Positions 1 through 59,628 are shown, counted from the first letter of the stretch. The stretch: DNA of 59,628 nucleotides from an uncultured Clostridia bacterium (GCA_944386345.1 CALXAR010000003.1:1-59628), one strand, 5' to 3'. Numbers and translations are program-made. Notes: a model not told the origin generated them from the letters alone.

Positions 1-1
1 A

Positions 2-139
2 AATGAGTATATAAATATAATAGATAATACAAGTCTTACATATGCTGATATAGAAAAAATGAATAAAAATTCAATTAAGGCAGCTTTTTTATCTATTGAT
101 GAAAAGAACAAATTATTAAATAAATATTGGGAGGAATAG
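2..139 (+). CDS. add: Adenosine deaminase, C-terminal fragment (runs off the left edge)
   Basis: An open frame enters from the left edge and stops at 137-139, giving 45 codons. The visible tail has the pattern of the last helices of adenosine deaminase: a 'LTYADIEKMNKNSI' stretch followed by 'AAFLSIDEKNKLL', close to the E. coli Add ending (...MAFLSAEEKRAL...). Family knowledge: Add deaminates adenosine or deoxyadenosine to inosine in the cytoplasm for purine salvage. The catalytic zinc ligands lie upstream of the window, so function rests only on the C-terminal resemblance. The next gene starts 2 bases after this stop, and its Shine-Dalgarno site (GGGAGG, 129-134) lies inside this coding end, so the two are co-transcribed. 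Confidence 0.6.
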   Translation, partial: NEYINIIDNTSLTYADIEKMNKNSIKAAFLSIDEKNKLLNKYWEE

Positions 140-141
140 TA

Positions 142-741
142 GTGAGGACTAATAATTACTTAGGAAGTCGTGACGAAAATAGAGGAATAGTTTTATTTGG
201 ATTAGTGTTTGGAGTTTTACTTGTTATAGTGCTTGCAATAACTTTTGTTGTAAACTCTAACAATAAAGAAAAAGGAGTCTCAAATCAACATGCACTTTCA
301 ACAGTGGTTGAGAGTCAAATGTGTGATATAAATACATTTGAAGAAGATAATGGAAGACTTATAATTGAAGGAGAGCTTAGTGAAGAAGTCAATGAGTATA
401 TAATTAGAAATTTACAAACAGTTGAGCTAGTTTTGAAAGACTCAACAGGAGATAAGTATGTATATACTACAGATTATTATCTATCTACAGAAGGAATTGA
501 GTTTTCCTCAATTCAAGAAGATGAAGAGGAGAGTAATATAATATTAAGTGAAATAGATAAGGGAAACTATTATGTATTATTAAGAGTAAGGTATGAAAAC
601 TCTAATAATGAAGACGGATATGTATATAGATATTATACTTTTAAGAATAATACAGAAAACAATAATGTAGAAATGGAAGGAATGAATATTTACTTCGATA
701 TAATTGATGATTCTTTTAGCTATTTGACTATAGAAAAATAA
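142..741 (+). CDS. Membrane-anchored extracytoplasmic protein of unknown function
   Basis: A 199-residue protein I do not recognise. It has a short polar N-terminus, one strongly hydrophobic segment (about residues 15-38, rich in V/L/I/F) and then a hydrophilic, acidic, Asn-rich domain that would lie outside the cell. No catalytic motif or cell-wall sorting signal is visible. I chose GTG at 142 because GGGAGG at 129-134 sits 7 bases upstream; an in-frame TTG at 127 would overlap that ribosome site. It directly follows the adenosine deaminase gene, so it probably shares its transcript, which ends at the palindromic terminator overlapping its stop. The beta-rich soluble part could be an Ig-like or substrate-binding domain, but the sequence does not settle this. 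Confidence 0.75.
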   Translation: MRTNNYLGSRDENRGIVLFGLVFGVLLVIVLAITFVVNSNNKEKGVSNQHALSTVVESQMCDINTFEEDNGRLIIEGELSEEVNEYIIRNLQTVELVLKDSTGDKYVYTTDYYLSTEGIEFSSIQEDEEESNIILSEIDKGNYYVLLRVRYENSNNEDGYVYRYYTFKNNTENNNVEMEGMNIYFDIIDDSFSYLTIEK

Positions 742-775
742 AAGGATTTTAGAGTTAACTCTAAAATCCTTTTTT
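741..775. terminator. Bidirectional intrinsic terminator between convergent genes
   Basis: A perfect palindrome (AAGGATTTTAGAGTT/AACTCTAAAATCCTT, 742-771) is flanked by A-rich sequence on the left and T's on the right. It serves the plus-strand gene ending at 741 and the minus-strand gene ending at 774. Confidence 0.85.
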
Positions 776-1202
776 AATCTAAATCTCTTAAAGAATAGAA
801 TTTTTTTGCTCTCATTAGTGTTGAGTGTACACCTTCTTTGTAGTTTCTAACGTATGAAGTGTTATCCCATTTTCCATCTTTAAATGTTGCTACTTTTTTA
901 AATAATATTTTTTTATTTTCAAAATCTATTTTTTCTACTTTAAAAATTTCAACTGTGCTTCCATCAATATTATAATTTGATTGAATTAAAACACATTTAT
1001 TAGAAATCCTTACTAGGTGTCTAACTTTTGTATAGTTTTCTAATGTTCTAATTATCTTAGTAAGCTTTCCGTTTGATGAGCAAATAGCGCTTGATTGCCC
1101 ATATCTTACATTAGGAGCAGCAAATCTAATTGTTTGAACCCAAATTGCTGGAAAACCTTTCTTAGTAACAGATAATGTTTTTTCTAATTTTTCTTCTTCC
1201 AT
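774..1202 (-). CDS. Conserved-looking hypothetical protein, 142 aa
   Basis: I do not recognise this protein. It is basic, has no signal peptide or membrane segment, and has no obvious Cys/His metal motif. The sequence alternates short beta-like stretches with lysine-rich turns, suggesting a small cytosolic alpha/beta protein. It is a real gene by context: AAGGAAGG lies about 8 bases before the ATG, and a near-perfect sigma-A promoter precedes it (-10 at 1228-1233, -35 at 1251-1256). It is monocistronic, convergent with the upstream operon, and its stop codon lies in the shared terminator. Function unknown. Confidence 0.75.
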   Translation of the reverse strand: MEEEKLEKTLSVTKKGFPAIWVQTIRFAAPNVRYGQSSAICSSNGKLTKIIRTLENYTKVRHLVRISNKCVLIQSNYNIDGSTVEIFKVEKIDFENKKILFKKVATFKDGKWDNTSYVRNYKEGVHSTLMRAKKFYSLRDLD

Positions 1203-1227
1203 AATTAATACCTTCCTTGATAAAAAA

Positions 1228-1256
1228 ATTATAACATATAGTATTTATAAAGTCAA
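1228..1256 (-). promoter_or_regulatory. Sigma-A promoter for the 142-aa minus-strand gene
   Basis: On the minus strand TTGACT (1256-1251) and TATAAT (1233-1228) are separated by exactly 17 bases and lie just upstream of the Shine-Dalgarno site. Confidence 0.8.
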
Positions 1257-1354
1257 AAAAATATTTTTTAAAATTTTGTAAAAAAATGTATACATATATT
1301 TCTTTTTTTGTTATAATCTTATTTGAATTCATTAATTATTTTAGGAGGTATTAT

Positions 1355-1801
1355 ATGCAACTTAAGAAGGGCTTTACTGAAGATATCGAGAGAATTTGTA
1401 GAGCTGCTGAAGATTTTGTTGTTGAAGGAAATACTAAGGATGCCTATAGAAAATATAAAGAAGCACTTGATATAATTCCTGAGCCTAAGACATCATATGA
1501 GACTGCCACTTGGATTTTTGTTTCAATCGGGGATTTATATTTTAAAAATAAACAGTACGATATGGCAAGGGACTATTTTTTTGAAGCTAAAAATTGTCCT
1601 AATGGAGTAAGTAATCCATATGTACTTTTTAGATTAGGACAAACTTTAGTAGAAACAAAAGATAACAATCGAGCAAAGGAATTCTTACTAAGAGCATACA
1701 TGTTGGTCGGAGAAGATATTTTTTGGGATGAAGATGAAAAGTATTATAACGTTATAAAAGATTTAATAAAGACAGAAGATAGTGATAGTAGCATTTATTG
1801 A
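1355..1801 (+). CDS. Small tetratricopeptide-repeat protein
   Basis: A 148-residue helical protein with TPR-like spacing. Helical hairpins are visible at about residues 10-40 ('AAEDFVVEGNTKDAYRKYKEAL'-type), 52-82 ('WIFVSIGDLYFKNKQYDMARDYFFEA') and 88-115 ('PYVLFRLGQTLVETKDNNRAKEFLLRA'), each with the small/aromatic TPR signature. Such proteins are usually scaffolds for protein-protein contacts in the cytosol; no partner is apparent here. ATG at 1355 was chosen because TTAGGAGGT lies 7 bases upstream. The longer in-frame start at 1286 adds a hydrophobic stretch that overlaps the -10 box (TATAAT, 1312-1317), so that part is promoter rather than protein. The gene stands alone between two promoters. 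Confidence 0.85.
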   Translation: MQLKKGFTEDIERICRAAEDFVVEGNTKDAYRKYKEALDIIPEPKTSYETATWIFVSIGDLYFKNKQYDMARDYFFEAKNCPNGVSNPYVLFRLGQTLVETKDNNRAKEFLLRAYMLVGEDIFWDEDEKYYNVIKDLIKTEDSDSSIY

Positions 1802-1851
1802 TTTTAGTCATAGATGTTACTATTTTTTGTATAAAATGAATTAAAAAAAAG

Positions 1852-1880
1852 TTGAAATTTAACATAATATATGATATAAT
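1852..1880 (+). promoter_or_regulatory. Sigma-A promoter upstream of the 97-aa membrane protein
   Basis: TTGAAA (1852-1857) and TATAAT (1875-1880) are spaced by 17 bases, about 57 bases before the start codon. Confidence 0.75.
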
Positions 1881-1936
1881 CTCTCACATAAACAGCAGGT
1901 AAAATCTAAAAATAATTTTTTAGGAGGTATATTTTT

Positions 1937-2230
1937 ATGTTGATGTGGATAATTCAAATTTTACTAATTATATTAATCATGAGATTTATAGAAGAGATTG
2001 GAATTTGGGGCTCTTGTATACTATTTGGTGTATTACATGTAATCGGTGCATTATTTGGAACAATTACCTTTGGAGGCTTGATAATGGCCTTTATTACAGG
2101 TGTTGTGTATGGTTTCTTTGCTTTTTTAATAGCGAAGGTACTTTTAATTGTTATTGACGTACTAGGAAGTGTAGGAGCAGCACTTATCGGACTGATAGTC
2201 ATACTTGCAATCTTAGCTATAATTTTTTAA
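1937..2230 (+). CDS. Small hydrophobic integral membrane protein, 97 aa
   Basis: Almost the whole protein is hydrophobic, with three or four predicted transmembrane helices (about residues 2-18, 24-48, 50-72 and 76-96) joined by Gly-rich turns and almost no charged residues. It has no recognisable family motif. AGGAGGT at 1922-1928 is well spaced from the ATG at 1937. It has its own promoter (1852-1880) and its own terminator directly after the stop, so it is a single-gene unit. The glycine-rich helices suggest tight packing or oligomerisation; no function can be assigned. Confidence 0.75.
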   Translation: MLMWIIQILLIILIMRFIEEIGIWGSCILFGVLHVIGALFGTITFGGLIMAFITGVVYGFFAFLIAKVLLIVIDVLGSVGAALIGLIVILAILAIIF

Positions 2231-2257
2231 AGGAGATAAATTAATCTCCTTTTTTTT
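2229..2257 (+). terminator. Intrinsic terminator
   Basis: The stem AAAGGAGAT/ATCTCCTTT has a 6-base loop and is followed by a run of eight T's, directly after the 97-aa gene. Confidence 0.85.
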
Positions 2258-2282
2258 GTCAAAATTTTTGGTACGATTTTCT

Positions 2283-2311
2283 TTGACTTCTAATCATTGT
2301 GACGATATAAT
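2283..2311 (+). promoter_or_regulatory. Sigma-A promoter for the sortase-adhesin operon
   Basis: TTGACT (2283-2288) and TATAAT (2306-2311) with a 17-base spacer, 26 bases before the sortase start. Confidence 0.8.
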
Positions 2312-2336
2312 TATCTTGCCTAAAGGAGGTGAGAGT

Positions 2337-2873
2337 ATGTATGTAAAAAGAATTGTTTTATCGTTATTTTTTGTTTTATTAATTTTTTCTATTATTTATT
2401 TTTTTATTCCCCAAAACGAAAAAATAATTCCTAAAAAAATAAATCTAGATAATATAAATTTATATCAAGAAAATAGTACTTTTATTCAAAATGATATTTG
2501 GACTCTAACAATTGAAAAAATAAATTTAATTAATGTTCCCATCAAAGATAGTGTAGAAGAGGATATATTGGAAAATTATATTGGTCATTTCCCTATTAGT
2601 TCATATTATAATGGTAATGTATGTCTTGCAGCACATAACTCAGGATTTCTTATAAATTATTTTAAAGATTTAAATACTCTAGAATATAACGATGAGATTA
2701 AATATAATTATTATGGAAATATAAAAGTATATAAAGTGACAGAAAAGTATATTGTAGATGAAGAAGAACTTAATGTTTTAGCAGTTGATTTTAAAGATAA
2801 AATGACTCTAATAACATGCATAACTGGCTCACCTTCTAAGAGGCTATGTATAGAAGCTATTAGTAAGGAGTGA
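2337..2873 (+). CDS. Sortase (cysteine transpeptidase)
   Basis: A 178-residue membrane-anchored sortase. One N-terminal transmembrane segment (about residues 5-24) is followed by the catalytic beta-barrel. The triad is visible: His100 in 'LAAHNSG', Cys161 in 'TLITC' and Arg169 in 'PSKRL', with the usual spacing of Arg 8 residues after Cys. Sortases cleave LPxTG-type motifs and join proteins to peptidoglycan or to each other. The 'AAHNSG' and 'TLITCI' context resembles class D-like clostridial sortases, but the class is inferred. ATG at 2337 follows AAAGGAGGT (2322-2330); the longer frame to 2256 runs through the promoter. The thioester adhesin starts 4 bases after the stop and is the likely substrate, although its sorting signal is incomplete. 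Confidence 0.9.
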   Translation: MYVKRIVLSLFFVLLIFSIIYFFIPQNEKIIPKKINLDNINLYQENSTFIQNDIWTLTIEKINLINVPIKDSVEEDILENYIGHFPISSYYNGNVCLAAHNSGFLINYFKDLNTLEYNDEIKYNYYGNIKVYKVTEKYIVDEEELNVLAVDFKDKMTLITCITGSPSKRLCIEAISKE

Positions 2874-2877
2874 TTTA

Positions 2878-4443
2878 GTGGAAAAAATTTACCAATACAA
2901 AAATAATGTTATCACAACTATTCAAAAAAATAAAAGAAGGATTAACGCATATATAAGGCAGAGTAAAATAAGAAGAATAAAAGTATATATAATTCTTTTT
3001 TGCATGTTATTTACCTCACTTAATTCGGTATTTGCGCTTGAAAATGAAAATATATATTATGGCGAATATAAAATACAGTGCTTTAAAGACCCATATATGT
3101 ATATTAAATATAATGGAGTTATGCAGGCAAATTACGAGTATTATTATATAAAAGATGGAGCTGAGTATCCGGTATATTGTTTAAATCTTGGGTTAAAAGG
3201 TGCAGAAGATAACTATAATGGATATATAGTAAATGGAGATAAGAAAATTACTGATGAGAAACTTCAGCTTATTATTTTAAATTCATATCCATATAAGTCT
3301 GTTGAAGAGTTAGGCTTAAATAATATTCATGAAGCTAAGTTTGCTTCACAATTTGCAATTTGGTGTTATCTAGAAAATCTAAACTTAGATTTAATTGAGC
3401 CTATTAGCGATATGAATATAAAATTAGTTGAGACTATAAAAGAAATATATAACTGTATAAATGGAGATATTAACCAAAAGAGTGTAGATATTGAATTTAG
3501 TGTTAATTCACAAAATTTAGAGAAAATTGAAAATGAAGTATATTATACTAGAGAATTTTTAGTGACTAACAAAAAGAATATAATAAAAGTGGATGTGCTA
3601 AGTACAGATAGTAAAGCTAGAGTTATAAAGCTTTCTGATGATAAGTACAAGGTATGTGTTCCAGTAGAGATTGTTAAAGACGACTACAAGGTAAATCTTA
3701 AAGTTAATGTAAGTGCAAAAGAAAATGTTGCTCTTTTTGGTAAGACTACGATAGATGGATATCAAGATGTCGCAATTACTTTAAAAGATAATTTTGATTT
3801 GAACTTAGAAGAAACTATTTTATTTAATAAATATGAAACAAATATAAAAATTGTAAAAAAAGATAAAGATACAAATGATACACTAGAAGGAATAAAATAT
3901 GGTATTTATGATAAAGATAATAATATTTTGGGAGAATATTTAACAGATAAAAACGGTGTTATAGACTTTAGCCTGTTTTATCCTTCAAAAGAGAAAATAT
4001 ATATTAAAGAGCTTGATACAAAAGATGAGTATAAATTAGATTCTAATGTATATGAATATATAATTGAACCAAATACTAGTTTAAACTTAGAATACTTTAA
4101 TGAAAAAAAGAAAGGATATATTGAAATTATAAAAAAGAGTAAGGAGTATAATGAGCTTACTAAATTACCAGAAAATTCACCTTTAAAGGATGTATGTTTT
4201 GAGATTTTAGATGAAAATTATAATGTGATTGATAAATTAAAAACAGATGAGTATGGATATGCAAAATCTAAAGCGTTACCTTTAGGAAAGTATTATATTA
4301 AGGAGACTCAGACTAATAAACATTATAAGATAATGGATAAAGTAATAGAGGTTAATATTATAAAAGAAAATGATGAGGTTAATGTTCAGATATTAAATGA
4401 TAATGTGACAATAGAAGAAAAATTACCAGTAACAGGTAGATAA
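2878..4443 (+). CDS. Surface adhesin with Cys-Gln thioester domain and two CnaB-type domains; ends at LPVTG
   Basis: 521 residues starting at GTG (AAGGAG 6 bases upstream). A basic N-terminus and hydrophobic segment (about 36-53, ending 'SVFA') form a signal peptide. Residues about 60-190 are a thioester (TQXA-type) domain: Cys101 in 'YPVYCLN' and Gln158 in 'FASQFAIW' are the expected bond pair, used in the family to bind host amines covalently. Two CnaB/SpaA-like domains follow (about 320-405 and 410-515), each with the Lys ('IKIVKK', 'IEIIKK'), Glu ('YIKEL', 'YIKET') and Asn ('YFNEK', 'ILNDN') expected for an intramolecular isopeptide bond. The protein ends LPVTG-Arg-stop (516-521), with no hydrophobic anchor or basic tail. 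It is co-transcribed with the sortase directly upstream. Confidence 0.85.
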   Translation: MEKIYQYKNNVITTIQKNKRRINAYIRQSKIRRIKVYIILFCMLFTSLNSVFALENENIYYGEYKIQCFKDPYMYIKYNGVMQANYEYYYIKDGAEYPVYCLNLGLKGAEDNYNGYIVNGDKKITDEKLQLIILNSYPYKSVEELGLNNIHEAKFASQFAIWCYLENLNLDLIEPISDMNIKLVETIKEIYNCINGDINQKSVDIEFSVNSQNLEKIENEVYYTREFLVTNKKNIIKVDVLSTDSKARVIKLSDDKYKVCVPVEIVKDDYKVNLKVNVSAKENVALFGKTTIDGYQDVAITLKDNFDLNLEETILFNKYETNIKIVKKDKDTNDTLEGIKYGIYDKDNNILGEYLTDKNGVIDFSLFYPSKEKIYIKELDTKDEYKLDSNVYEYIIEPNTSLNLEYFNEKKKGYIEIIKKSKEYNELTKLPENSPLKDVCFEILDENYNVIDKLKTDEYGYAKSKALPLGKYYIKETQTNKHYKIMDKVIEVNIIKENDEVNVQILNDNVTIEEKLPVTGR

Positions 4444-4468
4444 TAATTAATAAATTTGTATAAAAATG

Positions 4469-4497
4469 TTGTTTTTACTTAGTATATATTATATAAT
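4469..4497 (+). promoter_or_regulatory. Probable sigma-A promoter for the EEP-fold hydrolase
   Basis: TTGTTT (4469-4474) and TATAAT (4492-4497) with a 17-base spacer, 22 bases before the chosen start. Confidence 0.6.
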
Positions 4498-4518
4498 TTA
4501 GTCCGGAGGATGATTATT

Positions 4519-5583
4519 ATGCCTAAAACGTGGTATAAAATTGTAATTGCTATAGTAATAGTAATATTAGTTATATTACTCCTAGGATTTGCTATATTAG
4601 TTTTTTCCGAGTATTTTCCAGAAGATACAGAAAGTTTAAATATAGAAGGTGAAAAGTCTAAAGACTTAAAAATAGATGAAACTGCTACTATTATTACATA
4701 TAATTTAGGATATCTATCTTTAGATAATACACAAGACTTTTTTATGGATGGAGGAGAAAATGTTCGTCCTAAAAATGCTACTACTGTAACTAAAAATTTA
4801 GCAGCAGTTAAAAGCTTTATAGAAAATCAAGATGCTGATATTTTTTTATTTCAAGAAGTAGATACTAATGCAAAAAGATCATATAATATTAATGAATATG
4901 AGCAATTAAAGGAAGACTTTGACGGAACATCTACATTTGCATATATGTTTAAGTCATTATATATTCCATATCCAGTATTTAATACTGTAGGGCACGTAGA
5001 AAGTGGAGTGATGACTCTAAATAGATTTGATGTAAATTCTGCAACTCGTATTGCATTACCAAGTGCGTATAATTGGCCTGTAAGAGCTGTAATGTATAAA
5101 AATTGTCTTTTAGAGCAAAGAGTAACAATAGACGGCTCAGATAAAGAGCTAGTAGTATATAACGTTCATTTAGATGCGTATGGTAAAGAGGAAGGAAAAA
5201 CAGAGCAATTAGATATACTAATTAATAAAATGAAAGAGGAATATGATAAGGGAAATTATGTAATAGCTGGTGGAGACTTTAATCAGACTTTTCCAGGTGT
5301 TGATACAGAAAAATTTCCTGTTGTAAATACAGATAATTTTGTTCCTACGCAAATGTCTGAAGATTATTTACCAGAAGATTTTAAGTTTGTTACTGATTTA
5401 GAAAGACCATCTTCAAGACTATTAAATGAGGTCTATAGCGGTAGCTACGACAATACTCAGTTATATATAATTGATGGATATATTGTTAGTGAAAATGTGG
5501 ATGTTGAAAGTGTTGAAACTATAGAGAATAACTTTTCATATAGTGATCATCATCCAGTAAAATTAGAAGTTAGATTAAAATAG
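4519..5583 (+). CDS. Membrane-anchored endonuclease/exonuclease/phosphatase (EEP) family hydrolase
   Basis: 354 residues. An N-terminal transmembrane helix (about residues 5-30) is followed by an EEP (DNase I-like) domain. The metal and catalytic motifs are present in order: 'ITYNLGY', 'FQEVD' (metal Glu), 'YNVHLD' (catalytic His), 'GGDFNQT' (Asp/Asn) and 'SDHHPV' (final Asp-His). The family hydrolyses phosphodiesters or phosphomonoesters using Mg2+; substrates range from nucleic acids to sphingomyelin and inositol phosphates. The anchor places the active domain outside the cell if the signal is uncleaved. GGAGG at 4505-4509 fits ATG 4519 better than ATG 4510, which it abuts. It lies between the adhesin and a flavodiiron protein, and only 14 bases separate it from the latter. 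Substrate unknown. Confidence 0.85.
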   Translation: MPKTWYKIVIAIVIVILVILLLGFAILVFSEYFPEDTESLNIEGEKSKDLKIDETATIITYNLGYLSLDNTQDFFMDGGENVRPKNATTVTKNLAAVKSFIENQDADIFLFQEVDTNAKRSYNINEYEQLKEDFDGTSTFAYMFKSLYIPYPVFNTVGHVESGVMTLNRFDVNSATRIALPSAYNWPVRAVMYKNCLLEQRVTIDGSDKELVVYNVHLDAYGKEEGKTEQLDILINKMKEEYDKGNYVIAGGDFNQTFPGVDTEKFPVVNTDNFVPTQMSEDYLPEDFKFVTDLERPSSRLLNEVYSGSYDNTQLYIIDGYIVSENVDVESVETIENNFSYSDHHPVKLEVRLK

Positions 5584-5597
5584 AGAGGATAGAAAGT

Positions 5598-6800
5598 ATG
5601 AAGATAAAAGAAAATATCTACTATGTAGGTGTGCTAGATGAGAAACTTAGAGTATTTGACGTTATAATGGAGACAAAATATGGTACATCATACAATTCAT
5701 ATTTAATTAAAGGTAATGACAAAATTGCATTAATTGATACTGTAAAAACAGACTTTTTTGAAGAGTATAAAGCAAATATAGAAAAGTATGCAGATATAAA
5801 AAATATAGATTATTTAATTGTTAATCATACAGAGCCAGATCATTCGGGCTCAATAGGAAAATTACTAGAATTAAATCCAGATATAGAAGTATGTGGAACT
5901 AAGATGGCTATTGATTTTGTAAGAAATATAATTAACTTTGATTTTAAGTCAAATGTTTTAACTGCAAATGATAGTATAGATTTAGGTGGAAAAGAGCTTA
6001 AGTTCTTTGCATTTCCAATGCTTCATTGGCCAGACTCAATGTATACATACTTAAAAGAAGATAAAATGCTATTTACATGTGATTCTTTTGGTGCGCATTA
6101 TGCAAGTAAGAAGATATATAATGATTTAGAAGAGCCAAATGGTGTTTTAGAAGATAAAACAATAGTAGAACAATACAAATACTATTTTGACGTAATACTT
6201 GGACCTTTTAAGAATCCATTTTTAATAAATGCTTTAAATAAAATTAGCTTAATACCAATTGAATATATATGTCCAGGACATGGCTTAATAATTAGAAAAG
6301 ATGTAGAAAAATATATAGAGCTATATAAGTCATGGTGTAAAGAAGAAGATACATCAAAACTTAAGATAACTGTATGCTATGTCTCTTCATACGGTTATAC
6401 TAAAAAAATGGCACAAGCCTTCGTTAAAGGATTAAAAGAATGCGACGTTGAAGTTAAAGAGTATGACTTACAAAAAGATAGTATGGATGATGCAAAAAAA
6501 GATATCTCCACATCAAATGGTATTATTTTAGGCTCACCAACAATACTTTCTGATGCTCTAGCACCAATGTATGAGGTGATGTCAGTATTAAATCCAATTT
6601 TAAATAAAGGAATGTATGCTTTAGCTTTTGGTTCGTATGCATGGAGTGGAGAAGCCGCATTAAATATTGAAGCAAGGTTTAAATCTTTAAAATTCAATAT
6701 ACCAATTGAAGCAGTAAGAGTAAAATTGAATCCATCAGATTATGATTTAAAGCAGATAGAAGAGTTAGCAAAGAAATTTGTAGACGAAATAAAAAATTAG
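5598..6800 (+). CDS. fprA: Flavodiiron protein (FprA-type oxygen/NO reductase)
   Basis: 400 residues with the two domains of class A flavodiiron proteins. The N-terminal metallo-beta-lactamase fold carries the diiron ligands His77-x-Glu79-x-Asp81-His82 ('NHTEPDHSG'), His143 ('MLHWPD'), Asp162 ('CDSFGAH') and His228 ('CPGHG'). The C-terminal flavodoxin domain (about 252-400) starts with the FMN phosphate loop 'SSYGYTKKMA'. In anaerobes these enzymes reduce O2 to water or NO to N2O, taking electrons from rubredoxin or F420. No fused rubredoxin domain is present, so an external donor is needed. It is probably expressed from the promoter upstream of the EEP hydrolase, and an intrinsic terminator overlaps its stop. 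Confidence 0.92.
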   Translation: MKIKENIYYVGVLDEKLRVFDVIMETKYGTSYNSYLIKGNDKIALIDTVKTDFFEEYKANIEKYADIKNIDYLIVNHTEPDHSGSIGKLLELNPDIEVCGTKMAIDFVRNIINFDFKSNVLTANDSIDLGGKELKFFAFPMLHWPDSMYTYLKEDKMLFTCDSFGAHYASKKIYNDLEEPNGVLEDKTIVEQYKYYFDVILGPFKNPFLINALNKISLIPIEYICPGHGLIIRKDVEKYIELYKSWCKEEDTSKLKITVCYVSSYGYTKKMAQAFVKGLKECDVEVKEYDLQKDSMDDAKKDISTSNGIILGSPTILSDALAPMYEVMSVLNPILNKGMYALAFGSYAWSGEAALNIEARFKSLKFNIPIEAVRVKLNPSDYDLKQIEELAKKFVDEIKN

Positions 6801-6822
6801 TGCAGAGTAATCTGCACTTTTT
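6799..6822 (+). terminator. Intrinsic terminator after the flavodiiron gene
   Basis: AGTGCAGA/TCTGCACT hairpin with a GTAA loop and a following T run. Confidence 0.85.
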
Positions 6823-6823
6823 C

Positions 6824-6852
6824 TTGTAATATGTCTAGAAATATATTATAAT
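6824..6852 (+). promoter_or_regulatory. Sigma-A promoter for the metallophosphoesterase gene
   Basis: TTGTAA (6824-6829) and TATAAT (6847-6852), 17-base spacer, beginning in the tail of the preceding terminator. Confidence 0.65.
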
Positions 6853-6869
6853 CTAACAAGGTGAAATAT

Positions 6870-7715
6870 ATGGTTGTTATAACTTTATTAATTATACTAA
6901 TAATTATAGCTTTAATACTAATATATATTAGTAATAATTGCTTAAAAGTTACTAGATATATTGTAAAAAATAATAAAATACCAGAATCATTTGAAGGATT
7001 AAAAATAGTACATATAAGTGATGTTCATAGTAAGATTTTTGGAAAGAATAATTATAAATTTTTTGAAAAGATTAATGAAATAAATCCAGATGTGATTTTT
7101 ATGACCGGCGATATAATAGATGATTCAGAAAAGAATATAAAAGGATATGTCAATATATACAAAGAGCTATTTAAAAGATATCCTATATATTATTCTATAG
7201 GAAATCATGAAAGAAAACTAGGATATAACAAATATAAAGAGTATATATCATTATTAAAAGAAAATGGAGTAAATGTTATTGTAAATGGCAGTACATATTT
7301 TAAAAAAGGAAATGAAAAAATAAAGATAAACGCATTGAAGTTTAGAGAGAATATGCAACCTAGAGTTTTAACTACTCAAAAGAAAGACAAATATATTAAT
7401 TATATGAAGAAAAAACTAAATGATATAGATACTAATGAGTTTAATGTTTTGCTTGCGCATGATCCTGAAAATTTTGAAATGTATGAAAAGCTAAAGGTTG
7501 ATTTAGTGTTTTCTGGTCATGTTCATGGAGGGCTTATAAGATTTGGAAAAGTCTGTCTTTTATCACCTAGAAGAAGATTTTTTCCAAAATACTCATATGG
7601 AAAAAATACAATAAATAAAACTACGATTATTACTAGCTCAGGTATAGGTAGTGCAACAATACCAATTAGATTATTTAATAGGCCTGAGATAGTAGAAGTA
7701 ATTCTTAAAAGATAG
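6870..7715 (+). CDS. Membrane-anchored metallophosphoesterase (YkuE/YaeI-like)
   Basis: 281 residues. One N-terminal transmembrane helix (residues 1-22) is followed by a calcineurin-like phosphoesterase domain with all the metal motifs: 'SDVH' , 'GDIIDD', 'GNHE', 'AHDPE' and 'GHVHGG'. Family members related to YkuE/YaeI remove phosphate or head groups from cell-envelope substrates (YaeI acts on UDP-2,3-diacylglucosamine, for example), so an envelope lipid or wall precursor is plausible but unproven. ATG 6870 was preferred to GTG 6861 because the AGGTG site overlaps the GTG. It is a single-gene unit bounded by its own promoter and terminator. Confidence 0.88.
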   Translation: MVVITLLIILIIIALILIYISNNCLKVTRYIVKNNKIPESFEGLKIVHISDVHSKIFGKNNYKFFEKINEINPDVIFMTGDIIDDSEKNIKGYVNIYKELFKRYPIYYSIGNHERKLGYNKYKEYISLLKENGVNVIVNGSTYFKKGNEKIKINALKFRENMQPRVLTTQKKDKYINYMKKKLNDIDTNEFNVLLAHDPENFEMYEKLKVDLVFSGHVHGGLIRFGKVCLLSPRRRFFPKYSYGKNTINKTTIITSSGIGSATIPIRLFNRPEIVEVILKR

Positions 7716-7749
7716 TATTATCTGTAAAAAGCAGATAATACATTTTTTT
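7715..7749 (+). terminator. Intrinsic terminator
   Basis: Stem GTATTATCTG/CAGATAATAC with a 7-base loop, followed by A and seven T's. Confidence 0.9.
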
Positions 7750-7769
7750 ACTAAAAGATATAATTAATG

Positions 7770-7798
7770 TTGCATTTTTATGTAACATATGCTATAAT
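7770..7798 (+). promoter_or_regulatory. Sigma-A promoter of the cpsC-cpsD-cpsB operon
   Basis: TTGCAT (7770-7775) and TATAAT (7793-7798), spacer 17, 29 bases before the cpsC start. Confidence 0.75.
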
Positions 7799-7827
7799 TA
7801 AAATACGTGTTTTAAAGGGAGGAAAAA

Positions 7828-8562
7828 ATGGAAGAGTTAGATATAATCGAGTTATTATATGCTCTAAAAAATAAAGTAAAATATATAATAGTAACTGTAC
7901 TAATATGCGCAGTATTAGGACTTGTGTATTCTAAATTCTTAGTTACACCAATGTATAGATCTAGTACAACATTTGTATTATCTAAATCAACAGATAGTAC
8001 AACTCCAAACGACATAAATCAAACTAGTGAAGCTATAACTCAAAACGATGTTACTTTAAACTCAAAACTAGTTTCTACTTATAGTGAGATAATAAAAAGT
8101 AAGAGTATCGCAAAAGAAGTAATCAATTCATTAGGTTTAGATATGAGTGTTGAAGAATTTACATCTAGTGTGTCTGTAACATCAAAAGATGATACAGAAC
8201 TAATTGAAATTACTGTCTCAAACAGTGATGCTAAACTTAGTGCAGATATTGCAAATTCTCTTGCAGAAGTTTTTAGAGAAAGAGTAAATGAGATATATAA
8301 GATAGACAACTTATCAGTAATAGATATTGCAGAGCCTAGTGATACACCATATAATATAGGAACAGTAAAAAATATATTATTATTTGCCCTTGTTGGACTT
8401 ATATTATCATGTGGGGTAATATTTGTTATTGTTTATTTTGATGATACAGTAAAGGATGAAAAGGATATAGAGGCTTTACTTGAAATACCTGTTATTGCAT
8501 CTATACCTAAATTAGAAGATGATAGCGAAGGAGGTTGGTTTAAATGGAAAAGAGCGAAATAA
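7828..8562 (+). CDS. cpsC: Polysaccharide chain-length regulator / kinase activator (CpsC/CapA, Wzz family)
   Basis: 244 residues with Wzz/YveK topology: a short cytosolic N-terminus, TM1 (about 19-37), an extracellular loop containing the family's 'YRSSTTFVL' start and a coiled region, and TM2 (about 181-201) after a 'PSDTPYN' proline motif. In Gram-positive capsule systems this protein activates the adjacent CpsD tyrosine kinase and controls polymer length at the membrane. The C-terminal cytosolic tail after TM2 ('LEEIPVIASIPK'-like) contacts the kinase. GGGAGGA precedes the ATG. The gene overlaps cpsD by 19 bases, so translation is coupled. No polymerase, flippase or glycosyltransferase gene is nearby. 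Confidence 0.9.
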   Translation: MEELDIIELLYALKNKVKYIIVTVLICAVLGLVYSKFLVTPMYRSSTTFVLSKSTDSTTPNDINQTSEAITQNDVTLNSKLVSTYSEIIKSKSIAKEVINSLGLDMSVEEFTSSVSVTSKDDTELIEITVSNSDAKLSADIANSLAEVFRERVNEIYKIDNLSVIDIAEPSDTPYNIGTVKNILLFALVGLILSCGVIFVIVYFDDTVKDEKDIEALLEIPVIASIPKLEDDSEGGWFKWKRAK

Positions 8563-9266
8563 TTGTAAATGATTTTCCTCGTTCACCAGTTTCAGAATCT
8601 TTTAGGCTTTTTAGAACTAATTTATTATACTTATTTGAAAATGATGATAGTAAAGTAATCTGTTTGACAAGTTCTAATGCAGGAGAGGGAAAAAGCTGGG
8701 TTACAGCAAACCTTGCTATCTCTTGTGCACAATATGGAAAAAAAGTCTTAATAATTGATGCTGACTTGAGAAAAGGAAGACAACATAGAATTTTTAAAAA
8801 GTCAAATAGAGCAGGTTTATCTGACTTACTTAAAAATTTAAGAGGAAAATTAACAAAAGAAGATGAGCAAAAGATAGAAGAAGAGCTAACTGTAAAAATA
8901 CAAGATACAGAAGTGCCAAATGTTTATCTTTTAACATCAGGACCAGTTCCATTTAATCCTTCTGAGTTGCTTGGAACTGCAAATGTTGAATTTTTACTAA
9001 ATTTACTTAGAAAAGAATTTGATTTAATTATAATTGATACACCTCCAGCTTCTATTATAACTGATGCTTTAATATTTGCAAATAAAGTTGACTATATGTT
9101 TATAGTTGCAGCATCAAGAAAAACTAAAAAAGAGCTACTACTTAATACTAAGAAAGCTATTGAGTCAGTTGGAGGAAAGATACCAGGAATAATCTTAAAT
9201 CAAATATCATCTGATAGAAGAAAAGAGTATTCTAAGTCTTATCAAAAGTATGTTATTGAAAAATAA
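8544..9266 (+). CDS. cpsD: Tyrosine-protein kinase CpsD/CapB (BY-kinase)
   Basis: 240 residues, the normal size for a stand-alone BY-kinase. Walker A is 'NAGEGKSW' (Lys50), with Trp where Thr is usual. Walker A' is 'IIDADLRKG' and Walker B is 'LIIIDTPP'. The C-terminus carries a short tyrosine cluster ('EYSKSYQKY'), the expected autophosphorylation site, although it has fewer Tyr than classical CpsD tails. BY-kinases work with a Wzz-type membrane partner, here CpsC encoded directly upstream with overlapping frames, to regulate exopolysaccharide synthesis. The opposing phosphatase gene cpsB follows, separated by a hairpin that may attenuate transcription. Confidence 0.9.
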   Translation: MEKSEIIVNDFPRSPVSESFRLFRTNLLYLFENDDSKVICLTSSNAGEGKSWVTANLAISCAQYGKKVLIIDADLRKGRQHRIFKKSNRAGLSDLLKNLRGKLTKEDEQKIEEELTVKIQDTEVPNVYLLTSGPVPFNPSELLGTANVEFLLNLLRKEFDLIIIDTPPASIITDALIFANKVDYMFIVAASRKTKKELLLNTKKAIESVGGKIPGIILNQISSDRRKEYSKSYQKYVIEK

Positions 9267-9277
9267 ATATATAGTTT

Positions 9278-9309
9278 ACAGAGTAGATAGCAATATTTAC
9301 TCTGTTTTT
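9278..9309 (+). terminator. Possible attenuating hairpin between cpsD and cpsB
   Basis: ACAGAGTA/TACTCTGT with a 12-base loop and five T's. It lies inside the apparent operon, so it may reduce rather than end read-through into cpsB. Confidence 0.55.
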
Positions 9310-9331
9310 GATATTGAAAGGGGAATTAAAA

Positions 9332-10078
9332 ATGCTTGATTTGCATTGTCATATTATACCTTATACTGACGATGGTGCATTAGATACAAATACAAGTATA
9401 GAAATGGGCAAAAAAGCACAAGAGCTTGGATATACAGGAATATTTGCAACATCACATTATATTATTCATGATAATGAGCTTGTAAATAAAGAGTATATAA
9501 ATAATATTAAAAAATTAAATGAGCTGTTTGAAATGGAAAATATAAATGTTAAAGTATATAATGGTAATGAAGTTTTTTTCACCAATAATTTATTAGATTT
9601 AATTCTTGAAAAAAAGGTATGTACTTTAGCAGATTCTAGATATGTTCTTGTTGAGCTTCCTTTGTTTAATAACATTATACCTATTAATGTCTTTGATGAG
9701 TTTAATAGATTACAGGATGCAGGATATATACCAATTTTAGCTCATCCAGAGAGGTATGATTTTGTTACGAAAGATGTAAATAGCTTAGTTCAACTTATTG
9801 AATCTGGGGTTTTAATTCAGTCAAATATTGGAAGTATTGACGGAAAGTATGGTAAAAATGCTAAAAAAAATATAAAGAAAATGCTTAAGCTAAACATGGT
9901 TCATTTCTTTGGAACAGACTCTCATAATACAACAGTATATGATATTTATGAGAAGTCTATAAAATCAATAAAAAAAGTTGTAAAAGATGAAGAACTATTA
10001 AATAAGATATTTGTTGAAAATCCAAATAAAGTCTTAAATAACGAAAGAATATCTGTATGGTATCCTAAGTCTAAGTAA
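9332..10078 (+). CDS. cpsB: Manganese-dependent tyrosine-protein phosphatase CpsB/CapC (PHP domain)
   Basis: 248 residues, matching CpsB/YwqE length. PHP-type metal motifs are visible: 'DLHCHIIP' at the N-terminus, 'TSHY', 'NEVFF', 'LAHPERY' and 'FGTDSHN' near the C-terminus. The family dephosphorylates the tyrosine cluster of CpsD-type kinases and so closes the phosphorylation cycle that sets polysaccharide output. ATG 9332 follows AAAGGGGA (9317-9324); the in-frame upstream TTG at 9308 lies in the T run of the preceding hairpin. A strong terminator starts at its stop codon. Confidence 0.9.
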   Translation: MLDLHCHIIPYTDDGALDTNTSIEMGKKAQELGYTGIFATSHYIIHDNELVNKEYINNIKKLNELFEMENINVKVYNGNEVFFTNNLLDLILEKKVCTLADSRYVLVELPLFNNIIPINVFDEFNRLQDAGYIPILAHPERYDFVTKDVNSLVQLIESGVLIQSNIGSIDGKYGKNAKKNIKKMLKLNMVHFFGTDSHNTTVYDIYEKSIKSIKKVVKDEELLNKIFVENPNKVLNNERISVWYPKSK

Positions 10079-10107
10079 AAGTAAGTAAATTTTTACTTAC
10101 TTTTTTT
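10077..10107 (+). terminator. Intrinsic terminator of the cps regulatory operon
   Basis: Near-perfect AAGTAAGTAAA/TTTACTTACTT hairpin followed by a T run. Confidence 0.85.
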
Positions 10108-10155
10108 ATGTTTATTTTTTTAATATCATATGGTATAATGCTAGCAGGTGATTAT

Positions 10156-11427
10156 ATGAGGCAAGAAAAAGAAAAAGCAATTTTAGTTGGAGTTAACATA
10201 GATTATCAAAATAATTTTCAAAAATTAATGGATGAATTAGAAAACTTAGCATATGCTTGTGATATTGAAGTTGTAGGTAGAGAGACCCAAAATTTATTAG
10301 AGATTAATAAGCCATTATATGTTGGAAAAGGAAAGGCCGAGGAGATTGCAAAAAAAGCAGAAGCCTTAGGCGTTGATATGGTTATTTTTAATAATGAATT
10401 ATCAGGAACTCAAACAAGAAATCTATCTGATATTTTTAGTTGTCAAGTATTAGACAGAACGGCTTTAATACTAGAGATATTTTCAAGAAGAGCAAGAACA
10501 AAAGAGGCCAAACTACAAGTCGAGCTTGCAAGGCTTGAATACATGTTACCAAGACTTGTTGGACTTCATAAATCTCTTGGAAGACAAGGCGGTGGCTCTG
10601 GATTTTTTAATAAAGGTTCAGGTGAAAAAAAGATTGAGTTAGATAGAAGAAGAATAGAGGATAAACTTACTGAATTAAGAAAAGAATTAGAAGAGTTATC
10701 TAAAGATAGGGAAGTACAAAGAAAAAAAAGAGAAGAGTCAGATATTCCTCTTGTGTCTTTGGTGGGATATACAAATGCAGGAAAATCAACTTTAATGAAC
10801 TATATGATTGATAGATTTGTAAAAGATGAGGATAAGAGAGTATTTGAAGAAGATATGTTATTTGCTACATTAGATACATCGGTTAGGAAAATAGAGCTTG
10901 ACGATAATAGAAAGTTCCTATTATCTGACACGGTGGGATTTATAAGTCAATTACCTCATGATTTAATAAAGGCTTTTAGATCTACATTAGAAGAGATAAA
11001 AAATGCAGATCTTCTTCTAGAAGTTATAGATTATTCTGACCCTGATTTTGATACACATTTAGATGTTACTAAAAAAACTCTAGAAGATATAGGTGCTGCA
11101 GATATACCAGTTATTTATGTGTATAATAAGTCAGAATTAATGCTAGATAAATTACCATTAATAGATGAGAATGAAATCTATTTATCGATAAAAGAGCAAA
11201 AAGGTATGGATGAGCTAATTGATATGATAATAGAAAGAATATTTAAAGACTATAAAAAGTGTAAAATGCTAATACCATTTTCTCAAGGAAGCATAGTATC
11301 ATATCTTAATGAGCACGCAACTGTAATTTCTACAGACTACAATGAAAAAGGAACAATTCTAGAAGTAGAGTGCAGACAAGCGCAATATAATAAATATAAA
11401 GAATATGTTATTGAAGATATAAAATGA
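10156..11427 (+). CDS. hflX: GTPase HflX (ribosome rescue/splitting)
   Basis: 423 residues. The N-terminal HflX domain holds 'LYVGKGKAEEI' and the Gly-rich 'GRQGGGSGFF' linker with a long charged coiled coil. The GTPase core has G1 'GYTNAGKST' (about residue 205), G2 'ATLDTSVRK', G3 'DTVGF' and G4 'NKSE'. HflX binds the ribosome E site and splits or rescues stalled 70S ribosomes under stress. ATG 10156 is preceded by AGGTGAT; the longer frame to 10108 runs through the -10 box (TATAAT, 10134-10139). It is a monocistronic unit with a terminator overlapping its stop codon. Confidence 0.93.
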   Translation: MRQEKEKAILVGVNIDYQNNFQKLMDELENLAYACDIEVVGRETQNLLEINKPLYVGKGKAEEIAKKAEALGVDMVIFNNELSGTQTRNLSDIFSCQVLDRTALILEIFSRRARTKEAKLQVELARLEYMLPRLVGLHKSLGRQGGGSGFFNKGSGEKKIELDRRRIEDKLTELRKELEELSKDREVQRKKREESDIPLVSLVGYTNAGKSTLMNYMIDRFVKDEDKRVFEEDMLFATLDTSVRKIELDDNRKFLLSDTVGFISQLPHDLIKAFRSTLEEIKNADLLLEVIDYSDPDFDTHLDVTKKTLEDIGAADIPVIYVYNKSELMLDKLPLIDENEIYLSIKEQKGMDELIDMIIERIFKDYKKCKMLIPFSQGSIVSYLNEHATVISTDYNEKGTILEVECRQAQYNKYKEYVIEDIK

Positions 11428-11443
11428 GTCGTTTAAGACTCAT
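11421..11443 (+). terminator. Intrinsic terminator after hflX
   Basis: AAATGAGTC/GACTCATTT hairpin, loop GTTTAA, followed by T's; it overlaps the hflX stop codon. Confidence 0.85.
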
Positions 11444-11487
11444 TTTTTTATATTATATTTTTTTATTTTTATACAAATAATATTTTT

Positions 11488-11835
11488 ATGAGTTATTTAA
11501 TTTTCATTTTAATTGGAGCTATTAATGGACTTTTTTCTAGCGGAGCTGGTCAACTTCTTATATTTTATCTAGTATATATCTTAAAAAGAGATACTAAGCT
11601 TTCAAGAGAATATTCTCTTACAATAATGCCTATTATATCTATACCGACTTTTATAATATACTGCACAAAAAGTAGTATAGATATTACTATGAGTTTTATT
11701 TTTATAGTAATTTCTTTAGTATTTGGATTTTTAGGAAATAAGATGATGAAAAAACTTAATCCTAATTTATTAAATTTAATTTCAGGTATTTTCTTAGTTT
11801 TAATAACTGGAATTAGTCTATGGAGGACACTATGA
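11488..11835 (+). CDS. TauE/SafE (TSUP) exporter, N-terminal half-protein
   Basis: 115 residues with four hydrophobic helices. It opens with the TSUP repeat signature 'GLFSSGAGQ' between helices 1 and 2, and ends 'LISGIFLVLITGISLW', which matches the end of one TSUP repeat. Full TSUP permeases (sulfite, sulfoacetate or other anion exporters) are about 250 residues with two such repeats; here each repeat is a separate gene. No clear Shine-Dalgarno site precedes ATG 11488, so the start is the least certain part. The frame overlaps the second half by 4 bases (ATGA), typical of translational coupling. Substrate unknown. Confidence 0.8.
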   Translation: MSYLIFILIGAINGLFSSGAGQLLIFYLVYILKRDTKLSREYSLTIMPIISIPTFIIYCTKSSIDITMSFIFIVISLVFGFLGNKMMKKLNPNLLNLISGIFLVLITGISLWRTL

Positions 11836-12224
11836 TGATATATTTTTTAGCTATTATATCCTCGTTTTTTTCTGGTATGGGAATAGGTGGAGGATCGGTA
11901 TTTATACTTCTGAGTCTTCTTTTTAATCTATTGGAATTAAATGAAGCTAGAGCATATAATCTATTGCTTTTTATTAGTGTTGGAATAATTATATCTATAA
12001 AAAATTTTAAAAAAATTAAAGAGAATAAGAAAAAGTATATAAAAGGAATTATATTTATTGGAATTGGAGCGTTAATAGGCGCAATTTCTAGTAAATATAT
12101 TTCAGAAAAAATCATAAAAATTGTTTTTTATATTTTCCTTTTGATTATTGGAATATATGAAATAATTGTCAGTTTAAAAAATATTAATCTGGATAAAAAT
12201 AATAATAAGAAAGGAGTGTATTAA
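11832..12224 (+). CDS. TauE/SafE (TSUP) exporter, C-terminal half-protein
   Basis: 130 residues with four predicted membrane helices and the second TSUP repeat motif 'SGMGIGGGS' near the N-terminus, followed by 'ARAYNLLLF'. The ATG at 11832 overlaps the stop of the first half (ATGA), and GGAGG at 11822-11826 lies 5 bases upstream. This is the design of a separate coupled gene rather than a random frameshift. Together the halves (115 + 130 residues) equal one ordinary TSUP permease, so they probably assemble as a heterodimer in the membrane. A 45-codon gene follows after 1 base. Confidence 0.82.
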   Translation: MMIYFLAIISSFFSGMGIGGGSVFILLSLLFNLLELNEARAYNLLLFISVGIIISIKNFKKIKENKKKYIKGIIFIGIGALIGAISSKYISEKIIKIVFYIFLLIIGIYEIIVSLKNINLDKNNNKKGVY

Positions 12225-12225
12225 A

Positions 12226-12363
12226 ATGGAATTTGTAAAAGGTACAATAATCGGAATGATAGCAGGTGCTTGTATTGGATATATGAACAATGAGACTATA
12301 TGTAGTTTAATGAAAAGTGGAAGAAAAGAATTTAGAAAACTTAAGAGAAAAATGAGTTTTTAG
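12226..12363 (+). CDS. 45-residue peptide with one hydrophobic helix and a basic tail
   Basis: A small gene with a strong ribosome site (AAAGGAG about 10 bases before the ATG), starting 1 base after the second TSUP half. The peptide begins with a Gly-rich hydrophobic stretch ('GTIIGMIAGACIGYM', about residues 6-20) and ends in a Lys/Arg-rich amphipathic helix ('REFRKLKRK'-like, 32-44). It could be a YtxH-like small membrane peptide or an accessory subunit of the transporter encoded upstream. A strong terminator follows directly, which supports its being the last gene of the operon. Function unknown. Confidence 0.65.
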   Translation: MEFVKGTIIGMIAGACIGYMNNETICSLMKSGRKEFRKLKRKMSF

Positions 12364-12367
12364 TCTT

Positions 12368-12405
12368 AAAATTCTAAAGTAATTTAGATTACTTTAGAAT
12401 TTTTT
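12368..12405 (+). terminator. Intrinsic terminator of the split-exporter operon
   Basis: 16-base-pair stem AAAATTCTAAAGTAAT/ATTACTTTAGAATTTT with a TTAG loop and a T tract. Confidence 0.92.
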
Positions 12406-12447
12406 ATGTAAAATAAAATGTTTTTTATACTTTTTGACATCTATTAC

Positions 12448-12476
12448 TTGATATTTGAAATTATTTATAATATAAT
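12448..12476 (+). promoter_or_regulatory. Sigma-A promoter for the VirB2-like gene
   Basis: TTGATA (12448-12453) and TATAAT (12471-12476), spacer 17, 45 bases before the start. A TTGACA at 12434-12439 lies just upstream but has no matching -10. Confidence 0.7.
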
Positions 12477-12520
12477 TATATATGTATAAATTTAATTATT
12501 TAGATTATGGGGGAGTCGTT

Positions 12521-12841
12521 ATGGCATATAAAAAGGTTATAACTTCATCTTTAATTGTAGCTGTACTTTTAGCAATAGTAAATGAGTTTGTTTTTGCTGT
12601 TGATAACACAGTTACAAATGATGTTGTTTTAGATGGTGCTTTGAATATATTAGTTATGATACAAAAATATTCATGGCCTTTTGTTACTTTATTTATGATA
12701 TTTGCATTGTATAAGTTTTATGTACGTGGTTCAGAAATATTAGCAGATAAAGTAGTTGGACAACAAATGGTTGTTGGTATTTCAATATTTATGTTAGTTG
12801 TACAATGTTTACCATTAGTGTACGCGTTTTTTATAGTGTAG
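12521..12841 (+). CDS. VirB2/TrbC-like pilin candidate
   Basis: 106 residues. A classical signal peptide (residues 1-26, 'KKVITSS...FVFA', cleavage expected after FA-V) is followed by about 25 polar residues and two transmembrane helices (about 37-60 and 76-100) joined by a short charged loop ('VRGSEILADK'). This is the architecture of processed type IV secretion pilins of the VirB2/TrbC family. No prepilin peptidase motif (G|FTLxE) is present, so a type IV pilin is less likely; a small holin-like protein is the main alternative. GGGGGAG precedes ATG 12521; the longer frame to 12482 overlaps the promoter. It sits 60 bases upstream of a TadZ-like ATPase gene. Confidence 0.5.
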   Translation: MAYKKVITSSLIVAVLLAIVNEFVFAVDNTVTNDVVLDGALNILVMIQKYSWPFVTLFMIFALYKFYVRGSEILADKVVGQQMVVGISIFMLVVQCLPLVYAFFIV

Positions 12842-12901
12842 AGATAATATTATAATTAATATATAACCTAAAAACTAAATTGATTAGAAGGGATAGAGAA
12901 T

Positions 12902-14635
12902 ATGAAGGTACTTTTTGGATTAAGTAACGAAGATACTGTAAAAGGCATTGTTAAATTCTATGAAGATAAGTACAAAGAAAAGCTAGAGTATAAGATAGCA
13001 TATTATTTTAAAAACTTCAGTAGCGAAATCGCAACAGGAGATTATGATAGAGCAGTACTTAGTGAAGAGTTAGAAAAAATGCCGACAAAGAGCTACGCAG
13101 AAGCAGATAAATTATTATTTGAATATATAGATGGTATTACAAATAATTTTGAGGCAAGAAATTTAATATTAATTACATCAGAAAGAAGAAAATTAGGAGA
13201 TAACTTTCTTGCTAGATTATTTGTACTTGGTGTATACACAACACTTACAGGCTCAGATAGAACAAAAGGAAAAGTTTGTGCGGCTATTAATTCACCTACT
13301 ACTAAAAAAGAAGCTAGAAGGTATTACGATAATAATACAAGTGCAACAGATGTATACAATTCATCTGAAGTAAGTGAGTTAGAACTTAGAAGAATAATAA
13401 CATATTTTAAAAACTTAAATGGCGATACAAGCAAGTATTGTGAGATATTTGATAGAGTAGTTTCTCAATATACAACAGAGCAAATGGCGGTAATTATTAA
13501 GTGTTTACCAAAAGATGTAACTGCTTTTTTACAGGACAATAGTGAGTCATATAAAAATATAGTTAACTTATCTAATATACAGATGACACAATCTCCTGTA
13601 CAGCAGACAAAAATAGTAACAAATGAGCCTAATAATAATAAGTATGAGATAAAAAATGGAAATGAAATTGCAGAAAAAATCGTAGTAAAAGAAGTACCAA
13701 AGGAAAAGATAGTTGAAAAAGTAGTAGAAAAAGAAGTACCAAAAGTTATTACACAAGTAGTAGAAAAAGAAGTAGTAAAACAATATTTTGATGTTCCAAA
13801 AGACTATAAGAAAACTGTATGTTTTGTTGGAGCACCTAAAGTTGGAACTACATTTTGTATAAATGCAATAGGAACATATCTTGCAAAGCAAAAAGTAAAG
13901 ACTGCTTTTGTAGATTTAACTAGAAAAAGAGATATGTACACAATATATACATATGATAATACAGGAAAAAGAAATATAGCTGGAGACAGTTTAAGATATG
14001 CATCTAATGGAAAAAATGAGCCATTAATTTATGATAAGCTAAGTATATATACAGCTGTACCTGGTGAAGATAGAAAGTCATATAATCCAAGTGTATTAGT
14101 AAACACAATAGTAAAAAATAACAATGTTGTTTTAATAGATGCAGATTTTAGTACACCTTTAGATTATTTTAGACTTGCTCAAGACATATATATTGTACAG
14201 GATATGAATATACTTAATATAAGTCAGATTACAATGTTTTTAAGAGAGCTAAAGCAACGTGGAATAGGCATGGATAAAATAAAGATAATTATTAATAAAT
14301 ATGTTAATTGTAGTTTATCTTCAAAAGACATTGTTGATGGTATAGCAACATATACTAGTTATGACTTAAAAATGTATGATGAATTATTCAATCCAAAGAG
14401 AATTCAGTATTTTATATTACCTTTTGATGTAGAAAACTATAAGAAATATATTGATATGGTATATAAATACTCAAATAAATTCTCAAGCTTTACTAAAGAC
14501 TTTCAGGAAAATTTAAATCAAATTATAAACACAATTTATCCTACTAAGGGTGATGTTAGTGTTGAAGAAAAACATTATACTCAAGAAGAAAGTCAAAAGA
14601 GTAAAGGAAAATTTAGTTTGTTTAGAAGAAAATAA
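12902..14635 (+). CDS. TadZ/CpaE-like protein: receiver-like domain plus degenerate MinD-type ATPase
   Basis: 577 residues in three parts. Residues about 1-150 resemble a receiver-like Rossmann domain ('VLFGLSNEDTVKGIV', 'NLILITSERR'). About 225-300 is a linker of Val/Lys/Glu repeats ('KEVPKEKIVEKVVEKEV'). About 303-550 is a SIMIBI/MinD-type ATPase with a deviant Walker A 'GAPKVGTT' that lacks the usual GKS/T lysine arrangement, 'AFVDLTRK' at the A' position and 'VVLIDAD' as Walker B. TadZ/CpaE proteins with this architecture position pilus or secretion machines in the cytoplasm. The C-terminus is a Lys/Arg-rich tail. It follows the pilin candidate and precedes ireB after 40 bases. The assignment is by architecture; a ParA-like role in another system is possible. 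Confidence 0.6.
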   Translation: MKVLFGLSNEDTVKGIVKFYEDKYKEKLEYKIAYYFKNFSSEIATGDYDRAVLSEELEKMPTKSYAEADKLLFEYIDGITNNFEARNLILITSERRKLGDNFLARLFVLGVYTTLTGSDRTKGKVCAAINSPTTKKEARRYYDNNTSATDVYNSSEVSELELRRIITYFKNLNGDTSKYCEIFDRVVSQYTTEQMAVIIKCLPKDVTAFLQDNSESYKNIVNLSNIQMTQSPVQQTKIVTNEPNNNKYEIKNGNEIAEKIVVKEVPKEKIVEKVVEKEVPKVITQVVEKEVVKQYFDVPKDYKKTVCFVGAPKVGTTFCINAIGTYLAKQKVKTAFVDLTRKRDMYTIYTYDNTGKRNIAGDSLRYASNGKNEPLIYDKLSIYTAVPGEDRKSYNPSVLVNTIVKNNNVVLIDADFSTPLDYFRLAQDIYIVQDMNILNISQITMFLRELKQRGIGMDKIKIIINKYVNCSLSSKDIVDGIATYTSYDLKMYDELFNPKRIQYFILPFDVENYKKYIDMVYKYSNKFSSFTKDFQENLNQIINTIYPTKGDVSVEEKHYTQEESQKSKGKFSLFRRK

Positions 14636-14675
14636 AATACAATTTTGATTATATATTTTAAGGAGTGTGATAGAT

Positions 14676-14921
14676 ATGGATCAAAATACTACAGTATTTA
14701 AACCACAAAAAGATGAATCAAAAAGAGTAAAGGAGATTATGGAGCAAGTTGTAGCAGCTTTAAAAGATAAAGGCTATGAGCCAACTAGCCAGATTATTGG
14801 ATATATATTATCTGGTGACCCAACATATATAACATCTCACAATAATGCAAGAGCTTTAATTTGCAAGATTGAAAGAGATGACCTGTTACAAGAAATGATT
14901 AAAAAATACTTAGATTTATAG
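14676..14921 (+). CDS. ireB: IreB family regulatory phosphoprotein (UPF0297)
   Basis: 81 residues, full family length, with hallmark 'QIIGYILSGDPTYITSHNNARALI' segments split by the conserved 'SGDPTYI' motif, and an N-terminal Thr pair ('DQNTTVF') of the kind phosphorylated in IreB. In enterococci IreB is a target of the PASTA kinase IreK that tunes cephalosporin resistance and wall homeostasis. AGGAG at 14661-14665 fits ATG 14676. The order ireB-ruvX-DUF1292 is the conserved Firmicutes arrangement, but alaS, usually just upstream, is missing here and the TadZ-like gene takes its place. Confidence 0.93.
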   Translation: MDQNTTVFKPQKDESKRVKEIMEQVVAALKDKGYEPTSQIIGYILSGDPTYITSHNNARALICKIERDDLLQEMIKKYLDL

Positions 14922-14928
14922 GTGTAAA

Positions 14929-15351
14929 ATGAAAAGAATATTAGGAATAGACTATGGAGATGTGAGGGTAGGAGTTGCAATATCTGATCCTTTAAGAATA
15001 ACAGCTCAAGGACTAGATACTCTTGTAATTAATGGTAGTGATAAGAAATTTATTAGTGGAATTAGAAAACTAATGAATGAGTATGATTTTGAAGAGGTTG
15101 TTATTGGTTATCCTAAAAATATGGATGGTACAAATTCTTTAAAAACAGAGAAAGTAGATGAGTTGATTCCAAAGTTAGAAGCTTTAGGACTTAAAGTGCA
15201 TAAATGGGATGAAAGACTTACTACAGTATCAGCATATAGAACAATGAGAGAGATGAATATATCTCAAAAGGAAAAAAATAGAGTTGCAGATAGATTTGCT
15301 GCAACATATATTTTAGAAGGATATTTAAATATGCTTTCAAAAAGCAATTAA
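14929..15351 (+). CDS. ruvX: Putative pre-16S rRNA nuclease / Holliday junction resolvase RuvX (YqgF)
   Basis: 140 residues with an RNase H-like fold and all family motifs: 'GIDYGDVRVGVA' (first catalytic Asp), 'VVIGYPKNMDGT' and 'DERLTTV' (Glu), and the last Asp in 'VADRFAATYILEGYL'. YqgF trims the 5' end of 16S rRNA and is related to RuvC-type resolvases. It starts 7 bases after ireB, so co-transcription is likely, and the cytoplasmic DUF1292 gene follows after 33 bases. Confidence 0.95.
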   Translation: MKRILGIDYGDVRVGVAISDPLRITAQGLDTLVINGSDKKFISGIRKLMNEYDFEEVVIGYPKNMDGTNSLKTEKVDELIPKLEALGLKVHKWDERLTTVSAYRTMREMNISQKEKNRVADRFAATYILEGYLNMLSKSN

Positions 15352-15384
15352 ATATATTATAGTACTTAACAAGGAGGAAATGAA

Positions 15385-15720
15385 ATGGATAATGAAGAAT
15401 TAGTAGGATGCTCTGGTTCTTGTGGAACTTGTGGCGGATGTGGATCTTCTGATGAAGAATCATTACCAATTTTAGTATTAACAGATGAAAATGGTAAAGA
15501 AGTTACTTTTGAAAAACTTGATGTTGTTGTACTTGAAGATGGAAGATCTTTTTTAATAGTTTCTGAGCTTAAAGAAGACTATGAAGAAGAAGTTGAAGTT
15601 GTTATTCTTGAAATAAAAGAAGAAGACGGAGAACAAGTCTACGATACTCTTACAGATGAAGAGCTATTAAAAGATGTTTATTCTAGATTCTTAAAACAAC
15701 AAGGAATTGAAGAAGAATAA
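15385..15720 (+). CDS. DUF1292 (YrzB-like) protein with an N-terminal four-cysteine cluster
   Basis: 111 residues. Residues about 29-110 are the acidic beta-rich DUF1292 domain ('ILVLTDENGKEVTFEKLDVVVLED', 'VVILEIKEEDGEQVYDTLTDEE'), known from the ireB-ruvX-yrzB operon but of unknown function. The unusual part is the N-terminus: Cys9, Cys13, Cys16 and Cys19 in 'CSGSCGTCGGCG' (CxxxCxxCxxC), which could bind a metal or Fe-S cluster or act as a thiol switch. AAGGAGG precedes the ATG. It ends the operon, followed by a strong terminator. Confidence 0.88.
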   Translation: MDNEELVGCSGSCGTCGGCGSSDEESLPILVLTDENGKEVTFEKLDVVVLEDGRSFLIVSELKEDYEEEVEVVILEIKEEDGEQVYDTLTDEELLKDVYSRFLKQQGIEEE

Positions 15721-15725
15721 TAATA

Positions 15726-15765
15726 AAAATTAGGGTATATTTTTAATATGCCTTAATTTTTTTTT
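15726..15765 (+). terminator. Intrinsic terminator after the ireB operon
   Basis: 15-bp stem (15726-15740 with 15746-15760, two G-U pairs), 5-base loop and a run of T's. Confidence 0.85.
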
Positions 15766-15880
15766 GACTTTGTGAAATTTTTGAAAACTATATGGCACGC
15801 GTGTTTTTTTGGTGAAAAGAGACATAATATATTTATTTTTCAAAACTACTGTGGTATAATTATTTACGGTGATAAGAGAA

Positions 15881-17143
15881 ATGGAAAGTGCATACAAATT
15901 ATTAAATATTAGTGAGAAATTAGAGAAAATAGCCAGAGAAAGTGAAGAGGAGGTTAAAGATGTTTTTAAGCAAATAGAGGAGACAGCATTATATAACCAA
16001 GCTAGAGTCTTGAAAGCTTTCCAAAGTGTACCAATAACTCAAGCACATTTTGGAAAAACAACAGGATATGGTCATGGGGATATAGGTAGAGAGGCAATTG
16101 AAAAACTATATGCTAATCTATTTGAAACAGAAGATGCTTTAGTAAGAGTACAATTTGTAAGTGGAACACATACTTTAGCAACAGCTTTAAAAGCATTATT
16201 AAATTATGGAGATGAGATGCTTGCAATATCTGGTAGGCCATATGATACACTATGTACTGTTATAGGACTTGAACCAAATGATATGTCTTTAATTAGTAGA
16301 GGAATAAAATATTCTCAAATAGACTTAGATGAAAATGATAACTTTAAGTGTGATGAGATTAAAGACTATTTGAAAAATCACAAAGTTAAATTAGTACATA
16401 TTCAAAGATCTAGAGGATATGCAGTAAGAAAAGCATTATTAATATCAGATATAGAAAATGTAATCAAAGAGATAAGAAGTGTAGACAAGGACGTTATAAT
16501 TTATGTTGATAACTGCTATGGCGAATTTACTGAGGAAAAAGAGCCAACATCTGTAGGAGCTGATATCTGCTGTGGAAGCTTAATTAAAAATGCCGGTGGT
16601 GGCCTATGTGAAATGGGCGGATACGTATGTGGAAAAGCAGAGCTGATAGAAAGAGTTGTTCAAGAGCTATATTGTCCTGGCCTTGAAAAAGATAATGGTG
16701 CAACACTTGGACAAAATCAAAACATTATTCAAGGACTATTTATGGCACCAACAGTTGTAGCATCTGCACTTAAGGCAATGACTTTTGCTTCTAAATTATT
16801 AGAAAATCTTGGATGTGATGTATTTCCAAAATATAATGATAAAAGGAGCGATATTGTTCAAATAATTAATTTTGGTGATAAGGATAAATTAATTAAATTC
16901 ATACAAGGTATACAGCTTGCCTCTCCTATAGATAGTAATGTAGTTCCTATGCCATGGAGCATGCCAGGATATTCTGATGAGGTGATAATGGCTGCTGGTA
17001 CATTTATGGAGGGGGCTTCAATAGAGTTATCTGCAGATTCTCCAATGAGAGAGCCTTATTCAGCATATATGCAAGGAGGACTTTCATACGAATCAGCAAA
17101 ACTTGCTATCTTAATTGCAGCACAAAAGATGTTAGGAGAATAA
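15881..17143 (+). CDS. YnbB-like PLP enzyme (methionine gamma-lyase / aluminium-resistance family)
   Basis: 420 residues of the YnbB family of fold-type I PLP enzymes: 'QAHFGKTTGYGHGDIGRE' near residue 50, 'VQFVSGTHTLATAL' for the cofactor phosphate site, 'IYVDNCYGEF' with the Asp that contacts the pyridine nitrogen, and 'GSLIKNAGGGL' with the PLP-binding Lys. The family is annotated as cystathionine beta-lyase-like or methionine gamma-lyase, but its physiological substrate is not firmly established. ATG 15881 was chosen because GGTGAT at 15868-15873 lies 7 bases upstream; the GTG at 15869 is inside that site. The promoter -10 is probably TATAAT 15855-15860. A HI0933-type flavoprotein gene follows after 3 bases. 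Confidence 0.88.
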   Translation: MESAYKLLNISEKLEKIARESEEEVKDVFKQIEETALYNQARVLKAFQSVPITQAHFGKTTGYGHGDIGREAIEKLYANLFETEDALVRVQFVSGTHTLATALKALLNYGDEMLAISGRPYDTLCTVIGLEPNDMSLISRGIKYSQIDLDENDNFKCDEIKDYLKNHKVKLVHIQRSRGYAVRKALLISDIENVIKEIRSVDKDVIIYVDNCYGEFTEEKEPTSVGADICCGSLIKNAGGGLCEMGGYVCGKAELIERVVQELYCPGLEKDNGATLGQNQNIIQGLFMAPTVVASALKAMTFASKLLENLGCDVFPKYNDKRSDIVQIINFGDKDKLIKFIQGIQLASPIDSNVVPMPWSMPGYSDEVIMAAGTFMEGASIELSADSPMREPYSAYMQGGLSYESAKLAILIAAQKMLGE

Positions 17144-17146
17144 ATA

Positions 17147-18382
17147 ATGAATGTAATTGTAATTGGTGGTGGCGCAGCAGGAATGATGGCTGCAATAGCT
17201 AGTGCAAGAAATGACAATAACGTAACATTAATTGAAAAGACATCTTCACTTGGAAATAAAGTAAAGATAACAGGAAAAGGAAGATGCAATATTACTTTTG
17301 ATGGTGATATAGAAGATTTTGAAAATAATATTGTTAATAACAATAAATTTATGTATAGCTCCTTTATGAGATTTAGTAATAAAGATACAGTAGAATATTT
17401 TAATTCTTTAGGTCTTAAGACTAAAGTAGAAAGAGGAGGAAGAATATTTCCACAAAGTGATAAAGCAGAGGATGTAGTAAATGTATTAATAAAAGAACTA
17501 AATAAATATAATGTTGATATAAAGTATAATGCCAACTTACTTGATCTTATAATAGAAAATGAGACTTTAATTGGAATTAAGACAAATAATGGTGACTTTT
17601 TTGCTGATAAGTTTATACTATGTACAGGAGGCGTAAGCTATAAAAAAACAGGAAGCTCAGGTGAGTGTTTTAATATATTAAAAAAATATGGACATAATAT
17701 AATTAAATTAAGACCTGGACTTGTTCCTTTAAAGTCTAGTGATGATATATGTAAAAGATTACAAGGACTTACTTTAAAGAATGTATCTTTAAAATTAATG
17801 GACTCAAATAAAATGGTATACAGTGCTTTTGGTGAGATGCTTTTTGCACATTTTGGCTTAACTGGTCCTATTGTTTTAAGTGGAAGTAGTATTTTAAATA
17901 GAATAAAAAATGTAGATGAAAAAATGAAATGCAGGAATATAAATGCAATAATTGATTTAAAACCAGCACTAGATGTGGAGACTTTAGATAAGAGAATTCA
18001 AAGAGATTTTCAAAAATTTACTAATAAAGAGTTTAAAAATTCTCTTAATGAGCTTCTTCCTCAAAAGCTAATACCAGTTATAATTGAAAAAAGTGGTATT
18101 AGTCCAGATAAGAAAGTTCATCAAATTACAAAAGAGGAACGAAAAAATTTAATAGAATGTATAAAATGCTTAAAGGTTAATATTAATGGATTTATGCCTA
18201 TTGATATAGCAATAGTAACTTGTGGTGGAGTAGATGTAAAGCAAGTTAATCCTAAGACAATGGAATCAAAAATAATACATAATCTATTTTTTGCAGGTGA
18301 AATACTTGATGTAGATGCTTTAACTGGAGGATATAATTTACAAATTGCTTTTTCAACTGCTATTTCTGCAAGTAGAAATTAA
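17147..18382 (+). CDS. HI0933/BaiN-type flavoprotein (NAD(P)/FAD-dependent oxidoreductase)
   Basis: 411 residues, the usual family length. The N-terminus is the FAD-binding Rossmann loop 'VIGGGAAGMMAAI' followed by the family hallmark 'NKVKITGKGRCNIT'. 'PQSDKAEDVV', 'LCTGGVSY' and the C-terminal 'FAGEILDVDALTGGYNLQIAFSTA' complete the HI0933 pattern. Members include BaiN, which acts in bile-acid 7-dehydroxylation in gut clostridia, but most are uncharacterised reductases, so no substrate is assigned. It is packed between the YnbB gene (3-base gap) and htrA (13-base gap), suggesting one transcript. Confidence 0.9.
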   Translation: MNVIVIGGGAAGMMAAIASARNDNNVTLIEKTSSLGNKVKITGKGRCNITFDGDIEDFENNIVNNNKFMYSSFMRFSNKDTVEYFNSLGLKTKVERGGRIFPQSDKAEDVVNVLIKELNKYNVDIKYNANLLDLIIENETLIGIKTNNGDFFADKFILCTGGVSYKKTGSSGECFNILKKYGHNIIKLRPGLVPLKSSDDICKRLQGLTLKNVSLKLMDSNKMVYSAFGEMLFAHFGLTGPIVLSGSSILNRIKNVDEKMKCRNINAIIDLKPALDVETLDKRIQRDFQKFTNKEFKNSLNELLPQKLIPVIIEKSGISPDKKVHQITKEERKNLIECIKCLKVNINGFMPIDIAIVTCGGVDVKQVNPKTMESKIIHNLFFAGEILDVDALTGGYNLQIAFSTAISASRN

Positions 18383-18395
18383 GGAGGAATTTTAT

Positions 18396-19556
18396 ATGGA
18401 AGAGAACGAGAAAAAAAATAATATTCAAATTATTTCAGAAAAGAAAAAAAATAAAATACCAATGGTATTAATAATTATTATTGGTGTAGTACTAGTATCA
18501 GTATTAAGTTCCCTAGCTACATATTTTTTAGTAACAAAAGGGAATATACAAATTACTGGAGCAAACAATACAACATATAGTGTAGAAAATGTTGAAAATC
18601 CAGTAGTAGCTGTTGCTCAAATTGCAGGTCCTTCTGTAGTTGGTGTAAGTGTAACATATTATGAGCAAAGCTTATTTGGACAATTAGCAGAAGGCGAGTC
18701 AGAAGGCTCTGGAATTATTTATTCATCAGACGGATACATTATTACAAATTATCATGTAATAGAAGAAGCTGTAAATTCAAGTAGCGCAGCTGTAACAATT
18801 ACATTATCAGACGAATCTGAATATCAAGCAGAAATAGTGGGAACAGATGATGTAACTGATTTAGCACTTTTAAAAATTGAACCAGAAGAAGAATTAACAC
18901 CTGCAACATTTGCAGATTCATCTAATATACAAGTTGGAGAACTTGCAGTTGCAATAGGAAACCCATTAGGTCAAGAATTTGCAGGTAGTGTAACAGTTGG
19001 CTATATTTCTGCTTTAAATAGAGATATAACAACAGATGGTAGAACATATAATGTAATACAAACAGATGCAGCAATAAACCCTGGTAACAGTGGTGGTGCT
19101 TTGGTAAATTCAAAAGGCGAAGTAATAGGAATTAATACTATAAAGATTAGTGATGATTCTGTTGAAGGATTAGGGTTTGCAATACCAAGTAATGATGCAC
19201 TAAAGATAATAGAAGAGCTTAAAGTAACAGGAAAAATTATTAGACCATATGTAGGTATATATGGAATAGATTTAGATGAAATTACTGCTCAAAGAAATAG
19301 ACTAGTAGAAGGAATATATGTATATCAAGTACAAGAAGGTTCTCCAGCACAAGAAGCAGGTATTCAAAATGGTGATATAATTGTAGAATTTGATGGTCAA
19401 GAAGTAAAGACAACTCAAGAGTTAAATAACATTAAGAATCAAAAAGAAATAGGAGACTCTGTTCATGTTAAAGTATATAGAGCAGGAGAATACAAAGAAG
19501 GAGATATAGTTCTTGGAAGTGATGAGAACACATCAAGTGGAACAATGACAAATTAG
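18396..19556 (+). CDS. htrA: HtrA/DegP-type membrane serine protease with one PDZ domain
   Basis: 386 residues. A basic cytosolic head and one transmembrane helix (about 23-46) are followed by a trypsin-like domain with the triad His120 ('TNYHVIE'), Asp155 ('VTDLALLKI') and Ser232 ('NPGNSGGAL'). A C-terminal PDZ domain spans about 285-372 ('PYVGIYGIDL', 'GSPAQEAGIQNGDIIVEFDG'). HtrA degrades or refolds misfolded exported proteins at the membrane surface. AAGGAGGAA precedes ATG 18396; the longer frame overlaps the flavoprotein end. It closes the operon, with a terminator directly downstream. Confidence 0.94.
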   Translation: MEENEKKNNIQIISEKKKNKIPMVLIIIIGVVLVSVLSSLATYFLVTKGNIQITGANNTTYSVENVENPVVAVAQIAGPSVVGVSVTYYEQSLFGQLAEGESEGSGIIYSSDGYIITNYHVIEEAVNSSSAAVTITLSDESEYQAEIVGTDDVTDLALLKIEPEEELTPATFADSSNIQVGELAVAIGNPLGQEFAGSVTVGYISALNRDITTDGRTYNVIQTDAAINPGNSGGALVNSKGEVIGINTIKISDDSVEGLGFAIPSNDALKIIEELKVTGKIIRPYVGIYGIDLDEITAQRNRLVEGIYVYQVQEGSPAQEAGIQNGDIIVEFDGQEVKTTQELNNIKNQKEIGDSVHVKVYRAGEYKEGDIVLGSDENTSSGTMTN

Positions 19557-19566
19557 TAAATATATA

Positions 19567-19598
19567 ACGAGGTAATCTAAAAGATTGCCTCGTTTTTT
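19567..19598 (+). terminator. Intrinsic terminator after htrA
   Basis: 12-bp stem ACGAGGTAATCT/AGATTGCCTCGT (one G-U pair), AAA loop, six T's. Confidence 0.9.
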
Positions 19599-19618
19599 AT
19601 TATTATTATTATTATTAT
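19597..19618 (+). repeat. Short (ATT)n microsatellite
   Basis: About seven ATT units directly after the htrA terminator and upstream of the next promoter. It is non-coding and likely neutral in such an AT-rich genome. Confidence 0.7.
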
Positions 19619-19626
19619 GTAAAGTA

Positions 19627-19655
19627 TTGCTTTTAAGATGGACAAGGTGTATAAT
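19627..19655 (+). promoter_or_regulatory. Sigma-A promoter for the polysaccharide deacetylase
   Basis: TTGCTT (19627-19632) and TATAAT (19650-19655), 17-base spacer. A hairpin ACAGTTTT/AAAACTGT (19679-19699) follows in the 5' untranslated region. Confidence 0.65.
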
Positions 19656-19742
19656 TTATGTGCAATATATTATATTAAACAGTTTTAATTAAAAACTGTG
19701 TTCAACATTTGGAAAAAAATTTTTAAAAAGGAGGAAAAAATT

Positions 19743-21029
19743 ATGACTAAAGTTTTTAAATGGGGTGTTGTAGTTTTTGTAATTATGGTAGTTTTAATTG
19801 TTGGAGGACTAGTACTTGTAAACTTGTTTTCAAATCTTGAGATTCCAAATCTAACTTCACAAAGAATGGATTTGGGAAAGGCAGAAAACTCTAAAGAGGT
19901 TACAGAATATTATGAAATTTATACTCAAAAATTAGACTCAGAAGAATTTATAGATTTGAAAGTAAATTCATTTATTGACAATTTAGTTAAAGAATTTAAA
20001 AATAACAATAAAAATGAGAAGCCTTTATTTAATAAGGATAAGGCTGTGCTTAAGCAAGTTATAGATACATACAAAGTTAATGACGATTTGATGGGAGTAA
20101 AAATAACAAGTATTGCTAAAAATCTGTTTGAGGACAATTATAGCACAAGTATTTATACATATAATTTTAGTAAAGAAGATGAGAGTTTAATTACACTTGA
20201 TGAATTATTTGATAATAGATATAAAGAGGTTATACCTGATGGTAGCTATGATAACTATTTACTTACATCAGATGGAATAGAACTATACAATAAGCAGTAT
20301 AAAAGTACTATTGAGTATAATACTTTACTAGAATATAATGCTTCAAATAAGATATCTGCACAAAACTATCAAATTAGCCAAGAAGAATATGATAACATGT
20401 TTAAATCAAATGTTGATAAAAATAAAAAAATGGTGGCAATAACATTTGATGATGGACCTCATGCAACTAATACTCTAAAAATACTTGATATACTTGACAG
20501 ATATGATGCTAAAGCAACCTTTTTTATGCTTGGTTCAAACGTTATAAATTATCAAGATGTAGTTAAGTCAGTATATGAAAGAGGCAACGAAATTGGAATA
20601 CATACATGGAATCATAATGATCTTACAAAGCTATCTTCAGACAAGATACTTAGTGAAATAGACTCTACTTCTACTGCTATATTTAATATAACAGGACAAA
20701 GACCAAAGCTTGTTAGACCACCATATGGGGCTGTAAATAGTGTAGTAAAATCAACTCTATGTGATTATACATTAATACTTTGGAATATAGATTCGCTTGA
20801 TTGGAAAAGTAGAGATGAGAATAAAATAGTTCCTCTTGTTATGAATGATGTTCAAGATGGAGATATTATCTTACTACATGATATCCATGCTACAACAGTA
20901 CCAGCTGTAGAAAAAATAGTAAAAGCTTTAGATGAATCGGGATATCAAATGGTAACAGTTTCAGAGCTTTTAGATGCTAAAGGATATGATACTACAAGTA
21001 CCAAATTATTTTATAGCGCAAGACAATAA
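19743..21029 (+). CDS. Membrane-anchored polysaccharide deacetylase (CE4)
   Basis: 428 residues. An N-terminal transmembrane helix (about 5-28) and a long extracellular region (about 40-225, DUF3298-like) precede a NodB/CE4 domain. Its motifs are in order: 'ITFDDGPHA' (catalytic base and metal Asp), 'HTWNHNDL' (metal HxxxH), 'RPPYG', 'LWNIDSLDW' and 'ILLHDIH'. Family members remove acetyl groups from peptidoglycan GlcNAc or MurNAc (lysozyme resistance or cortex modification) at the cell surface. AAAGGAGGA precedes ATG 19743; the in-frame start at 19698 lies in the leader hairpin. It is monocistronic, with its own promoter and terminator. Confidence 0.92.
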   Translation: MTKVFKWGVVVFVIMVVLIVGGLVLVNLFSNLEIPNLTSQRMDLGKAENSKEVTEYYEIYTQKLDSEEFIDLKVNSFIDNLVKEFKNNNKNEKPLFNKDKAVLKQVIDTYKVNDDLMGVKITSIAKNLFEDNYSTSIYTYNFSKEDESLITLDELFDNRYKEVIPDGSYDNYLLTSDGIELYNKQYKSTIEYNTLLEYNASNKISAQNYQISQEEYDNMFKSNVDKNKKMVAITFDDGPHATNTLKILDILDRYDAKATFFMLGSNVINYQDVVKSVYERGNEIGIHTWNHNDLTKLSSDKILSEIDSTSTAIFNITGQRPKLVRPPYGAVNSVVKSTLCDYTLILWNIDSLDWKSRDENKIVPLVMNDVQDGDIILLHDIHATTVPAVEKIVKALDESGYQMVTVSELLDAKGYDTTSTKLFYSARQ

Positions 21030-21035
21030 AATATA

Positions 21036-21065
21036 AGGTTCAACTAAATTTTAGTTGAACTTTTT
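21036..21065 (+). terminator. Intrinsic terminator after the deacetylase gene
   Basis: Near-perfect inverted repeat GTTCAACTAAA/TTTAGTTGAAC with a minimal loop, followed by T's. Confidence 0.9.
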
Positions 21066-21130
21066 GTTGTCTTTTTTGTTTATTTATTATTTTTTTTATA
21101 GTATAATATAAAGAGTTTGAGGAGATAGAG

Positions 21131-23101
21131 ATGGCAAAAAAAGTAATAATTACAGAAAAACCAAGTGTAGCAATGGAATTTGCAAAAGCTTTAAAAATAA
21201 ACGTTAATAGAAAAGATGGATATATAGAATCAGACGATTGGATAATTACTTGGTGTGTAGGTCACCTAGTAACGATGAGTTATCCTGAAGCATATGATGA
21301 GAATCTAAAGATATGGAGACTTGATACTTTGCCTTTTCTTCCAAAGGAGTGGAAGTATGAGATAATTCCTAATGTCCAAAAACAGTTTAACATAGTTAAG
21401 GAATTGCTTCAAAGAGAGGATATAGATATTATATATAATGCTGGAGACTCTGGGCGAGAGGGAGAATATATTCAAAGACTAGTATTTATGATGGCAAAAC
21501 CAAATCCAAAAGCCAAAATAAAAAGAGTGTGGATTGATTCTCAAACAGAGGAGGAGATTTTAAGAGGAATTAAAGAGGCAAAAGATTTAAAAGAATACGA
21601 TAGTTTATCAGATGCAGCATATTTAAGAGCAAAAGAGGACTATCTAATCGGAATAAATTTTTCTAGGCTATTATCTTTAATGTATGCTAAAAGGGTAGCT
21701 AAAGCTATGAATGAAGAAAGAGCAGTTATATCTATTGGAAGAGTTATGACTTGTGTTTTAGGCTTGGTAGTAAATAGGGAAAGGGAAATACAGAATTTTA
21801 AGAAGGTTAATTTCTATAAAATACAAGGAACCTTTTTTAAAGATTCAGATATTATTGGAGACTTTAAAGTAATGGAAGGCTCTAGTGTCTTTGAATCACC
21901 AAGACTATATAATGAGTCGGGATTTAAGAAAAAAGAAGACGCCATAAGATTTATTGAATATCTAAAAAAACAAGATAGTGCAGTTGTTGATAGTATAACA
22001 AAAAAGAAGATAAAAGAAAATCCACCATTATTATTTAATTTAGCAGAAGCTCAAAATGAATGTACAAGGCGTTTTAAAATAAGTCCAGATGAGACTTTAC
22101 AGACAATTCAAAGCTTATATGAAAAAAAGCTTGTTACGTATCCTAGAACAGATGCTAGAGTATTATCTAGTGCTGTTGCAAAAGAAATAACTAAGAATTT
22201 GAATGGACTAGCAAAATTAAATATAAGTGACGAAATAAATGAAATTATAAAAAATATGTCTGAAAGAAAATATAGTACTAAACTTGAGAAGACGAAATAT
22301 GTAGATGATAGCAAAATAACAGATCACTATGCAATAATTCCAACAGGACAAGGAAAAGAGAATATTTCTAAGCTAAGTAAACTAGAAAAAAATGTGTATG
22401 AATTAATTGTAAAGAGGTTTTTAGCTATTTTTTATCCTGCAGCAGAATATAATAGAATATCAGTAAAGCTAAAGGTAAAAAATGAGACTTTTCTTGCAAA
22501 TGGAAGGGAATGCTCTAAACTTGGATATTTAGAAGTATATAAAAATGAAAAGAATATAAAGAATACAAATAGTGAAGAAAAGGAAAAAGATGAAGATGAG
22601 ACTACTAACGAAAATATAGCTTTACTATCAAGTCTTAAAAAGAATGATGTGCTTAATATAAAAGGATATAATATAAAGACAGGAGAGACAAAACCACCTA
22701 AGAGATATAATTCTGGTACAATGATTTTGGCAATGGAAAATGCAGGTAAACTTATAGAAGATGAGGAGCTTAGAGAGCAGATAAAGGGAAGTGGAATAGG
22801 AACAAGTGCAACTAGAGCTGAGATAATTAAAAAACTAGAAAGAATTGATTATATTAAAGCAAATCCTAAAACACAAATATTAACACCGACTAAAAGAGGA
22901 GAAGTTGTCTATGATATAGTTTTAAATACTATGCCAGATATATTAAATCCAGAGCTTACTGCAAGTTGGGAAAAAGGACTCTCAATGGTAGAACAAAAGC
23001 AAATTTCAGCTGATGAGTTTATGACAAAACTAGAAAAATATGTAAGAAGCAAAGTTGTGAAATTTAAAAAAATAAGAAATGAGTATTTGTATGGTTATTA
23101 A
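21131..23101 (+). CDS. topB: DNA topoisomerase III
   Basis: 656 residues. The TOPRIM domain opens with 'ITEKPSVAMEFAKAL' and contains the metal motif 'AGDSGREGE'. The catalytic tyrosine is Tyr337 in 'TYPRTDAR'. 'GSGIGTSATRAEIIKKLE' and 'TPTKRGEVVYDIV' are conserved C-terminal core motifs. Topo III is a type IA enzyme that passes single strands and resolves recombination or replication intermediates. The protein ends shortly after the core and lacks C-terminal zinc fingers, as is usual for Firmicutes TopB. The start lies in a well-spaced GAGGAGATAGAG context. It stands alone upstream of frr. Confidence 0.94.
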   Translation: MAKKVIITEKPSVAMEFAKALKINVNRKDGYIESDDWIITWCVGHLVTMSYPEAYDENLKIWRLDTLPFLPKEWKYEIIPNVQKQFNIVKELLQREDIDIIYNAGDSGREGEYIQRLVFMMAKPNPKAKIKRVWIDSQTEEEILRGIKEAKDLKEYDSLSDAAYLRAKEDYLIGINFSRLLSLMYAKRVAKAMNEERAVISIGRVMTCVLGLVVNREREIQNFKKVNFYKIQGTFFKDSDIIGDFKVMEGSSVFESPRLYNESGFKKKEDAIRFIEYLKKQDSAVVDSITKKKIKENPPLLFNLAEAQNECTRRFKISPDETLQTIQSLYEKKLVTYPRTDARVLSSAVAKEITKNLNGLAKLNISDEINEIIKNMSERKYSTKLEKTKYVDDSKITDHYAIIPTGQGKENISKLSKLEKNVYELIVKRFLAIFYPAAEYNRISVKLKVKNETFLANGRECSKLGYLEVYKNEKNIKNTNSEEKEKDEDETTNENIALLSSLKKNDVLNIKGYNIKTGETKPPKRYNSGTMILAMENAGKLIEDEELREQIKGSGIGTSATRAEIIKKLERIDYIKANPKTQILTPTKRGEVVYDIVLNTMPDILNPELTASWEKGLSMVEQKQISADEFMTKLEKYVRSKVVKFKKIRNEYLYGY

Positions 23102-23165
23102 TTGTTGCTTTTTTATAATTTTATTGTATAATTATATTATGAGAAAATTAAAGGAGAGTTAAATT

Positions 23166-23714
23166 ATGGAATATCAAGAAATAGAAGACAAAATGCAAAA
23201 AGCGGTTGATTATTTATGCGATGAGCTTGCTGCTATTAGAGCAGGTAGAGCAAATCCAGCTATACTTAATAAAATAACAGTAGAATATTATGGTGTACAG
23301 ACTCCATTAAATCAAGTTGGAGCTATTTCTGTGCCAGAAGCAAGACAAATTTTAATTACACCTTGGGATAGATCTCTTATTGGACCAATCACAAAGGCTA
23401 TTCAAGTTGCAGAACTTGGTGTAAATCCAATAAACGATGGTAATGGTGTAAGACTTACATTTCCAGAGCTAAATGAAGAAAGAAGAAGACAAATAGTAAA
23501 AGAAGTAAAGTCTTTAGGTGAGGATGCAAAAGTTGCTATTAGAAATGTAAGAAGAGATGCAATAGATGACGCTAAAAAGTTAAAAAATAATGGAGAAATG
23601 ACAGAAGACGAGCTAAAGAGTTCAGAAGAAAAGATTCAAAAAATAACAGATAAGTATGTTGATAAAGTTGAAAAAGTAATTTCTGAAAAAGAAAAAGAGG
23701 TTATGGAAGTATAA
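23166..23714 (+). CDS. frr: Ribosome recycling factor
   Basis: 182 residues, standard length. The family pattern is clear: 'IRAGRANPAILNKITVEYYGVQTPLNQVG', shown here by its ends 'IRAGRANPAIL' and 'TPLNQVG', then 'PWDRSLIGPITKAIQ', 'RLTFPELNEERRRQIVKEVK' (core 'LNEERR') and 'VRNVRRDA'-like repeats. RRF with EF-G splits post-termination ribosomes. GGAGAG precedes the ATG. The canonical partners pyrH and tsf are not upstream, and uppS is missing between frr and cdsA. Confidence 0.97.
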   Translation: MEYQEIEDKMQKAVDYLCDELAAIRAGRANPAILNKITVEYYGVQTPLNQVGAISVPEARQILITPWDRSLIGPITKAIQVAELGVNPINDGNGVRLTFPELNEERRRQIVKEVKSLGEDAKVAIRNVRRDAIDDAKKLKNNGEMTEDELKSSEEKIQKITDKYVDKVEKVISEKEKEVMEV

Positions 23715-23733
23715 TAAGGTAAGGAGAAGAAAA

Positions 23734-24558
23734 TTGAAAGAAGGAATAAAAAGAATAACAACTGGATTTATATTCATGCTAGTTATAATAACTGTACTTG
23801 TTTTAAATAATAAAGTTGTGGACTCAGTGTTTGTTACGCTATTATCACTTGCAGGAGTATATGAATGCAATAAGTGCTTTAAAGAGAAAGGATACCATCC
23901 TATCTCTTTAATAGGATATATAAGTTGTTTGTTTATACTTTTAATAGGTAATGTTAGTTCCCTAGTAATGTCAAAGATATTAATGGTTGCAATACCGGTT
24001 GCGATTATTTTTATGTTTGCATATATAATTATAAAAAAATTAGAAGTTAATATTGTAGATTTAGCAATTACTGTTTTTTCAATAGTATATGTACCATTTT
24101 TATTTTCATTTATAAAGCTATTATTTTTGCAAAATCATGGAAGAATATTAGTAGTTATTGCTTTTGCTTGTGCAATTGCAACAGACACTTTAGCTTATGA
24201 GATTGGTTCAAGATTTGGAAAACATAAGTTGTCACCTGTTGTAAGTCCTAAAAAGAGTATCGAAGGATCTGTTGCTGGAATTGTAGCGGCAATGATTGTA
24301 ACAGCGATTATATGTTTTATAACAAATACATATTTTTCTACAGAATTTAATATAATATTAATGAGTATAATGGGAGCAGTGCTTAGTATTGTAGGTCAAA
24401 TAGGAGATTTGGCAGCATCATCTATAAAAAGGTATTGTGGACAAAAAGATTTTAGTAAGCTGTTACCAGGACATGGCGGAATCTTAGATAGATTTGATAG
24501 TTTAATGTTTATTTCACCAATATTATATGTTTTTATATATATAATTAGTATAATGTAA
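23734..24558 (+). CDS. cdsA: Phosphatidate cytidylyltransferase (CDP-diacylglycerol synthase)
   Basis: 274 residues with about eight transmembrane helices. The C-terminal family signature is present: 'VGQIGDLAASSIKRYCGQKDFS' (core 'GDLAASSIKR') followed by 'LPGHGGILDRFDSLMF'. The enzyme makes CDP-diacylglycerol from CTP and phosphatidic acid, the branch point for all phospholipids. The start is TTG at 23734, 7 bases after AAGGAG. It is 19 bases after frr and 12 bases before rseP, in the frr-cdsA-rseP order with uppS and dxr removed. Confidence 0.95.
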   Translation: MKEGIKRITTGFIFMLVIITVLVLNNKVVDSVFVTLLSLAGVYECNKCFKEKGYHPISLIGYISCLFILLIGNVSSLVMSKILMVAIPVAIIFMFAYIIIKKLEVNIVDLAITVFSIVYVPFLFSFIKLLFLQNHGRILVVIAFACAIATDTLAYEIGSRFGKHKLSPVVSPKKSIEGSVAGIVAAMIVTAIICFITNTYFSTEFNIILMSIMGAVLSIVGQIGDLAASSIKRYCGQKDFSKLLPGHGGILDRFDSLMFISPILYVFIYIISIM

Positions 24559-24570
24559 GGAGGAAGAATA

Positions 24571-25833
24571 TTGGTTAGTTTTATAATAACTATAGTAAAA
24601 TTGCTAGTAATTATACTTGCAGTTGCAACTATTCATGAGTTTGGACATTTTCTTGCAAGTAAGCTACTTAAAGTAGGTGTTGATGAATTTTCAATTGGAT
24701 TTGGACCTAAAATTGTACAAAAAAAGTTTAGAGGAACTATGTATTCTTTAAGATGGTTGCCTCTTGGAGGATACTGTGCTATAGAAGGAGAAGAAGAAAC
24801 AGAAGAAAATAAAGATAGTGAGTCCTCTTATCAAAGGAAAAATCCATTAGAGAAAATAATAATTCTTTCTATGGGAGTAATATTTAATTTTATATTAGCT
24901 CTTGTGATATTTATTTGTGTATATCTTCCAGGAAATGTTGCTACAACACAGATAAAATCATTTACTGAGGATTCAGTACTACTTGAAGCTGGATTACAAG
25001 AAGATGATAGAATAGTCTCAATTAATGGTAAAGAAGTAGAGCTATATTCACAAATATCAAATTTTGATTTAGATAGTGATGTAAATGATGTTGAAATAGA
25101 ATATGAAAGAGATGGAAATATTTATTCTACATTAGTAAAAGATGCTCAAAGAGTTGAAGGAAAAATTGGTATAAATTTTAAAATTGATGAAAATGGAAAT
25201 TCTACAAATGTAATAGAGTTAACTGGTGCTGGAACAAGTGCTGCAGAAGTTGGATTAAAATCAGGAGATGCTATTTTAACTGTAAATGGTGTTTCTACGC
25301 CAGATGCTTATGCAATTGTAGATGAAATTGAAGACAAAGCTGGCCAAGAGATAACAATGCAGATTCAAAGAGATGATGAAGTAATGGAATTTACAGTAAT
25401 ACCAGAAGCTCAAAAAGTATTTGATCTTGGAATACAGAGCGTTGCTACTACAAAATCTAATATAGGTTATGCTTTTACAGAAACAGTTGAAAATATAAAG
25501 AATATAGTTGGTTCATATGCTGACCTATTTACAGGAAAAGTCTCAATTTCAAATATGTCAGGTATAGTTGGAATTGGAGAAGTTGTTTCTAAGAGCTCAG
25601 GAATATTAAATTTCTTCTATCTAATGGCAATGATTAGTATGGCAGTTGGTGTTGCAAATATCTTACCATTCCCACCACTTGATGGAGGTAAGATTGTAAT
25701 AGTTCTAATTGAAGCAATTACAAGGAAGAAAGTATCTGAAAAAGTAGAGCTTACAATTTCTTATATAGGACTTGGACTATTACTTGCTCTTACATTCTTT
25801 GTAACTGTAAAAGATATTATAAGGATAGTATAG
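24571..25833 (+). CDS. rseP: Site-2 intramembrane metalloprotease RseP
   Basis: 420 residues. The zinc motif 'HEFGH' (His22, Glu23, His26) lies in the first membrane helix, and the third ligand motif 'NILPFPPLDGGK' lies in a C-terminal helix. Two PDZ domains lie between them (about 120-205 and 210-290; 'LLEAGLQEDDRIVSINGKEV', 'AAEVGLKSGDAILTVNG'). RseP-type enzymes cleave anti-sigma factors and remnant signal peptides within the membrane. The start is TTG at 24571 with AAGGAGGAAG upstream. bofA, an inhibitor gene for another site-2 protease, follows after only 13 bases. Confidence 0.95.
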   Translation: MVSFIITIVKLLVIILAVATIHEFGHFLASKLLKVGVDEFSIGFGPKIVQKKFRGTMYSLRWLPLGGYCAIEGEEETEENKDSESSYQRKNPLEKIIILSMGVIFNFILALVIFICVYLPGNVATTQIKSFTEDSVLLEAGLQEDDRIVSINGKEVELYSQISNFDLDSDVNDVEIEYERDGNIYSTLVKDAQRVEGKIGINFKIDENGNSTNVIELTGAGTSAAEVGLKSGDAILTVNGVSTPDAYAIVDEIEDKAGQEITMQIQRDDEVMEFTVIPEAQKVFDLGIQSVATTKSNIGYAFTETVENIKNIVGSYADLFTGKVSISNMSGIVGIGEVVSKSSGILNFFYLMAMISMAVGVANILPFPPLDGGKIVIVLIEAITRKKVSEKVELTISYIGLGLLLALTFFVTVKDIIRIV

Positions 25834-25846
25834 GAGGAAAAGTAAA

Positions 25847-26101
25847 ATGGCTGAGTATGTTGTTTTAATATTTGCTGCTATTGCAGTTATAATTGTTGCT
25901 AAATTATTAGCATGGCCAGTAAAAAAGATTTTAAAATTAGCATTAAATGTTGTTTTTGGAGTTATTTTAATTGTGCTTGTAAATACTTTTGGAGGAGCAA
26001 TAGGAATATCAATTCCTTTTAATATTATAACAGCTTTAATTGCTGGTATTTTGGGTGTTCCAGGAGTAATAGCATTAATAGTAATAGGATTTTTTATATA
26101 G
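25847..26101 (+). CDS. bofA: BofA family protein (inhibitor of pro-sigma-K processing)
   Basis: 84 residues, the usual BofA length, with two or three membrane helices. The C-terminal half carries the family motif: 'NVVFGVILIVLVNTFGG' (core 'VNTFGG') and 'IPFNIITALIAGILGVPGVIALI' (core 'GILGVPGV'). In B. subtilis BofA holds the intramembrane protease SpoIVFB inactive in the outer forespore membrane. Here the gene is directly downstream of rseP, another site-2 protease, with AGGAGGAAA 9 bases before its ATG, so the two are probably co-expressed. The sleB-ypeB pair follows after 73 bases. Confidence 0.9.
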   Translation: MAEYVVLIFAAIAVIIVAKLLAWPVKKILKLALNVVFGVILIVLVNTFGGAIGISIPFNIITALIAGILGVPGVIALIVIGFFI

Positions 26102-26174
26102 TATTAATATACTAAAAATAGACATATTGTATATTTTTTAGAAAACTTAACCAAAATAATCATAGGTGAAAGTT

Positions 26175-26651
26175 ATGAATAAGAAATATGCAGTATGTCT
26201 TTTTTTTATACTATTTATAACATTTGGAATAGTATATGCTCAGACTCAAAAAGCACAGAGTTCTATTTCAACAACAAAGGCTTCTGGAGATAATATGGTA
26301 GAGCTACTTGCTAGACTCATAAATGGGGAAGCAAGAGGTGAGCCATACATCGGTCAAGTTGCAGTAGGGGCAGTAATAATGAATAGAGTAAAAGATCCAT
26401 CATTTCCAAATACTATAGCAGGAGTTATATATCAGACTGGCCAGTTCTCATGTGTAACAGATGGTCAGTTTAATGTAGAAATTGCAGAAGATTCAACAGT
26501 ATATAAGGCTGCACAGGATGCTATGAATGGAGTGGATCCAACAAATGGTGCCCTTTATTTCTATAATCCTTCAAAAACAAAAAGTAAGTGGCTATTCTCA
26601 CTTAAGACTGTAACTACAATAGGAAAGCATGTATTTGCTGTGGAGGAGTAG
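26175..26651 (+). CDS. sleB: Spore cortex-lytic transglycosylase SleB-type cell wall hydrolase
   Basis: 158 residues. A signal peptide (residues 1-23, ending 'VYAQ') is followed by the Hydrolase_2/SleB catalytic domain: 'LLARLINGEARGEPYIGQVA' with the catalytic Glu in 'NGEARGE', then 'VGAVIMNRV', 'VIYQTGQFSCV' and 'ALYFYNP'. SleB degrades cortex peptidoglycan containing muramic lactam during germination. Unlike Bacillus SleB, it has no N-terminal peptidoglycan-binding domain. AGGTGA at 26164-26169 favours ATG 26175 over GTG 26166. ypeB begins 1 base after the stop, the canonical pairing. Confidence 0.92.
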   Translation: MNKKYAVCLFFILFITFGIVYAQTQKAQSSISTTKASGDNMVELLARLINGEARGEPYIGQVAVGAVIMNRVKDPSFPNTIAGVIYQTGQFSCVTDGQFNVEIAEDSTVYKAAQDAMNGVDPTNGALYFYNPSKTKSKWLFSLKTVTTIGKHVFAVEE

Positions 26652-26652
26652 C

Positions 26653-28026
26653 ATGTTAGAAAAATTTGAGAAAAAGGTTATAGAAATAAAAAATAGAATT
26701 GGAAGAAAAAATACAGGAATTATATTGTTCTCTTTAGTGTGTATTATAGTTCTTTTTTCAATGATATTATTAAAGAACTTTAAGATAGAAAAGCAGGAAG
26801 TACAAGACTCATATAATAGAGCCATGTATGATTTTGTATCAGATATAAATAATATTGAAAATGAAATGACAAAATTAAAGATAACAAGTAATGATACATA
26901 TACACTGACAACTCTTGCAAGTGTTTTTGCAAAGGCAAATAGTGCAAAATCAAATCTAGATATTCTACCATTTTCAGCTCAGAGTATATCAAATGTATCA
27001 AAATTTTTAAGTCAGCTTAGTGATTTTTCATATTCTTTAATGAGAAATATCTTAAATGGAGATAATATTTCTGAATATAAAGACAATATTGATTCGTTAT
27101 ATGAAAAGATAAGTGAACTGGCAAATGTAGTAGATAAGATATATACAGATTTAACAGCAAATAATATTAGATGGGATGAACTAGAAAAAGTAGGAGATGA
27201 ACAGATAAAAGATAGTAATGCAGAAGAAGAAGTATCTAGTGTAAATTACATAGGAAAGACTTTTACAGAATATGAAGGTATAATTTATGATGGTGCTTTT
27301 TCAAATCATATACTTACAACTAATCCTGCTCTTTTAAGTGGAAATATATTATCTATAGAACAAGCTCAAGAGAAAATAAAAGAAAAATTAGATGTAGAGA
27401 GTATTGAATTTAAAAGTGAGCAAGATGGAAGAATTCCATTATACGTATATGAAGTAAAACTAAAGGAAAGCAATACACTAAAGACGATATATATAACTAA
27501 AGAAGACGGAATAATATATCAGATGATCTCTGATAGAAATGTTACTAATGAGTATATAGATATAGCTCAAGCGGAGCAAAAGGCAATAGAATATATAAAT
27601 AAAGTAGGAATTTATGATATTGTTCCAACATACTATTTAAAATCAGATAATATGGTTACTATATCTTTTGCTGCTGTACAAGAAGACGTAGTTGTTTATT
27701 CTGATTTAATAAAAGTAAAGGTAGCACTTGATAACGGTGAGATAATGACATATGAAGCAAATGGATATGTATATAATCATAAAGAAAGAGATATTACTGC
27801 CACAAAAACAATAGATGAGGCAAGAGATGTATTATATAAAGATTTAGAAATAGAAAACGAAAGACTTTGTATTATTCCTACAGATTCTAAAGATGAAGTA
27901 TTAGTTTATGAGTTTGAAGGAGTTATAGATGACAATAGGTTTCTTGTATATGTTAATGCAAATACTTTAGTAGAAGAGAAGATATATATATTACTTGAGA
28001 CAGAAGGAGGAACTTTGGCAATGTAA
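26653..28026 (+). CDS. ypeB: Germination protein YpeB
   Basis: 457 residues. An N-terminal transmembrane helix (about 19-41) is followed by a helical N-domain and, toward the C-terminus, PepSY-like modules ('ILSIEQAQEKIKEKL', 'IDIAQAEQKAIEYINKVG', 'TIDEARDVLYKDL'). YpeB is needed to localise and stabilise SleB in the spore; PepSY domains are thought to inhibit proteases or hydrolases. GGAGG at 26642-26646 precedes ATG 26653. The start is placed downstream of a longer frame overlapping sleB. No terminator is evident after it. Confidence 0.92.
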   Translation: MLEKFEKKVIEIKNRIGRKNTGIILFSLVCIIVLFSMILLKNFKIEKQEVQDSYNRAMYDFVSDINNIENEMTKLKITSNDTYTLTTLASVFAKANSAKSNLDILPFSAQSISNVSKFLSQLSDFSYSLMRNILNGDNISEYKDNIDSLYEKISELANVVDKIYTDLTANNIRWDELEKVGDEQIKDSNAEEEVSSVNYIGKTFTEYEGIIYDGAFSNHILTTNPALLSGNILSIEQAQEKIKEKLDVESIEFKSEQDGRIPLYVYEVKLKESNTLKTIYITKEDGIIYQMISDRNVTNEYIDIAQAEQKAIEYINKVGIYDIVPTYYLKSDNMVTISFAAVQEDVVVYSDLIKVKVALDNGEIMTYEANGYVYNHKERDITATKTIDEARDVLYKDLEIENERLCIIPTDSKDEVLVYEFEGVIDDNRFLVYVNANTLVEEKIYILLETEGGTLAM

Positions 28027-28028
28027 TA

Positions 28029-28057
28029 TTGAAAATTATAGTATTATATGATATATA
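28029..28057 (+). promoter_or_regulatory. Probable promoter for the HipA-like kinase gene
   Basis: TTGAAA (28029-28034) and TATATA (28052-28057), 17-base spacer, 18 bases before the start. Confidence 0.5.
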
Positions 28058-28074
28058 TTAGTTGGTGATATATG

Positions 28075-29148
28075 ATGTATAAAGAGGTAACAAAAGTTGA
28101 ATGTGATACTAAGGAGCTATTCTCAAAAAGAGATGAAGAAGGATATATCATACTAGATGATAAGATATCTGAGTTTACTCCAGAATCAAGAGAGAGAATC
28201 GGTAGTGAGTTTAGACTTAAAAATTGGATAGAGACAAATGATGGAAAACAATTTTTAGTAAAAAGCAACAATAAAATGGATGATAAAGAAAATTATACAG
28301 AATATGCAGAGCTAATCTCTAGAAAAGTAGCACAAAAGATGGGACTTGAATATGCAAACTATGATATAATGAAATTTAATGGTCAAAAAGGTGTTATAAC
28401 AGAAAATATGTTAAATAAGGATGAATATTTAATTACTCTTCAAGATATAATTGACTCTGAAATAGCACATCCAGACGCTGGAAATACTACAATAGATTAT
28501 CCAAACTTACTTAAATTAATAGATAAAAATCTTAGTTTGCTAGGATATGAGAAAGAAGATATAGACAATATTAAAAAAGAATTTAAAAAAAGAGTAATGT
28601 TTGATAGTATTGTTGGAGCAACAGATAGACATCCTGAAAATATTAGCTTTGTATTAAATACTAAAGATAGTAAATCAATAAAGCTTTCTCCTATTTATGA
28701 TACAGAAAATTCTCTTCTACTTGAAAATGCAAAAGATGTAGTTATAGATTTTGCTTGTTCTCAAGATGGTGGTGCAAGACATGCACGTGACATATATCCT
28801 ATGATCTCATTTATTCCAAATAAAAATGCTGAAGTAGATGAGATAGATATGGCTACATTCGAATTTAGTACGTATTCAAATAAAGAAAATGATTATGAAT
28901 TAGAAGATTTTGCTGGAGAGCAATTAATAGCTCTAAATCCTGATGAGATAATAAAAGAGGTGGAAGATGATATAAATGCACCTTTACCATATGAAGTTAG
29001 CACTGTAGTTAGAACTTGTCTAAAAACTAGAATTAATGAATTTAAAAAAATAATGTGTGGAGAAGTAGAAGTAAATTATGATGAAGATTATATAAGGAGA
29101 GTACAAGATTATTTTGAAAAACAAGCTAGAGATAAAGAAGAAATATAA
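28075..29148 (+). CDS. HipA-like Ser/Thr kinase without the N-terminal subdomain
   Basis: 357 residues with HipA-type kinase hallmarks. The ATP-binding Lys is Lys63 ('KQFLVK'), followed by 'YTEYAELISRKVAQKMGLE' as in HipA proteins. The catalytic loop is 'GATDRHPEN' (Asp184, Asn189) and the metal Asp is Asp209 in 'LSPIYDTENS'. HipA kinases phosphorylate translation factors or tRNA synthetases, and CtkA is a related eukaryote-like kinase. The usual HipA N1 subdomain is absent and no hipB-type antitoxin gene is adjacent. GGTGAT favours the second ATG (28075). A small protein with its own promoter follows on the same strand. A toxin role is not proven; a signalling kinase is equally possible. Confidence 0.75.
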   Translation: MYKEVTKVECDTKELFSKRDEEGYIILDDKISEFTPESRERIGSEFRLKNWIETNDGKQFLVKSNNKMDDKENYTEYAELISRKVAQKMGLEYANYDIMKFNGQKGVITENMLNKDEYLITLQDIIDSEIAHPDAGNTTIDYPNLLKLIDKNLSLLGYEKEDIDNIKKEFKKRVMFDSIVGATDRHPENISFVLNTKDSKSIKLSPIYDTENSLLLENAKDVVIDFACSQDGGARHARDIYPMISFIPNKNAEVDEIDMATFEFSTYSNKENDYELEDFAGEQLIALNPDEIIKEVEDDINAPLPYEVSTVVRTCLKTRINEFKKIMCGEVEVNYDEDYIRRVQDYFEKQARDKEEI

Positions 29149-29166
29149 TTAATGTTAACATAAAGC

Positions 29167-29195
29167 TTGAAATCAACCTTATAATATGGTATAAT
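29167..29195 (+). promoter_or_regulatory. Sigma-A promoter upstream of the 86-aa gene
   Basis: TTGAAA (29167-29172) and TATAAT (29190-29195) with a 17-base spacer. Confidence 0.75.
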
Positions 29196-29245
29196 ATAAG
29201 AGCAACTAGAATTTAAGAGAAAATAAACGAATGGGGGTTTTGTTT

Positions 29246-29506
29246 ATGAAATATATAGTAAGGTTTAATAATTTATCTATTGGTATATATAATGTAATTA
29301 GTAATAATTGCGTTGAATATGCTGTAGATAAAGATCAACTTAGAAAGTTAGAAAAGGAAGGAATAGAATTAAATCCTATGCTAAAAAAGGATTTTACAGG
29401 AAAAGCTTTTCCTTTCTTTGATAACAGAATTTCTAATAGTAAAAGATTTGAAGATGTCTCAATAGGATATCATACAGATCCTTTTACATTAGAAGAAATC
29501 AAATAA
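29246..29506 (+). CDS. Small protein, possible HipA N1/HipS-like partner (86 aa)
   Basis: 86 residues, no signal or membrane segment. It begins with a beta hairpin ('KYIVRFNNLSIGIY'), continues with a charged middle and ends 'FTGKAFPFFDNRI...' and 'HTDPFTLEE'. The order of a short 'nnxxvGxl' strand pair followed by an 'FPFF' motif recalls the N1 subdomain of HipA and the separate HipS protein of split systems, and it follows a HipA-like kinase lacking that part. This is a weak, context-driven assignment. GGGGG at 29233-29237 fits ATG 29246; ATG 29231 has no ribosome site. It has its own promoter and terminator. Confidence 0.5.
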   Translation: MKYIVRFNNLSIGIYNVISNNCVEYAVDKDQLRKLEKEGIELNPMLKKDFTGKAFPFFDNRISNSKRFEDVSIGYHTDPFTLEEIK

Positions 29507-29541
29507 ATAGAATAGGTTTAAAAATCTATTCTATTTTATTT
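29506..29541 (+). terminator. Intrinsic terminator
   Basis: Stem AATAGAATAG/CTATTCTATT with a 10-base loop and T-rich tail. Confidence 0.8.
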
Positions 29542-29551
29542 TGTATTTTAA

Positions 29552-29580
29552 TTGAAAAGAAAAAATTTTTTTGATATAAT
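29552..29580 (+). promoter_or_regulatory. Sigma-A promoter for the GME-fold / pcrA operon
   Basis: TTGAAA (29552-29557) and TATAAT (29575-29580), spacer 17, 39 bases before the start. Confidence 0.8.
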
Positions 29581-29618
29581 AAAGCATGTAAATCAAACAA
29601 AGGTTTGAGAGGTGAAAT

Positions 29619-30338
29619 ATGGATTACATTATAATTGATAATAGAATGAGAAATATTGAGAAAAATATGCTTAAGTATCTAGGATATAAGCTTGTGGAAA
29701 TTCAAAAAAGTAATAATGTATATGCAGAGATTTCATCTCATGTAGATATTTTTACTACAAAAATTGATGATGCTTTAATTGTGGAAAAAAGTAAATATGA
29801 AGATTTAGAGTTTTTACTAAAAGACTCCAAGTATAATATTATTTCTGGAAGAGAAGAAGTAGGACTTCATTATCCAGATGATATAAAGTATAATGTATGT
29901 ATTGCTGGAAATTATGCAATACATAATTTTAAGTATACAGATAAAACCATATTAAAAAAACTAAAGCAAAGTGAGTATGAGCTGATAAATGTTGAGCAAG
30001 GTTATACAAATTGTTCTATTGCAGTAATAGATAACTCTAGTGTTATAACTACAGATAAAAAAATTGCAGAAAAGCTAATTGCAAATAACTTTAGTGTGTT
30101 ATTACTTGACTATATACCAGATATAAAACTAAAAGATGAGTATGGTAACTTTAGTAGTATGACTGGATTTATTGGTGGAGCAATAGGAAGAGTTAGAGAT
30201 AATATAATTGTATTTGGAGATTTAAATAAGATAGATAAAGAAAATAAGATAAGGAATTTTATTAAAGCAAGAGATTTAAAGTTAATAGATTTTAAGGGCT
30301 TAGATGTTATAGATTATGGCGGAATTGTAGAGGTGTAA
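29619..30338 (+). CDS. DUF6873-like, guanidine-modifying-enzyme (GME) fold protein
   Basis: 239 residues, cytosolic. The repeated beta-beta-alpha-beta pattern and motifs 'AEISSHVDIF', 'VEQGYTNCSI' and 'SSVITTDKKIAEKL' fit the dimethylargininase/arginine deiminase-like fold, here the clostridial DUF6873 group. His in 'SSHVD' and Cys in 'YTNCS' are candidate catalytic residues, but the classical GME His-Cys C-terminal arrangement is not obvious, so activity is uncertain. GAGGTGA precedes the ATG. pcrA starts 1 base after its stop, so they form one transcript. Family recall is moderate. Confidence 0.6.
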   Translation: MDYIIIDNRMRNIEKNMLKYLGYKLVEIQKSNNVYAEISSHVDIFTTKIDDALIVEKSKYEDLEFLLKDSKYNIISGREEVGLHYPDDIKYNVCIAGNYAIHNFKYTDKTILKKLKQSEYELINVEQGYTNCSIAVIDNSSVITTDKKIAEKLIANNFSVLLLDYIPDIKLKDEYGNFSSMTGFIGGAIGRVRDNIIVFGDLNKIDKENKIRNFIKARDLKLIDFKGLDVIDYGGIVEV

Positions 30339-30339
30339 A

Positions 30340-32643
30340 ATGAGCGAATTATTAGATGGATTAAATGATAGACAAAAAGAGGCTGTAGAGTATATGGATG
30401 GTCCTCTTTTAATACTTGCAGGAGCAGGCTCTGGTAAAACAAGAGTGCTTACATATAAGATTGCATATCTTCTTGAAAAAGAAATAGTAAAGCCATGGCA
30501 AATTCTTGCCATTACGTTTACTAATAAAGCTGCAAAAGAAATGAAGGAAAGAGTTGAAGGGCTTGTTGGACAAGTTGCACAAGATATGTGGCTTGGAACA
30601 TTTCATTCAGTTTGTGTAAGAATTTTAAAGAGAGAAATAGAGCTATTAGGATACACAAGAGATTTTAATATTTTTGATGAAATAGATAAAGAAAAAGTTT
30701 TAAAGGAAGTAACTAAGAAGCTTAATATTGATGAGAAAATGTACCCAATTGGACTTTTAAAGTCTGAGATTAGTAAAGCAAAAGAGGTAATGAAAGATAA
30801 TTTGACTTATCAAAAAGAGGCTATGGGTGACTTTAGAAAGGAAGAGATTGCAAAAGTATATAATATGTATCAAGATACTTTAAAATCAAACAATTCAATT
30901 GATTTTGATGATATTATAATGCTAACTGTAAAATTATTTTTAGAAAATCCAGATAGGCTGTTATATTATCAACAAAAATTTAGCTATATTTTAGTAGATG
31001 AGTATCAAGATACAAATAAAACACAATTTTTGTTAATAAGTCTTTTATCTTCAGCTACAGGAAATATTTGTGTTGTGGGTGATGAGTCACAGAGTATATA
31101 TGGCTTTAGAGGAGCTGATATAACAAATATTTTAAATTTTGAAAAAGAATTTCCAAACGCAAAGATAGTAAAACTTGAAGAAAATTATAGAAGTACTAAA
31201 AACATATTAAATGCAGCAAATGAAGTAATAAAAAACAACTCATCTAAGCTTGATAAAGTCTTATGGACTCAAAATGAAGAAGGAGAAAAGATTGAATATA
31301 AGACTTTAAATAACGAGTATGAAGAAGTTGAGTATGTAGTAGATAAGATAGATGAGCTTTGCAGAAAAGAAAATCAAAAGTATTCTGATTTTGCAGTATT
31401 ATTTAGAACAAATGCACAAGCTCGTGTGCTAGAAGAAGTATTTATGAAATCAGGAACTCCATATAAGTTAATTGGTGGGATTAAATTCTATGCAAGAAAA
31501 GAAATAAAGGATATCATTAGTTATTTAAAATTAATTCAAAATAAAAATGATAATATAGCATTAAAGAGAATCATAAATGAGCCTAAAAGAGGTATAGGAG
31601 ATACTGCTGTAGATAAACTCGATATGCTTGCAAGCCAAAAGGGTGTATCAATATTTGAGCTTATCCAAGATAGTAATAATCTAACAGGAATTAGAAGTGC
31701 TGGAAATATAATACTTTTTAGAGATATGATAAATAGCTTTATTAGAGTAAAAAATGAAATAAAAGTATCTGAATTAATAAAAAAGGTACTAAAAGAATCT
31801 GGATATGAAGATATGCTTAATTCTGAGGGAACAAAGGAGACAGAAATTCGTTTTGATAACCTTATGGAATTTATTGGTGTTGCAATTGAGTTTGAAAATG
31901 AGAATGCAGAACATACATTAGGTGATTTCTTAGAGAGCATTGCGCTAGTGTCAGATGTAGATAATTTAGATGAGACAACAGAAGCTGTTACACTTATGAC
32001 AATGCACAGTGCAAAAGGGCTTGAATTTAAAAACGTATTTATAGTAGGTATGGAGGAAGGATTATTCCCATCAAAGCGTTCTATTGAAGAAGATGGACAA
32101 ACAGAGGAAGAAAGAAGACTTTGCTATGTTGCAATAACTAGAGCACAAAAGCATCTATTTTTAACTAACACTAAAAAAAGAACACTATATGGTTCAACTA
32201 CTTTTTCAATACCTTCAAGATTTATAGAAGAAATTCCAGATTCAGTACTTAGTGAAGATGCAATAGATAATAGAAATGGAAAAAAATCAGCTAGCACTAG
32301 GACATGGCTTGATGATGAGTATAAAAAAGTTGAAACGTATATTTCAAATAGAAATAGGGTAAGTGAGAATGTAGAAAGAAAAGTTAGACCAAACGTTGGA
32401 ATAACTGTGGACGCTTTTTTAAAAAATTTAGCTGGTACAACTATTCCTCAAAAAGCAAATGTGGCCTCAGAAATGAAGTATAAAGTGGGAATGGAAGTAA
32501 AGCATAAAAAATTTGGCATAGGTGTAATTGAAAATATTGAACCAGAGGGAGATGATTTTAAACTTGAGATAATGTTTGATAATTCTGGTTTTAAAAGATT
32601 AATGGCAAATTACACACCACTTGAGATTATAAATAAAGATTAG
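30340..32643 (+). CDS. pcrA: ATP-dependent DNA helicase PcrA/UvrD
   Basis: 767 residues, normal length for PcrA. Superfamily 1A motifs: Q motif 'LNDRQKEAV', Walker A 'AGAGSGKT', Ia 'TFTNKAAKEMKERV', motif II 'VDEYQDTN', III 'VVGDESQSIYGFRGAD', IV 'LEENYRST', V 'MTMHSAKGLEFK' and VI 'YVAITRAQ'. The C-terminal tail has the RNA polymerase-interacting Tudor-like segment ('VGMEVKHKKFGIGVIENIE'). PcrA unwinds DNA in nucleotide excision repair and removes RecA or stalled polymerase. It overlaps no gene but is only 1 base after the GME-like gene and 15 bases before the pyrophosphatase. Confidence 0.96.
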   Translation: MSELLDGLNDRQKEAVEYMDGPLLILAGAGSGKTRVLTYKIAYLLEKEIVKPWQILAITFTNKAAKEMKERVEGLVGQVAQDMWLGTFHSVCVRILKREIELLGYTRDFNIFDEIDKEKVLKEVTKKLNIDEKMYPIGLLKSEISKAKEVMKDNLTYQKEAMGDFRKEEIAKVYNMYQDTLKSNNSIDFDDIIMLTVKLFLENPDRLLYYQQKFSYILVDEYQDTNKTQFLLISLLSSATGNICVVGDESQSIYGFRGADITNILNFEKEFPNAKIVKLEENYRSTKNILNAANEVIKNNSSKLDKVLWTQNEEGEKIEYKTLNNEYEEVEYVVDKIDELCRKENQKYSDFAVLFRTNAQARVLEEVFMKSGTPYKLIGGIKFYARKEIKDIISYLKLIQNKNDNIALKRIINEPKRGIGDTAVDKLDMLASQKGVSIFELIQDSNNLTGIRSAGNIILFRDMINSFIRVKNEIKVSELIKKVLKESGYEDMLNSEGTKETEIRFDNLMEFIGVAIEFENENAEHTLGDFLESIALVSDVDNLDETTEAVTLMTMHSAKGLEFKNVFIVGMEEGLFPSKRSIEEDGQTEEERRLCYVAITRAQKHLFLTNTKKRTLYGSTTFSIPSRFIEEIPDSVLSEDAIDNRNGKKSASTRTWLDDEYKKVETYISNRNRVSENVERKVRPNVGITVDAFLKNLAGTTIPQKANVASEMKYKVGMEVKHKKFGIGVIENIEPEGDDFKLEIMFDNSGFKRLMANYTPLEIINKD

Positions 32644-32658
32644 TAGGAGGGAGATATT

Positions 32659-33246
32659 ATGAAAAAGATTACTTTTGTTACTACAAATAAAGGAAAGATT
32701 TCAACAGCTGAGCAGTATCTATCTGATGCAAATGTAGAGCTTGAAGCATATAATTACGAGCTTGTTGAGCCAAGAACTGACGATATACAAGAGATTGCTA
32801 AACAAAAAGTATTACAAGCATATGATGTTGTAAAACAACCATGTATTGCTCTTGATTCAGGATTTTATATAGACGCATTAAATGGTTTTCCAAGAGCTTT
32901 TGTAAATTTTGCATTAGACACTATTGGTACGCAAGGAATACTTGATATAATGAGAGGAAAAGAAAATAGAAATTGCTCATTTAAAGAATGTGTTGCATAC
33001 TATGATGGTAAGGACATAAAATATTTTTTCTATGAGCATAAAGGTACTCTTGCAGAAGACTACAGAGGAAAAGATAATAAAAAACAATGGAGCCCTTTAT
33101 GGCATATATATAAAGATGCATACGATCCAACTAGAACTTTATCTGAATTATCTGATGAAGAAATAGAAGAAAGACGAAAAGTTACAGGGTCATCTTTACA
33201 AGAATTTGCTAACTGGTATAAAAATTTAAGTGATGAAGATAACTAA
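32659..33246 (+). CDS. Non-canonical purine NTP pyrophosphatase (RdgB/HAM1 family)
   Basis: 195 residues with Ham1 motifs: 'FVTTNKGKI' at the N-terminus (substrate-binding 'TxNxxK'), 'ALDSGFYIDALNGFPRAFVNF' (core 'LDSGFYIDALNG', catalytic Asp and metal Glu/Asp region) and 'CVAYYDG'. The family hydrolyses dITP, ITP and XTP to monophosphates and keeps them out of DNA and RNA. It lacks some Gly-rich C-terminal motifs of E. coli RdgB and resembles a divergent clostridial branch. It follows pcrA in the same operon, with GGAGGGAG before the ATG, and its end lies in the operon terminator. Confidence 0.85.
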   Translation: MKKITFVTTNKGKISTAEQYLSDANVELEAYNYELVEPRTDDIQEIAKQKVLQAYDVVKQPCIALDSGFYIDALNGFPRAFVNFALDTIGTQGILDIMRGKENRNCSFKECVAYYDGKDIKYFFYEHKGTLAEDYRGKDNKKQWSPLWHIYKDAYDPTRTLSELSDEEIEERRKVTGSSLQEFANWYKNLSDEDN

Positions 33247-33264
33247 AAATTATCTTCATTTTTT
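33233..33264 (+). terminator. Intrinsic terminator ending the pcrA operon
   Basis: ATGAAGATAA/TTATCTTCAT stem, 7-base loop and a T run; overlaps the coding end. Confidence 0.85.
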
Positions 33265-33323
33265 GTTGAGTATTTTATATATATGATATCGTATTATTAA
33301 TAAGGGGGAAAAGAGGTTATTAC

Positions 33324-33439
33324 ATGAAAAGAAAGAAGAAGCTCCTCAAACAGGCGATATTAACATTTATTTATATGTTGTGGCAATAGTAGTAAGCGTT
33401 TATTTAATAAGAAAAATATTGAAAAAAAGATTTGAATAA
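33324..33439 (+). pseudogene. Orphan LPxTG-like sorting signal, remnant of a surface-protein gene
   Basis: A short ATG frame with a ribosome site (GGGGGAAAAGAGG upstream) starts at 33324 but stops after 21 codons. In another frame, 33338-33439 encodes a complete wall-sorting tail: 'APQTGD', then about 18 hydrophobic residues ('IYLYVVAIVVSVYLI'), then a basic end ('RKILKKRFE') and TAA. The two would join through one frameshift in the AAAGAAGAAG stretch. There is no coding body upstream within the 280-base gap. It may be a decayed surface-protein gene or a tiny functional sortase substrate. The sorting signal is clear; gene status is uncertain. Confidence 0.55.
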
Positions 33440-33458
33440 AATACTGTTATAAAATTAA

Positions 33459-33519
33459 AATATACCCAATATAAGTGAGTCACTAAAAGTGTATCACAAA
33501 AATATTGGGTATATTTTTT
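33459..33519. terminator. Bidirectional terminator with long loop
   Basis: Stem AATATACCCAATAT/ATATTGGGTATATT (33459-33472 with 33502-33515) with a 29-base loop and flanking A/T runs, between the sorting-signal remnant and the minus-strand Sel1 gene. Confidence 0.75.
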
Positions 33520-33532
33520 ATTGCTTATAAAA

Positions 33533-35083
33533 TTATTTTTTTATTATTATTTTTTTCTTATGAATTTCTTCTAATTTGTTATTTATTAGTTCAATAGTTT
33601 TTAAATCACACTCTTTTTTAGATAAATATAAATTTGCATATTGTTCACATTTCTCTAGCATAGATTTGTCTGATGTCTCTATATATAAATTATAATATAT
33701 AAAGATTAAATCTTCATATGCTTTATTTATATCATGATGTATACATTCTTCTAAGAGTAAGATACTTTTTTGAATGTCTTTAGCAATTCCAATTTCAGGC
33801 ACTCCATTTTCATAAAAGTAATGTGCTAAGTTATATTTTGACCAAAAGCATACAGAGTATATTGTAGCTTCTGTAGCTTTATTATAATATTCAAAAGCTT
33901 TTTTTAGATTCTTTTTAGTGCCAATACCTTGTCTGTACATTTGACCTAGTTTGTTTGAAGCCCAGCTTTCTCCTTGATTTGCAGAAGATTTAAAAAGCTC
34001 TAAAGCCTTTTTGTAGTTTCCTTCTTCTTCATACATTATTCCAAGATTATTTATGGCATATACGTAGTTTTTATTTGCAGCAAATTCAAATAGTTTTTTT
34101 GCTTTTTTTAAATCTTTATGTATAAATGGTATATTTCCTTCTTTAAAGACTGTTCCTAAGCTATTTATAGCGGAAATACAATTTACTTTTCTTGCTTTAT
34201 TAAAGTATCTAAAGGCTTTTTTCATATCATCTCTAGATTTTGTACCAATAAATCCATTGTAGTATAGATGACCTAAGGCCCAAATTGCATTTGGATGATT
34301 TTTTTCTGCAGCTGTTTTATAGAATTCATAGCTTTTTTGATATCTTGGATATCCGGCAACTTGACCATATAACTCTAAAGAGCCCATCTCAAAACATGCA
34401 TATGGATTCCCTTTTTTTGCAAGCTCATGAATACATCTAATTGACCATAGCCCACCTTTTAACTGTACAGTTACAAAATCTATAGCATCATCTGAGGATA
34501 CTTCTGATGAATAAAGAAAGTCATCTAGCGTATCCATAAATTTGTCTTCTATATAAACAGGTTGCTTTTTTTCTAGTATTACAAAAAATAATACTTCTAC
34601 AAAAAAACTATATAAATTTTTAGCATCTAATAGTTTTTTTAGATTTGATGAGAATTCTTTTGTTACTTCAATATCATTTTTTGATATATTATAGAGTCTT
34701 AAGCATACTTTGTTAAATTTGTTATTGCTGTTTATTACATCAATAGATTGATTAAAATAGTCTTTTGTAATAAATATATTTTTATTATCAATAGTAGCTA
34801 TAATATTTAATATTATATTTTTGAAGATACTCTTATCTTTAGAATATTTTTGTCTCCAATTTACATATATGTTTTTGTATTTAGAATTAATAGCTCTTAC
34901 ACCTGTACAGTAGTTATTTACAGTAGTATCTGAAATAGAATCTATATCAAATAAAATACAAAAAATCTCTGACTGAATTGTAAAGCTTTTATTATTTGTT
35001 TCTTCTTTTAATATTCTAAACAAATTTCCTAAAGATAAGTGTCTATTGTTATTATTTAATTTAACATAGTTCTTTTTATTCAT
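33533..35083 (-). CDS. Sel1/TPR-like repeat protein
   Basis: 516 residues, cytosolic. The N-terminal third (about 1-200) is an unrecognised helical domain. From about residue 215 a series of Sel1-like repeats is visible, with the typical 'A..lG.lY..G.....d..kA...y..Aa..g' pattern ('PNAIWALGHLYYNG', 'ISAINSLGTVFKEG', 'VYAINNLGIMYEEE', 'SWASNKLGQMYRQG', 'SKYNLAHYFYENG'). Such proteins are usually scaffolds or regulators. AAAGGAG fits the second ATG (35083) better than 35086. It is divergent from alr with overlapping control regions (promoter 35191-35219). Confidence 0.85.
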   Translation of the reverse strand: MNKKNYVKLNNNNRHLSLGNLFRILKEETNNKSFTIQSEIFCILFDIDSISDTTVNNYCTGVRAINSKYKNIYVNWRQKYSKDKSIFKNIILNIIATIDNKNIFITKDYFNQSIDVINSNNKFNKVCLRLYNISKNDIEVTKEFSSNLKKLLDAKNLYSFFVEVLFFVILEKKQPVYIEDKFMDTLDDFLYSSEVSSDDAIDFVTVQLKGGLWSIRCIHELAKKGNPYACFEMGSLELYGQVAGYPRYQKSYEFYKTAAEKNHPNAIWALGHLYYNGFIGTKSRDDMKKAFRYFNKARKVNCISAINSLGTVFKEGNIPFIHKDLKKAKKLFEFAANKNYVYAINNLGIMYEEEGNYKKALELFKSSANQGESWASNKLGQMYRQGIGTKKNLKKAFEYYNKATEATIYSVCFWSKYNLAHYFYENGVPEIGIAKDIQKSILLLEECIHHDINKAYEDLIFIYYNLYIETSDKSMLEKCEQYANLYLSKKECDLKTIELINNKLEEIHKKKIIIKK

Positions 35084-35142
35084 CATTAACTCCTTTGTGA
35101 ATTTAGTGTGGATTTATTATTTTCGCTGTAGTTTTATATGTG

Positions 35143-35171
35143 TTGCAAAAATATATGTTTTTGCGTATAAT
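35143..35171 (+). promoter_or_regulatory. Plus-strand sigma-A promoter with a palindromic operator in its spacer
   Basis: TTGCAA (35143-35148) and TATAAT (35166-35171), 17-base spacer. The palindrome GCAAAAA-TATATG-TTTTTGC (35145-35164) fills the spacer, so a bound repressor would block RNA polymerase. It reads toward alr, about 115 bases downstream. Confidence 0.65.
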
Positions 35172-35190
35172 AGTTATATAAAACATTAAT

Positions 35191-35219
35191 ATTATAGCAT
35201 AATATGATATAAAAATCAA
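35191..35219 (-). promoter_or_regulatory. Minus-strand sigma-A promoter of the Sel1 gene
   Basis: On the minus strand TTGATT (35219-35214) and TATAAT (35196-35191) are 17 bases apart. The transcript would run through the palindrome at 35145-35164. Confidence 0.65.
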
Positions 35220-35287
35220 AATAATAATATAATAAATTAGTGTATTTGTATGTTATATATTAATGTGAAAAAAGTGAGGATTTTTGT

Positions 35288-36361
35288 ATGAAAGCAAAGC
35301 TATATATAAGTAGAGAAAATTTAAAGTATAATATAGAATATATAAAAAATAGAATAGGAAAAAGAAGAAAAATTATTGCTATGGTTAAGGCTAATGCATA
35401 TGGTATAGGAGATATAATTATTTCAAAAGAGCTTCAAGAGCTAGGAATAACAGATTTTGGTGTTGCAAATATAGAAGAGGCACTTAGAATTAGAAAGTCT
35501 GGTGTTGAAGGAATGATTTTAATCACAAGTGTTGTAAAGCTTGAAGAAGTTGAGCAAGCAATAAAAAATAATATATCAATGTCTGTATCAGAAATAGATA
35601 ATATAGAGCAGATAAATGATATAGCATCAGATTTAGGAGTAATTGCAAATATACATATAAAAGTTGATACTGGAATGACAAGGCTTGGTTTTAGCATAGA
35701 TGATATAATAGAAGTTTTTAATAAAATAACAGAGATGAAAAATATTAATATTCAAGGAATATATACTCATTTGTCTTGTGCAGATAATGATAGAGAATAC
35801 ACATATAATCAGATACTAGAGTTTAAACAAGTTGTAGAAAAACTAAAAAAGCTACATGAGTTTGAATATATACATATATTAAATTCCGACGGAACTGAAT
35901 ATTATGCAGATGATGTGGATTTTGATACACATGTAAGAGTTGGAATTATTATGTATGGCTATTGTAGCAAAAACACAAGACCTATTTTAAAATTAACTGC
36001 TCCTATTCTTTATATAAATAATGTAAAAAAATATGTTAAAGTTGGATATTGTGGGATTCATATAGCTAAGCCTAATGATAAGATTGCAGTAGTAAAAATA
36101 GGATATGCTGATGGAATTCCTAGAATGTTATCAAATAAAATTAAAGTTAGTATAAATAATGTTAAATGTCAGCAAGTTGGGAATATTTGTATGGATATGA
36201 TGATGATAGATGCTACTAGAGTGAATAATATTAAACCTAATGATGAAGCTATAATTTGGGATTATACAGATGATTTACAGAATATAGCTAAATTATCAAA
36301 TAGAATTGTATATGAAGTTATATCTTCACTTGGAAATAGAATTGAAAGAATAGTAGAGTAG
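35288..36361 (+). CDS. alr: Alanine racemase
   Basis: 357 residues. The PLP lysine lies in 'AMVKANAYGIG' at the N-terminus of the TIM barrel. 'KVDTGMTRLGF', 'THLSCADND', 'HVRVGIIMYG', the catalytic Tyr region 'VGYCGIHIAKP', 'KIGYADGIPRML' and 'ICMDMMMID' are present in family order. Alr makes D-alanine for peptidoglycan, and in spore formers some paralogues block germination by D-Ala. The leader is about 115 bases from a promoter holding a palindromic operator. It is the first of four genes (alr, hydrolase, MurF-like, ddl) that cover the D-Ala-D-Ala branch. Confidence 0.94.
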   Translation: MKAKLYISRENLKYNIEYIKNRIGKRRKIIAMVKANAYGIGDIIISKELQELGITDFGVANIEEALRIRKSGVEGMILITSVVKLEEVEQAIKNNISMSVSEIDNIEQINDIASDLGVIANIHIKVDTGMTRLGFSIDDIIEVFNKITEMKNINIQGIYTHLSCADNDREYTYNQILEFKQVVEKLKKLHEFEYIHILNSDGTEYYADDVDFDTHVRVGIIMYGYCSKNTRPILKLTAPILYINNVKKYVKVGYCGIHIAKPNDKIAVVKIGYADGIPRMLSNKIKVSINNVKCQQVGNICMDMMMIDATRVNNIKPNDEAIIWDYTDDLQNIAKLSNRIVYEVISSLGNRIERIVE

Positions 36362-36370
36362 GTGATAAAA

Positions 36371-37144
36371 ATGCAATTAGAAATAAATAATTTAAAAGTT
36401 AATTATTTAGAAAAGGGACCACAAACTAAAACAAGTGTAGTACTTTTACATGGCTGGGGAGCAAGTATAGCAGCGTTTAATCCAATTATTGATAATCTTT
36501 CTAAAAAATTTAAAGTATATGCTATTGATTTTCCTGGATTTGGTTTAAGTGATAAACCTGATAAATCTTATCATGTAGAAGATTATTCTAAAATTGTTTT
36601 AGAGTTTATAAATAAAATGAACCTTAAGGATGTCATTTTAATAGGGCATTCTTTTGGTGGAAGAGTAATAATTAAACTTGTGGGAAAGCTAGGATTTTGT
36701 CCTAAGAAAATAATTCTTGTTGATAGTGCAGGAATAAGACCTAAAAAGACTTTAAAAGTAAAAATAAGAGAGAGAATATATAAATGTATTAAAAAGGCTG
36801 CAAGAATTATACTAGGAAAAGCAAAAGCTGATAAAATAATTAACAAATACAAAAACAAATTAGGCTCTGAAGACTATAAAAATGCAGATGAGACTATGAA
36901 AGAGGTATTTAAGAATGTAATTAATGAAGACCTAACTGATTATCTACCTAATATAAAGGCTCCAACACTTTTAGTTTGGGGAGATAAAGATACAGAAACT
37001 CCAATTAGCGATGCTAAGATAATGGAGAGTTTAATACCAGATTCTGGTATTGTGACAATTAGAGGAGCGGGACATTTTAGCTATTTAGATAATACTACAT
37101 TCTTTTTGACTGTGGTAAATAATTTTTTGGAAGGATGTGAATAA
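36371..37144 (+). CDS. Alpha/beta-hydrolase within the D-alanine cluster
   Basis: 257 residues with an alpha/beta-hydrolase fold. The nucleophile elbow 'GHSFGG' (Ser98 or near it), the oxyanion region 'LHGWGAS', 'DFPGFGLSDKP', the acid 'VWGDKDTETP' and the final His in 'GAGHFSYLD' are all present. Substrate cannot be read from the sequence: esterases, lipases and C-C hydrolases share this pattern. A basic helical cap (about 125-175, Lys/Arg-rich) may contact membrane lipids. AGGTGAT fits ATG 36371 rather than GTG 36362. It lies between alr and the MurF-like gene with no gaps, so a role in wall-precursor metabolism or turnover is inferred. Confidence 0.85.
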   Translation: MQLEINNLKVNYLEKGPQTKTSVVLLHGWGASIAAFNPIIDNLSKKFKVYAIDFPGFGLSDKPDKSYHVEDYSKIVLEFINKMNLKDVILIGHSFGGRVIIKLVGKLGFCPKKIILVDSAGIRPKKTLKVKIRERIYKCIKKAARIILGKAKADKIINKYKNKLGSEDYKNADETMKEVFKNVINEDLTDYLPNIKAPTLLVWGDKDTETPISDAKIMESLIPDSGIVTIRGAGHFSYLDNTTFFLTVVNNFLEGCE

Positions 37145-38725
37145 ATGTCATCAGTTATCATACTAATAAGCTATATTATTTCTTTGTTTTTAATTGTGGT
37201 TAATGTTAATAAGTTTACACATATTTTTCAGCAGTCTTTTTATGAAAGAGATGAATTTTTTCCTGCAATAAAAACTACAAAATCAGCAAGAATACAGTTA
37301 TATGAAATTATTTTGCTAATATTTTCAGTTTTATCTTTTTTAAATATCTATTGGTTATTTATATATGCTGCCTTTAGTATTTTTACTGCATATAAAACAA
37401 TAAATCATAGACCAGTAGCAAAAAAGAAATTCGTATATACAAATAGAATAAAAATAACATACGCTATAATATTTATATTGCTTATTCTAAGTGTTGTAGG
37501 AGTACATTATATAAGCTCACTTAAATATTCTTTAGCTATATTTGTAATACTTTCTATGTATAAACACTTCTCTATAGCTATAATGCTACTTGGAAATGCA
37601 CTTGCTCAACCTATATTAAAACTAATTAACTTAAGATATATTAAAGAGGCAAAAGAGATTTTAAAATCTAATAATAAAATGAAGATTATAGGAATAACAG
37701 GTAGCTATGGAAAAACATCAACTAAAAATATTGTTTCAGCATTACTAGAGGAAAAATATATTACTGTAATGACTCCTAAAAGCTATAATACAACACTAGG
37801 TGTTGTAAAAACAATAAGAGAGCAAATAAAGCCGTATACAGAGGTATTTGTGTGCGAGATGGGAGCTGCAAGACTTGGAGAGATAAAGGAAATTTGTAGT
37901 ATTGCAAGACCAGATATCTCAGTTATTACATCCATTGGTCCACAGCATTTAACAAGCTTTAAAAGTATGGATAATATTATAAAAGGAAAGTTTGAGATAA
38001 TAACAAATGCAAATCCTGATGTTAAAGCAATATTAAATATAGATAATGAATATATAAAAAAAGGAATAGAGCTTTATGCAAAAGATAAATATATTATTGA
38101 TTTTAGTCTAAATAATAAGGACTCAAGATACAGAGTAGAAAATATTAAAATGTCAGATAAGGGAAGCATTTTTGATGTTGTAGATGGAAAAAGCAGACTT
38201 ACTGTTGAGACAAAGCTTTTGGGTAAAAATAATATATATAATATAGTCTGTGCAATTGCAATTGCAAGAGAACTAGATATGACAAATGAAGAAATAAAAA
38301 GAGGAATTAAGAAGATAAAGCCAGTTGAGCATAGACTGGAGCTAAAAACAATGGGAGGAATTCTTGCGTTAGATGATGCTTTTAATTCAAATCCAGAAGG
38401 CTCTAAAGTTGCAATAGAGACTTTATGTATGTTTAAAGATAAGTATAAAGTCTTAGTAACCCCAGGAATGATTGAGCTTGGTGATAAAACAGATGAGTTA
38501 AATGAGAAACTAGGTGAGTATGCTTCAGTTTTAGACTATGTAATATTAGTAGGAGAAGCAACGACAGAGAGAATAAAAGCAGGTATGGATAAAAAGGGAT
38601 TTAAAGACTATATTATTGTTAAAGACATATATGACGCTTTTAAAAAGCTGCAAGAGATTCAAATAAGTCATGAAAATTTAATTGCTCTTTTTGAGAATGA
38701 TTTACCAGATAGTTATATAAAGTAG
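37145..38725 (+). CDS. Membrane-embedded MurF-like Mur ligase
   Basis: 526 residues. Unlike soluble MurF (about 450 residues), the first about 165 residues form five or six transmembrane helices. The Mur ligase domain then starts with 'GITGSYGKTSTKN' (ATP P-loop near residue 183-190), 'NTTLGVVKTI', the carbamoyl-Lys/metal region 'EMGAARLGEIKEI', 'ITSIGPQHL', 'LDDAFNSNPEGS' and 'VTPGMIELG'. MurF joins D-Ala-D-Ala to UDP-MurNAc-tripeptide. The position between alr and ddl supports that reaction, and the membrane part would hold the enzyme at the site of lipid I/II synthesis. A related amide ligase activity cannot be excluded. Starts 1 base after the hydrolase stop. Confidence 0.85.
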   Translation: MSSVIILISYIISLFLIVVNVNKFTHIFQQSFYERDEFFPAIKTTKSARIQLYEIILLIFSVLSFLNIYWLFIYAAFSIFTAYKTINHRPVAKKKFVYTNRIKITYAIIFILLILSVVGVHYISSLKYSLAIFVILSMYKHFSIAIMLLGNALAQPILKLINLRYIKEAKEILKSNNKMKIIGITGSYGKTSTKNIVSALLEEKYITVMTPKSYNTTLGVVKTIREQIKPYTEVFVCEMGAARLGEIKEICSIARPDISVITSIGPQHLTSFKSMDNIIKGKFEIITNANPDVKAILNIDNEYIKKGIELYAKDKYIIDFSLNNKDSRYRVENIKMSDKGSIFDVVDGKSRLTVETKLLGKNNIYNIVCAIAIARELDMTNEEIKRGIKKIKPVEHRLELKTMGGILALDDAFNSNPEGSKVAIETLCMFKDKYKVLVTPGMIELGDKTDELNEKLGEYASVLDYVILVGEATTERIKAGMDKKGFKDYIIVKDIYDAFKKLQEIQISHENLIALFENDLPDSYIK

Positions 38726-38740
38726 AAAGGAAGTATTGTT

Positions 38741-39940
38741 ATGAGAACAGTTGTAGGTGTATTTTTTGGTGGAAAAACAGTAGAACATGAGGTGTCAATT
38801 ATTTCTGCACTTCAAGTTATAGAAAATTTAGATAATGAAAAGTATGAGGCTATTCCAATATATATTTCTAAAGATAATAAATTTTATACGTCTGAATTAT
38901 TGACTAGAATAGAAGAGTTTAGAGATTTAGATGAGGTAAAAAGATTATCAAATGAGGTGTATTTTACACATGAGAATTCAAAATTAGTACTTAATTTGGT
39001 AAAAGGTATATTTAAAAAAGTCTTAGCAAAAGTAGATATAGTTTTCCCAGTAGTACATGGTCTTAACGTAGAAGATGGGACATTAGAAGGGTTTCTTGAA
39101 ATGTATAACATTCCATATGTTGGATGTGATGTGTGTGCGTCTGCAGTTGGTATGAATAAAATTATATTTAAAAAAGTACTAGAAGCATCAAAATTACCAG
39201 TAGTAGAATATGAGACTTTAAATATAGAGGAATTTGAGGAAGATGAAGAAAAAGCTTTTGACAAAATTACTAAAAAATTGAATTTGCCAGTAATTATTAA
39301 GCCCTCAAATCTTGGCTCAAGCATAGGAATAGAGATAGTAAAAGATAAGTCAGAGTTTAAAGAGAAGATGCAAAATGTATTTAATTTTTGCGAAAATGTA
39401 TTAGTTGAAAGATGTGTGACTAATTTAAGAGAGATAAATTGTTCAGTACTTGGAAACTTTAAAGAGCAAGAGGTATCAGTACTTGAAGAGCCAATAAAAA
39501 ATGATGAGATTTTAAGCTATAAAGATAAGTATATGGGAGATGGGACAAAAACTGGGGCAAAAAATGGTATAAAAGCTACAAAATTTTCTGGCTCAAAAGG
39601 CTCCGGAATGGCATCACTTTCAAGAAAGATTCCAGCAGAGTTAACTAAGTCTCAAGAAGATGAAATATACTTACTTGCAAAAGAGACATTTAGAGTTTTA
39701 AATTGTGAAGGAATATCAAGAATAGATTTTATTATGGATGGAGATAATAATAAAATCTATGTAAATGAGATTAATACTATCCCTGGCTCTTTAGCTTTCT
39801 ACTTATGGGAACCTAAAGGAATTAGTTTTAAAGAGTTATTAGATAAAGCTATAAGATATGCGATAAAAAGAAAAGAAAGAAGAGATAAAATAACTTATTC
39901 AACAGATGTGAATATTTTAAACATGACTGGTAAGAAATAA
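38741..39940 (+). CDS. ddl: D-alanine--D-alanine ligase
   Basis: 399 residues, longer than usual (about 350) because of extra loops. ATP-grasp motifs: 'VFFGGKTVEHEVSI' at the N-terminus, 'FPVVHGLNVEDGTLEGFLE', 'VIIKPSNLGSSIGI', the omega loop 'SYKDKYMG' with the Tyr/Lys typical of D-Ala-D-Ala rather than D-Ala-D-Lac ligases, and 'NEINTIPGSL'. It supplies the dipeptide used by the MurF-like ligase encoded directly upstream. The substrate choice (D-Ala) is inferred from the omega-loop Tyr. AAAGGAAG precedes the ATG. A weak hairpin follows. Confidence 0.93.
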   Translation: MRTVVGVFFGGKTVEHEVSIISALQVIENLDNEKYEAIPIYISKDNKFYTSELLTRIEEFRDLDEVKRLSNEVYFTHENSKLVLNLVKGIFKKVLAKVDIVFPVVHGLNVEDGTLEGFLEMYNIPYVGCDVCASAVGMNKIIFKKVLEASKLPVVEYETLNIEEFEEDEEKAFDKITKKLNLPVIIKPSNLGSSIGIEIVKDKSEFKEKMQNVFNFCENVLVERCVTNLREINCSVLGNFKEQEVSVLEEPIKNDEILSYKDKYMGDGTKTGAKNGIKATKFSGSKGSGMASLSRKIPAELTKSQEDEIYLLAKETFRVLNCEGISRIDFIMDGDNNKIYVNEINTIPGSLAFYLWEPKGISFKELLDKAIRYAIKRKERRDKITYSTDVNILNMTGKK

Positions 39941-39943
39941 TAC

Positions 39944-39968
39944 AAGGTGGACATTAGTTGTCCATCTT
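39944..39968 (+). terminator. Weak hairpin after ddl, possible terminator
   Basis: AAGGTGGACA/TGTCCATCTT (one G-U pair) with a 5-base loop, but no clear T run follows. Confidence 0.45.
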
Positions 39969-40003
39969 AATTTATATAAATAGTAGAAATTATTCATTAT
40001 TTC

Positions 40004-40032
40004 TTCACAAAGAATTATTTTTATAGTATAAT
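40004..40032 (+). promoter_or_regulatory. Sigma-A-like promoter for the GH18 gene
   Basis: TTCACA (40004-40009) and TATAAT (40027-40032), 17-base spacer. Confidence 0.65.
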
Positions 40033-40057
40033 GAATCTAGCAGTCGAGGTATAATAT

Positions 40058-41689
40058 ATGAAAGATAGAATATTAGTTATAATAAAGAGTATGATATTTT
40101 TAGCAGTTGTTACTTTTCTTTTTGTTACTGCTAGAGATTTTGGAGATATAAAAATTAGTCGTAGCGATGTAAATTTAATTATATATGGTGATACAATATC
40201 AAGTGAGTACAATCCTTTTGTTGAGGATGGACATATATTTTTATCATTAGATACTGTTTCACAGTTTATCGATGAAGAGCTATTTTACGATGAGGATACT
40301 CAAAAGGTTATTGTAACAACAGAAGATGCGTTATATAAATTTACAGTAGGGAAAAATATTGCTACAAAAAATCTAAGAGAATATGATGCAAAAGCGTGTT
40401 GTAGAATTGTTGATGATAGTATATATATAGATATGAATTTAGTTAAAGATATATATGGTATTAAGCTTGAGTATAATGAGGAAACAAATGCTATATCTAT
40501 AGATAAACTAGATACTGACGATTTAAATTTAAATTATAATGAAGTAAAACTATATAGTGATATAAATACAAATTCAGATATTTTGGAAGTATTAGATAAG
40601 ACAAATACAGTAACGGTTTATCCAGATAGTCTAGAACATAGTAGATGGTATAAAGTAAAGAGTGATTCTGGAAAAATTGGATATATAGAAAAGGCTGCCG
40701 TTACATTAGAAACTGAAGAAGAACCAAATGCTGAAGAAACAGCAGAAGAGGAAAAACTAATTATGTTTTGGCAATATGGTAGTAGCTTAGATACTTTAGG
40801 AGATAAAATTGATGGCGTTAATGTTGTAATGCCAACTTGGTATGAAATTGCAGATGAAAATGGTAATGTATCAGAAGATTATAGTGAAGACTATTATAAT
40901 AAAGCTAAGGATAATGGATACGATATTTGGCCTATTATTACAAATGGATTAGATAATCCAGAACTTGATAAAAAACAAGTTACATCTGAGATTATGAATG
41001 ATGAGCAAAAAAGAGAAAATCTTATTAGAAATATTATTAGTATAATTGAGGATAATAATTTAGATGGAATAAATATAGATTTTGAGGGAATGTATGCAGA
41101 AGATAAGTATATGTATACTCAATTTTTAAGAGAGCTATATCCTTTAGTACGTGAGACAGGCGCAAAGCTATCCGTTGATATATATTTTACAAATTATATA
41201 GACAGACAAGGAGTAGGAAAAGCATGCGACTATGTAATGCTAATGGGATATGATCAAAGAGGAGATTGGTCTGAAAGTCCAGGCTCAATTTCTGAGATTG
41301 GATGGGTAGAAAATAACATTGCATCTTTAATTAATGACTCACAGATTCCATCATCTAAAATTATACTTGGAGTTCCATTTTATACAAGAATGTGGAATAT
41401 AGAAGAAGATGGTACATTTACTACAGATGTTTATAGTATGAGTGATTCACAAGAATTTTTAGAAGACTATGCATTAACTCCAACTATGGATAATATCTCT
41501 GGACAAAATTATATAGAAGTTGTGTTAGATGATATTACTCATAAGTTATGGATAGAAGATGCAGAATCAATGGCAAAAAGAGCAGATATAGTAATAGAGT
41601 ATAATTTGGCTGGAATTACAGCGTGGCAAAAAGGATTTGAAACACAAGACATATGGGAAGTATTAAAAGATAAATTAAAGCAGGAGTAA
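40058..41689 (+). CDS. Secreted GH18 glycosidase with copper-amine-oxidase-like and SH3 N-domains
   Basis: 543 residues. A signal or anchor helix (about 5-25) is followed by a copper amine oxidase N-like domain (about 38-155; 'GHIFLSLDTVSQFIDEELFYDEDTQKVIVT' region, core 'FLSLDTVSQFI'), an SH3b-like wall-binding segment (about 160-225) and a GH18 barrel (about 235-535). The catalytic motif is 'DGINIDFEG' with the acid Glu, and 'VMLMGYDQRG' and 'ILGVPFYTR' match SleL/YdhD-type cortex glycosidases. It probably cleaves MurNAc-GlcNAc bonds in cortex or wall during sporulation or germination, but wall remodelling in growing cells is possible. GAGGT fits ATG 40058. Confidence 0.88.
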   Translation: MKDRILVIIKSMIFLAVVTFLFVTARDFGDIKISRSDVNLIIYGDTISSEYNPFVEDGHIFLSLDTVSQFIDEELFYDEDTQKVIVTTEDALYKFTVGKNIATKNLREYDAKACCRIVDDSIYIDMNLVKDIYGIKLEYNEETNAISIDKLDTDDLNLNYNEVKLYSDINTNSDILEVLDKTNTVTVYPDSLEHSRWYKVKSDSGKIGYIEKAAVTLETEEEPNAEETAEEEKLIMFWQYGSSLDTLGDKIDGVNVVMPTWYEIADENGNVSEDYSEDYYNKAKDNGYDIWPIITNGLDNPELDKKQVTSEIMNDEQKRENLIRNIISIIEDNNLDGINIDFEGMYAEDKYMYTQFLRELYPLVRETGAKLSVDIYFTNYIDRQGVGKACDYVMLMGYDQRGDWSESPGSISEIGWVENNIASLINDSQIPSSKIILGVPFYTRMWNIEEDGTFTTDVYSMSDSQEFLEDYALTPTMDNISGQNYIEVVLDDITHKLWIEDAESMAKRADIVIEYNLAGITAWQKGFETQDIWEVLKDKLKQE

Positions 41690-41709
41690 TTTTTACTCCT
41701 GCTTTTTTT
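41677..41709 (+). terminator. Intrinsic terminator after the GH18 gene
   Basis: 13-bp stem AAAGCAGGAGTAA/TTACTCCTGCTTT, short loop, T run; overlaps the coding end. Confidence 0.9.
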
Positions 41710-41762
41710 GACAAAAGTATGAATATATATAACACTTTTTGTATAAAATTTAACATAAAACA

Positions 41763-41791
41763 TTCACAAATTGGCAAAAATATAGTATAAT
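41763..41791 (+). promoter_or_regulatory. Sigma-A-like promoter for the SNF2 helicase
   Basis: TTCACA (41763-41768) and TATAAT (41786-41791), spacer 17, 36 bases before the start. Confidence 0.65.
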
Positions 41792-41827
41792 ATATTTTAT
41801 GATGTAAAAACGTGTATAGGAGTGTGA

Positions 41828-44800
41828 ATGATGTTAATAAATGCAGAAGAAATAAATAGTATATTATTTGAGGCAGGTACGGATATTACTAACAGAGGAA
41901 AGAAATATTTTGAACAAAATAGAGTAAAGGTCGCTGATTTTAATTATGTTTCAGAAAATAACTATGTAGCTAAAGCATATGTAGAAGGAACATATATATA
42001 CGAAGTTGAAATTAGAAAAACTAATGGAGTACTATCATATAAATGTGAATGTCCTTCGTCGAATAAAAAGAGCACACCTTGCAAACATGTTGTTGCCATG
42101 GTTTTTGATATGTATATTAACGAGGCTTCATATGTTAACTATGTAAAAAATAGTGAGTCTACAGATATTGATGATGACTTAGTTGAAAACATGTCATACA
42201 AGGATAAAATAAACGAGCAAAGAGAAAATAACGGCCTAATGATTTATTATGAAAATCTAGAGTTAAATAGAAATATTGACAAGGAAAGTGTAAATATTGA
42301 AGCAATACTATATTTAATGAACGATATGCAAAAAGAACTTGAAATCTCTTTTAAAATAGGAAAAAACAGAATGTATATTTTAAGAGATTTATATAAGTTT
42401 AGTGAGGATATGCAAAAAGGCATTGTAAATAAATATGGAAAAGAATTAGAATTTAAACACTCTATTGAGTCTTTTACAAAAGATTCACAGCCTTTAGCTA
42501 AGCTTATTGTTTCTAAGGCTTTAGAGTATAATGAGTTTTCAAAATTAGGTACTTATCATTTTACAGTAAATAAGAGATATAAAACTAATTTTAAGCTTAA
42601 GTATTCTCTACTTGATGAAGTTTTTGATATATTAAAAGGTAAAAAAGTTGTAATAGAAGATTATGACTATGAAAAAGCATATGGAATGGTTACTTTAGAA
42701 GAAAGCGATCCATCATTTGATATAGAAATATTTGACATGCAAGATAGTGGCCTTGCAGTAGTGTCAAATAGTGATAAATACTATATATTTGAAGGACAAG
42801 AATATTCATATGTATTATATAAAGATAAACTTCATAGATGTAGTGGAGAATTTACTATAAAAGTTCTTCCTTTAATCGAAAAGTTATCTAAAGACCCAGA
42901 GGGAAGAATAACAATATCTAAAAATAGTGCTACAAGCTTTTGTGAATATGTAATACCAGCTTTAAGAAATAGTACAAATCTAATTATAGAAGAAGGAATA
43001 CTTGAAAAGTATAAGGCAGAAAAACTTGGCACAAAAATATATCTTGATATTGATAATAAAGGAAATATTGTAGCAGAGGTAAAATTTTGCTATGGTAATA
43101 TTGAATTTAATCCTTTTGATAAGGACTTAAAGATTACATGTAATAGAAACATTATTGAAGAGGCTAGAGCAAAAGAACTATTTAAAATGTATAATTTTGT
43201 AATTAATTTTAAAAAGCATATTATTTATCTTTCAAACGAAGATGATATCTATACTTTTTTAACAGAAGGTATAGAGAAATTTATGGAAAAGTTTGAGGTA
43301 TTAATTACAGATAAGCTAAAAAATAAACAAATAATAACTCAAAAGACATTTAATATGGGTGTTAGAATTGAAAATAACTTCTTAGAGATTGACTTTAATG
43401 AGTTAGGACTTGATGAGAATGAATTAAAAGATATCTTTAAAAGATATAAACTAAGAAAAAAATATTATAGATTAAAGGATGGTAGCTTTATAAATATTGA
43501 CTCCGATGGAATTGGAACACTAGTAAATTTAGCTAAGACACTAAATATAACTGAAAAAGATATAGTAAATGGTAGTGCTCAGATACCTAAATATAGAGCT
43601 TTATATATAGATAATATTGCTAAAAATAACAGTTCTGATATAACAATTAAACTAGATAATGACTTTAGAGAAATAGTAAGAAATATAAAAGATATTGATG
43701 ATACTAAATTTGAAGAGCCAGAAGAGTTAAAAGGAGTACTTAGAAGCTATCAAAAGACTGGATTTAACTGGTTAAAAACACTAGATAAATATGGCTTTGG
43801 TGGAATACTTGCAGATGATATGGGACTTGGAAAAACAATACAGATAATCGCTCTTTTATTAGATGAGAAAAAGAGGACAGGAAAGACATCAATTGTAGTA
43901 TGTCCAAGCTCATTATATATAAACTGGGAAAAAGAGATAAGTAGATTTTCAAATAGCATAAAGACACTAATTATTTCTGGTAACGCAGAGCAAAGAGAAA
44001 ACTTGATAAAAAGCATTTCAGACTATGATGTTATTATTACTTCATATGACTTATTAAAAAGAGATATTGAGCAATATAAAGACTTTAAATTTAAATATGT
44101 AATAGCAGATGAGGCACAATATATTAAAAATAATAATACTAAAAATGCAAAAGCATTAAAAGAGTTAAAAAGTGAGGTAAGATTTGCTTTAACTGGTACA
44201 CCAATTGAGAACTCTCTTGCTGAGCTTTGGTCTATCTTTGATTTTATTATGCCAGGCTATCTATATACATATAAGAAGTTTAAAGATGAGTTTGAGACTA
44301 TAATAATAAAAGAAAATGACTCTGCAACAATGGAAAGACTACAGAGGCTTGTAGCTCCATTTATCTTAAGACGTATTAAAAAGGAAGTACTAAAAGAGTT
44401 ACCAGATAAGACAGAGCAAATAATGTATAGTAAGATGGATGAAGAACAGCAAAAATTATATAACTCATATTTAGCTTTAGCAAAAGTTAAGATGAAACAA
44501 GAGATTGAATCTAATGGATTTGAAAAGAGTAAGTTTAAGATATTATCTCTAATTACTAGACTTAGACAAATTTGCTGTCATCCAAAATTATTCTTAGAAA
44601 ACTATAATGGCGAAAGCTCAAAATTAAATCAATGCTTAGAGCTAATAGAAGGAGCAATAGCTGCTAAACATAAAATATTATTGTTCTCAGGATTTACTTC
44701 TATGTTTGATATTTTAATTGAGGAATTTGAAAAAAGAGGAATAGAATACTCTATTCTTACAGGTCAAACAAAAGTAGACACAAGAATTGAAATGGTAGAT

Positions 44801-45127
44801 GAGTTTAATAAAGATGATAATATTAAAGTATTTCTAATTTCTCTTAAAGCTGGAGGAACTGGTTTAAACTTAACAGGAGCTGATGTTGTAATTCATTTTG
44901 ACCCATGGTGGAATTTATCTGCACAAAATCAGGCAACTGATAGAGCATACAGAATAGGACAAAGAAACAACGTTCAGGTATTTAAGCTAATATGCGAAAA
45001 TAGCATTGAGGAAAAGATTCAAAAGCTTCAAGAAAGAAAAAAAGATCTTACAGAATCAGTAATTAAATCAGGAGAGACATTTATATCAAAGATGTCAAAA
45101 GAAGAAATACTTGGATTATTTGAATAG
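41828..45127 (+). CDS. SWIM-domain SNF2-family DNA/chromatin-type helicase
   Basis: 1099 residues, typical of the SWIM-SNF2 family in Firmicutes. The N-terminal zinc-binding SWIM motif CxC...CxH is present ('CECPSS...PCKHVV', about residues 76-93). A SNF2-associated domain follows, then the helicase: 'LADDMGLGKTIQ' (motif I, near residue 660), 'DEAQYIKN' (II), 'LTGTPIENSL' (III), 'LISLKAGGTGLNLTGAD' (V) and 'QATDRAYRIGQ' (VI). These translocases remodel protein-DNA complexes and often interact with RNA polymerase or repair proteins. AGGAG precedes the ATG; a very strong terminator follows. Monocistronic. Confidence 0.93.
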   Translation: MMLINAEEINSILFEAGTDITNRGKKYFEQNRVKVADFNYVSENNYVAKAYVEGTYIYEVEIRKTNGVLSYKCECPSSNKKSTPCKHVVAMVFDMYINEASYVNYVKNSESTDIDDDLVENMSYKDKINEQRENNGLMIYYENLELNRNIDKESVNIEAILYLMNDMQKELEISFKIGKNRMYILRDLYKFSEDMQKGIVNKYGKELEFKHSIESFTKDSQPLAKLIVSKALEYNEFSKLGTYHFTVNKRYKTNFKLKYSLLDEVFDILKGKKVVIEDYDYEKAYGMVTLEESDPSFDIEIFDMQDSGLAVVSNSDKYYIFEGQEYSYVLYKDKLHRCSGEFTIKVLPLIEKLSKDPEGRITISKNSATSFCEYVIPALRNSTNLIIEEGILEKYKAEKLGTKIYLDIDNKGNIVAEVKFCYGNIEFNPFDKDLKITCNRNIIEEARAKELFKMYNFVINFKKHIIYLSNEDDIYTFLTEGIEKFMEKFEVLITDKLKNKQIITQKTFNMGVRIENNFLEIDFNELGLDENELKDIFKRYKLRKKYYRLKDGSFINIDSDGIGTLVNLAKTLNITEKDIVNGSAQIPKYRALYIDNIAKNNSSDITIKLDNDFREIVRNIKDIDDTKFEEPEELKGVLRSYQKTGFNWLKTLDKYGFGGILADDMGLGKTIQIIALLLDEKKRTGKTSIVVCPSSLYINWEKEISRFSNSIKTLIISGNAEQRENLIKSISDYDVIITSYDLLKRDIEQYKDFKFKYVIADEAQYIKNNNTKNAKALKELKSEVRFALTGTPIENSLAELWSIFDFIMPGYLYTYKKFKDEFETIIIKENDSATMERLQRLVAPFILRRIKKEVLKELPDKTEQIMYSKMDEEQQKLYNSYLALAKVKMKQEIESNGFEKSKFKILSLITRLRQICCHPKLFLENYNGESSKLNQCLELIEGAIAAKHKILLFSGFTSMFDILIEEFEKRGIEYSILTGQTKVDTRIEMVDEFNKDDNIKVFLISLKAGGTGLNLTGADVVIHFDPWWNLSAQNQATDRAYRIGQRNNVQVFKLICENSIEEKIQKLQERKKDLTESVIKSGETFISKMSKEEILGLFE

Positions 45128-45130
45128 AGA

Positions 45131-45173
45131 AAAAAACAATAGTAAAATCATTTTACTATTGTTTTTTTTTTTT
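45131..45173 (+). terminator. Strong intrinsic terminator before spoIIIA
   Basis: 17-bp stem AAAAAACAATAGTAAAA/TTTTACTATTGTTTTTT, loop TCA, 12 or more T's. Confidence 0.95.
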
Positions 45174-45270
45174 GCTAAATTTAGAACATATTTTTATATA
45201 TATAATTTCTTTTTCTACAAATTATACATTTAGTAAGTAGTATAACTTTACTATATAAGAGGTGGTTATT

Positions 45271-46179
45271 ATGATAGATGAAATATTAAGGGTATTGCCA
45301 AGCTATATTTCAAATGAAATCATAAAGTTAAATTGTAGCCAGAACATAACTGAAATTAGACTTAGAACTAAATGTAAAGTGATACTTATTTGTGGAAAAA
45401 ACGAAATGGTTTTAAATTGTATCGTTACGCCTAAAACTATACTAGATATTTTATTAAACGTATCTAAAAATTCGATATATGCTATACAAAATGATATAAA
45501 TAATGGATTTGTTGTAATTAGAGGAGGTCATAGAATAGGAATAAGTGGAGAGGTTGTATATGTTGACGATAAGATAAAAAATATAAAGAATATTTGTAGT
45601 TTAAATATTCGTGTGGCAAGACAGATATATGGATGTGCGGATTTAGTACTACCTAAAATTATATCTGGTAATACCTTTTTAAATACTCTAATTGTATCTC
45701 CTCCTGGATGTGGTAAAACAACTCTAATAAGAGATATTATAAGACAAATTAGCAATGGGATTCCATCGTTAAATTTTAAGGGGAAAAATGTAGCTTTAAT
45801 AGATGAAAGAGGAGAGATTGCCTCAGTATATGAAGGGATACCTAGTTTGGATGTTGGAATTAGAACGGATATAATGAGTAATGTAAATAAAGCGTCAGGA
45901 ATGAAGATGATGATTCGCTCTATGGCACCAGATATAGTTGCAACTGATGAGATAGGCAAAAAAGAAGACATTGTAGCAATTAAAGAAGCAATACTTTCAG
46001 GAGTTAAAGTAATATTTACAATGCATGGAGACTCAATCAAGAGTATATTAAAAAATGAAAATATAAAAGAACTACTCAATTTGAATATATTTTCTAAAAT
46101 TATTTTACTATCTAACGGGAAGATACCAGGTATTATTGAAAAGGTGTATGATACAGAAAAATTAGGAGGTGTTGCATGA
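45271..46179 (+). CDS. spoIIIAA: Stage III sporulation protein AA (ATPase)
   Basis: 302 residues. A secretion-type ATPase with Walker A 'PPGCGKTTLIRD', the conserved 'ALIDERGEIASVYEG' and a Walker B-like 'DIVATDEIGKKED'. In the mother cell it powers or assembles the SpoIIIA-SpoIIQ feeding-tube channel into the forespore and is related to type II/IV secretion ATPases. AAGAGGTGG fits ATG 45271 rather than GTG 45262. The eight spoIIIA genes follow without interruption; in B. subtilis the operon is sigma-E driven, but no sigma-E promoter could be picked out confidently in the AT-rich leader (45174-45260). Confidence 0.95.
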   Translation: MIDEILRVLPSYISNEIIKLNCSQNITEIRLRTKCKVILICGKNEMVLNCIVTPKTILDILLNVSKNSIYAIQNDINNGFVVIRGGHRIGISGEVVYVDDKIKNIKNICSLNIRVARQIYGCADLVLPKIISGNTFLNTLIVSPPGCGKTTLIRDIIRQISNGIPSLNFKGKNVALIDERGEIASVYEGIPSLDVGIRTDIMSNVNKASGMKMMIRSMAPDIVATDEIGKKEDIVAIKEAILSGVKVIFTMHGDSIKSILKNENIKELLNLNIFSKIILLSNGKIPGIIEKVYDTEKLGGVA

Positions 46180-46691
46180 TATTTATAAAAATAATTATTT
46201 CTATAGCAATTTTATGTATAACATCTTATATAGGAATTGAAATGTCTAAGTCTCTAAAAGCTAGAGAAGAGATATTAACAGATTTTATTACCTTTTTAAG
46301 ACTTTTGCAAAATGAAATGATATATATGGCTAATAGCTTACCAGTATCTTTTGAAATATCTAGGCAAAGACTAAGCTCAAGGTTAAAAGATGTAATAGGT
46401 GCAATAGCACTTGATATCTCTGAGTATGGAAGCAATAAGGTCGACATGAGTATAACAAATAATGTTAATACATTAGAAGAATTAAATGATTATGATAAGG
46501 ATATAATTATATCTACGCTAAAGAACTTAGGAAGAAGTGATATTGATTCACAAAATAACATTATAGAAAATGCTATTTGCATAATACAAAAACAAATTAA
46601 AGAGGCAAATACTAATAAAGTAAAAAGCTCAAAAGTATATAAAACAGTAGGAGTTATTACAGGACTAATTATAGTTGTTATATTCATATAA
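46176..46691 (+). CDS. spoIIIAB: Stage III sporulation protein AB
   Basis: 171 residues with N- and C-terminal membrane helices (about 3-20 and 153-170) around a helical, GspF-like cytoplasmic domain. 'EEILTDFITFLRLLQNEM' and 'LNDYDKDIIISTLKNLGRSD' (core 'LKNLGRSD') are family marks. SpoIIIAB is thought to anchor the AA ATPase at the membrane. The start overlaps spoIIIAA by 4 bases (ATGA), indicating translational coupling. Confidence 0.93.
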   Translation: MIFIKIIISIAILCITSYIGIEMSKSLKAREEILTDFITFLRLLQNEMIYMANSLPVSFEISRQRLSSRLKDVIGAIALDISEYGSNKVDMSITNNVNTLEELNDYDKDIIISTLKNLGRSDIDSQNNIIENAICIIQKQIKEANTNKVKSSKVYKTVGVITGLIIVVIFI

Positions 46692-46703
46692 GGAGGAATG
46701 CGT

Positions 46704-46898
46704 ATGGATATAGATTTATTATTTAAAATAGCAGGAGTTGGAATACTAGTTGCAGTACTTAATCAAGTATTATCAAAGGCAGGAAGAGAAGATCAAGCTA
46801 TGATGACAACTCTTACTGGAGTTATAATCGTTCTTATGATGGTTATTTCTAAAATAAGTGAGCTATTTAATACTGTTAGAGATACTTTTAATTTATAG
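46704..46898 (+). CDS. spoIIIAC: Stage III sporulation protein AC
   Basis: 64 residues with two membrane helices, the family's whole size. 'LFKIAGVGILVAVLNQVLSKAGREDQAMM' (core 'GREDQA') is diagnostic. It forms part of the membrane ring of the SpoIIIA channel with AD. ATG 46704 is 7 bases after AGGAGG; the first ATG (46698) is too close to it. spoIIIAD follows after 9 bases. Confidence 0.95.
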   Translation: MDIDLLFKIAGVGILVAVLNQVLSKAGREDQAMMTTLTGVIIVLMMVISKISELFNTVRDTFNL

Positions 46899-46907
46899 GA
46901 GAAAAAT

Positions 46908-47291
46908 ATGACTTTATTTAAAATAGTAGGATTTGGAATAATTGCAGTATCACTAATTATTATTCTTAAAAACCAACGTCCTGAGATAGCACTTATGTGT
47001 ATTGTGGCTTCATCTGTAATAATTTTGCTATTTGTTTTTGATGAACTAAAAAATATTATTGATTTAATAAATTCACTAATGGCTAATTCTTCTATTGATA
47101 GTACATATATAAAAATTATACTAAAGGTAATAGGTATTACATATATAATTGAATTTGGAAAAGATATATGTAAAGATGCAGGAGAGAGTGCAATAGCAAA
47201 TAAGATTGAGCTTGCTGGAAAAGTAATAATAGTGTCACTATCTATCCCAGTTGTTGCTTCACTTGTAGATATTGTCACTCAAATTGTATGA
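46908..47291 (+). CDS. spoIIIAD: Stage III sporulation protein AD
   Basis: 127 residues with four predicted helices. The family motif 'LKNQRPEIALM' at about residue 24 and 'FGKDICKDAGESAIANKIELAGK' (core 'CKDAGESAIA') are diagnostic. Together with SpoIIIAC it builds the membrane platform of the forespore channel. It overlaps spoIIIAE by 4 bases (ATGA). Confidence 0.95.
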   Translation: MTLFKIVGFGIIAVSLIIILKNQRPEIALMCIVASSVIILLFVFDELKNIIDLINSLMANSSIDSTYIKIILKVIGITYIIEFGKDICKDAGESAIANKIELAGKVIIVSLSIPVVASLVDIVTQIV

Positions 47292-48442
47292 TGAAAAAAG
47301 CTTTTAAATTATTAATATTATATATATGTATAGCATACTTTTTTAGCTTTAATGCTTTTGCAGAAGAATTAGATGTTACTAAAAATGTTTCTGAGAGCTT
47401 AGATGTAGATAAATATATAAATGTATTTGAAGAGTATATAGAAGAATATAATCTAGAGGAATTTAGTCCTTCAAATCTTTATTCTAATCTAGTTTCAGGT
47501 AAAGGAATAGATTATGAAAATATTATAGATACTTTTGCTTCAAATTTAGTTGTTCAAGTAAAAGAAAGTATTAATAGTGTAACTACAATTTTTGTAATCA
47601 TAATTGTTATGGCTATCTTATCAAGTTTAGAGTTAGACAAAAATAGTGACATAGTAAAGATAAGTAAACTTATAGTACTAATTTGTGTCGGCTCAATATT
47701 ACTAAAAAATTATATTGAGATATTAGAAATGTTTAGAAACTTAGTAAACACTTTAGGATATATAATGCAGATAGTCTCTACTTTTTTGATGGGAATTTTA
47801 GTTGCAAGTGGGAAGATAGCTTCAACAGGAATAATACAACCATTACTTTTGTTTATAGCAAATTTTATATGTGTTGTTACACAATATGTAGTAATTCCAT
47901 TTTTTACAATCTCAATTGTAATTAATATTGTCTCTAAGATATCTGAGAATATAAGAATGGATGAGTTATCAGGTTTATTTAGAAAATCTTCATTGTATAT
48001 TTTTAGCTCTGTTATTGCCATATTTATTTTAATACTCTCTATGGAGTCTTCTGTAACTAAGTCAATAGATAGTGTGTATTTTAAAGCAACACAGAGTGTA
48101 GTTTCAAATGTAGTTCCAGTTGTAGGAAAATTTTTATCTGATAGTCTTGATATCGTGCTAGGAGCAACAGAGCTGATTGGAAAGGTAGGTGGAGCCGTTG
48201 CATTAGTATCCGTTATTTTAATAGTTAGTATTCCAATTATTAAACTAGTGGTAATTGTTGTTTTATACAAGTTGTTAACAGCACTAAGTGAACCAATAAA
48301 TTCTGATAAGACGATTTCTTCATTTATAAATGGATTTACAAAAGTATACAAAGATATGTTGGGTGTTTTAATTGGAATAATGGTACTATTTGTAATGTCT
48401 ACAGGAATAATAATGGGAATTATTAGCACAATAAGTGAATAG
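47288..48442 (+). CDS. spoIIIAE: Stage III sporulation protein AE
   Basis: 384 residues. A signal peptide (about 1-26, ending 'AFAEE') is followed by a polar helix and seven or more membrane helices; 'GVLIGIMVLFVMSTGIIMG' closes the protein as in the family. It is the large membrane subunit of the SpoIIIA channel. The start overlaps spoIIIAD (ATGA), so translation is coupled; a second ATG at 47291 is possible. Confidence 0.93.
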   Translation: MMKKAFKLLILYICIAYFFSFNAFAEELDVTKNVSESLDVDKYINVFEEYIEEYNLEEFSPSNLYSNLVSGKGIDYENIIDTFASNLVVQVKESINSVTTIFVIIIVMAILSSLELDKNSDIVKISKLIVLICVGSILLKNYIEILEMFRNLVNTLGYIMQIVSTFLMGILVASGKIASTGIIQPLLLFIANFICVVTQYVVIPFFTISIVINIVSKISENIRMDELSGLFRKSSLYIFSSVIAIFILILSMESSVTKSIDSVYFKATQSVVSNVVPVVGKFLSDSLDIVLGATELIGKVGGAVALVSVILIVSIPIIKLVVIVVLYKLLTALSEPINSDKTISSFINGFTKVYKDMLGVLIGIMVLFVMSTGIIMGIISTISE

Positions 48443-48455
48443 GGGGGGGATATAT

Positions 48456-48956
48456 GTGTTAGATGTCTTTAAAAATTGGATAAGTTCTATTTTGGCAATT
48501 GGTATTTTATTTACAATTATAAGAATAATTTTGCCTAATTCACATTTTAAAAAATATATTTATTCTCTTATTGGAATAGTTACAATAATTGTAATAATTA
48601 GTCCTGTAATTTCAGCAGTAAAATCTACTAATTTTGATAATATAAAAGACATAGTTTTAAATGCTACTAATATAGATAGCTCTGATGTAAATTATACAAA
48701 TCTATCTAATTACGAAGATGTTAATGAAAATAATGTAAAGAAGAATTTTATTACTAGTGTTGAAAATGATATAAAAGAGAAGCTATCAAGTAATATTGAT
48801 AATAATGTAGATGTAAATATAGAAATAACCGATACATATAATATAGAAAAAATAAATATTACTTTGTATGGAGAAACTTCCTTTGACATTTTGTCTTTTA
48901 TTAGTGAAGAATATGATATAGGAAAAGATAAAATTAATTTACAAAGGGGAGATTAA
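48456..48956 (+). CDS. spoIIIAF: Stage III sporulation protein AF
   Basis: 166 residues. Two N-terminal membrane helices (about 8-26 and 33-52) precede an extracytoplasmic ring-building (RBM) domain at the C-terminus ('VDVNIEITDTYNIEKINITLYG' region). 'KNWISSILAIGILFTIIRIILPN' at the N-terminus (core 'LAIGILF') is typical. The start is GTG 48456, 6 bases after an unusual ribosome site made of eight G's (48442-48449). It ends 2 bases before spoIIIAG. Confidence 0.9.
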   Translation: MLDVFKNWISSILAIGILFTIIRIILPNSHFKKYIYSLIGIVTIIVIISPVISAVKSTNFDNIKDIVLNATNIDSSDVNYTNLSNYEDVNENNVKKNFITSVENDIKEKLSSNIDNNVDVNIEITDTYNIEKINITLYGETSFDILSFISEEYDIGKDKINLQRGD

Positions 48957-48958
48957 TT

Positions 48959-49489
48959 ATGAACTATTTAGATACATTAAAAAATATAACTAAGGACTCA
49001 AAAAGAAAAAGAGAAAACTTAATTTTATTATTAGTGCTATTAGTAATACTTTTAATAAGTATTAACTATATATTTAAAGAGGATAAAAGTGAGAATGAAA
49101 CAGTAGTTGAAGAAGAGATTAAAGAACAAAAAAGCGATACTGTAAGCTTAGAAGAAAAGCTTTCAGAGATAATAAATCAAATATCTGGTATTACAGAAGC
49201 ATCAATAGTTATTAATTACTCAAATAATGGTAGTAATGATATTGTATATGATACGAAAGAGACCTTAAATGAACAGGGAAATGTTCTTAGTGTGGAAAGA
49301 AGTGTTGCATATAACGAAGAGAATGGCAATAAAACTGCAATTATACAAATGTATAATATGCCAACTGTTGAGGGAGTAATAATTGTAGGTAAAGGAGTTG
49401 AAAGTGCTGATGTTAAACAAAAATTATCCACTGCTATAGGAAATTTACTAGGAATTGCATCATATAAAGTACAGGTTTTTGAAAAATAG
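48959..49489 (+). CDS. spoIIIAG: Stage III sporulation protein AG
   Basis: 176 residues. One membrane helix (about 20-38) is followed by a charged linker and a RBM domain ('LEEKLSEIINQISGITEASIVINYS', core 'ISGITEASIVI'; 'GVIIVGKGVESADVKQKLSTAIGNLLGI', core 'GVIIVGKG'). In B. subtilis SpoIIIAG forms a 30-subunit ring in the space between mother cell and forespore. The next gene's ribosome site overlaps its stop. Confidence 0.95.
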   Translation: MNYLDTLKNITKDSKRKRENLILLLVLLVILLISINYIFKEDKSENETVVEEEIKEQKSDTVSLEEKLSEIINQISGITEASIVINYSNNGSNDIVYDTKETLNEQGNVLSVERSVAYNEENGNKTAIIQMYNMPTVEGVIIVGKGVESADVKQKLSTAIGNLLGIASYKVQVFEK

Positions 49490-49502
49490 GAGGTTAGTTA
49501 GT

Positions 49503-50039
49503 TTGAAAAATAAAGAAAAAATAAAAAGATTATCAATGGCGGCTCTTTCATTTTGCTTTATGCTAGCAATAGCAGGATATATAAATTATAAGTATAATCC
49601 AGAAAGAGAAAAAGATCTTGGGCAAACAGTTTATGTTAATTCAAACAGTGATGAGGTTGATATATATAAAGAAGAAAATTTAGAGGAAGATAAGATAACG
49701 TCATTTAGAAATGATAGAGATAATATGTACTCAGAGCTTGCAAATAATTACTCTGAGATAATAAATAATGAAAATTCAAGTGAAGAGACCATAACAGAGT
49801 ATCAACAAAAGCTAAGTGCTTTAATAGAAGAAAAAAATCAAGTGTTAATGGTTGAAAATATAATAAAATCAAAAGGGGTTGAAGACATTGTAATAGTATT
49901 AACAAATAGTCAAAAAGCAAATGTTATTGTAAAAGCAGAGGAGATAACAGAGAGTTTAGCTGCTCAAATAATGCAGACAATTGTTGACCAATTGAATATA
50001 GATGTAAATAATATTACCATAGAAAATGTTAATATGTGA
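49503..50039 (+). CDS. spoIIIAH: Stage III sporulation protein AH
   Basis: 178 residues. One N-terminal membrane helix (about 9-27), an acidic linker and a C-terminal YscJ/FliF-like RBM domain ('IENIIKSKGVEDIVIVLTNSQKANVIVKA', core 'KGVEDIVIVL'). SpoIIIAH binds SpoIIQ from the forespore side to complete the channel. The start is TTG 49503, 9 bases after AGGAGG (49488-49493); an upstream frame to 49455 overlaps spoIIIAG. A hairpin terminator follows and ends the operon. Confidence 0.93.
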   Translation: MKNKEKIKRLSMAALSFCFMLAIAGYINYKYNPEREKDLGQTVYVNSNSDEVDIYKEENLEEDKITSFRNDRDNMYSELANNYSEIINNENSSEETITEYQQKLSALIEEKNQVLMVENIIKSKGVEDIVIVLTNSQKANVIVKAEEITESLAAQIMQTIVDQLNIDVNNITIENVNM

Positions 50040-50048
50040 GAAATTTGT

Positions 50049-50077
50049 AAAAGATATCGGTAAGATATCTTTTTTTT
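50049..50077 (+). terminator. Intrinsic terminator of the spoIIIA operon
   Basis: AAAAGATATC/GATATCTTTT stem, 5-base loop, eight T's. Confidence 0.9.
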
Positions 50078-50087
50078 GAAAATTGTG

Positions 50088-50116
50088 TTGATTAACTTTT
50101 AAACTAATGATAATAT
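50088..50116 (+). promoter_or_regulatory. Probable sigma-A promoter for the two bitopic-protein genes
   Basis: TTGATT (50088-50093) and TAATAT (50111-50116), spacer 17. A second candidate, TTGAAA (50130-50135) with TACCAT (50153-50158), also spaced 17, lies closer to the start. Confidence 0.5.
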
Positions 50117-50196
50117 TTAAAATATGTTCTTGAAAAATAATTATTTTTATGATACCATAAAAATGATTATGAAGATTTAAGGAGTGAAAAGGATTA

Positions 50197-50682
50197 ATGA
50201 AGAATAAAAAGAATACGTTAATTATAATATTATTACTTATATTATTAGGATTTGCAATTGCATATATTGTGCTTGGACCTAATGGATATAAGTCAACACA
50301 AGTTGGAAAAGATTTCTTTGATGATGTTATGGAATTACAAGCTAACCTTTCATATTATGTAGGAGCTTCATATTCTGATGCTTTTGGTGTATATTCTAAA
50401 GATGAAATTTTACTTGGGAAGACTGTAGATGGCGAGCAAATTAAAGATAATCAAGATAATTTATTGCCTACTTTAGTTGATGAAGCAACAGCAGAAGACT
50501 ATGACGGTGAATCAAAAGCATATAAACTAAATATGGAATATGTAGAAACAACTCTTGGAATAGATATTGATGACTATGATGGAGTAAGTTTTTATGTTGT
50601 AGATGGTGATTTTGTAAAAGTAAAACTAGATGGAGAACCAGAATGGTGGAATAATAACTATGATAATTTAATTTTAAAATAG
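50197..50682 (+). CDS. Bitopic membrane protein of unknown function (161 aa)
   Basis: I do not recognise it. It has an N-terminal membrane helix (about 7-27, Leu/Ile-rich) and an acidic extracytoplasmic domain of about 130 residues, rich in Asp and Tyr, with a 'FYVVDGDFVKVKLDGEPEW' end (core 'VDGDFVKVK'). No lipobox or prepilin motif (G|FTLxE) is present, so it is not an obvious type IV pilin. It is followed after 12 bases by a second single-helix protein of similar size and layout, and the pair probably forms a complex. AAGGAG lies about 12 bases from the ATG. Confidence 0.75.
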   Translation: MKNKKNTLIIILLLILLGFAIAYIVLGPNGYKSTQVGKDFFDDVMELQANLSYYVGASYSDAFGVYSKDEILLGKTVDGEQIKDNQDNLLPTLVDEATAEDYDGESKAYKLNMEYVETTLGIDIDDYDGVSFYVVDGDFVKVKLDGEPEWWNNNYDNLILK

Positions 50683-50694
50683 GGAGAAAAGTGT

Positions 50695-51183
50695 ATGAAA
50701 AGATTTCTAAGTACTTTAGGAATAGTTATACTAATATTAGTTATAGTAGCGTTGACAGTTTTCTTGATTTTAAAGATAAGAAGCGATACAATTGCTCAAA
50801 AGGATAATGATATACTTATCCAAAATGAACAAGCAGAATCTGAGTATATTTGTCAAAGAGCAAATGATAATTTAAAGGAAATAATTGCTAAAATAGAGAA
50901 AGATGTTGGTAAAGAAGTTGAACTTGCCGACATTGGTAGTATAAGTAAAATTGATTTATGCTTTGTTGCAGAAGTTGATGGAGAATATAAGTATATTGTA
51001 AAAGAAGATGATGATGGCAATGAAAAGTTTGCTATTGCAGATGACAATTCTCAGGCTGCAAGATATATCGTTTCTTTAAAAGCCATTGAATTAGATAGTT
51101 GTGTGTATACTAAAATAGACAATTATATTATTGATGAAGATTTTAATATAACATATTTAATGACAACTCAAGATGAAATCTAG
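50695..51183 (+). CDS. Bitopic membrane protein of unknown function (162 aa)
   Basis: I do not recognise it. One N-terminal membrane helix (about 6-27) is followed by a charged helix and an extracytoplasmic domain with Cys54, Cys108 and Cys136-like residues that could form a disulfide, and a repeated 'VAEVDGEYKYIVKEDDDGNEKFAI'-type beta motif (core 'EVDGEYKYIV'). The layout (helix, linker, beta-rich domain) matches the 161-aa protein encoded directly upstream. The stop lies in a terminator, so the two genes form one unit. GGGAGAAAAG precedes the ATG. Confidence 0.75.
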   Translation: MKRFLSTLGIVILILVIVALTVFLILKIRSDTIAQKDNDILIQNEQAESEYICQRANDNLKEIIAKIEKDVGKEVELADIGSISKIDLCFVAEVDGEYKYIVKEDDDGNEKFAIADDNSQAARYIVSLKAIELDSCVYTKIDNYIIDEDFNITYLMTTQDEI

Positions 51184-51203
51184 AAGAGATTTCATCTTTT
51201 TTT
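51171..51203 (+). terminator. Intrinsic terminator
   Basis: AGATGAAATCT/AGATTTCATCT stem, AGAAG loop, seven T's; overlaps the coding end. Confidence 0.9.
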
Positions 51204-51287
51204 ACTTTATATTATTTAAAATATAATCATTATTTGGTATAATTACTATATAAATATTTTTACTATGGTATTATGGAGGGATATTAT

Positions 51288-51848
51288 ATGAATGAGCAAA
51301 AGTTACCTATAGGAGAAGAATTCATAAGAAGAAAGATACTTACAAAAAAAGATGTTAATATAGTTTTAAATTATCAAAACGAGCATTCAGAGCTAAAGTT
51401 TGGTGAGATTGTTGATGTTTTAGACATGTGCGATAAAAAGGATTTACTTGAAGTCTTATCTTCAAATTTAAATGTAAAATCTGCAATGATTGATAGAAAA
51501 CTATCTATAAATCCTTTAAATTTTTTACCATCTGATATAATAATTACTTATAGAGCACTTCCTTTTGAAAAACAAGGAGATACAGTACTTATTGCCTTTG
51601 CAAATCCACAAGATACAAAAACAGTAGAATATGTCAGAGAGTTAATAAAAAAAGAGGGATATGATATAGAGGTGTATATTACACTTTATACTACTATAAT
51701 GGCTCATATTGAAAAGATTAAAAACTCTAAAACTATTAGAATGTGTTTTAGTGATACTAAAGCAGACCCAGAGATTAAAGATGAAGATATAGATAACACA
51801 ATAATAGAAGATGTAAAAAAAGAGTGCAAAAAAAAGCAAAGAAAGTAA
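51288..51848 (+). CDS. Stand-alone MshEN (GspE N-terminal) domain protein
   Basis: 186 residues without an ATPase domain. Residues 1-130 match the MshEN/T2SSE N-domain: the first motif 'IGEEFIRRKILTKKDVNIVLNYQ' (core 'ILTKKDV', cf. RLGxxLxxxGxIxxxQL) and a second 'FGEIVDVLDMCDKKDLLEVLSS' (core 'CDKKDLLEVL'), then 'LPFEKQGDTVLIAFANPQD' as in GspE N-domains. In full GspE/PilB ATPases this domain docks to the membrane platform and in MshE it binds c-di-GMP; the key Arg of 'RLG' is Ile here ('PIG'), so c-di-GMP binding is doubtful. A Lys-rich tail follows. GGAGGG fits ATG 51288. Confidence 0.75.
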   Translation: MNEQKLPIGEEFIRRKILTKKDVNIVLNYQNEHSELKFGEIVDVLDMCDKKDLLEVLSSNLNVKSAMIDRKLSINPLNFLPSDIIITYRALPFEKQGDTVLIAFANPQDTKTVEYVRELIKKEGYDIEVYITLYTTIMAHIEKIKNSKTIRMCFSDTKADPEIKDEDIDNTIIEDVKKECKKKQRK

Positions 51849-51868
51849 TTTAGCTTTCTTTGCTTTTT
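51831..51868. terminator. Bidirectional terminator between convergent genes
   Basis: AAAAAGCAAAGAAAG/CTTTCTTTGCTTTTT stem with an 8-base loop. Confidence 0.88.
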
Positions 51869-52341
51869 ATATATGTATTAGCTGGAGCAGGAACTTTAGT
51901 TATTGTGTTAACCTTTATTACTGGTATTTCTCCATTATAGTCTCCTTTTATTATACTTCCAGTTATCTCTATCCATTCGTTTTCTACAAGTGACATATCT
52001 CCTACATAGTTACAAAGATATCCAGCTACCTGAGTCTCATTATCAATTTCTATATGTCTTCCACATACAAAAAAACCTTCTTTAAAGTCAGGCATAGTAT
52101 AAACAAACCCCATAACTTTAATTGTTTTACCAATATTTTCATCTAAATTATTATGTATTTTTTCTATGTTAGATATAAAATTATCATCAGTTATTTCATA
52201 GTCATATGCATCTATACTAGAGCTTGTAATTACAAAATCATCTTTGATTGCAAATTCAATGATTGAAGCAATTATAGCTGCACAAATTATACAAGCTAAT
52301 ATTATTTTTTTATAATCCATTTTTATATTTAGAACAAACAT
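51850..52341 (-). CDS. Membrane protein with OB-fold domain (TIGR03943-like C-terminus)
   Basis: 163 residues. One N-terminal membrane helix (about 10-32) precedes a linker and an OB-like beta domain with the pattern 'GKTIKVMGFVYTMPDFKEGFFVCGRHIEID' (core 'VMGFVYTMPDF') and 'EWIEITGSIIKGDYNGEIPVIKV' (core 'WIEITGSI'). This resembles the C-terminal part of TIGR03943 (YcgQ-type) proteins, which accompany YcgR-like permeases; the permease partner is not present here. GGAGGAA precedes the ATG on the minus strand. It is divergent from secA. Confidence 0.75.
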   Translation of the reverse strand: MFVLNIKMDYKKIILACIICAAIIASIIEFAIKDDFVITSSSIDAYDYEITDDNFISNIEKIHNNLDENIGKTIKVMGFVYTMPDFKEGFFVCGRHIEIDNETQVAGYLCNYVGDMSLVENEWIEITGSIIKGDYNGEIPVIKVNTITKVPAPANTYIKSKES

Positions 52342-52399
52342 AAAATTCCTCCATTAATCCTATTATATATATATTAATAAATATTAAAATTTATTACAT

Positions 52400-52418
52400 A
52401 TTTTGATTTTATCAAAAT
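52400..52418. promoter_or_regulatory. Palindrome in the secA divergent intergenic region
   Basis: ATTTTGAT-TTT-ATCAAAAT, upstream of the secA -10 (TATAAT, 52455-52460) and of the minus-strand gene. A possible operator, not matched to a known regulator. Confidence 0.45.
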
Positions 52419-52486
52419 AATTCGATATCTATTTTAATTTTTATGTATTTATGATATAATTAAACAGAGTTTGGAGGGCAGAAGAT

Positions 52487-55243
52487 ATGAAACTATTAGA
52501 GAAAATATTTGGCACATATAGTGGAAGAGAAATAAAAAAGATCGAACCACTAGTTGATAAAATAGAGGCAATAGAAGAAGAATTAAAAGGTTTAAAAGAT
52601 GAAGAATTAAGAGCAAGAACAGATGAATTCAAAAAAAGACTTGAAAATGGTGAGACATTAGACGATATTTTGCCAGAAGCATATGCAACAGTTGCAGAAG
52701 CTGCAAGTAGAGTACTTGGAATGAGACATTTTAGAGTACAGCTTATAGGTGGTATTATAATACATCAAGGAAGAATAGCTGAGATGAAAACAGGTGAAGG
52801 AAAAACTTTGGTTGCCACACTTCCTGTTTATCTAAATGCACTTTCTGGAAAAGGTGTACATGTTGTAACTGTAAATGATTACCTTGCTAAAAGGGATAGC
52901 TTATGGATGGGAAAATTATATAATTTCTTGGGGTTAAGTGTAGGACTTGTAATTCCTAACATGACACCTGAAGAAAAGAAAAAAGCATATCAAGCAGATA
53001 TTACATACGGAACTAATAATGAATTTGGATTTGACTACTTAAGAGATAATATGACTATGGATAAGGAGTCTATGGTTCAAAGAGAATTAAACTACGCAAT
53101 TGTAGACGAGATAGATAGTATTTTAATAGATGAGGCAAGAACTCCTCTTATTATTTCAGGAAATGTAAATAAACAAAGTGATTTATATAAAAGAGCAGAT
53201 AGCTTTGTTAAAACACTAAAACCTAGAAAAATAATTGAAAATAACGATAAGGAATTTGATGAAACAGATGATGAGTATGATTATATTGTTGATTTAAAAG
53301 CTAAGACAGTAGCGCTAACAAATACTGGTACTAAAAAAGCAGAGAAGTTTTTTGGTATTGAGGCATTATCTGATGTATCAAACCTTGCAATATCTCACCA
53401 TATAAACCAAGCTTTAAGAGCATATGGTATAATGGCTAGAGATAAAGACTATATAGTAAGAGATGGAAAAGTACTAATTGTTGATGAATTTACTGGACGT
53501 ATAATGGAAGGAAGAAGATATAGCGACGGACTACATCAGGCAATTGAAGCAAAAGAAGGAGTTACTATTGCAAATGAATCTCAAACTCTTGCAACAATTA
53601 CCTTCCAAAATTACTTTAGACTATATCATAAATTAGCTGGTATGACTGGTACAGCAAAAACTGAAGAAGATGAATTTAAGGGAATATATAAGCTTGATAT
53701 TGTTGAGATACCAACAAATAAACCAGTAATTAGAAAAGACTATAATGATGTGATATATAAGACTCAAAAGGCAAAATTTAACGCAATAGTAAATGAGGTA
53801 GAAGAGTGCTATAAAAAAGGTCAGCCAGTACTAGTTGGTACTGTTTCTATTGATAAGTCAGAGATAATTAGTGGACTTTTAAAGAAAAAGAAAATACCTC
53901 ATCAAGTATTAAATGCTAAGTTCCATGAAAAAGAGGCAGAAATTATTGCACAGGCAGGAAAATATAAAGCAGTAACAATTGCAACAAATATGGCTGGTCG
54001 TGGTACCGATATTATGCTTGGTGGTAACTTAGAATATATGGTAAGAAGTGAGCTTGCTAAAAAAGGATATGAGCCAGAAGAAATAGAGCTTGCAATAACT
54101 CCTATAGAAAATAAGGATCCAAGAATAATTCAAGCTAAAAAAGATATGAAAGAAATAGAGGATAAATATAGACCAGAAGTTCAAAAAGAGAAAGAAAAAG
54201 TAATTGAAGCTGGTGGACTTATGATTATTGGTAGTGAGAGACATGAGTCTCGTCGTATAGATAATCAGTTAAGAGGACGTTCTGGACGTCAAGGAGATCC
54301 TGGTGCTTCAAGATTCTATATAGCTATGGATGATGATTTAATGAAGCTCTTTGGATCTGATAAAATGGCATCTATAGTTGATGCTTTAGGAATTCCAGAC
54401 GATATGCCTATTGAGCAAAAAATGTTGACAAATACTATTGAGACAGCGCAAAAGAAGGTTGAAGGAAGAAACTATAGCATAAGAAAGAATGTCTTAGAAT
54501 ATGATGATGTAATGAATCAACAAAGAGAGATTATTTATTCTCAAAGAAGAGAAGTTATTGAGGCAGAAGATATATCAGAAATTGTTAAAAAACTATACTC
54601 TGGATTATTAGAAAATATTGCTAAAGAGTATTTTGCTTCTGCAGATAATATAGATAGTGTTGATTATTCGGCTGTAAATGCTATTTTAAAGAACTTATTT
54701 AGTGAAGACAATATAATTTCTAAAGAGGATGTAAAAAGCCTAAATGAAGAAGATATGGTTGAATTACTAAAAGAAAAAGTAGATGGCATTTATCATCATA
54801 GATTAGATGAAGCTAAGAAGTTAAATATAGAAGATCAATTTAATAAAATAGCAAAGTATCTAGTATTAAATACAGTAAATCAAAAGTGGATGGATCACAT
54901 AGATGCAATTACAGCTTTAAAAGAAGGAATTGGACTTAGAGCTTATGCACAAACAAATCCACTTCAAGCATATAAAATTGAATCATACAATATGTTTGAA
55001 CAATTAAATGAGGATATAAGACAAGAAGCAGTAAAAGCAGTATTTTCTTTAAAACCAAAGAAAAAAGAAGAAGTAATGAATGTAAAAATGAACAATAAAG
55101 TTACAAATATTATGACTAGCGGTGCAGGGGATGATACTCCAAAAAGAAAACCAGTTAAAGCTGAAAAAAAGATTGGAAGAAATGATCCTTGTCCATGTGG
55201 TTCGGGAAAGAAATATAAACAATGCTGTGGAAAGAATGCATAA
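52487..55243 (+). CDS. secA: Preprotein translocase ATPase SecA
   Basis: 918 residues, full length. Motifs: '[15 protein letters not shown]', Walker A '[14 protein letters not shown]' (core 'GEGKT'), 'VNDYLAKRD', '[19 protein letters not shown]' (core '[11 protein letters not shown]'), '[12 protein letters not shown]', '[20 protein letters not shown]' and the C-terminal zinc site '[15 protein letters not shown]'. SecA drives post-translational protein export through SecYEG. GGAGGG precedes the ATG. It is monocistronic with a long hairpin-rich gap after it; prfB, often next to secA in Firmicutes, is missing. Confidence 0.97.
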
Positions 55244-55269
55244 ATAAAGGAAAAATTAAAATTAAAAAA

Positions 55270-55294
55270 GGTAGCAAATTTATTGTTTGTCACC
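55270..55294 (+). terminator. Hairpin after secA, possible terminator
   Basis: GGTAGCAAA/TTTGTCACC (imperfect, one mismatch and a G-U pair) with an AT-rich tail; weaker than the next hairpin. Confidence 0.45.
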
Positions 55295-55330
55295 AAATTA
55301 ATAAAGATGTGGAAAAAATTCATTGAAATT

Positions 55331-55370
55331 AAAGGATGTCAGCAAAAATAAATTTGTTGACATCCTTTTA
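55331..55370 (+). terminator. Intrinsic terminator downstream of secA
   Basis: AAAGGATGTCA/TGACATCCTTT stem with a 16-base loop that itself pairs, followed by T's. Confidence 0.85.
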
Positions 55371-55472
55371 ATATATATAAGCTTTATTTAAACTAAAAGA
55401 ACAGAAGGTAGTTACAGAGAAGTGTATATTTGTGACATCTTGTATTTAGTGCTATATGATTATAAAAAATAG

Positions 55473-55605
55473 TATAATACGCTTATAAAAATGATTATTA
55501 AACATCGAAGTTTTAGAAAAGATGTTTAATAAAGAAAAGAGTATTACAAATGAGATTACTCTATATACAAAAAACTCTCTTACTTAATTGTAAGAGAGTT
55601 AATTT
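55473..55605 (+). ncRNA. Candidate small RNA with three hairpins (unproven)
   Basis: A -10 TATAAT (55473-55478) with no good -35 is followed by three hairpins without an open frame: TTATTAAACATC/GATGTTTAATAA (55495-55532, 12 bp), AGAGTA/TACTCT (55538-55562) and AACTCTCTTAC/GTAAGAGAGTT (55573-55600). The third also serves the minus-strand gene. No gene fills the 361 bases between secA and that gene. It could be a regulatory RNA or only stacked terminators. Confidence 0.3.
55573..55600 (-). terminator. Terminator of the VirD4-like gene
   Basis: AACTCTCTTAC/GTAAGAGAGTT with a 6-base loop; on the minus strand T's follow it (TTTTTGTATA). It begins 4 bases beyond the stop codon. Confidence 0.85.
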
Positions 55606-58088
55606 TATCTTTTATTTCTTTTTATTATTGGTGATTCATAATTTTCAGTAATAGCACTTCCATTACCTTGTTGATCAAGAGTAATACCACCATCTTCAAT
55701 TACTATTTCGATGTCATCATCAGTTGATTTATCTTCTCCAACTTTTATAAAGTCAGTATTTGTATTTACATTTGATTCTTTTTGTAATTCTTTTTTAAGT
55801 CTACTTGATGTATTTACTCCAAATAGTGCATCGTCATTAGTTGAGTCGTCACTATCATTCATTGTAATTGTTGGAGCATCTGGCTTAGACATCATATATT
55901 TTTCAAAATTAAACATAAGTGTATTTTGTTTCTCTTTATATTTGTCTGCAAGGAATGAAGTTTTACCTTCACCAAATATTGTTTTTCCACTAGCATTTTT
56001 AGTCTTATAGAACATAGAACCAAATCCAAGTTCTGCAAGCTTATGCTTTTTAATTCTTTCTTTATCTTTAACAGTAACTTTAGTTGAATCAAGCATTTCA
56101 CCATTTTTAAGATTATAGTCAGTTGTTTTATCAACTTTTTTCTCCATACCGAATGCTTTAAACCAGTATTCAGTATCTTCTGGTACAGTATCACCAAATA
56201 CAATTTGTGTCTTAGTATTTGCAAGTACTGTTTGTTTATAGTATGAATGACCAGATTTTTCAAGTTGAGATAAGTTTTGAATTGCAACTGTAACACCACA
56301 TCTATATTTTCTAAATAGTGTAAACATTACATCCATATCTTTAGTAATATATTCTGGGAATTCATCTATGTATAAGAAGTGAGGAATTCTTGAATCTTCA
56401 TTTCCTTTTCTTCTAAGTACTGCATCTTGGAATTGTAGTATAAAGAACATACCAAAAGCTTTAGCTTGGATAATACCTAAATCACCTTTTCTTGAGCATG
56501 CAGTTATTACACTACCATTTGCAAGAGCTAAATCAAAATCAATTACATTTTGCTTTCCACAAAGTGCAGCTTTAAGACCAGGGTTACGAATTAGGTTATT
56601 AAGTTGAGTAATTGCTCCATATAAAAATCTCTCTGTATCTTTTCTACCACTTCCACGAGTTCCAGGAATTTCATAGCCGTTTATATTCAAGCTTGGTTTA
56701 TAGAAATTCTTTTCAAAATATTTAATTAAAAGTTTATACTTTGATTCTAATTCTGGTATTTTTTTCATTTCTTCTGTCATTTCTTCGACAGCATCAAAGT
56801 TATATAGTAATTCAAGCATATCCTCTAAAGAAGCCATTTCTCCATTGTGAAGGACAGGATACATCTCTTTTAATAGTATTGTTAAGTTTTGGAATGCATC
56901 TATTGTTACCTGTGTAAAGAATGGGTCACTACTTCCTTTTGACTCACTACCATACATTGCCATAAGAACGTCTGCAACTATTGACGCTGCTTTTGCAGGA
57001 TCAGGAATTGCAAATGGATTTATACTTAGTGTAGTCTCAGGACTTGCTGGGTCAATTGATAAAACATCAATATCAAAGTTTTTAGCAATTCCAATAAATT
57101 GCGAAATAAAATTACCATCGTTTTCTACAATTGTTATACCTAAGTTTCTATATGTAGTAGCACCAGTTGCATTATCTTTATATTGTACAAGTGGCTCTAC
57201 TTCGTTTTCAAATTGCTCTTCCATACCAGTTTTTGGCTTTAATAGACTTAGATTAAAGTTTCTATTTATGTATCTATTATCATATGGTCCGTTCATATAA
57301 GCAATTCCTCTTTTTAGCATTGAGTAACCTATTTTTTTAGCATATTCTCTAAAGAAGAATTTCTTCTCAAGATCTAGAGCACTCATTGGTAATAATACTG
57401 TAGCTGTTTTACCAGTACCAGTAGCACCTTGAACTAGAGTTGCCTCATAACGTTTTTTCTCTGGTACAACAATTGGAAGTGAAGTTCCTTTTGCTGTTCC
57501 AATTACAGTATTACAATCAAATTCATCGCTTTTCTTTTTATCAAGATTTACAGTTAGTCCAACAAATCCAGATATAGCTTTTACTAAGTCCTCACTATTA
57601 TATATAGATAGGAAATAGTCCATTACTTTTATTATTGATATAAATGGAACAAGTAAGCTTATAGCTTTTATTGCTGGTGGTATAAATTCTGGATAAGTAT
57701 GTAATACCAAATCATATTTAGGTAAATTTTCAAGTACTTGCCATGCTATCCAGTTAACAGCAGTAGTAAATGAGTATAACACTGGTAAAGCTAAGAGTAC
57801 GCATGAAAATATAAACATATTAATTTTTTGATTATCACCTTTTGGAATACCTGAATTTACAAAAAACGAGAATGCAAGAACAGGTATAATAAAAAGGATT
57901 GATAGAATATATGGAATAAGCGAGTCTAAATGAACCCAATCACTTATTCTAATATCTCCTGATGCTAAACTTAAAATCTTTGCAAGCGAATATAACGCTA
58001 CTACTATACTAATAGCATAAAATATATATGTTAAAACTTTTTCAGGTTTAGCTTTTATATGCAATTTCTTAAAAAGATCATTTATCAA
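55605..58088 (-). CDS. VirD4/TraG-like type IV coupling ATPase (chromosomal)
   Basis: 827 residues from the TTG start. Two or three N-terminal membrane segments (about 15-35, 60-85 and 100-125) precede a cytoplasmic hexameric-ATPase-type domain. Walker A is 'GATGTGKTATVLL' (about residue 222) and Walker B is 'FLYIDEFPEYI' (about 569), followed by 'VTVAIQNLSQLEKSGHSYYK' (core 'AIQNLSQLE') as in TraG/VirD4 C-domains. A long acidic, Ser/Asn-rich tail ends the protein. The family couples substrates to type IV secretion channels. No relaxase, VirB4 or mobile-element gene is nearby; the neighbours are secA and pth. GGTGAT fits TTG 58088; the longer ATG at 58142 has no ribosome site. Confidence 0.75.
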   Translation of the reverse strand: MINDLFKKLHIKAKPEKVLTYIFYAISIVVALYSLAKILSLASGDIRISDWVHLDSLIPYILSILFIIPVLAFSFFVNSGIPKGDNQKINMFIFSCVLLALPVLYSFTTAVNWIAWQVLENLPKYDLVLHTYPEFIPPAIKAISLLVPFISIIKVMDYFLSIYNSEDLVKAISGFVGLTVNLDKKKSDEFDCNTVIGTAKGTSLPIVVPEKKRYEATLVQGATGTGKTATVLLPMSALDLEKKFFFREYAKKIGYSMLKRGIAYMNGPYDNRYINRNFNLSLLKPKTGMEEQFENEVEPLVQYKDNATGATTYRNLGITIVENDGNFISQFIGIAKNFDIDVLSIDPASPETTLSINPFAIPDPAKAASIVADVLMAMYGSESKGSSDPFFTQVTIDAFQNLTILLKEMYPVLHNGEMASLEDMLELLYNFDAVEEMTEEMKKIPELESKYKLLIKYFEKNFYKPSLNINGYEIPGTRGSGRKDTERFLYGAITQLNNLIRNPGLKAALCGKQNVIDFDLALANGSVITACSRKGDLGIIQAKAFGMFFILQFQDAVLRRKGNEDSRIPHFLYIDEFPEYITKDMDVMFTLFRKYRCGVTVAIQNLSQLEKSGHSYYKQTVLANTKTQIVFGDTVPEDTEYWFKAFGMEKKVDKTTDYNLKNGEMLDSTKVTVKDKERIKKHKLAELGFGSMFYKTKNASGKTIFGEGKTSFLADKYKEKQNTLMFNFEKYMMSKPDAPTITMNDSDDSTNDDALFGVNTSSRLKKELQKESNVNTNTDFIKVGEDKSTDDDIEIVIEDGGITLDQQGNGSAITENYESPIIKRNKR

Positions 58089-58162
58089 AACGAAATCACC
58101 ACTTTCAGTAATATAAATAGTTATCAAACGTCTAATTGACATATTAAACTAATTCATATATA

Positions 58163-58191
58163 ATGATACTATAAAATACTTATTTTTTCAA
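58163..58191 (-). promoter_or_regulatory. Probable promoter of the VirD4-like gene
   Basis: Minus strand TTGAAA (58191-58186) and TATCAT (58168-58163), spacer 17. The leader to the TTG start would be about 70 bases. Confidence 0.55.
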
Positions 58192-58264
58192 GAGTTTTTA
58201 ACAAAAGTAGGGATAAAAAAGATATAGTTTTTTTTTGTGTGTAAAATGGAAAGGAAAAATTGAA

Positions 58265-58798
58265 ATGAAATTGATTGTCGGACTTGGAAATCCAGGAGAA
58301 AAATATAGTCAAACTAGACATAATATTGGGTGGCTATTTATAGATTATTTATCTAAAATTTATGGTATAGATGTAGAAAAAAATAAATGTGATTCTCTAG
58401 TAGGAGAAACAAAAGTAAATGGAGAAAAAATTATCTTGGCAAAACCGCTTACTTTTATGAATTTAAGTGGTAATGCAGTAGTTAAATTAAAAAAGTGGTA
58501 TAAAGTAGATAATAAAGATATTTTAATTATATTTGATGATATAGATATTCCTTTTGGGACTTTTAGATATAGAGAAAAGGGAAGTGGCGGCTCACATAAC
58601 GGCATGAAAAATATTGTTCAAATGCTATCAACAGAGGAGATATCAAGGCTTAGAATTGGTCTTGGTGGGCTAAAGCATGAAAAGCAGGATATGGCAGATT
58701 TTGTTTTACAGAAATTTAAAAAAGATGAATTAAAGAATTTAGAGGATATATTTTTTGAAGCAAGCAAGAAAGTAGAGGAATTTATTGAAAAAGAGTAA
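58265..58798 (+). CDS. pth: Peptidyl-tRNA hydrolase
   Basis: 177 residues with all family motifs: 'IVGLGNPGEKYSQTRHNIGW' (core 'GNPGEKY' and the catalytic His in 'RHNIG'), 'KPLTFMNLSG', 'DDIDIPFGTFR' and 'GSGGSHNGMKNIV' (core 'GGSHNGMKN'). It recycles tRNA from peptidyl-tRNA dropped by ribosomes. AAAGGA fits ATG 58265; the frame to 58235 is a longer alternative. It is divergent from the VirD4-like gene. The rplU leader follows. Confidence 0.95.
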   Translation: MKLIVGLGNPGEKYSQTRHNIGWLFIDYLSKIYGIDVEKNKCDSLVGETKVNGEKIILAKPLTFMNLSGNAVVKLKKWYKVDNKDILIIFDDIDIPFGTFRYREKGSGGSHNGMKNIVQMLSTEEISRLRIGLGGLKHEKQDMADFVLQKFKKDELKNLEDIFFEASKKVEEFIEKE

Positions 58799-58828
58799 AG
58801 GAAACTTTTCTAAAATCAATAAAAAAAG

Positions 58829-58857
58829 TTGACAATTATAAGTCGATATGTTAAAAT
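58829..58857 (+). promoter_or_regulatory. Sigma-A promoter of rplU-rpmA
   Basis: TTGACA (58829-58834) and TAAAAT (58852-58857), spacer 17. Confidence 0.75.
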
Positions 58858-58862
58858 AATAC

Positions 58863-58932
58863 ACGTATTCCGCACAGAACAGGTTAAAAAAGTGTAAACT
58901 ACCTTAATGGCGAGAGCAAGTTAGAATAAGGA
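58863..58932 (+). ncRNA. L21 leader (ribosomal-protein autoregulatory RNA)
   Basis: The leader between the promoter and rplU contains the L21-leader pattern 'ATTCCGCACAGAACAGG', a run of A's and 'CTACC...GGCGAGAG' before AAGGAGGA. In Firmicutes such leaders bind L21 and control the rplU operon. Assigned by motif and position; the fold was not computed. Confidence 0.6.
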
Positions 58933-58940
58933 GGAACATT

Positions 58941-59294
58941 ATGTACGCAATAGTTGAAATTAGTGGAAAACAGTACAAAGTTCAAGAAGGAGACATTGTT
59001 TTTGTTGATAGACTAGAAGAGCTAGAAGAAGGTAAAACAACTACTTTTGATAAAGTTCTATTAGTTTCTGATGGAGACAAAGTAACAGTTGGAACTGATA
59101 CTGTTAAAGGAGCAAAAGTTAAAGCTACAGTTGTTGGACATGGTAAAGCTAAAAAGGTTGTTGTATTTAAATACAAACCAAAGAAAAATGAAAGAAAAAT
59201 TAGAGGACACAGACAACCTTATACAAAAATTCAAATTGAAAAAATAACAACTGGAACAAGAGCAAAAAAAGCTACTGAAGAAGCAGCTAAATAA
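58941..59294 (+). CDS. rplU: 50S ribosomal protein L21
   Basis: 117 residues, typical L21: '[18 protein letters not shown]', '[45 protein letters not shown]' (core '[11 protein letters not shown]') and '[13 protein letters not shown]'. A 5' domain III 23S rRNA-binding protein. AAGGAGGA precedes the ATG. The short gene prp, which in most Firmicutes lies between rplU and rpmA, is absent: only 40 bases separate them. Confidence 0.97.
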
Positions 59295-59334
59295 TGATTT
59301 AAAACGTAATGTGAATAAAAAAGGAGTGAGATAA

Positions 59335-59595
59335 ATGGCACATAAAAAAGGAGGCGGCTCTACAAGAAATGGTAGAGATAGTGAAGCAAAAAGACTTGGA
59401 GCAAAAAGAGCTGATGGTCAATTTGTTTTAGCTGGAAATATTTTATATAGACAAAGAGGAACTAAAGTTCATCCAGGTACTAATGTTGGTATCGGAAGTG
59501 ATGATACTTTATACGCAAAAGTTGATGGTGTCGTTAAATTTGAAAGAAAAGGAAGAAGCGACAAAAAAGTTAGCGTATATCCTGTAGAAGAATAA
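59335..59595 (+). CDS. rpmA: 50S ribosomal protein L27 (no N-terminal extension)
   Basis: 86 residues beginning '[20 protein letters not shown]' as in Gram-negative L27. The N-terminal tail reaches the peptidyl-transferase centre. In many Firmicutes L27 begins with a cleavable extension ('M...FFA|') removed by the protease Prp; here there is no such extension, in line with the missing prp gene. GGAGTGAG precedes the ATG. The terminator follows. Confidence 0.97.
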
Positions 59596-59598
59596 TTT

Positions 59599-59628
59599 AA
59601 ATAGCCAGAGAAATCTGGTTATTTTTTT
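59599..59628 (+). terminator. Intrinsic terminator after rpmA
   Basis: AAATAGCCAGA/TCTGGTTATTT stem (one G-U pair), GAAA tetraloop, T run at the window edge. Confidence 0.9.

Follow-up and report, generated by a model that had tools for sequence, protein, structure and literature searches.

Two adjacent genes of an uncultured Clostridia bacterium, one for a small secreted protein and the other for an ATPase resembling TadZ, raise the question of whether they serve a secretion machine and, if so, which one. They lie in a stretch of 59,628 nucleotides (GCA_944386345.1, CALXAR010000003.1:1-59628), the whole of which was analysed and is referred to here as the window; it is contig C3 of a 1.29 Mb genome that is in 66 contigs and 95.7% complete. 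The organism belongs to an order of small-genome, mostly gut, uncultured Clostridia, which is probably GTDB TANB77 (CAG-508 and kin), and it was compared within a sample of 143 genomes of the order from 33 genera and five families (f1–f5; the source genome is G000). Both open reading frames are present where the initial annotation had placed them, and both have plausible ribosome-binding sites. The features of the locus are as follows.

12448–12476, + strand: TTGATA-17-TATAAT, a promoter-like site (11/12 matches) 5′ of the small gene
12521–12841, + strand: small secreted or membrane protein, 106 aa, with a signal peptide and a two-helix hairpin; T4SS-pilin-like, homology to VirB2 unsettled
12902–14635, + strand: TadZ1, a TadZ/CpaE-like protein of 577 aa (receiver-like domain 1–225, linker, MinD-like domain 301–549)
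13829–13852, + strand: deviant P-loop GAPKVGTT of TadZ1 (residues 310–317), found order-wide
14676–14921, + strand: ireB (IreB, PF06135, E 1e-35), 40 bp 3′ of TadZ1
14929–15351, + strand: ruvX (RuvX, PF03652, E 1e-38), a conserved neighbour

TadZ1 is a TadZ-like ATPase with an atypical P-loop

An AlphaFold model of TadZ1, made with its homologues from the order, has an alpha/beta receiver-like domain at residues 1–225, a disordered Val/Lys/Glu linker at 227–300 and a MinD/ParA-like domain at 301–549. All 28 order homologues that were aligned have an atypical Walker A motif (GxxKxGT[TS]) in which threonine takes the place of the Walker lysine, and G310, K313, G315 and T316 are invariant among them. 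The receiver-like domain, the linker, the MinD-type ATPase and the deviant GAPKVGTT, all proposed at the outset, are therefore present in the model and the alignment.

The nearest solved structures are ParA/MinD proteins, with ParA/MinD domains matching at TMt 0.65–0.73. A match that includes both domains is to 3fkq of Eubacterium rectale, presumably a TadZ, over 507 columns (E 2.3e-5); the low TM-scores (0.25 and 0.39) and an rmsd of 24 indicate that the domains are positioned differently in the two proteins. Sequence searches of Pfam, NCBIfam and the PDB gave no relevant family match, those in the PDB being to low-complexity linkers only, and the tie to the TadZ/CpaE family runs solely through structure and through TadZ2, a second ATPase encoded beside VirB4 in the same genome (see below). 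Profile-profile comparison aligns TadZ1 and TadZ2 end to end through both domains (361 columns, Prob 95%, E 4e-8). The call of a TadZ-like protein is upheld by the two-domain match to 3fkq, the MinD fold and the replacement of the P-loop lysine by threonine. There is no gene for CpaF, TadB/TadC or a Flp pilin at the TadZ1 locus in the window.

We note that in some f3 genomes TadZ1 is enlarged between its domains to ~1,050–1,350 aa (L041:9202-12984, L043:6277-10305, L044:5792-9856). Several f3 loci, together with L047, also have a gene for an extra membrane protein of ~360 aa between TadZ1 and ireB, one of which has a weak match to GGDEF.

The small protein resembles a pilin in topology

The small protein begins with a signal-peptide-like sequence (KK...VFA), and its AlphaFold model, made with order homologues, has an N-terminal helix followed by a hairpin of two helices (residues 35–69 and 74–105; pLDDT 82). 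It has no match among PDB folds (best E 2.4), and none to Pfam or NCBIfam families, although three of its 34 homologues reach Pfam T4SS_pilin below threshold in the mature part of the protein (best 1.8e-5).

Comparison with a VirB2 profile by hhalign gave a Prob of 83%, with reversed and PrgI controls below 1.5%, and an assignment as VirB2 was initially favoured on this basis. The assignment was downgraded because it was mostly the leader peptide that aligned, and without the leader the Prob falls to 2–8%. This trimmed comparison has little power, since two sets of pilins that both match T4SS_pilin, from the two type IV secretion systems (T4SSs) described below as systems 1 and 2, score only 0.4–0.7% against each other when treated in the same way. 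The small protein reaches 35% (E 4e-4) with the system 2 pilins, in an alignment within the hairpin. Of the VirB2-like pilin that had been proposed, the signal peptide and two-helix topology stand, both in the sequence and in the model, and there are the few contacts with T4SS_pilin; the homology is weak and only suggestive, the VirB2 match being mostly signal peptide. This genome has a clearer VirB2 gene on contig C45, beside VirB6 and PrgI.

The promoter-like site upstream of the small gene is the best of 28 such sites in the region, but it is no more than suggestive because their number does not exceed that in shuffled sequences.

The pair is conserved across the order and under purifying selection

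TadZ1 is found in 141 of the 143 order genomes, usually as one copy per genome. It is nearly order-specific: in a class-wide sample of 391 genomes it occurs in 18 members of the order, with one strong and two weak matches outside it. Among 84,980 species genomes scanned with TadZ1 there are 532 related stretches, and the best 78 of these are from metagenome assemblies of uncultured Clostridia, Clostridium or Eubacteriales, many from animal gut. The small gene lies immediately 5′ of TadZ1 in nearly all loci examined, in all five families, with a gap that is usually 3–100 bp. Between related species dN/dS is 0.02–0.09 for TadZ1 and 0.01–0.06 for the small protein, values similar to or lower than those of ruvX; both proteins are under strong purifying selection.

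The position of the pair directly upstream of ireB-ruvX is confirmed by profiles, and alaS is not upstream. In most families ireB adjoins TadZ1, and in f2 genomes the pair is beside the ATP synthase operon rather than ahead of ireB. As the initial annotation had it, no mobile-element gene is seen at the locus. In the source genome the two genes adjoin no secretion gene, and G040, where two tandem VirD4a genes are next to TadZ1, is the sole genome in which such adjacency was seen.

Other genes in the window

On the 5′ side of the pair (11488–12224) a TauE/SafE-type transporter is encoded as two short open reading frames in swapped order, the first matching the Pfam model in its C-terminal half and the second in its N-terminal half, and this arrangement is kept in relatives. 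A sortase gene followed by one for a thioester-domain/SpaA surface protein ending in LPVTG (2256–4443) forms an adhesin-like pair. There is also a HipA-like kinase (28072–29148; PF07804, E 8e-12) with no obvious adjoining HipB partner, and a stand-alone MshEN domain protein (51273–51848; PF05157, E 3e-9), a domain that is normally the nucleotide-sensing front of a type IV pilus ATPase. A group of genes at 45262–50039, including one for a SpoIIIAA-like ATPase (45262–46179), has the appearance of a SpoIIIA-like operon and suggests a spore former or the relic of one.

Type IV secretion genes are dispersed among housekeeping genes

The genome contains a set of type IV secretion genes, here called system 1, not in one mobile locus but on three contigs among housekeeping genes.

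55605–58142 of the window, − strand: VirD4a, a TraG/VirD4-type coupling ATPase of 845 aa, between secA and pth
G000:C36:2773-4443: ATPase part of VirB4 (P-loop_TraG 1.4e-11, AAA_10 2.6e-10; NCBIfam VirB4_plasma 4e-50, conju_CD1110 6e-38)
C45:7309-7647: PrgI/VirB3-like protein (blastp 6e-8 to an f2 small membrane protein encoded directly 5′ of VirB4N)
G000:C45:7634-8440: VirB6-type protein (profile E 1.1e-30 against the order-wide family)
C45:8440-8763: VirB2-like pilin (TrbC 5.5e-5, T4SS_pilin 8.5e-5, both under the curated cut-off)

VirD4a matches T4SS-DNA_transf (PF02534, E 2.5e-10), TraG-D_C (1.6e-8) and NCBIfam conju_CD1115 (E 3.8e-12). It is present in 131 of the 143 order genomes, almost always as a single copy and, in f1 and f5, usually beside pth. 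A search of the source genome with PF03135 (CagE_TrbE_VirB) gave no VirB4, whereas the P-loop_TraG profile did detect it (44–49 bits), and its Walker A and B motifs are intact; VirB4 of either type is encoded by 137 of the 143 genomes. On C36 it is preceded by a 207-aa protein, which from its position is the N-terminal part of VirB4, and followed by TadZ2, which has a classical P-loop, and a 230-aa protein (G000:C36 (L085):5544-6236). The last is found in many order genomes and has no meaningful Pfam match.

The C45 genes are in a row with gyrA, dnaC and dnaD, in the order gyrA, dnaC, dnaD, PrgI-like, VirB6-like, VirB2-like; two further genes separate gyrA from dnaC. The corresponding row in relatives reads VirD4b-VirB2-VirB6-PrgI-dnaD-dnaC. 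VirB6, found in 121 of the 143 genomes including this one, is named partly by synteny because one f3 member matches TrbL weakly (0.044). The PrgI-like protein is named by synteny, topology and a chain of homology because it has no Pfam or NCBIfam PrgI match. T4SS_pilin is matched by all 15 members of the VirB2 family (best 6.9e-10) and TrbC/VirB2 by seven of them. In G094 (f3; L126) the VirB4 set is flanked by dnaA-dnaN-recF-gyrB on one side and gyrA on the other, and the VirB2-VirB6 row is close by on the far side of gyrA; in other f3 loci the VirB4 set is beside or between gyrase genes.

Genomes of f4 and f5, and some of f1, encode a CpaF/VirB11 ATPase (T2SSE 3e-25) after TadZ2, together with a T2SSF-like membrane protein. 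VirD4b, CpaF and the T2SSF-like gene are absent from the source genome and its near relatives, and CpaF also from nearly all f3 genomes; the absence of the three from the source lineage is most simply explained by loss. There is no PF03432-type relaxase in the source genome, and since it is sporadic among relatives (18 of 57 genomes, in four of 16 genera) it is outside the core set. Co-occurrence of the pair with VirB4 and VirB6 genes in related genomes, the absence of which was to have counted against a secretion role, is found.

The secretion genes and the pair are vertically inherited

Pairwise divergences of TadZ1, the small protein, VirD4a and VirB4 are correlated among 19 genomes (rho 0.68–0.83, above 300 of 300 permutations; this replaces a run with nine genomes, which was too small), as vertical inheritance predicts. 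With the exception of the small gene, which adjoins TadZ1, these genes are separated by 41 kb or lie on separate contigs. The same test against IreB and Pth gives rho of 0.47–0.60, and the higher values among the secretion parts may come from longer, faster-evolving proteins. VirB4 (dN/dS 0.11–0.26) evolves faster than TadZ1, and all parts are under purifying selection. The vertical fixation envisaged in the initial annotation is thus borne out by order-wide presence, almost always in single copy, and by housekeeping contexts, low dN/dS and correlated divergence. Its description of the pair as the seed of a machine is right in that the pair is fixed but inexact otherwise, the core parts of a machine being already present and their genes scattered.

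Does the pair serve the dispersed T4SS?

We consider it somewhat more likely than not that the pair belongs, with the scattered parts, to one chromosomally fixed, vertically inherited T4SS that has no common PF03432-type relaxase. In favour are the end-to-end alignment of TadZ1 with TadZ2, the tandem VirD4a genes next to TadZ1 in G040, the matches of a few small-protein homologues to T4SS_pilin below threshold, and plasmid pVpro (see below), whose T4SS locus also has two TadZ-like ATPases. Membership is inferred, because at least 11 relatives that are without system 1 keep TadZ1. These f3 genomes (G065, G075, G089–G092, G095, G103, G105, G110 and G138) have TadZ1 and VirD4a without the system 1 VirB6, VirD4b or a strong match to the system 1 VirB4, and in three of them (G075, G091 and G092) a single-sequence query gave no VirB4, possibly a miss. 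Because conservation is higher for TadZ1 than for the T4SS, co-occurrence alone proves little. G095 (L302) and G110 (L301) carry a different, clustered T4SS, so that TadZ1 could serve either machine.

This second T4SS (system 2), which was not detected in the source genome, is present in many relatives (L298–L303, in G035, G031, G014, G110, G095 and G033), with at least two VirB2-like pilins (T4SS_pilin/TrbC), PrgI, a two-part VirB4 and VirB6-like genes; L298 also encodes a VirB1-like protein with M23 and lysozyme domains.

The same observations bear on the alternative of a separate module, in which TadZ1 would be a MinD-type organiser and the small protein its membrane anchor. The two would act with IreB, on which the cell-wall kinase IreK acts, perhaps to mark a pole or in division or envelope signalling, and the T4SS would be core for unrelated reasons. 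The operon-like position before ireB-ruvX is fixed in most families, and TadZ1 is kept where system 1 is missing and is the most widespread of the set; on the other hand, some of the genomes without system 1 carry the second T4SS, and the f2 pair is near the ATP synthase operon. TadZ1 is moreover similar throughout its length to the TadZ2 encoded after VirB4, the signature of the small protein is in part pilin-like, and the divergence of the pair tracks VirD4a and VirB4 somewhat more closely than IreB or Pth. We regard a separate module as unlikely, though it deserves to be kept in mind. A reduced Tad-like (Flp) pilus, composed of TadZ1 and TadZ2, the CpaF-type ATPase and the T2SSF-like protein with the small protein as pilin, is improbable: the latter two genes do follow TadZ2 in f4, f5 and part of f1, yet TadZ1 and the small protein persist without CpaF here and in nearly all f3 genomes, the small protein, with its two helices and a leader like those cut by signal peptidase I, is not a Flp prepilin, and the cluster is centred on VirB4, with PrgI, VirB6 and VirB2 elsewhere in the set.

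Two further readings are given very little weight. The MinD/ParA fold would suit a ParA that partitions chromosomes or plasmids, encoded next to a holin-like protein, but the P-loop lysine is replaced in all homologues, the N-terminal domain is receiver-like, and this is a single-copy core gene with no ParB or phage neighbours seen, which makes a partition role highly improbable. It is just as hard to credit that the genes are decaying remnants of an integrated conjugative element, as might be thought from the related gene set on plasmid pVpro (see below) and the parts missing from the source lineage; this reading is largely refuted by conservation and selection, the genes being held in conserved housekeeping contexts in five families with dN/dS of 0.01–0.26, with ATPase motifs intact and no integrase or relaxase nearby.

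If the pair does serve the fixed T4SS, TadZ1 would be a placement or scaffold protein: the MinD-like part, whose P-loop is permanently non-classical, would sit at the cell pole or at a site on the membrane, and the receiver-like part would recruit the VirD4 and VirB4 ATPases, by analogy with TadZ in Tad pili and VirC1/ParA-type proteins in other T4SSs. The small protein, its signal peptide removed, would be a pilin-like membrane subunit or an anchor of the TadZ1 site; VirB4 would power a VirB6/VirB3/VirB2 pore, and VirD4a would hand over DNA or protein as the substrate to an adjacent cell. VirD4 and a Replic_Relax-like (PF13814) winged-helix protein, present once per genome in 100 of the 143 genomes and not detected in the source genome, lean slightly towards DNA. 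A more tentative proposal, which we think possible rather than probable, is that the whole order depends on a domesticated T4SS for cell contact, either kin DNA exchange or effector delivery by analogy with Patescibacteria, with TadZ1 and the small protein as a universal placement and pilin-like module shared by the two T4SSs.

The Replic_Relax-like gene (L304–L317) is a single-copy core gene across most of the order. Where it is beside VirD4a it was considered as a dedicated relaxosome partner, and this was rejected because in many genomes it lies apart from VirD4a, as a rule close to a gene with an S1 domain. VirD4 on a Vescimonas plasmid (L294) likewise has an S1 gene as a neighbour.

Comparison with known systems

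TadZ/CpaE proteins of Tad (Flp) pili such as 3fkq share with TadZ1 the receiver-like and MinD-like domains and a non-classical P-loop, but the window has no Tad locus and the linker of TadZ1 is long and variable, giving a total of >1,300 aa in some f3 genomes. A ParA/MinD-type protein is also needed by the gonococcal chromosomal T4SS, which differs in having a relaxase and ParB (PMC8716806).

The gene set is comparable to that of a T4SS on plasmid pVpro of Vallitalea pronyensis (NZ_CP058650), which encodes a VirB2-like pilin, PrgI, a split VirB4, two TadZ-like ATPases, CpaF (34% identity, 1e-46), a T2SSF-like protein and VirD4. That system differs in being plasmid-borne and mostly in one locus, with genes for an M23 peptidase and a SAF-domain protein, and it has no close sequence identity to TadZ1 and no small/TadZ1/ireB arrangement.

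The archaeal Ced and Ted systems are domesticated chromosomal VirB2/VirB4/VirB6 machines for DNA transfer, and Ted loci carry a VirC1/ParA-like gene (PMC9905601). The Clostridia genes share the chromosomal, domesticated VirB2/VirB4/VirB6 set and the ParA-like gene, and differ in including VirD4 and PrgI and in belonging to another domain of life.

The closest described case, in gene content and context, is the T4SS of Patescibacteria (MPF_FATA-like), which is chromosomal, widespread in a lineage of reduced genomes and mostly relaxase-less, is near dnaA/dnaN in several classes with VirD4 usually encoded far away, and has VirB4 with a separate N-terminal-like TrsD, PrgI, VirB6 and VirB2-like pilins (PF04956/PF18895) (PMC12102498). 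Both systems are chromosomal, in reduced genomes, mostly relaxase-less (as judged by PF03432 in the Clostridia) and close to replication genes, with a split VirB4, PrgI, VirB6, VirB2-like pilins and a distant VirD4. The order described here differs in its Clostridia hosts, in the greater scatter of the parts, in having two TadZ-like ATPases and in the CpaF/VirB11 ATPase and T2SSF-like protein that some of its families add.

Most descriptions of T4SSs in Gram-positive bacteria concern parts of mobile elements. According to a 2025 review, these systems lack VirB2 pilins except in Patescibacteria (PMC12857230). We found no report of a T4SS in this order in the open-licence literature. What appears new is an order-wide Clostridia version of a known kind of T4SS, which is not a conjugative element, together with two unnamed protein families. 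A fixed T4SS could provide a built-in passage for DNA or protein to other cells, and if this reading is correct it would be a second bacterial case of T4SS domestication, with VirB2-like pilins and replication-gene linkage in common gut Clostridia, would offer a testable account of how small-genome bacteria interact with their neighbours, and would give a likely role to two protein families unnamed in any library.
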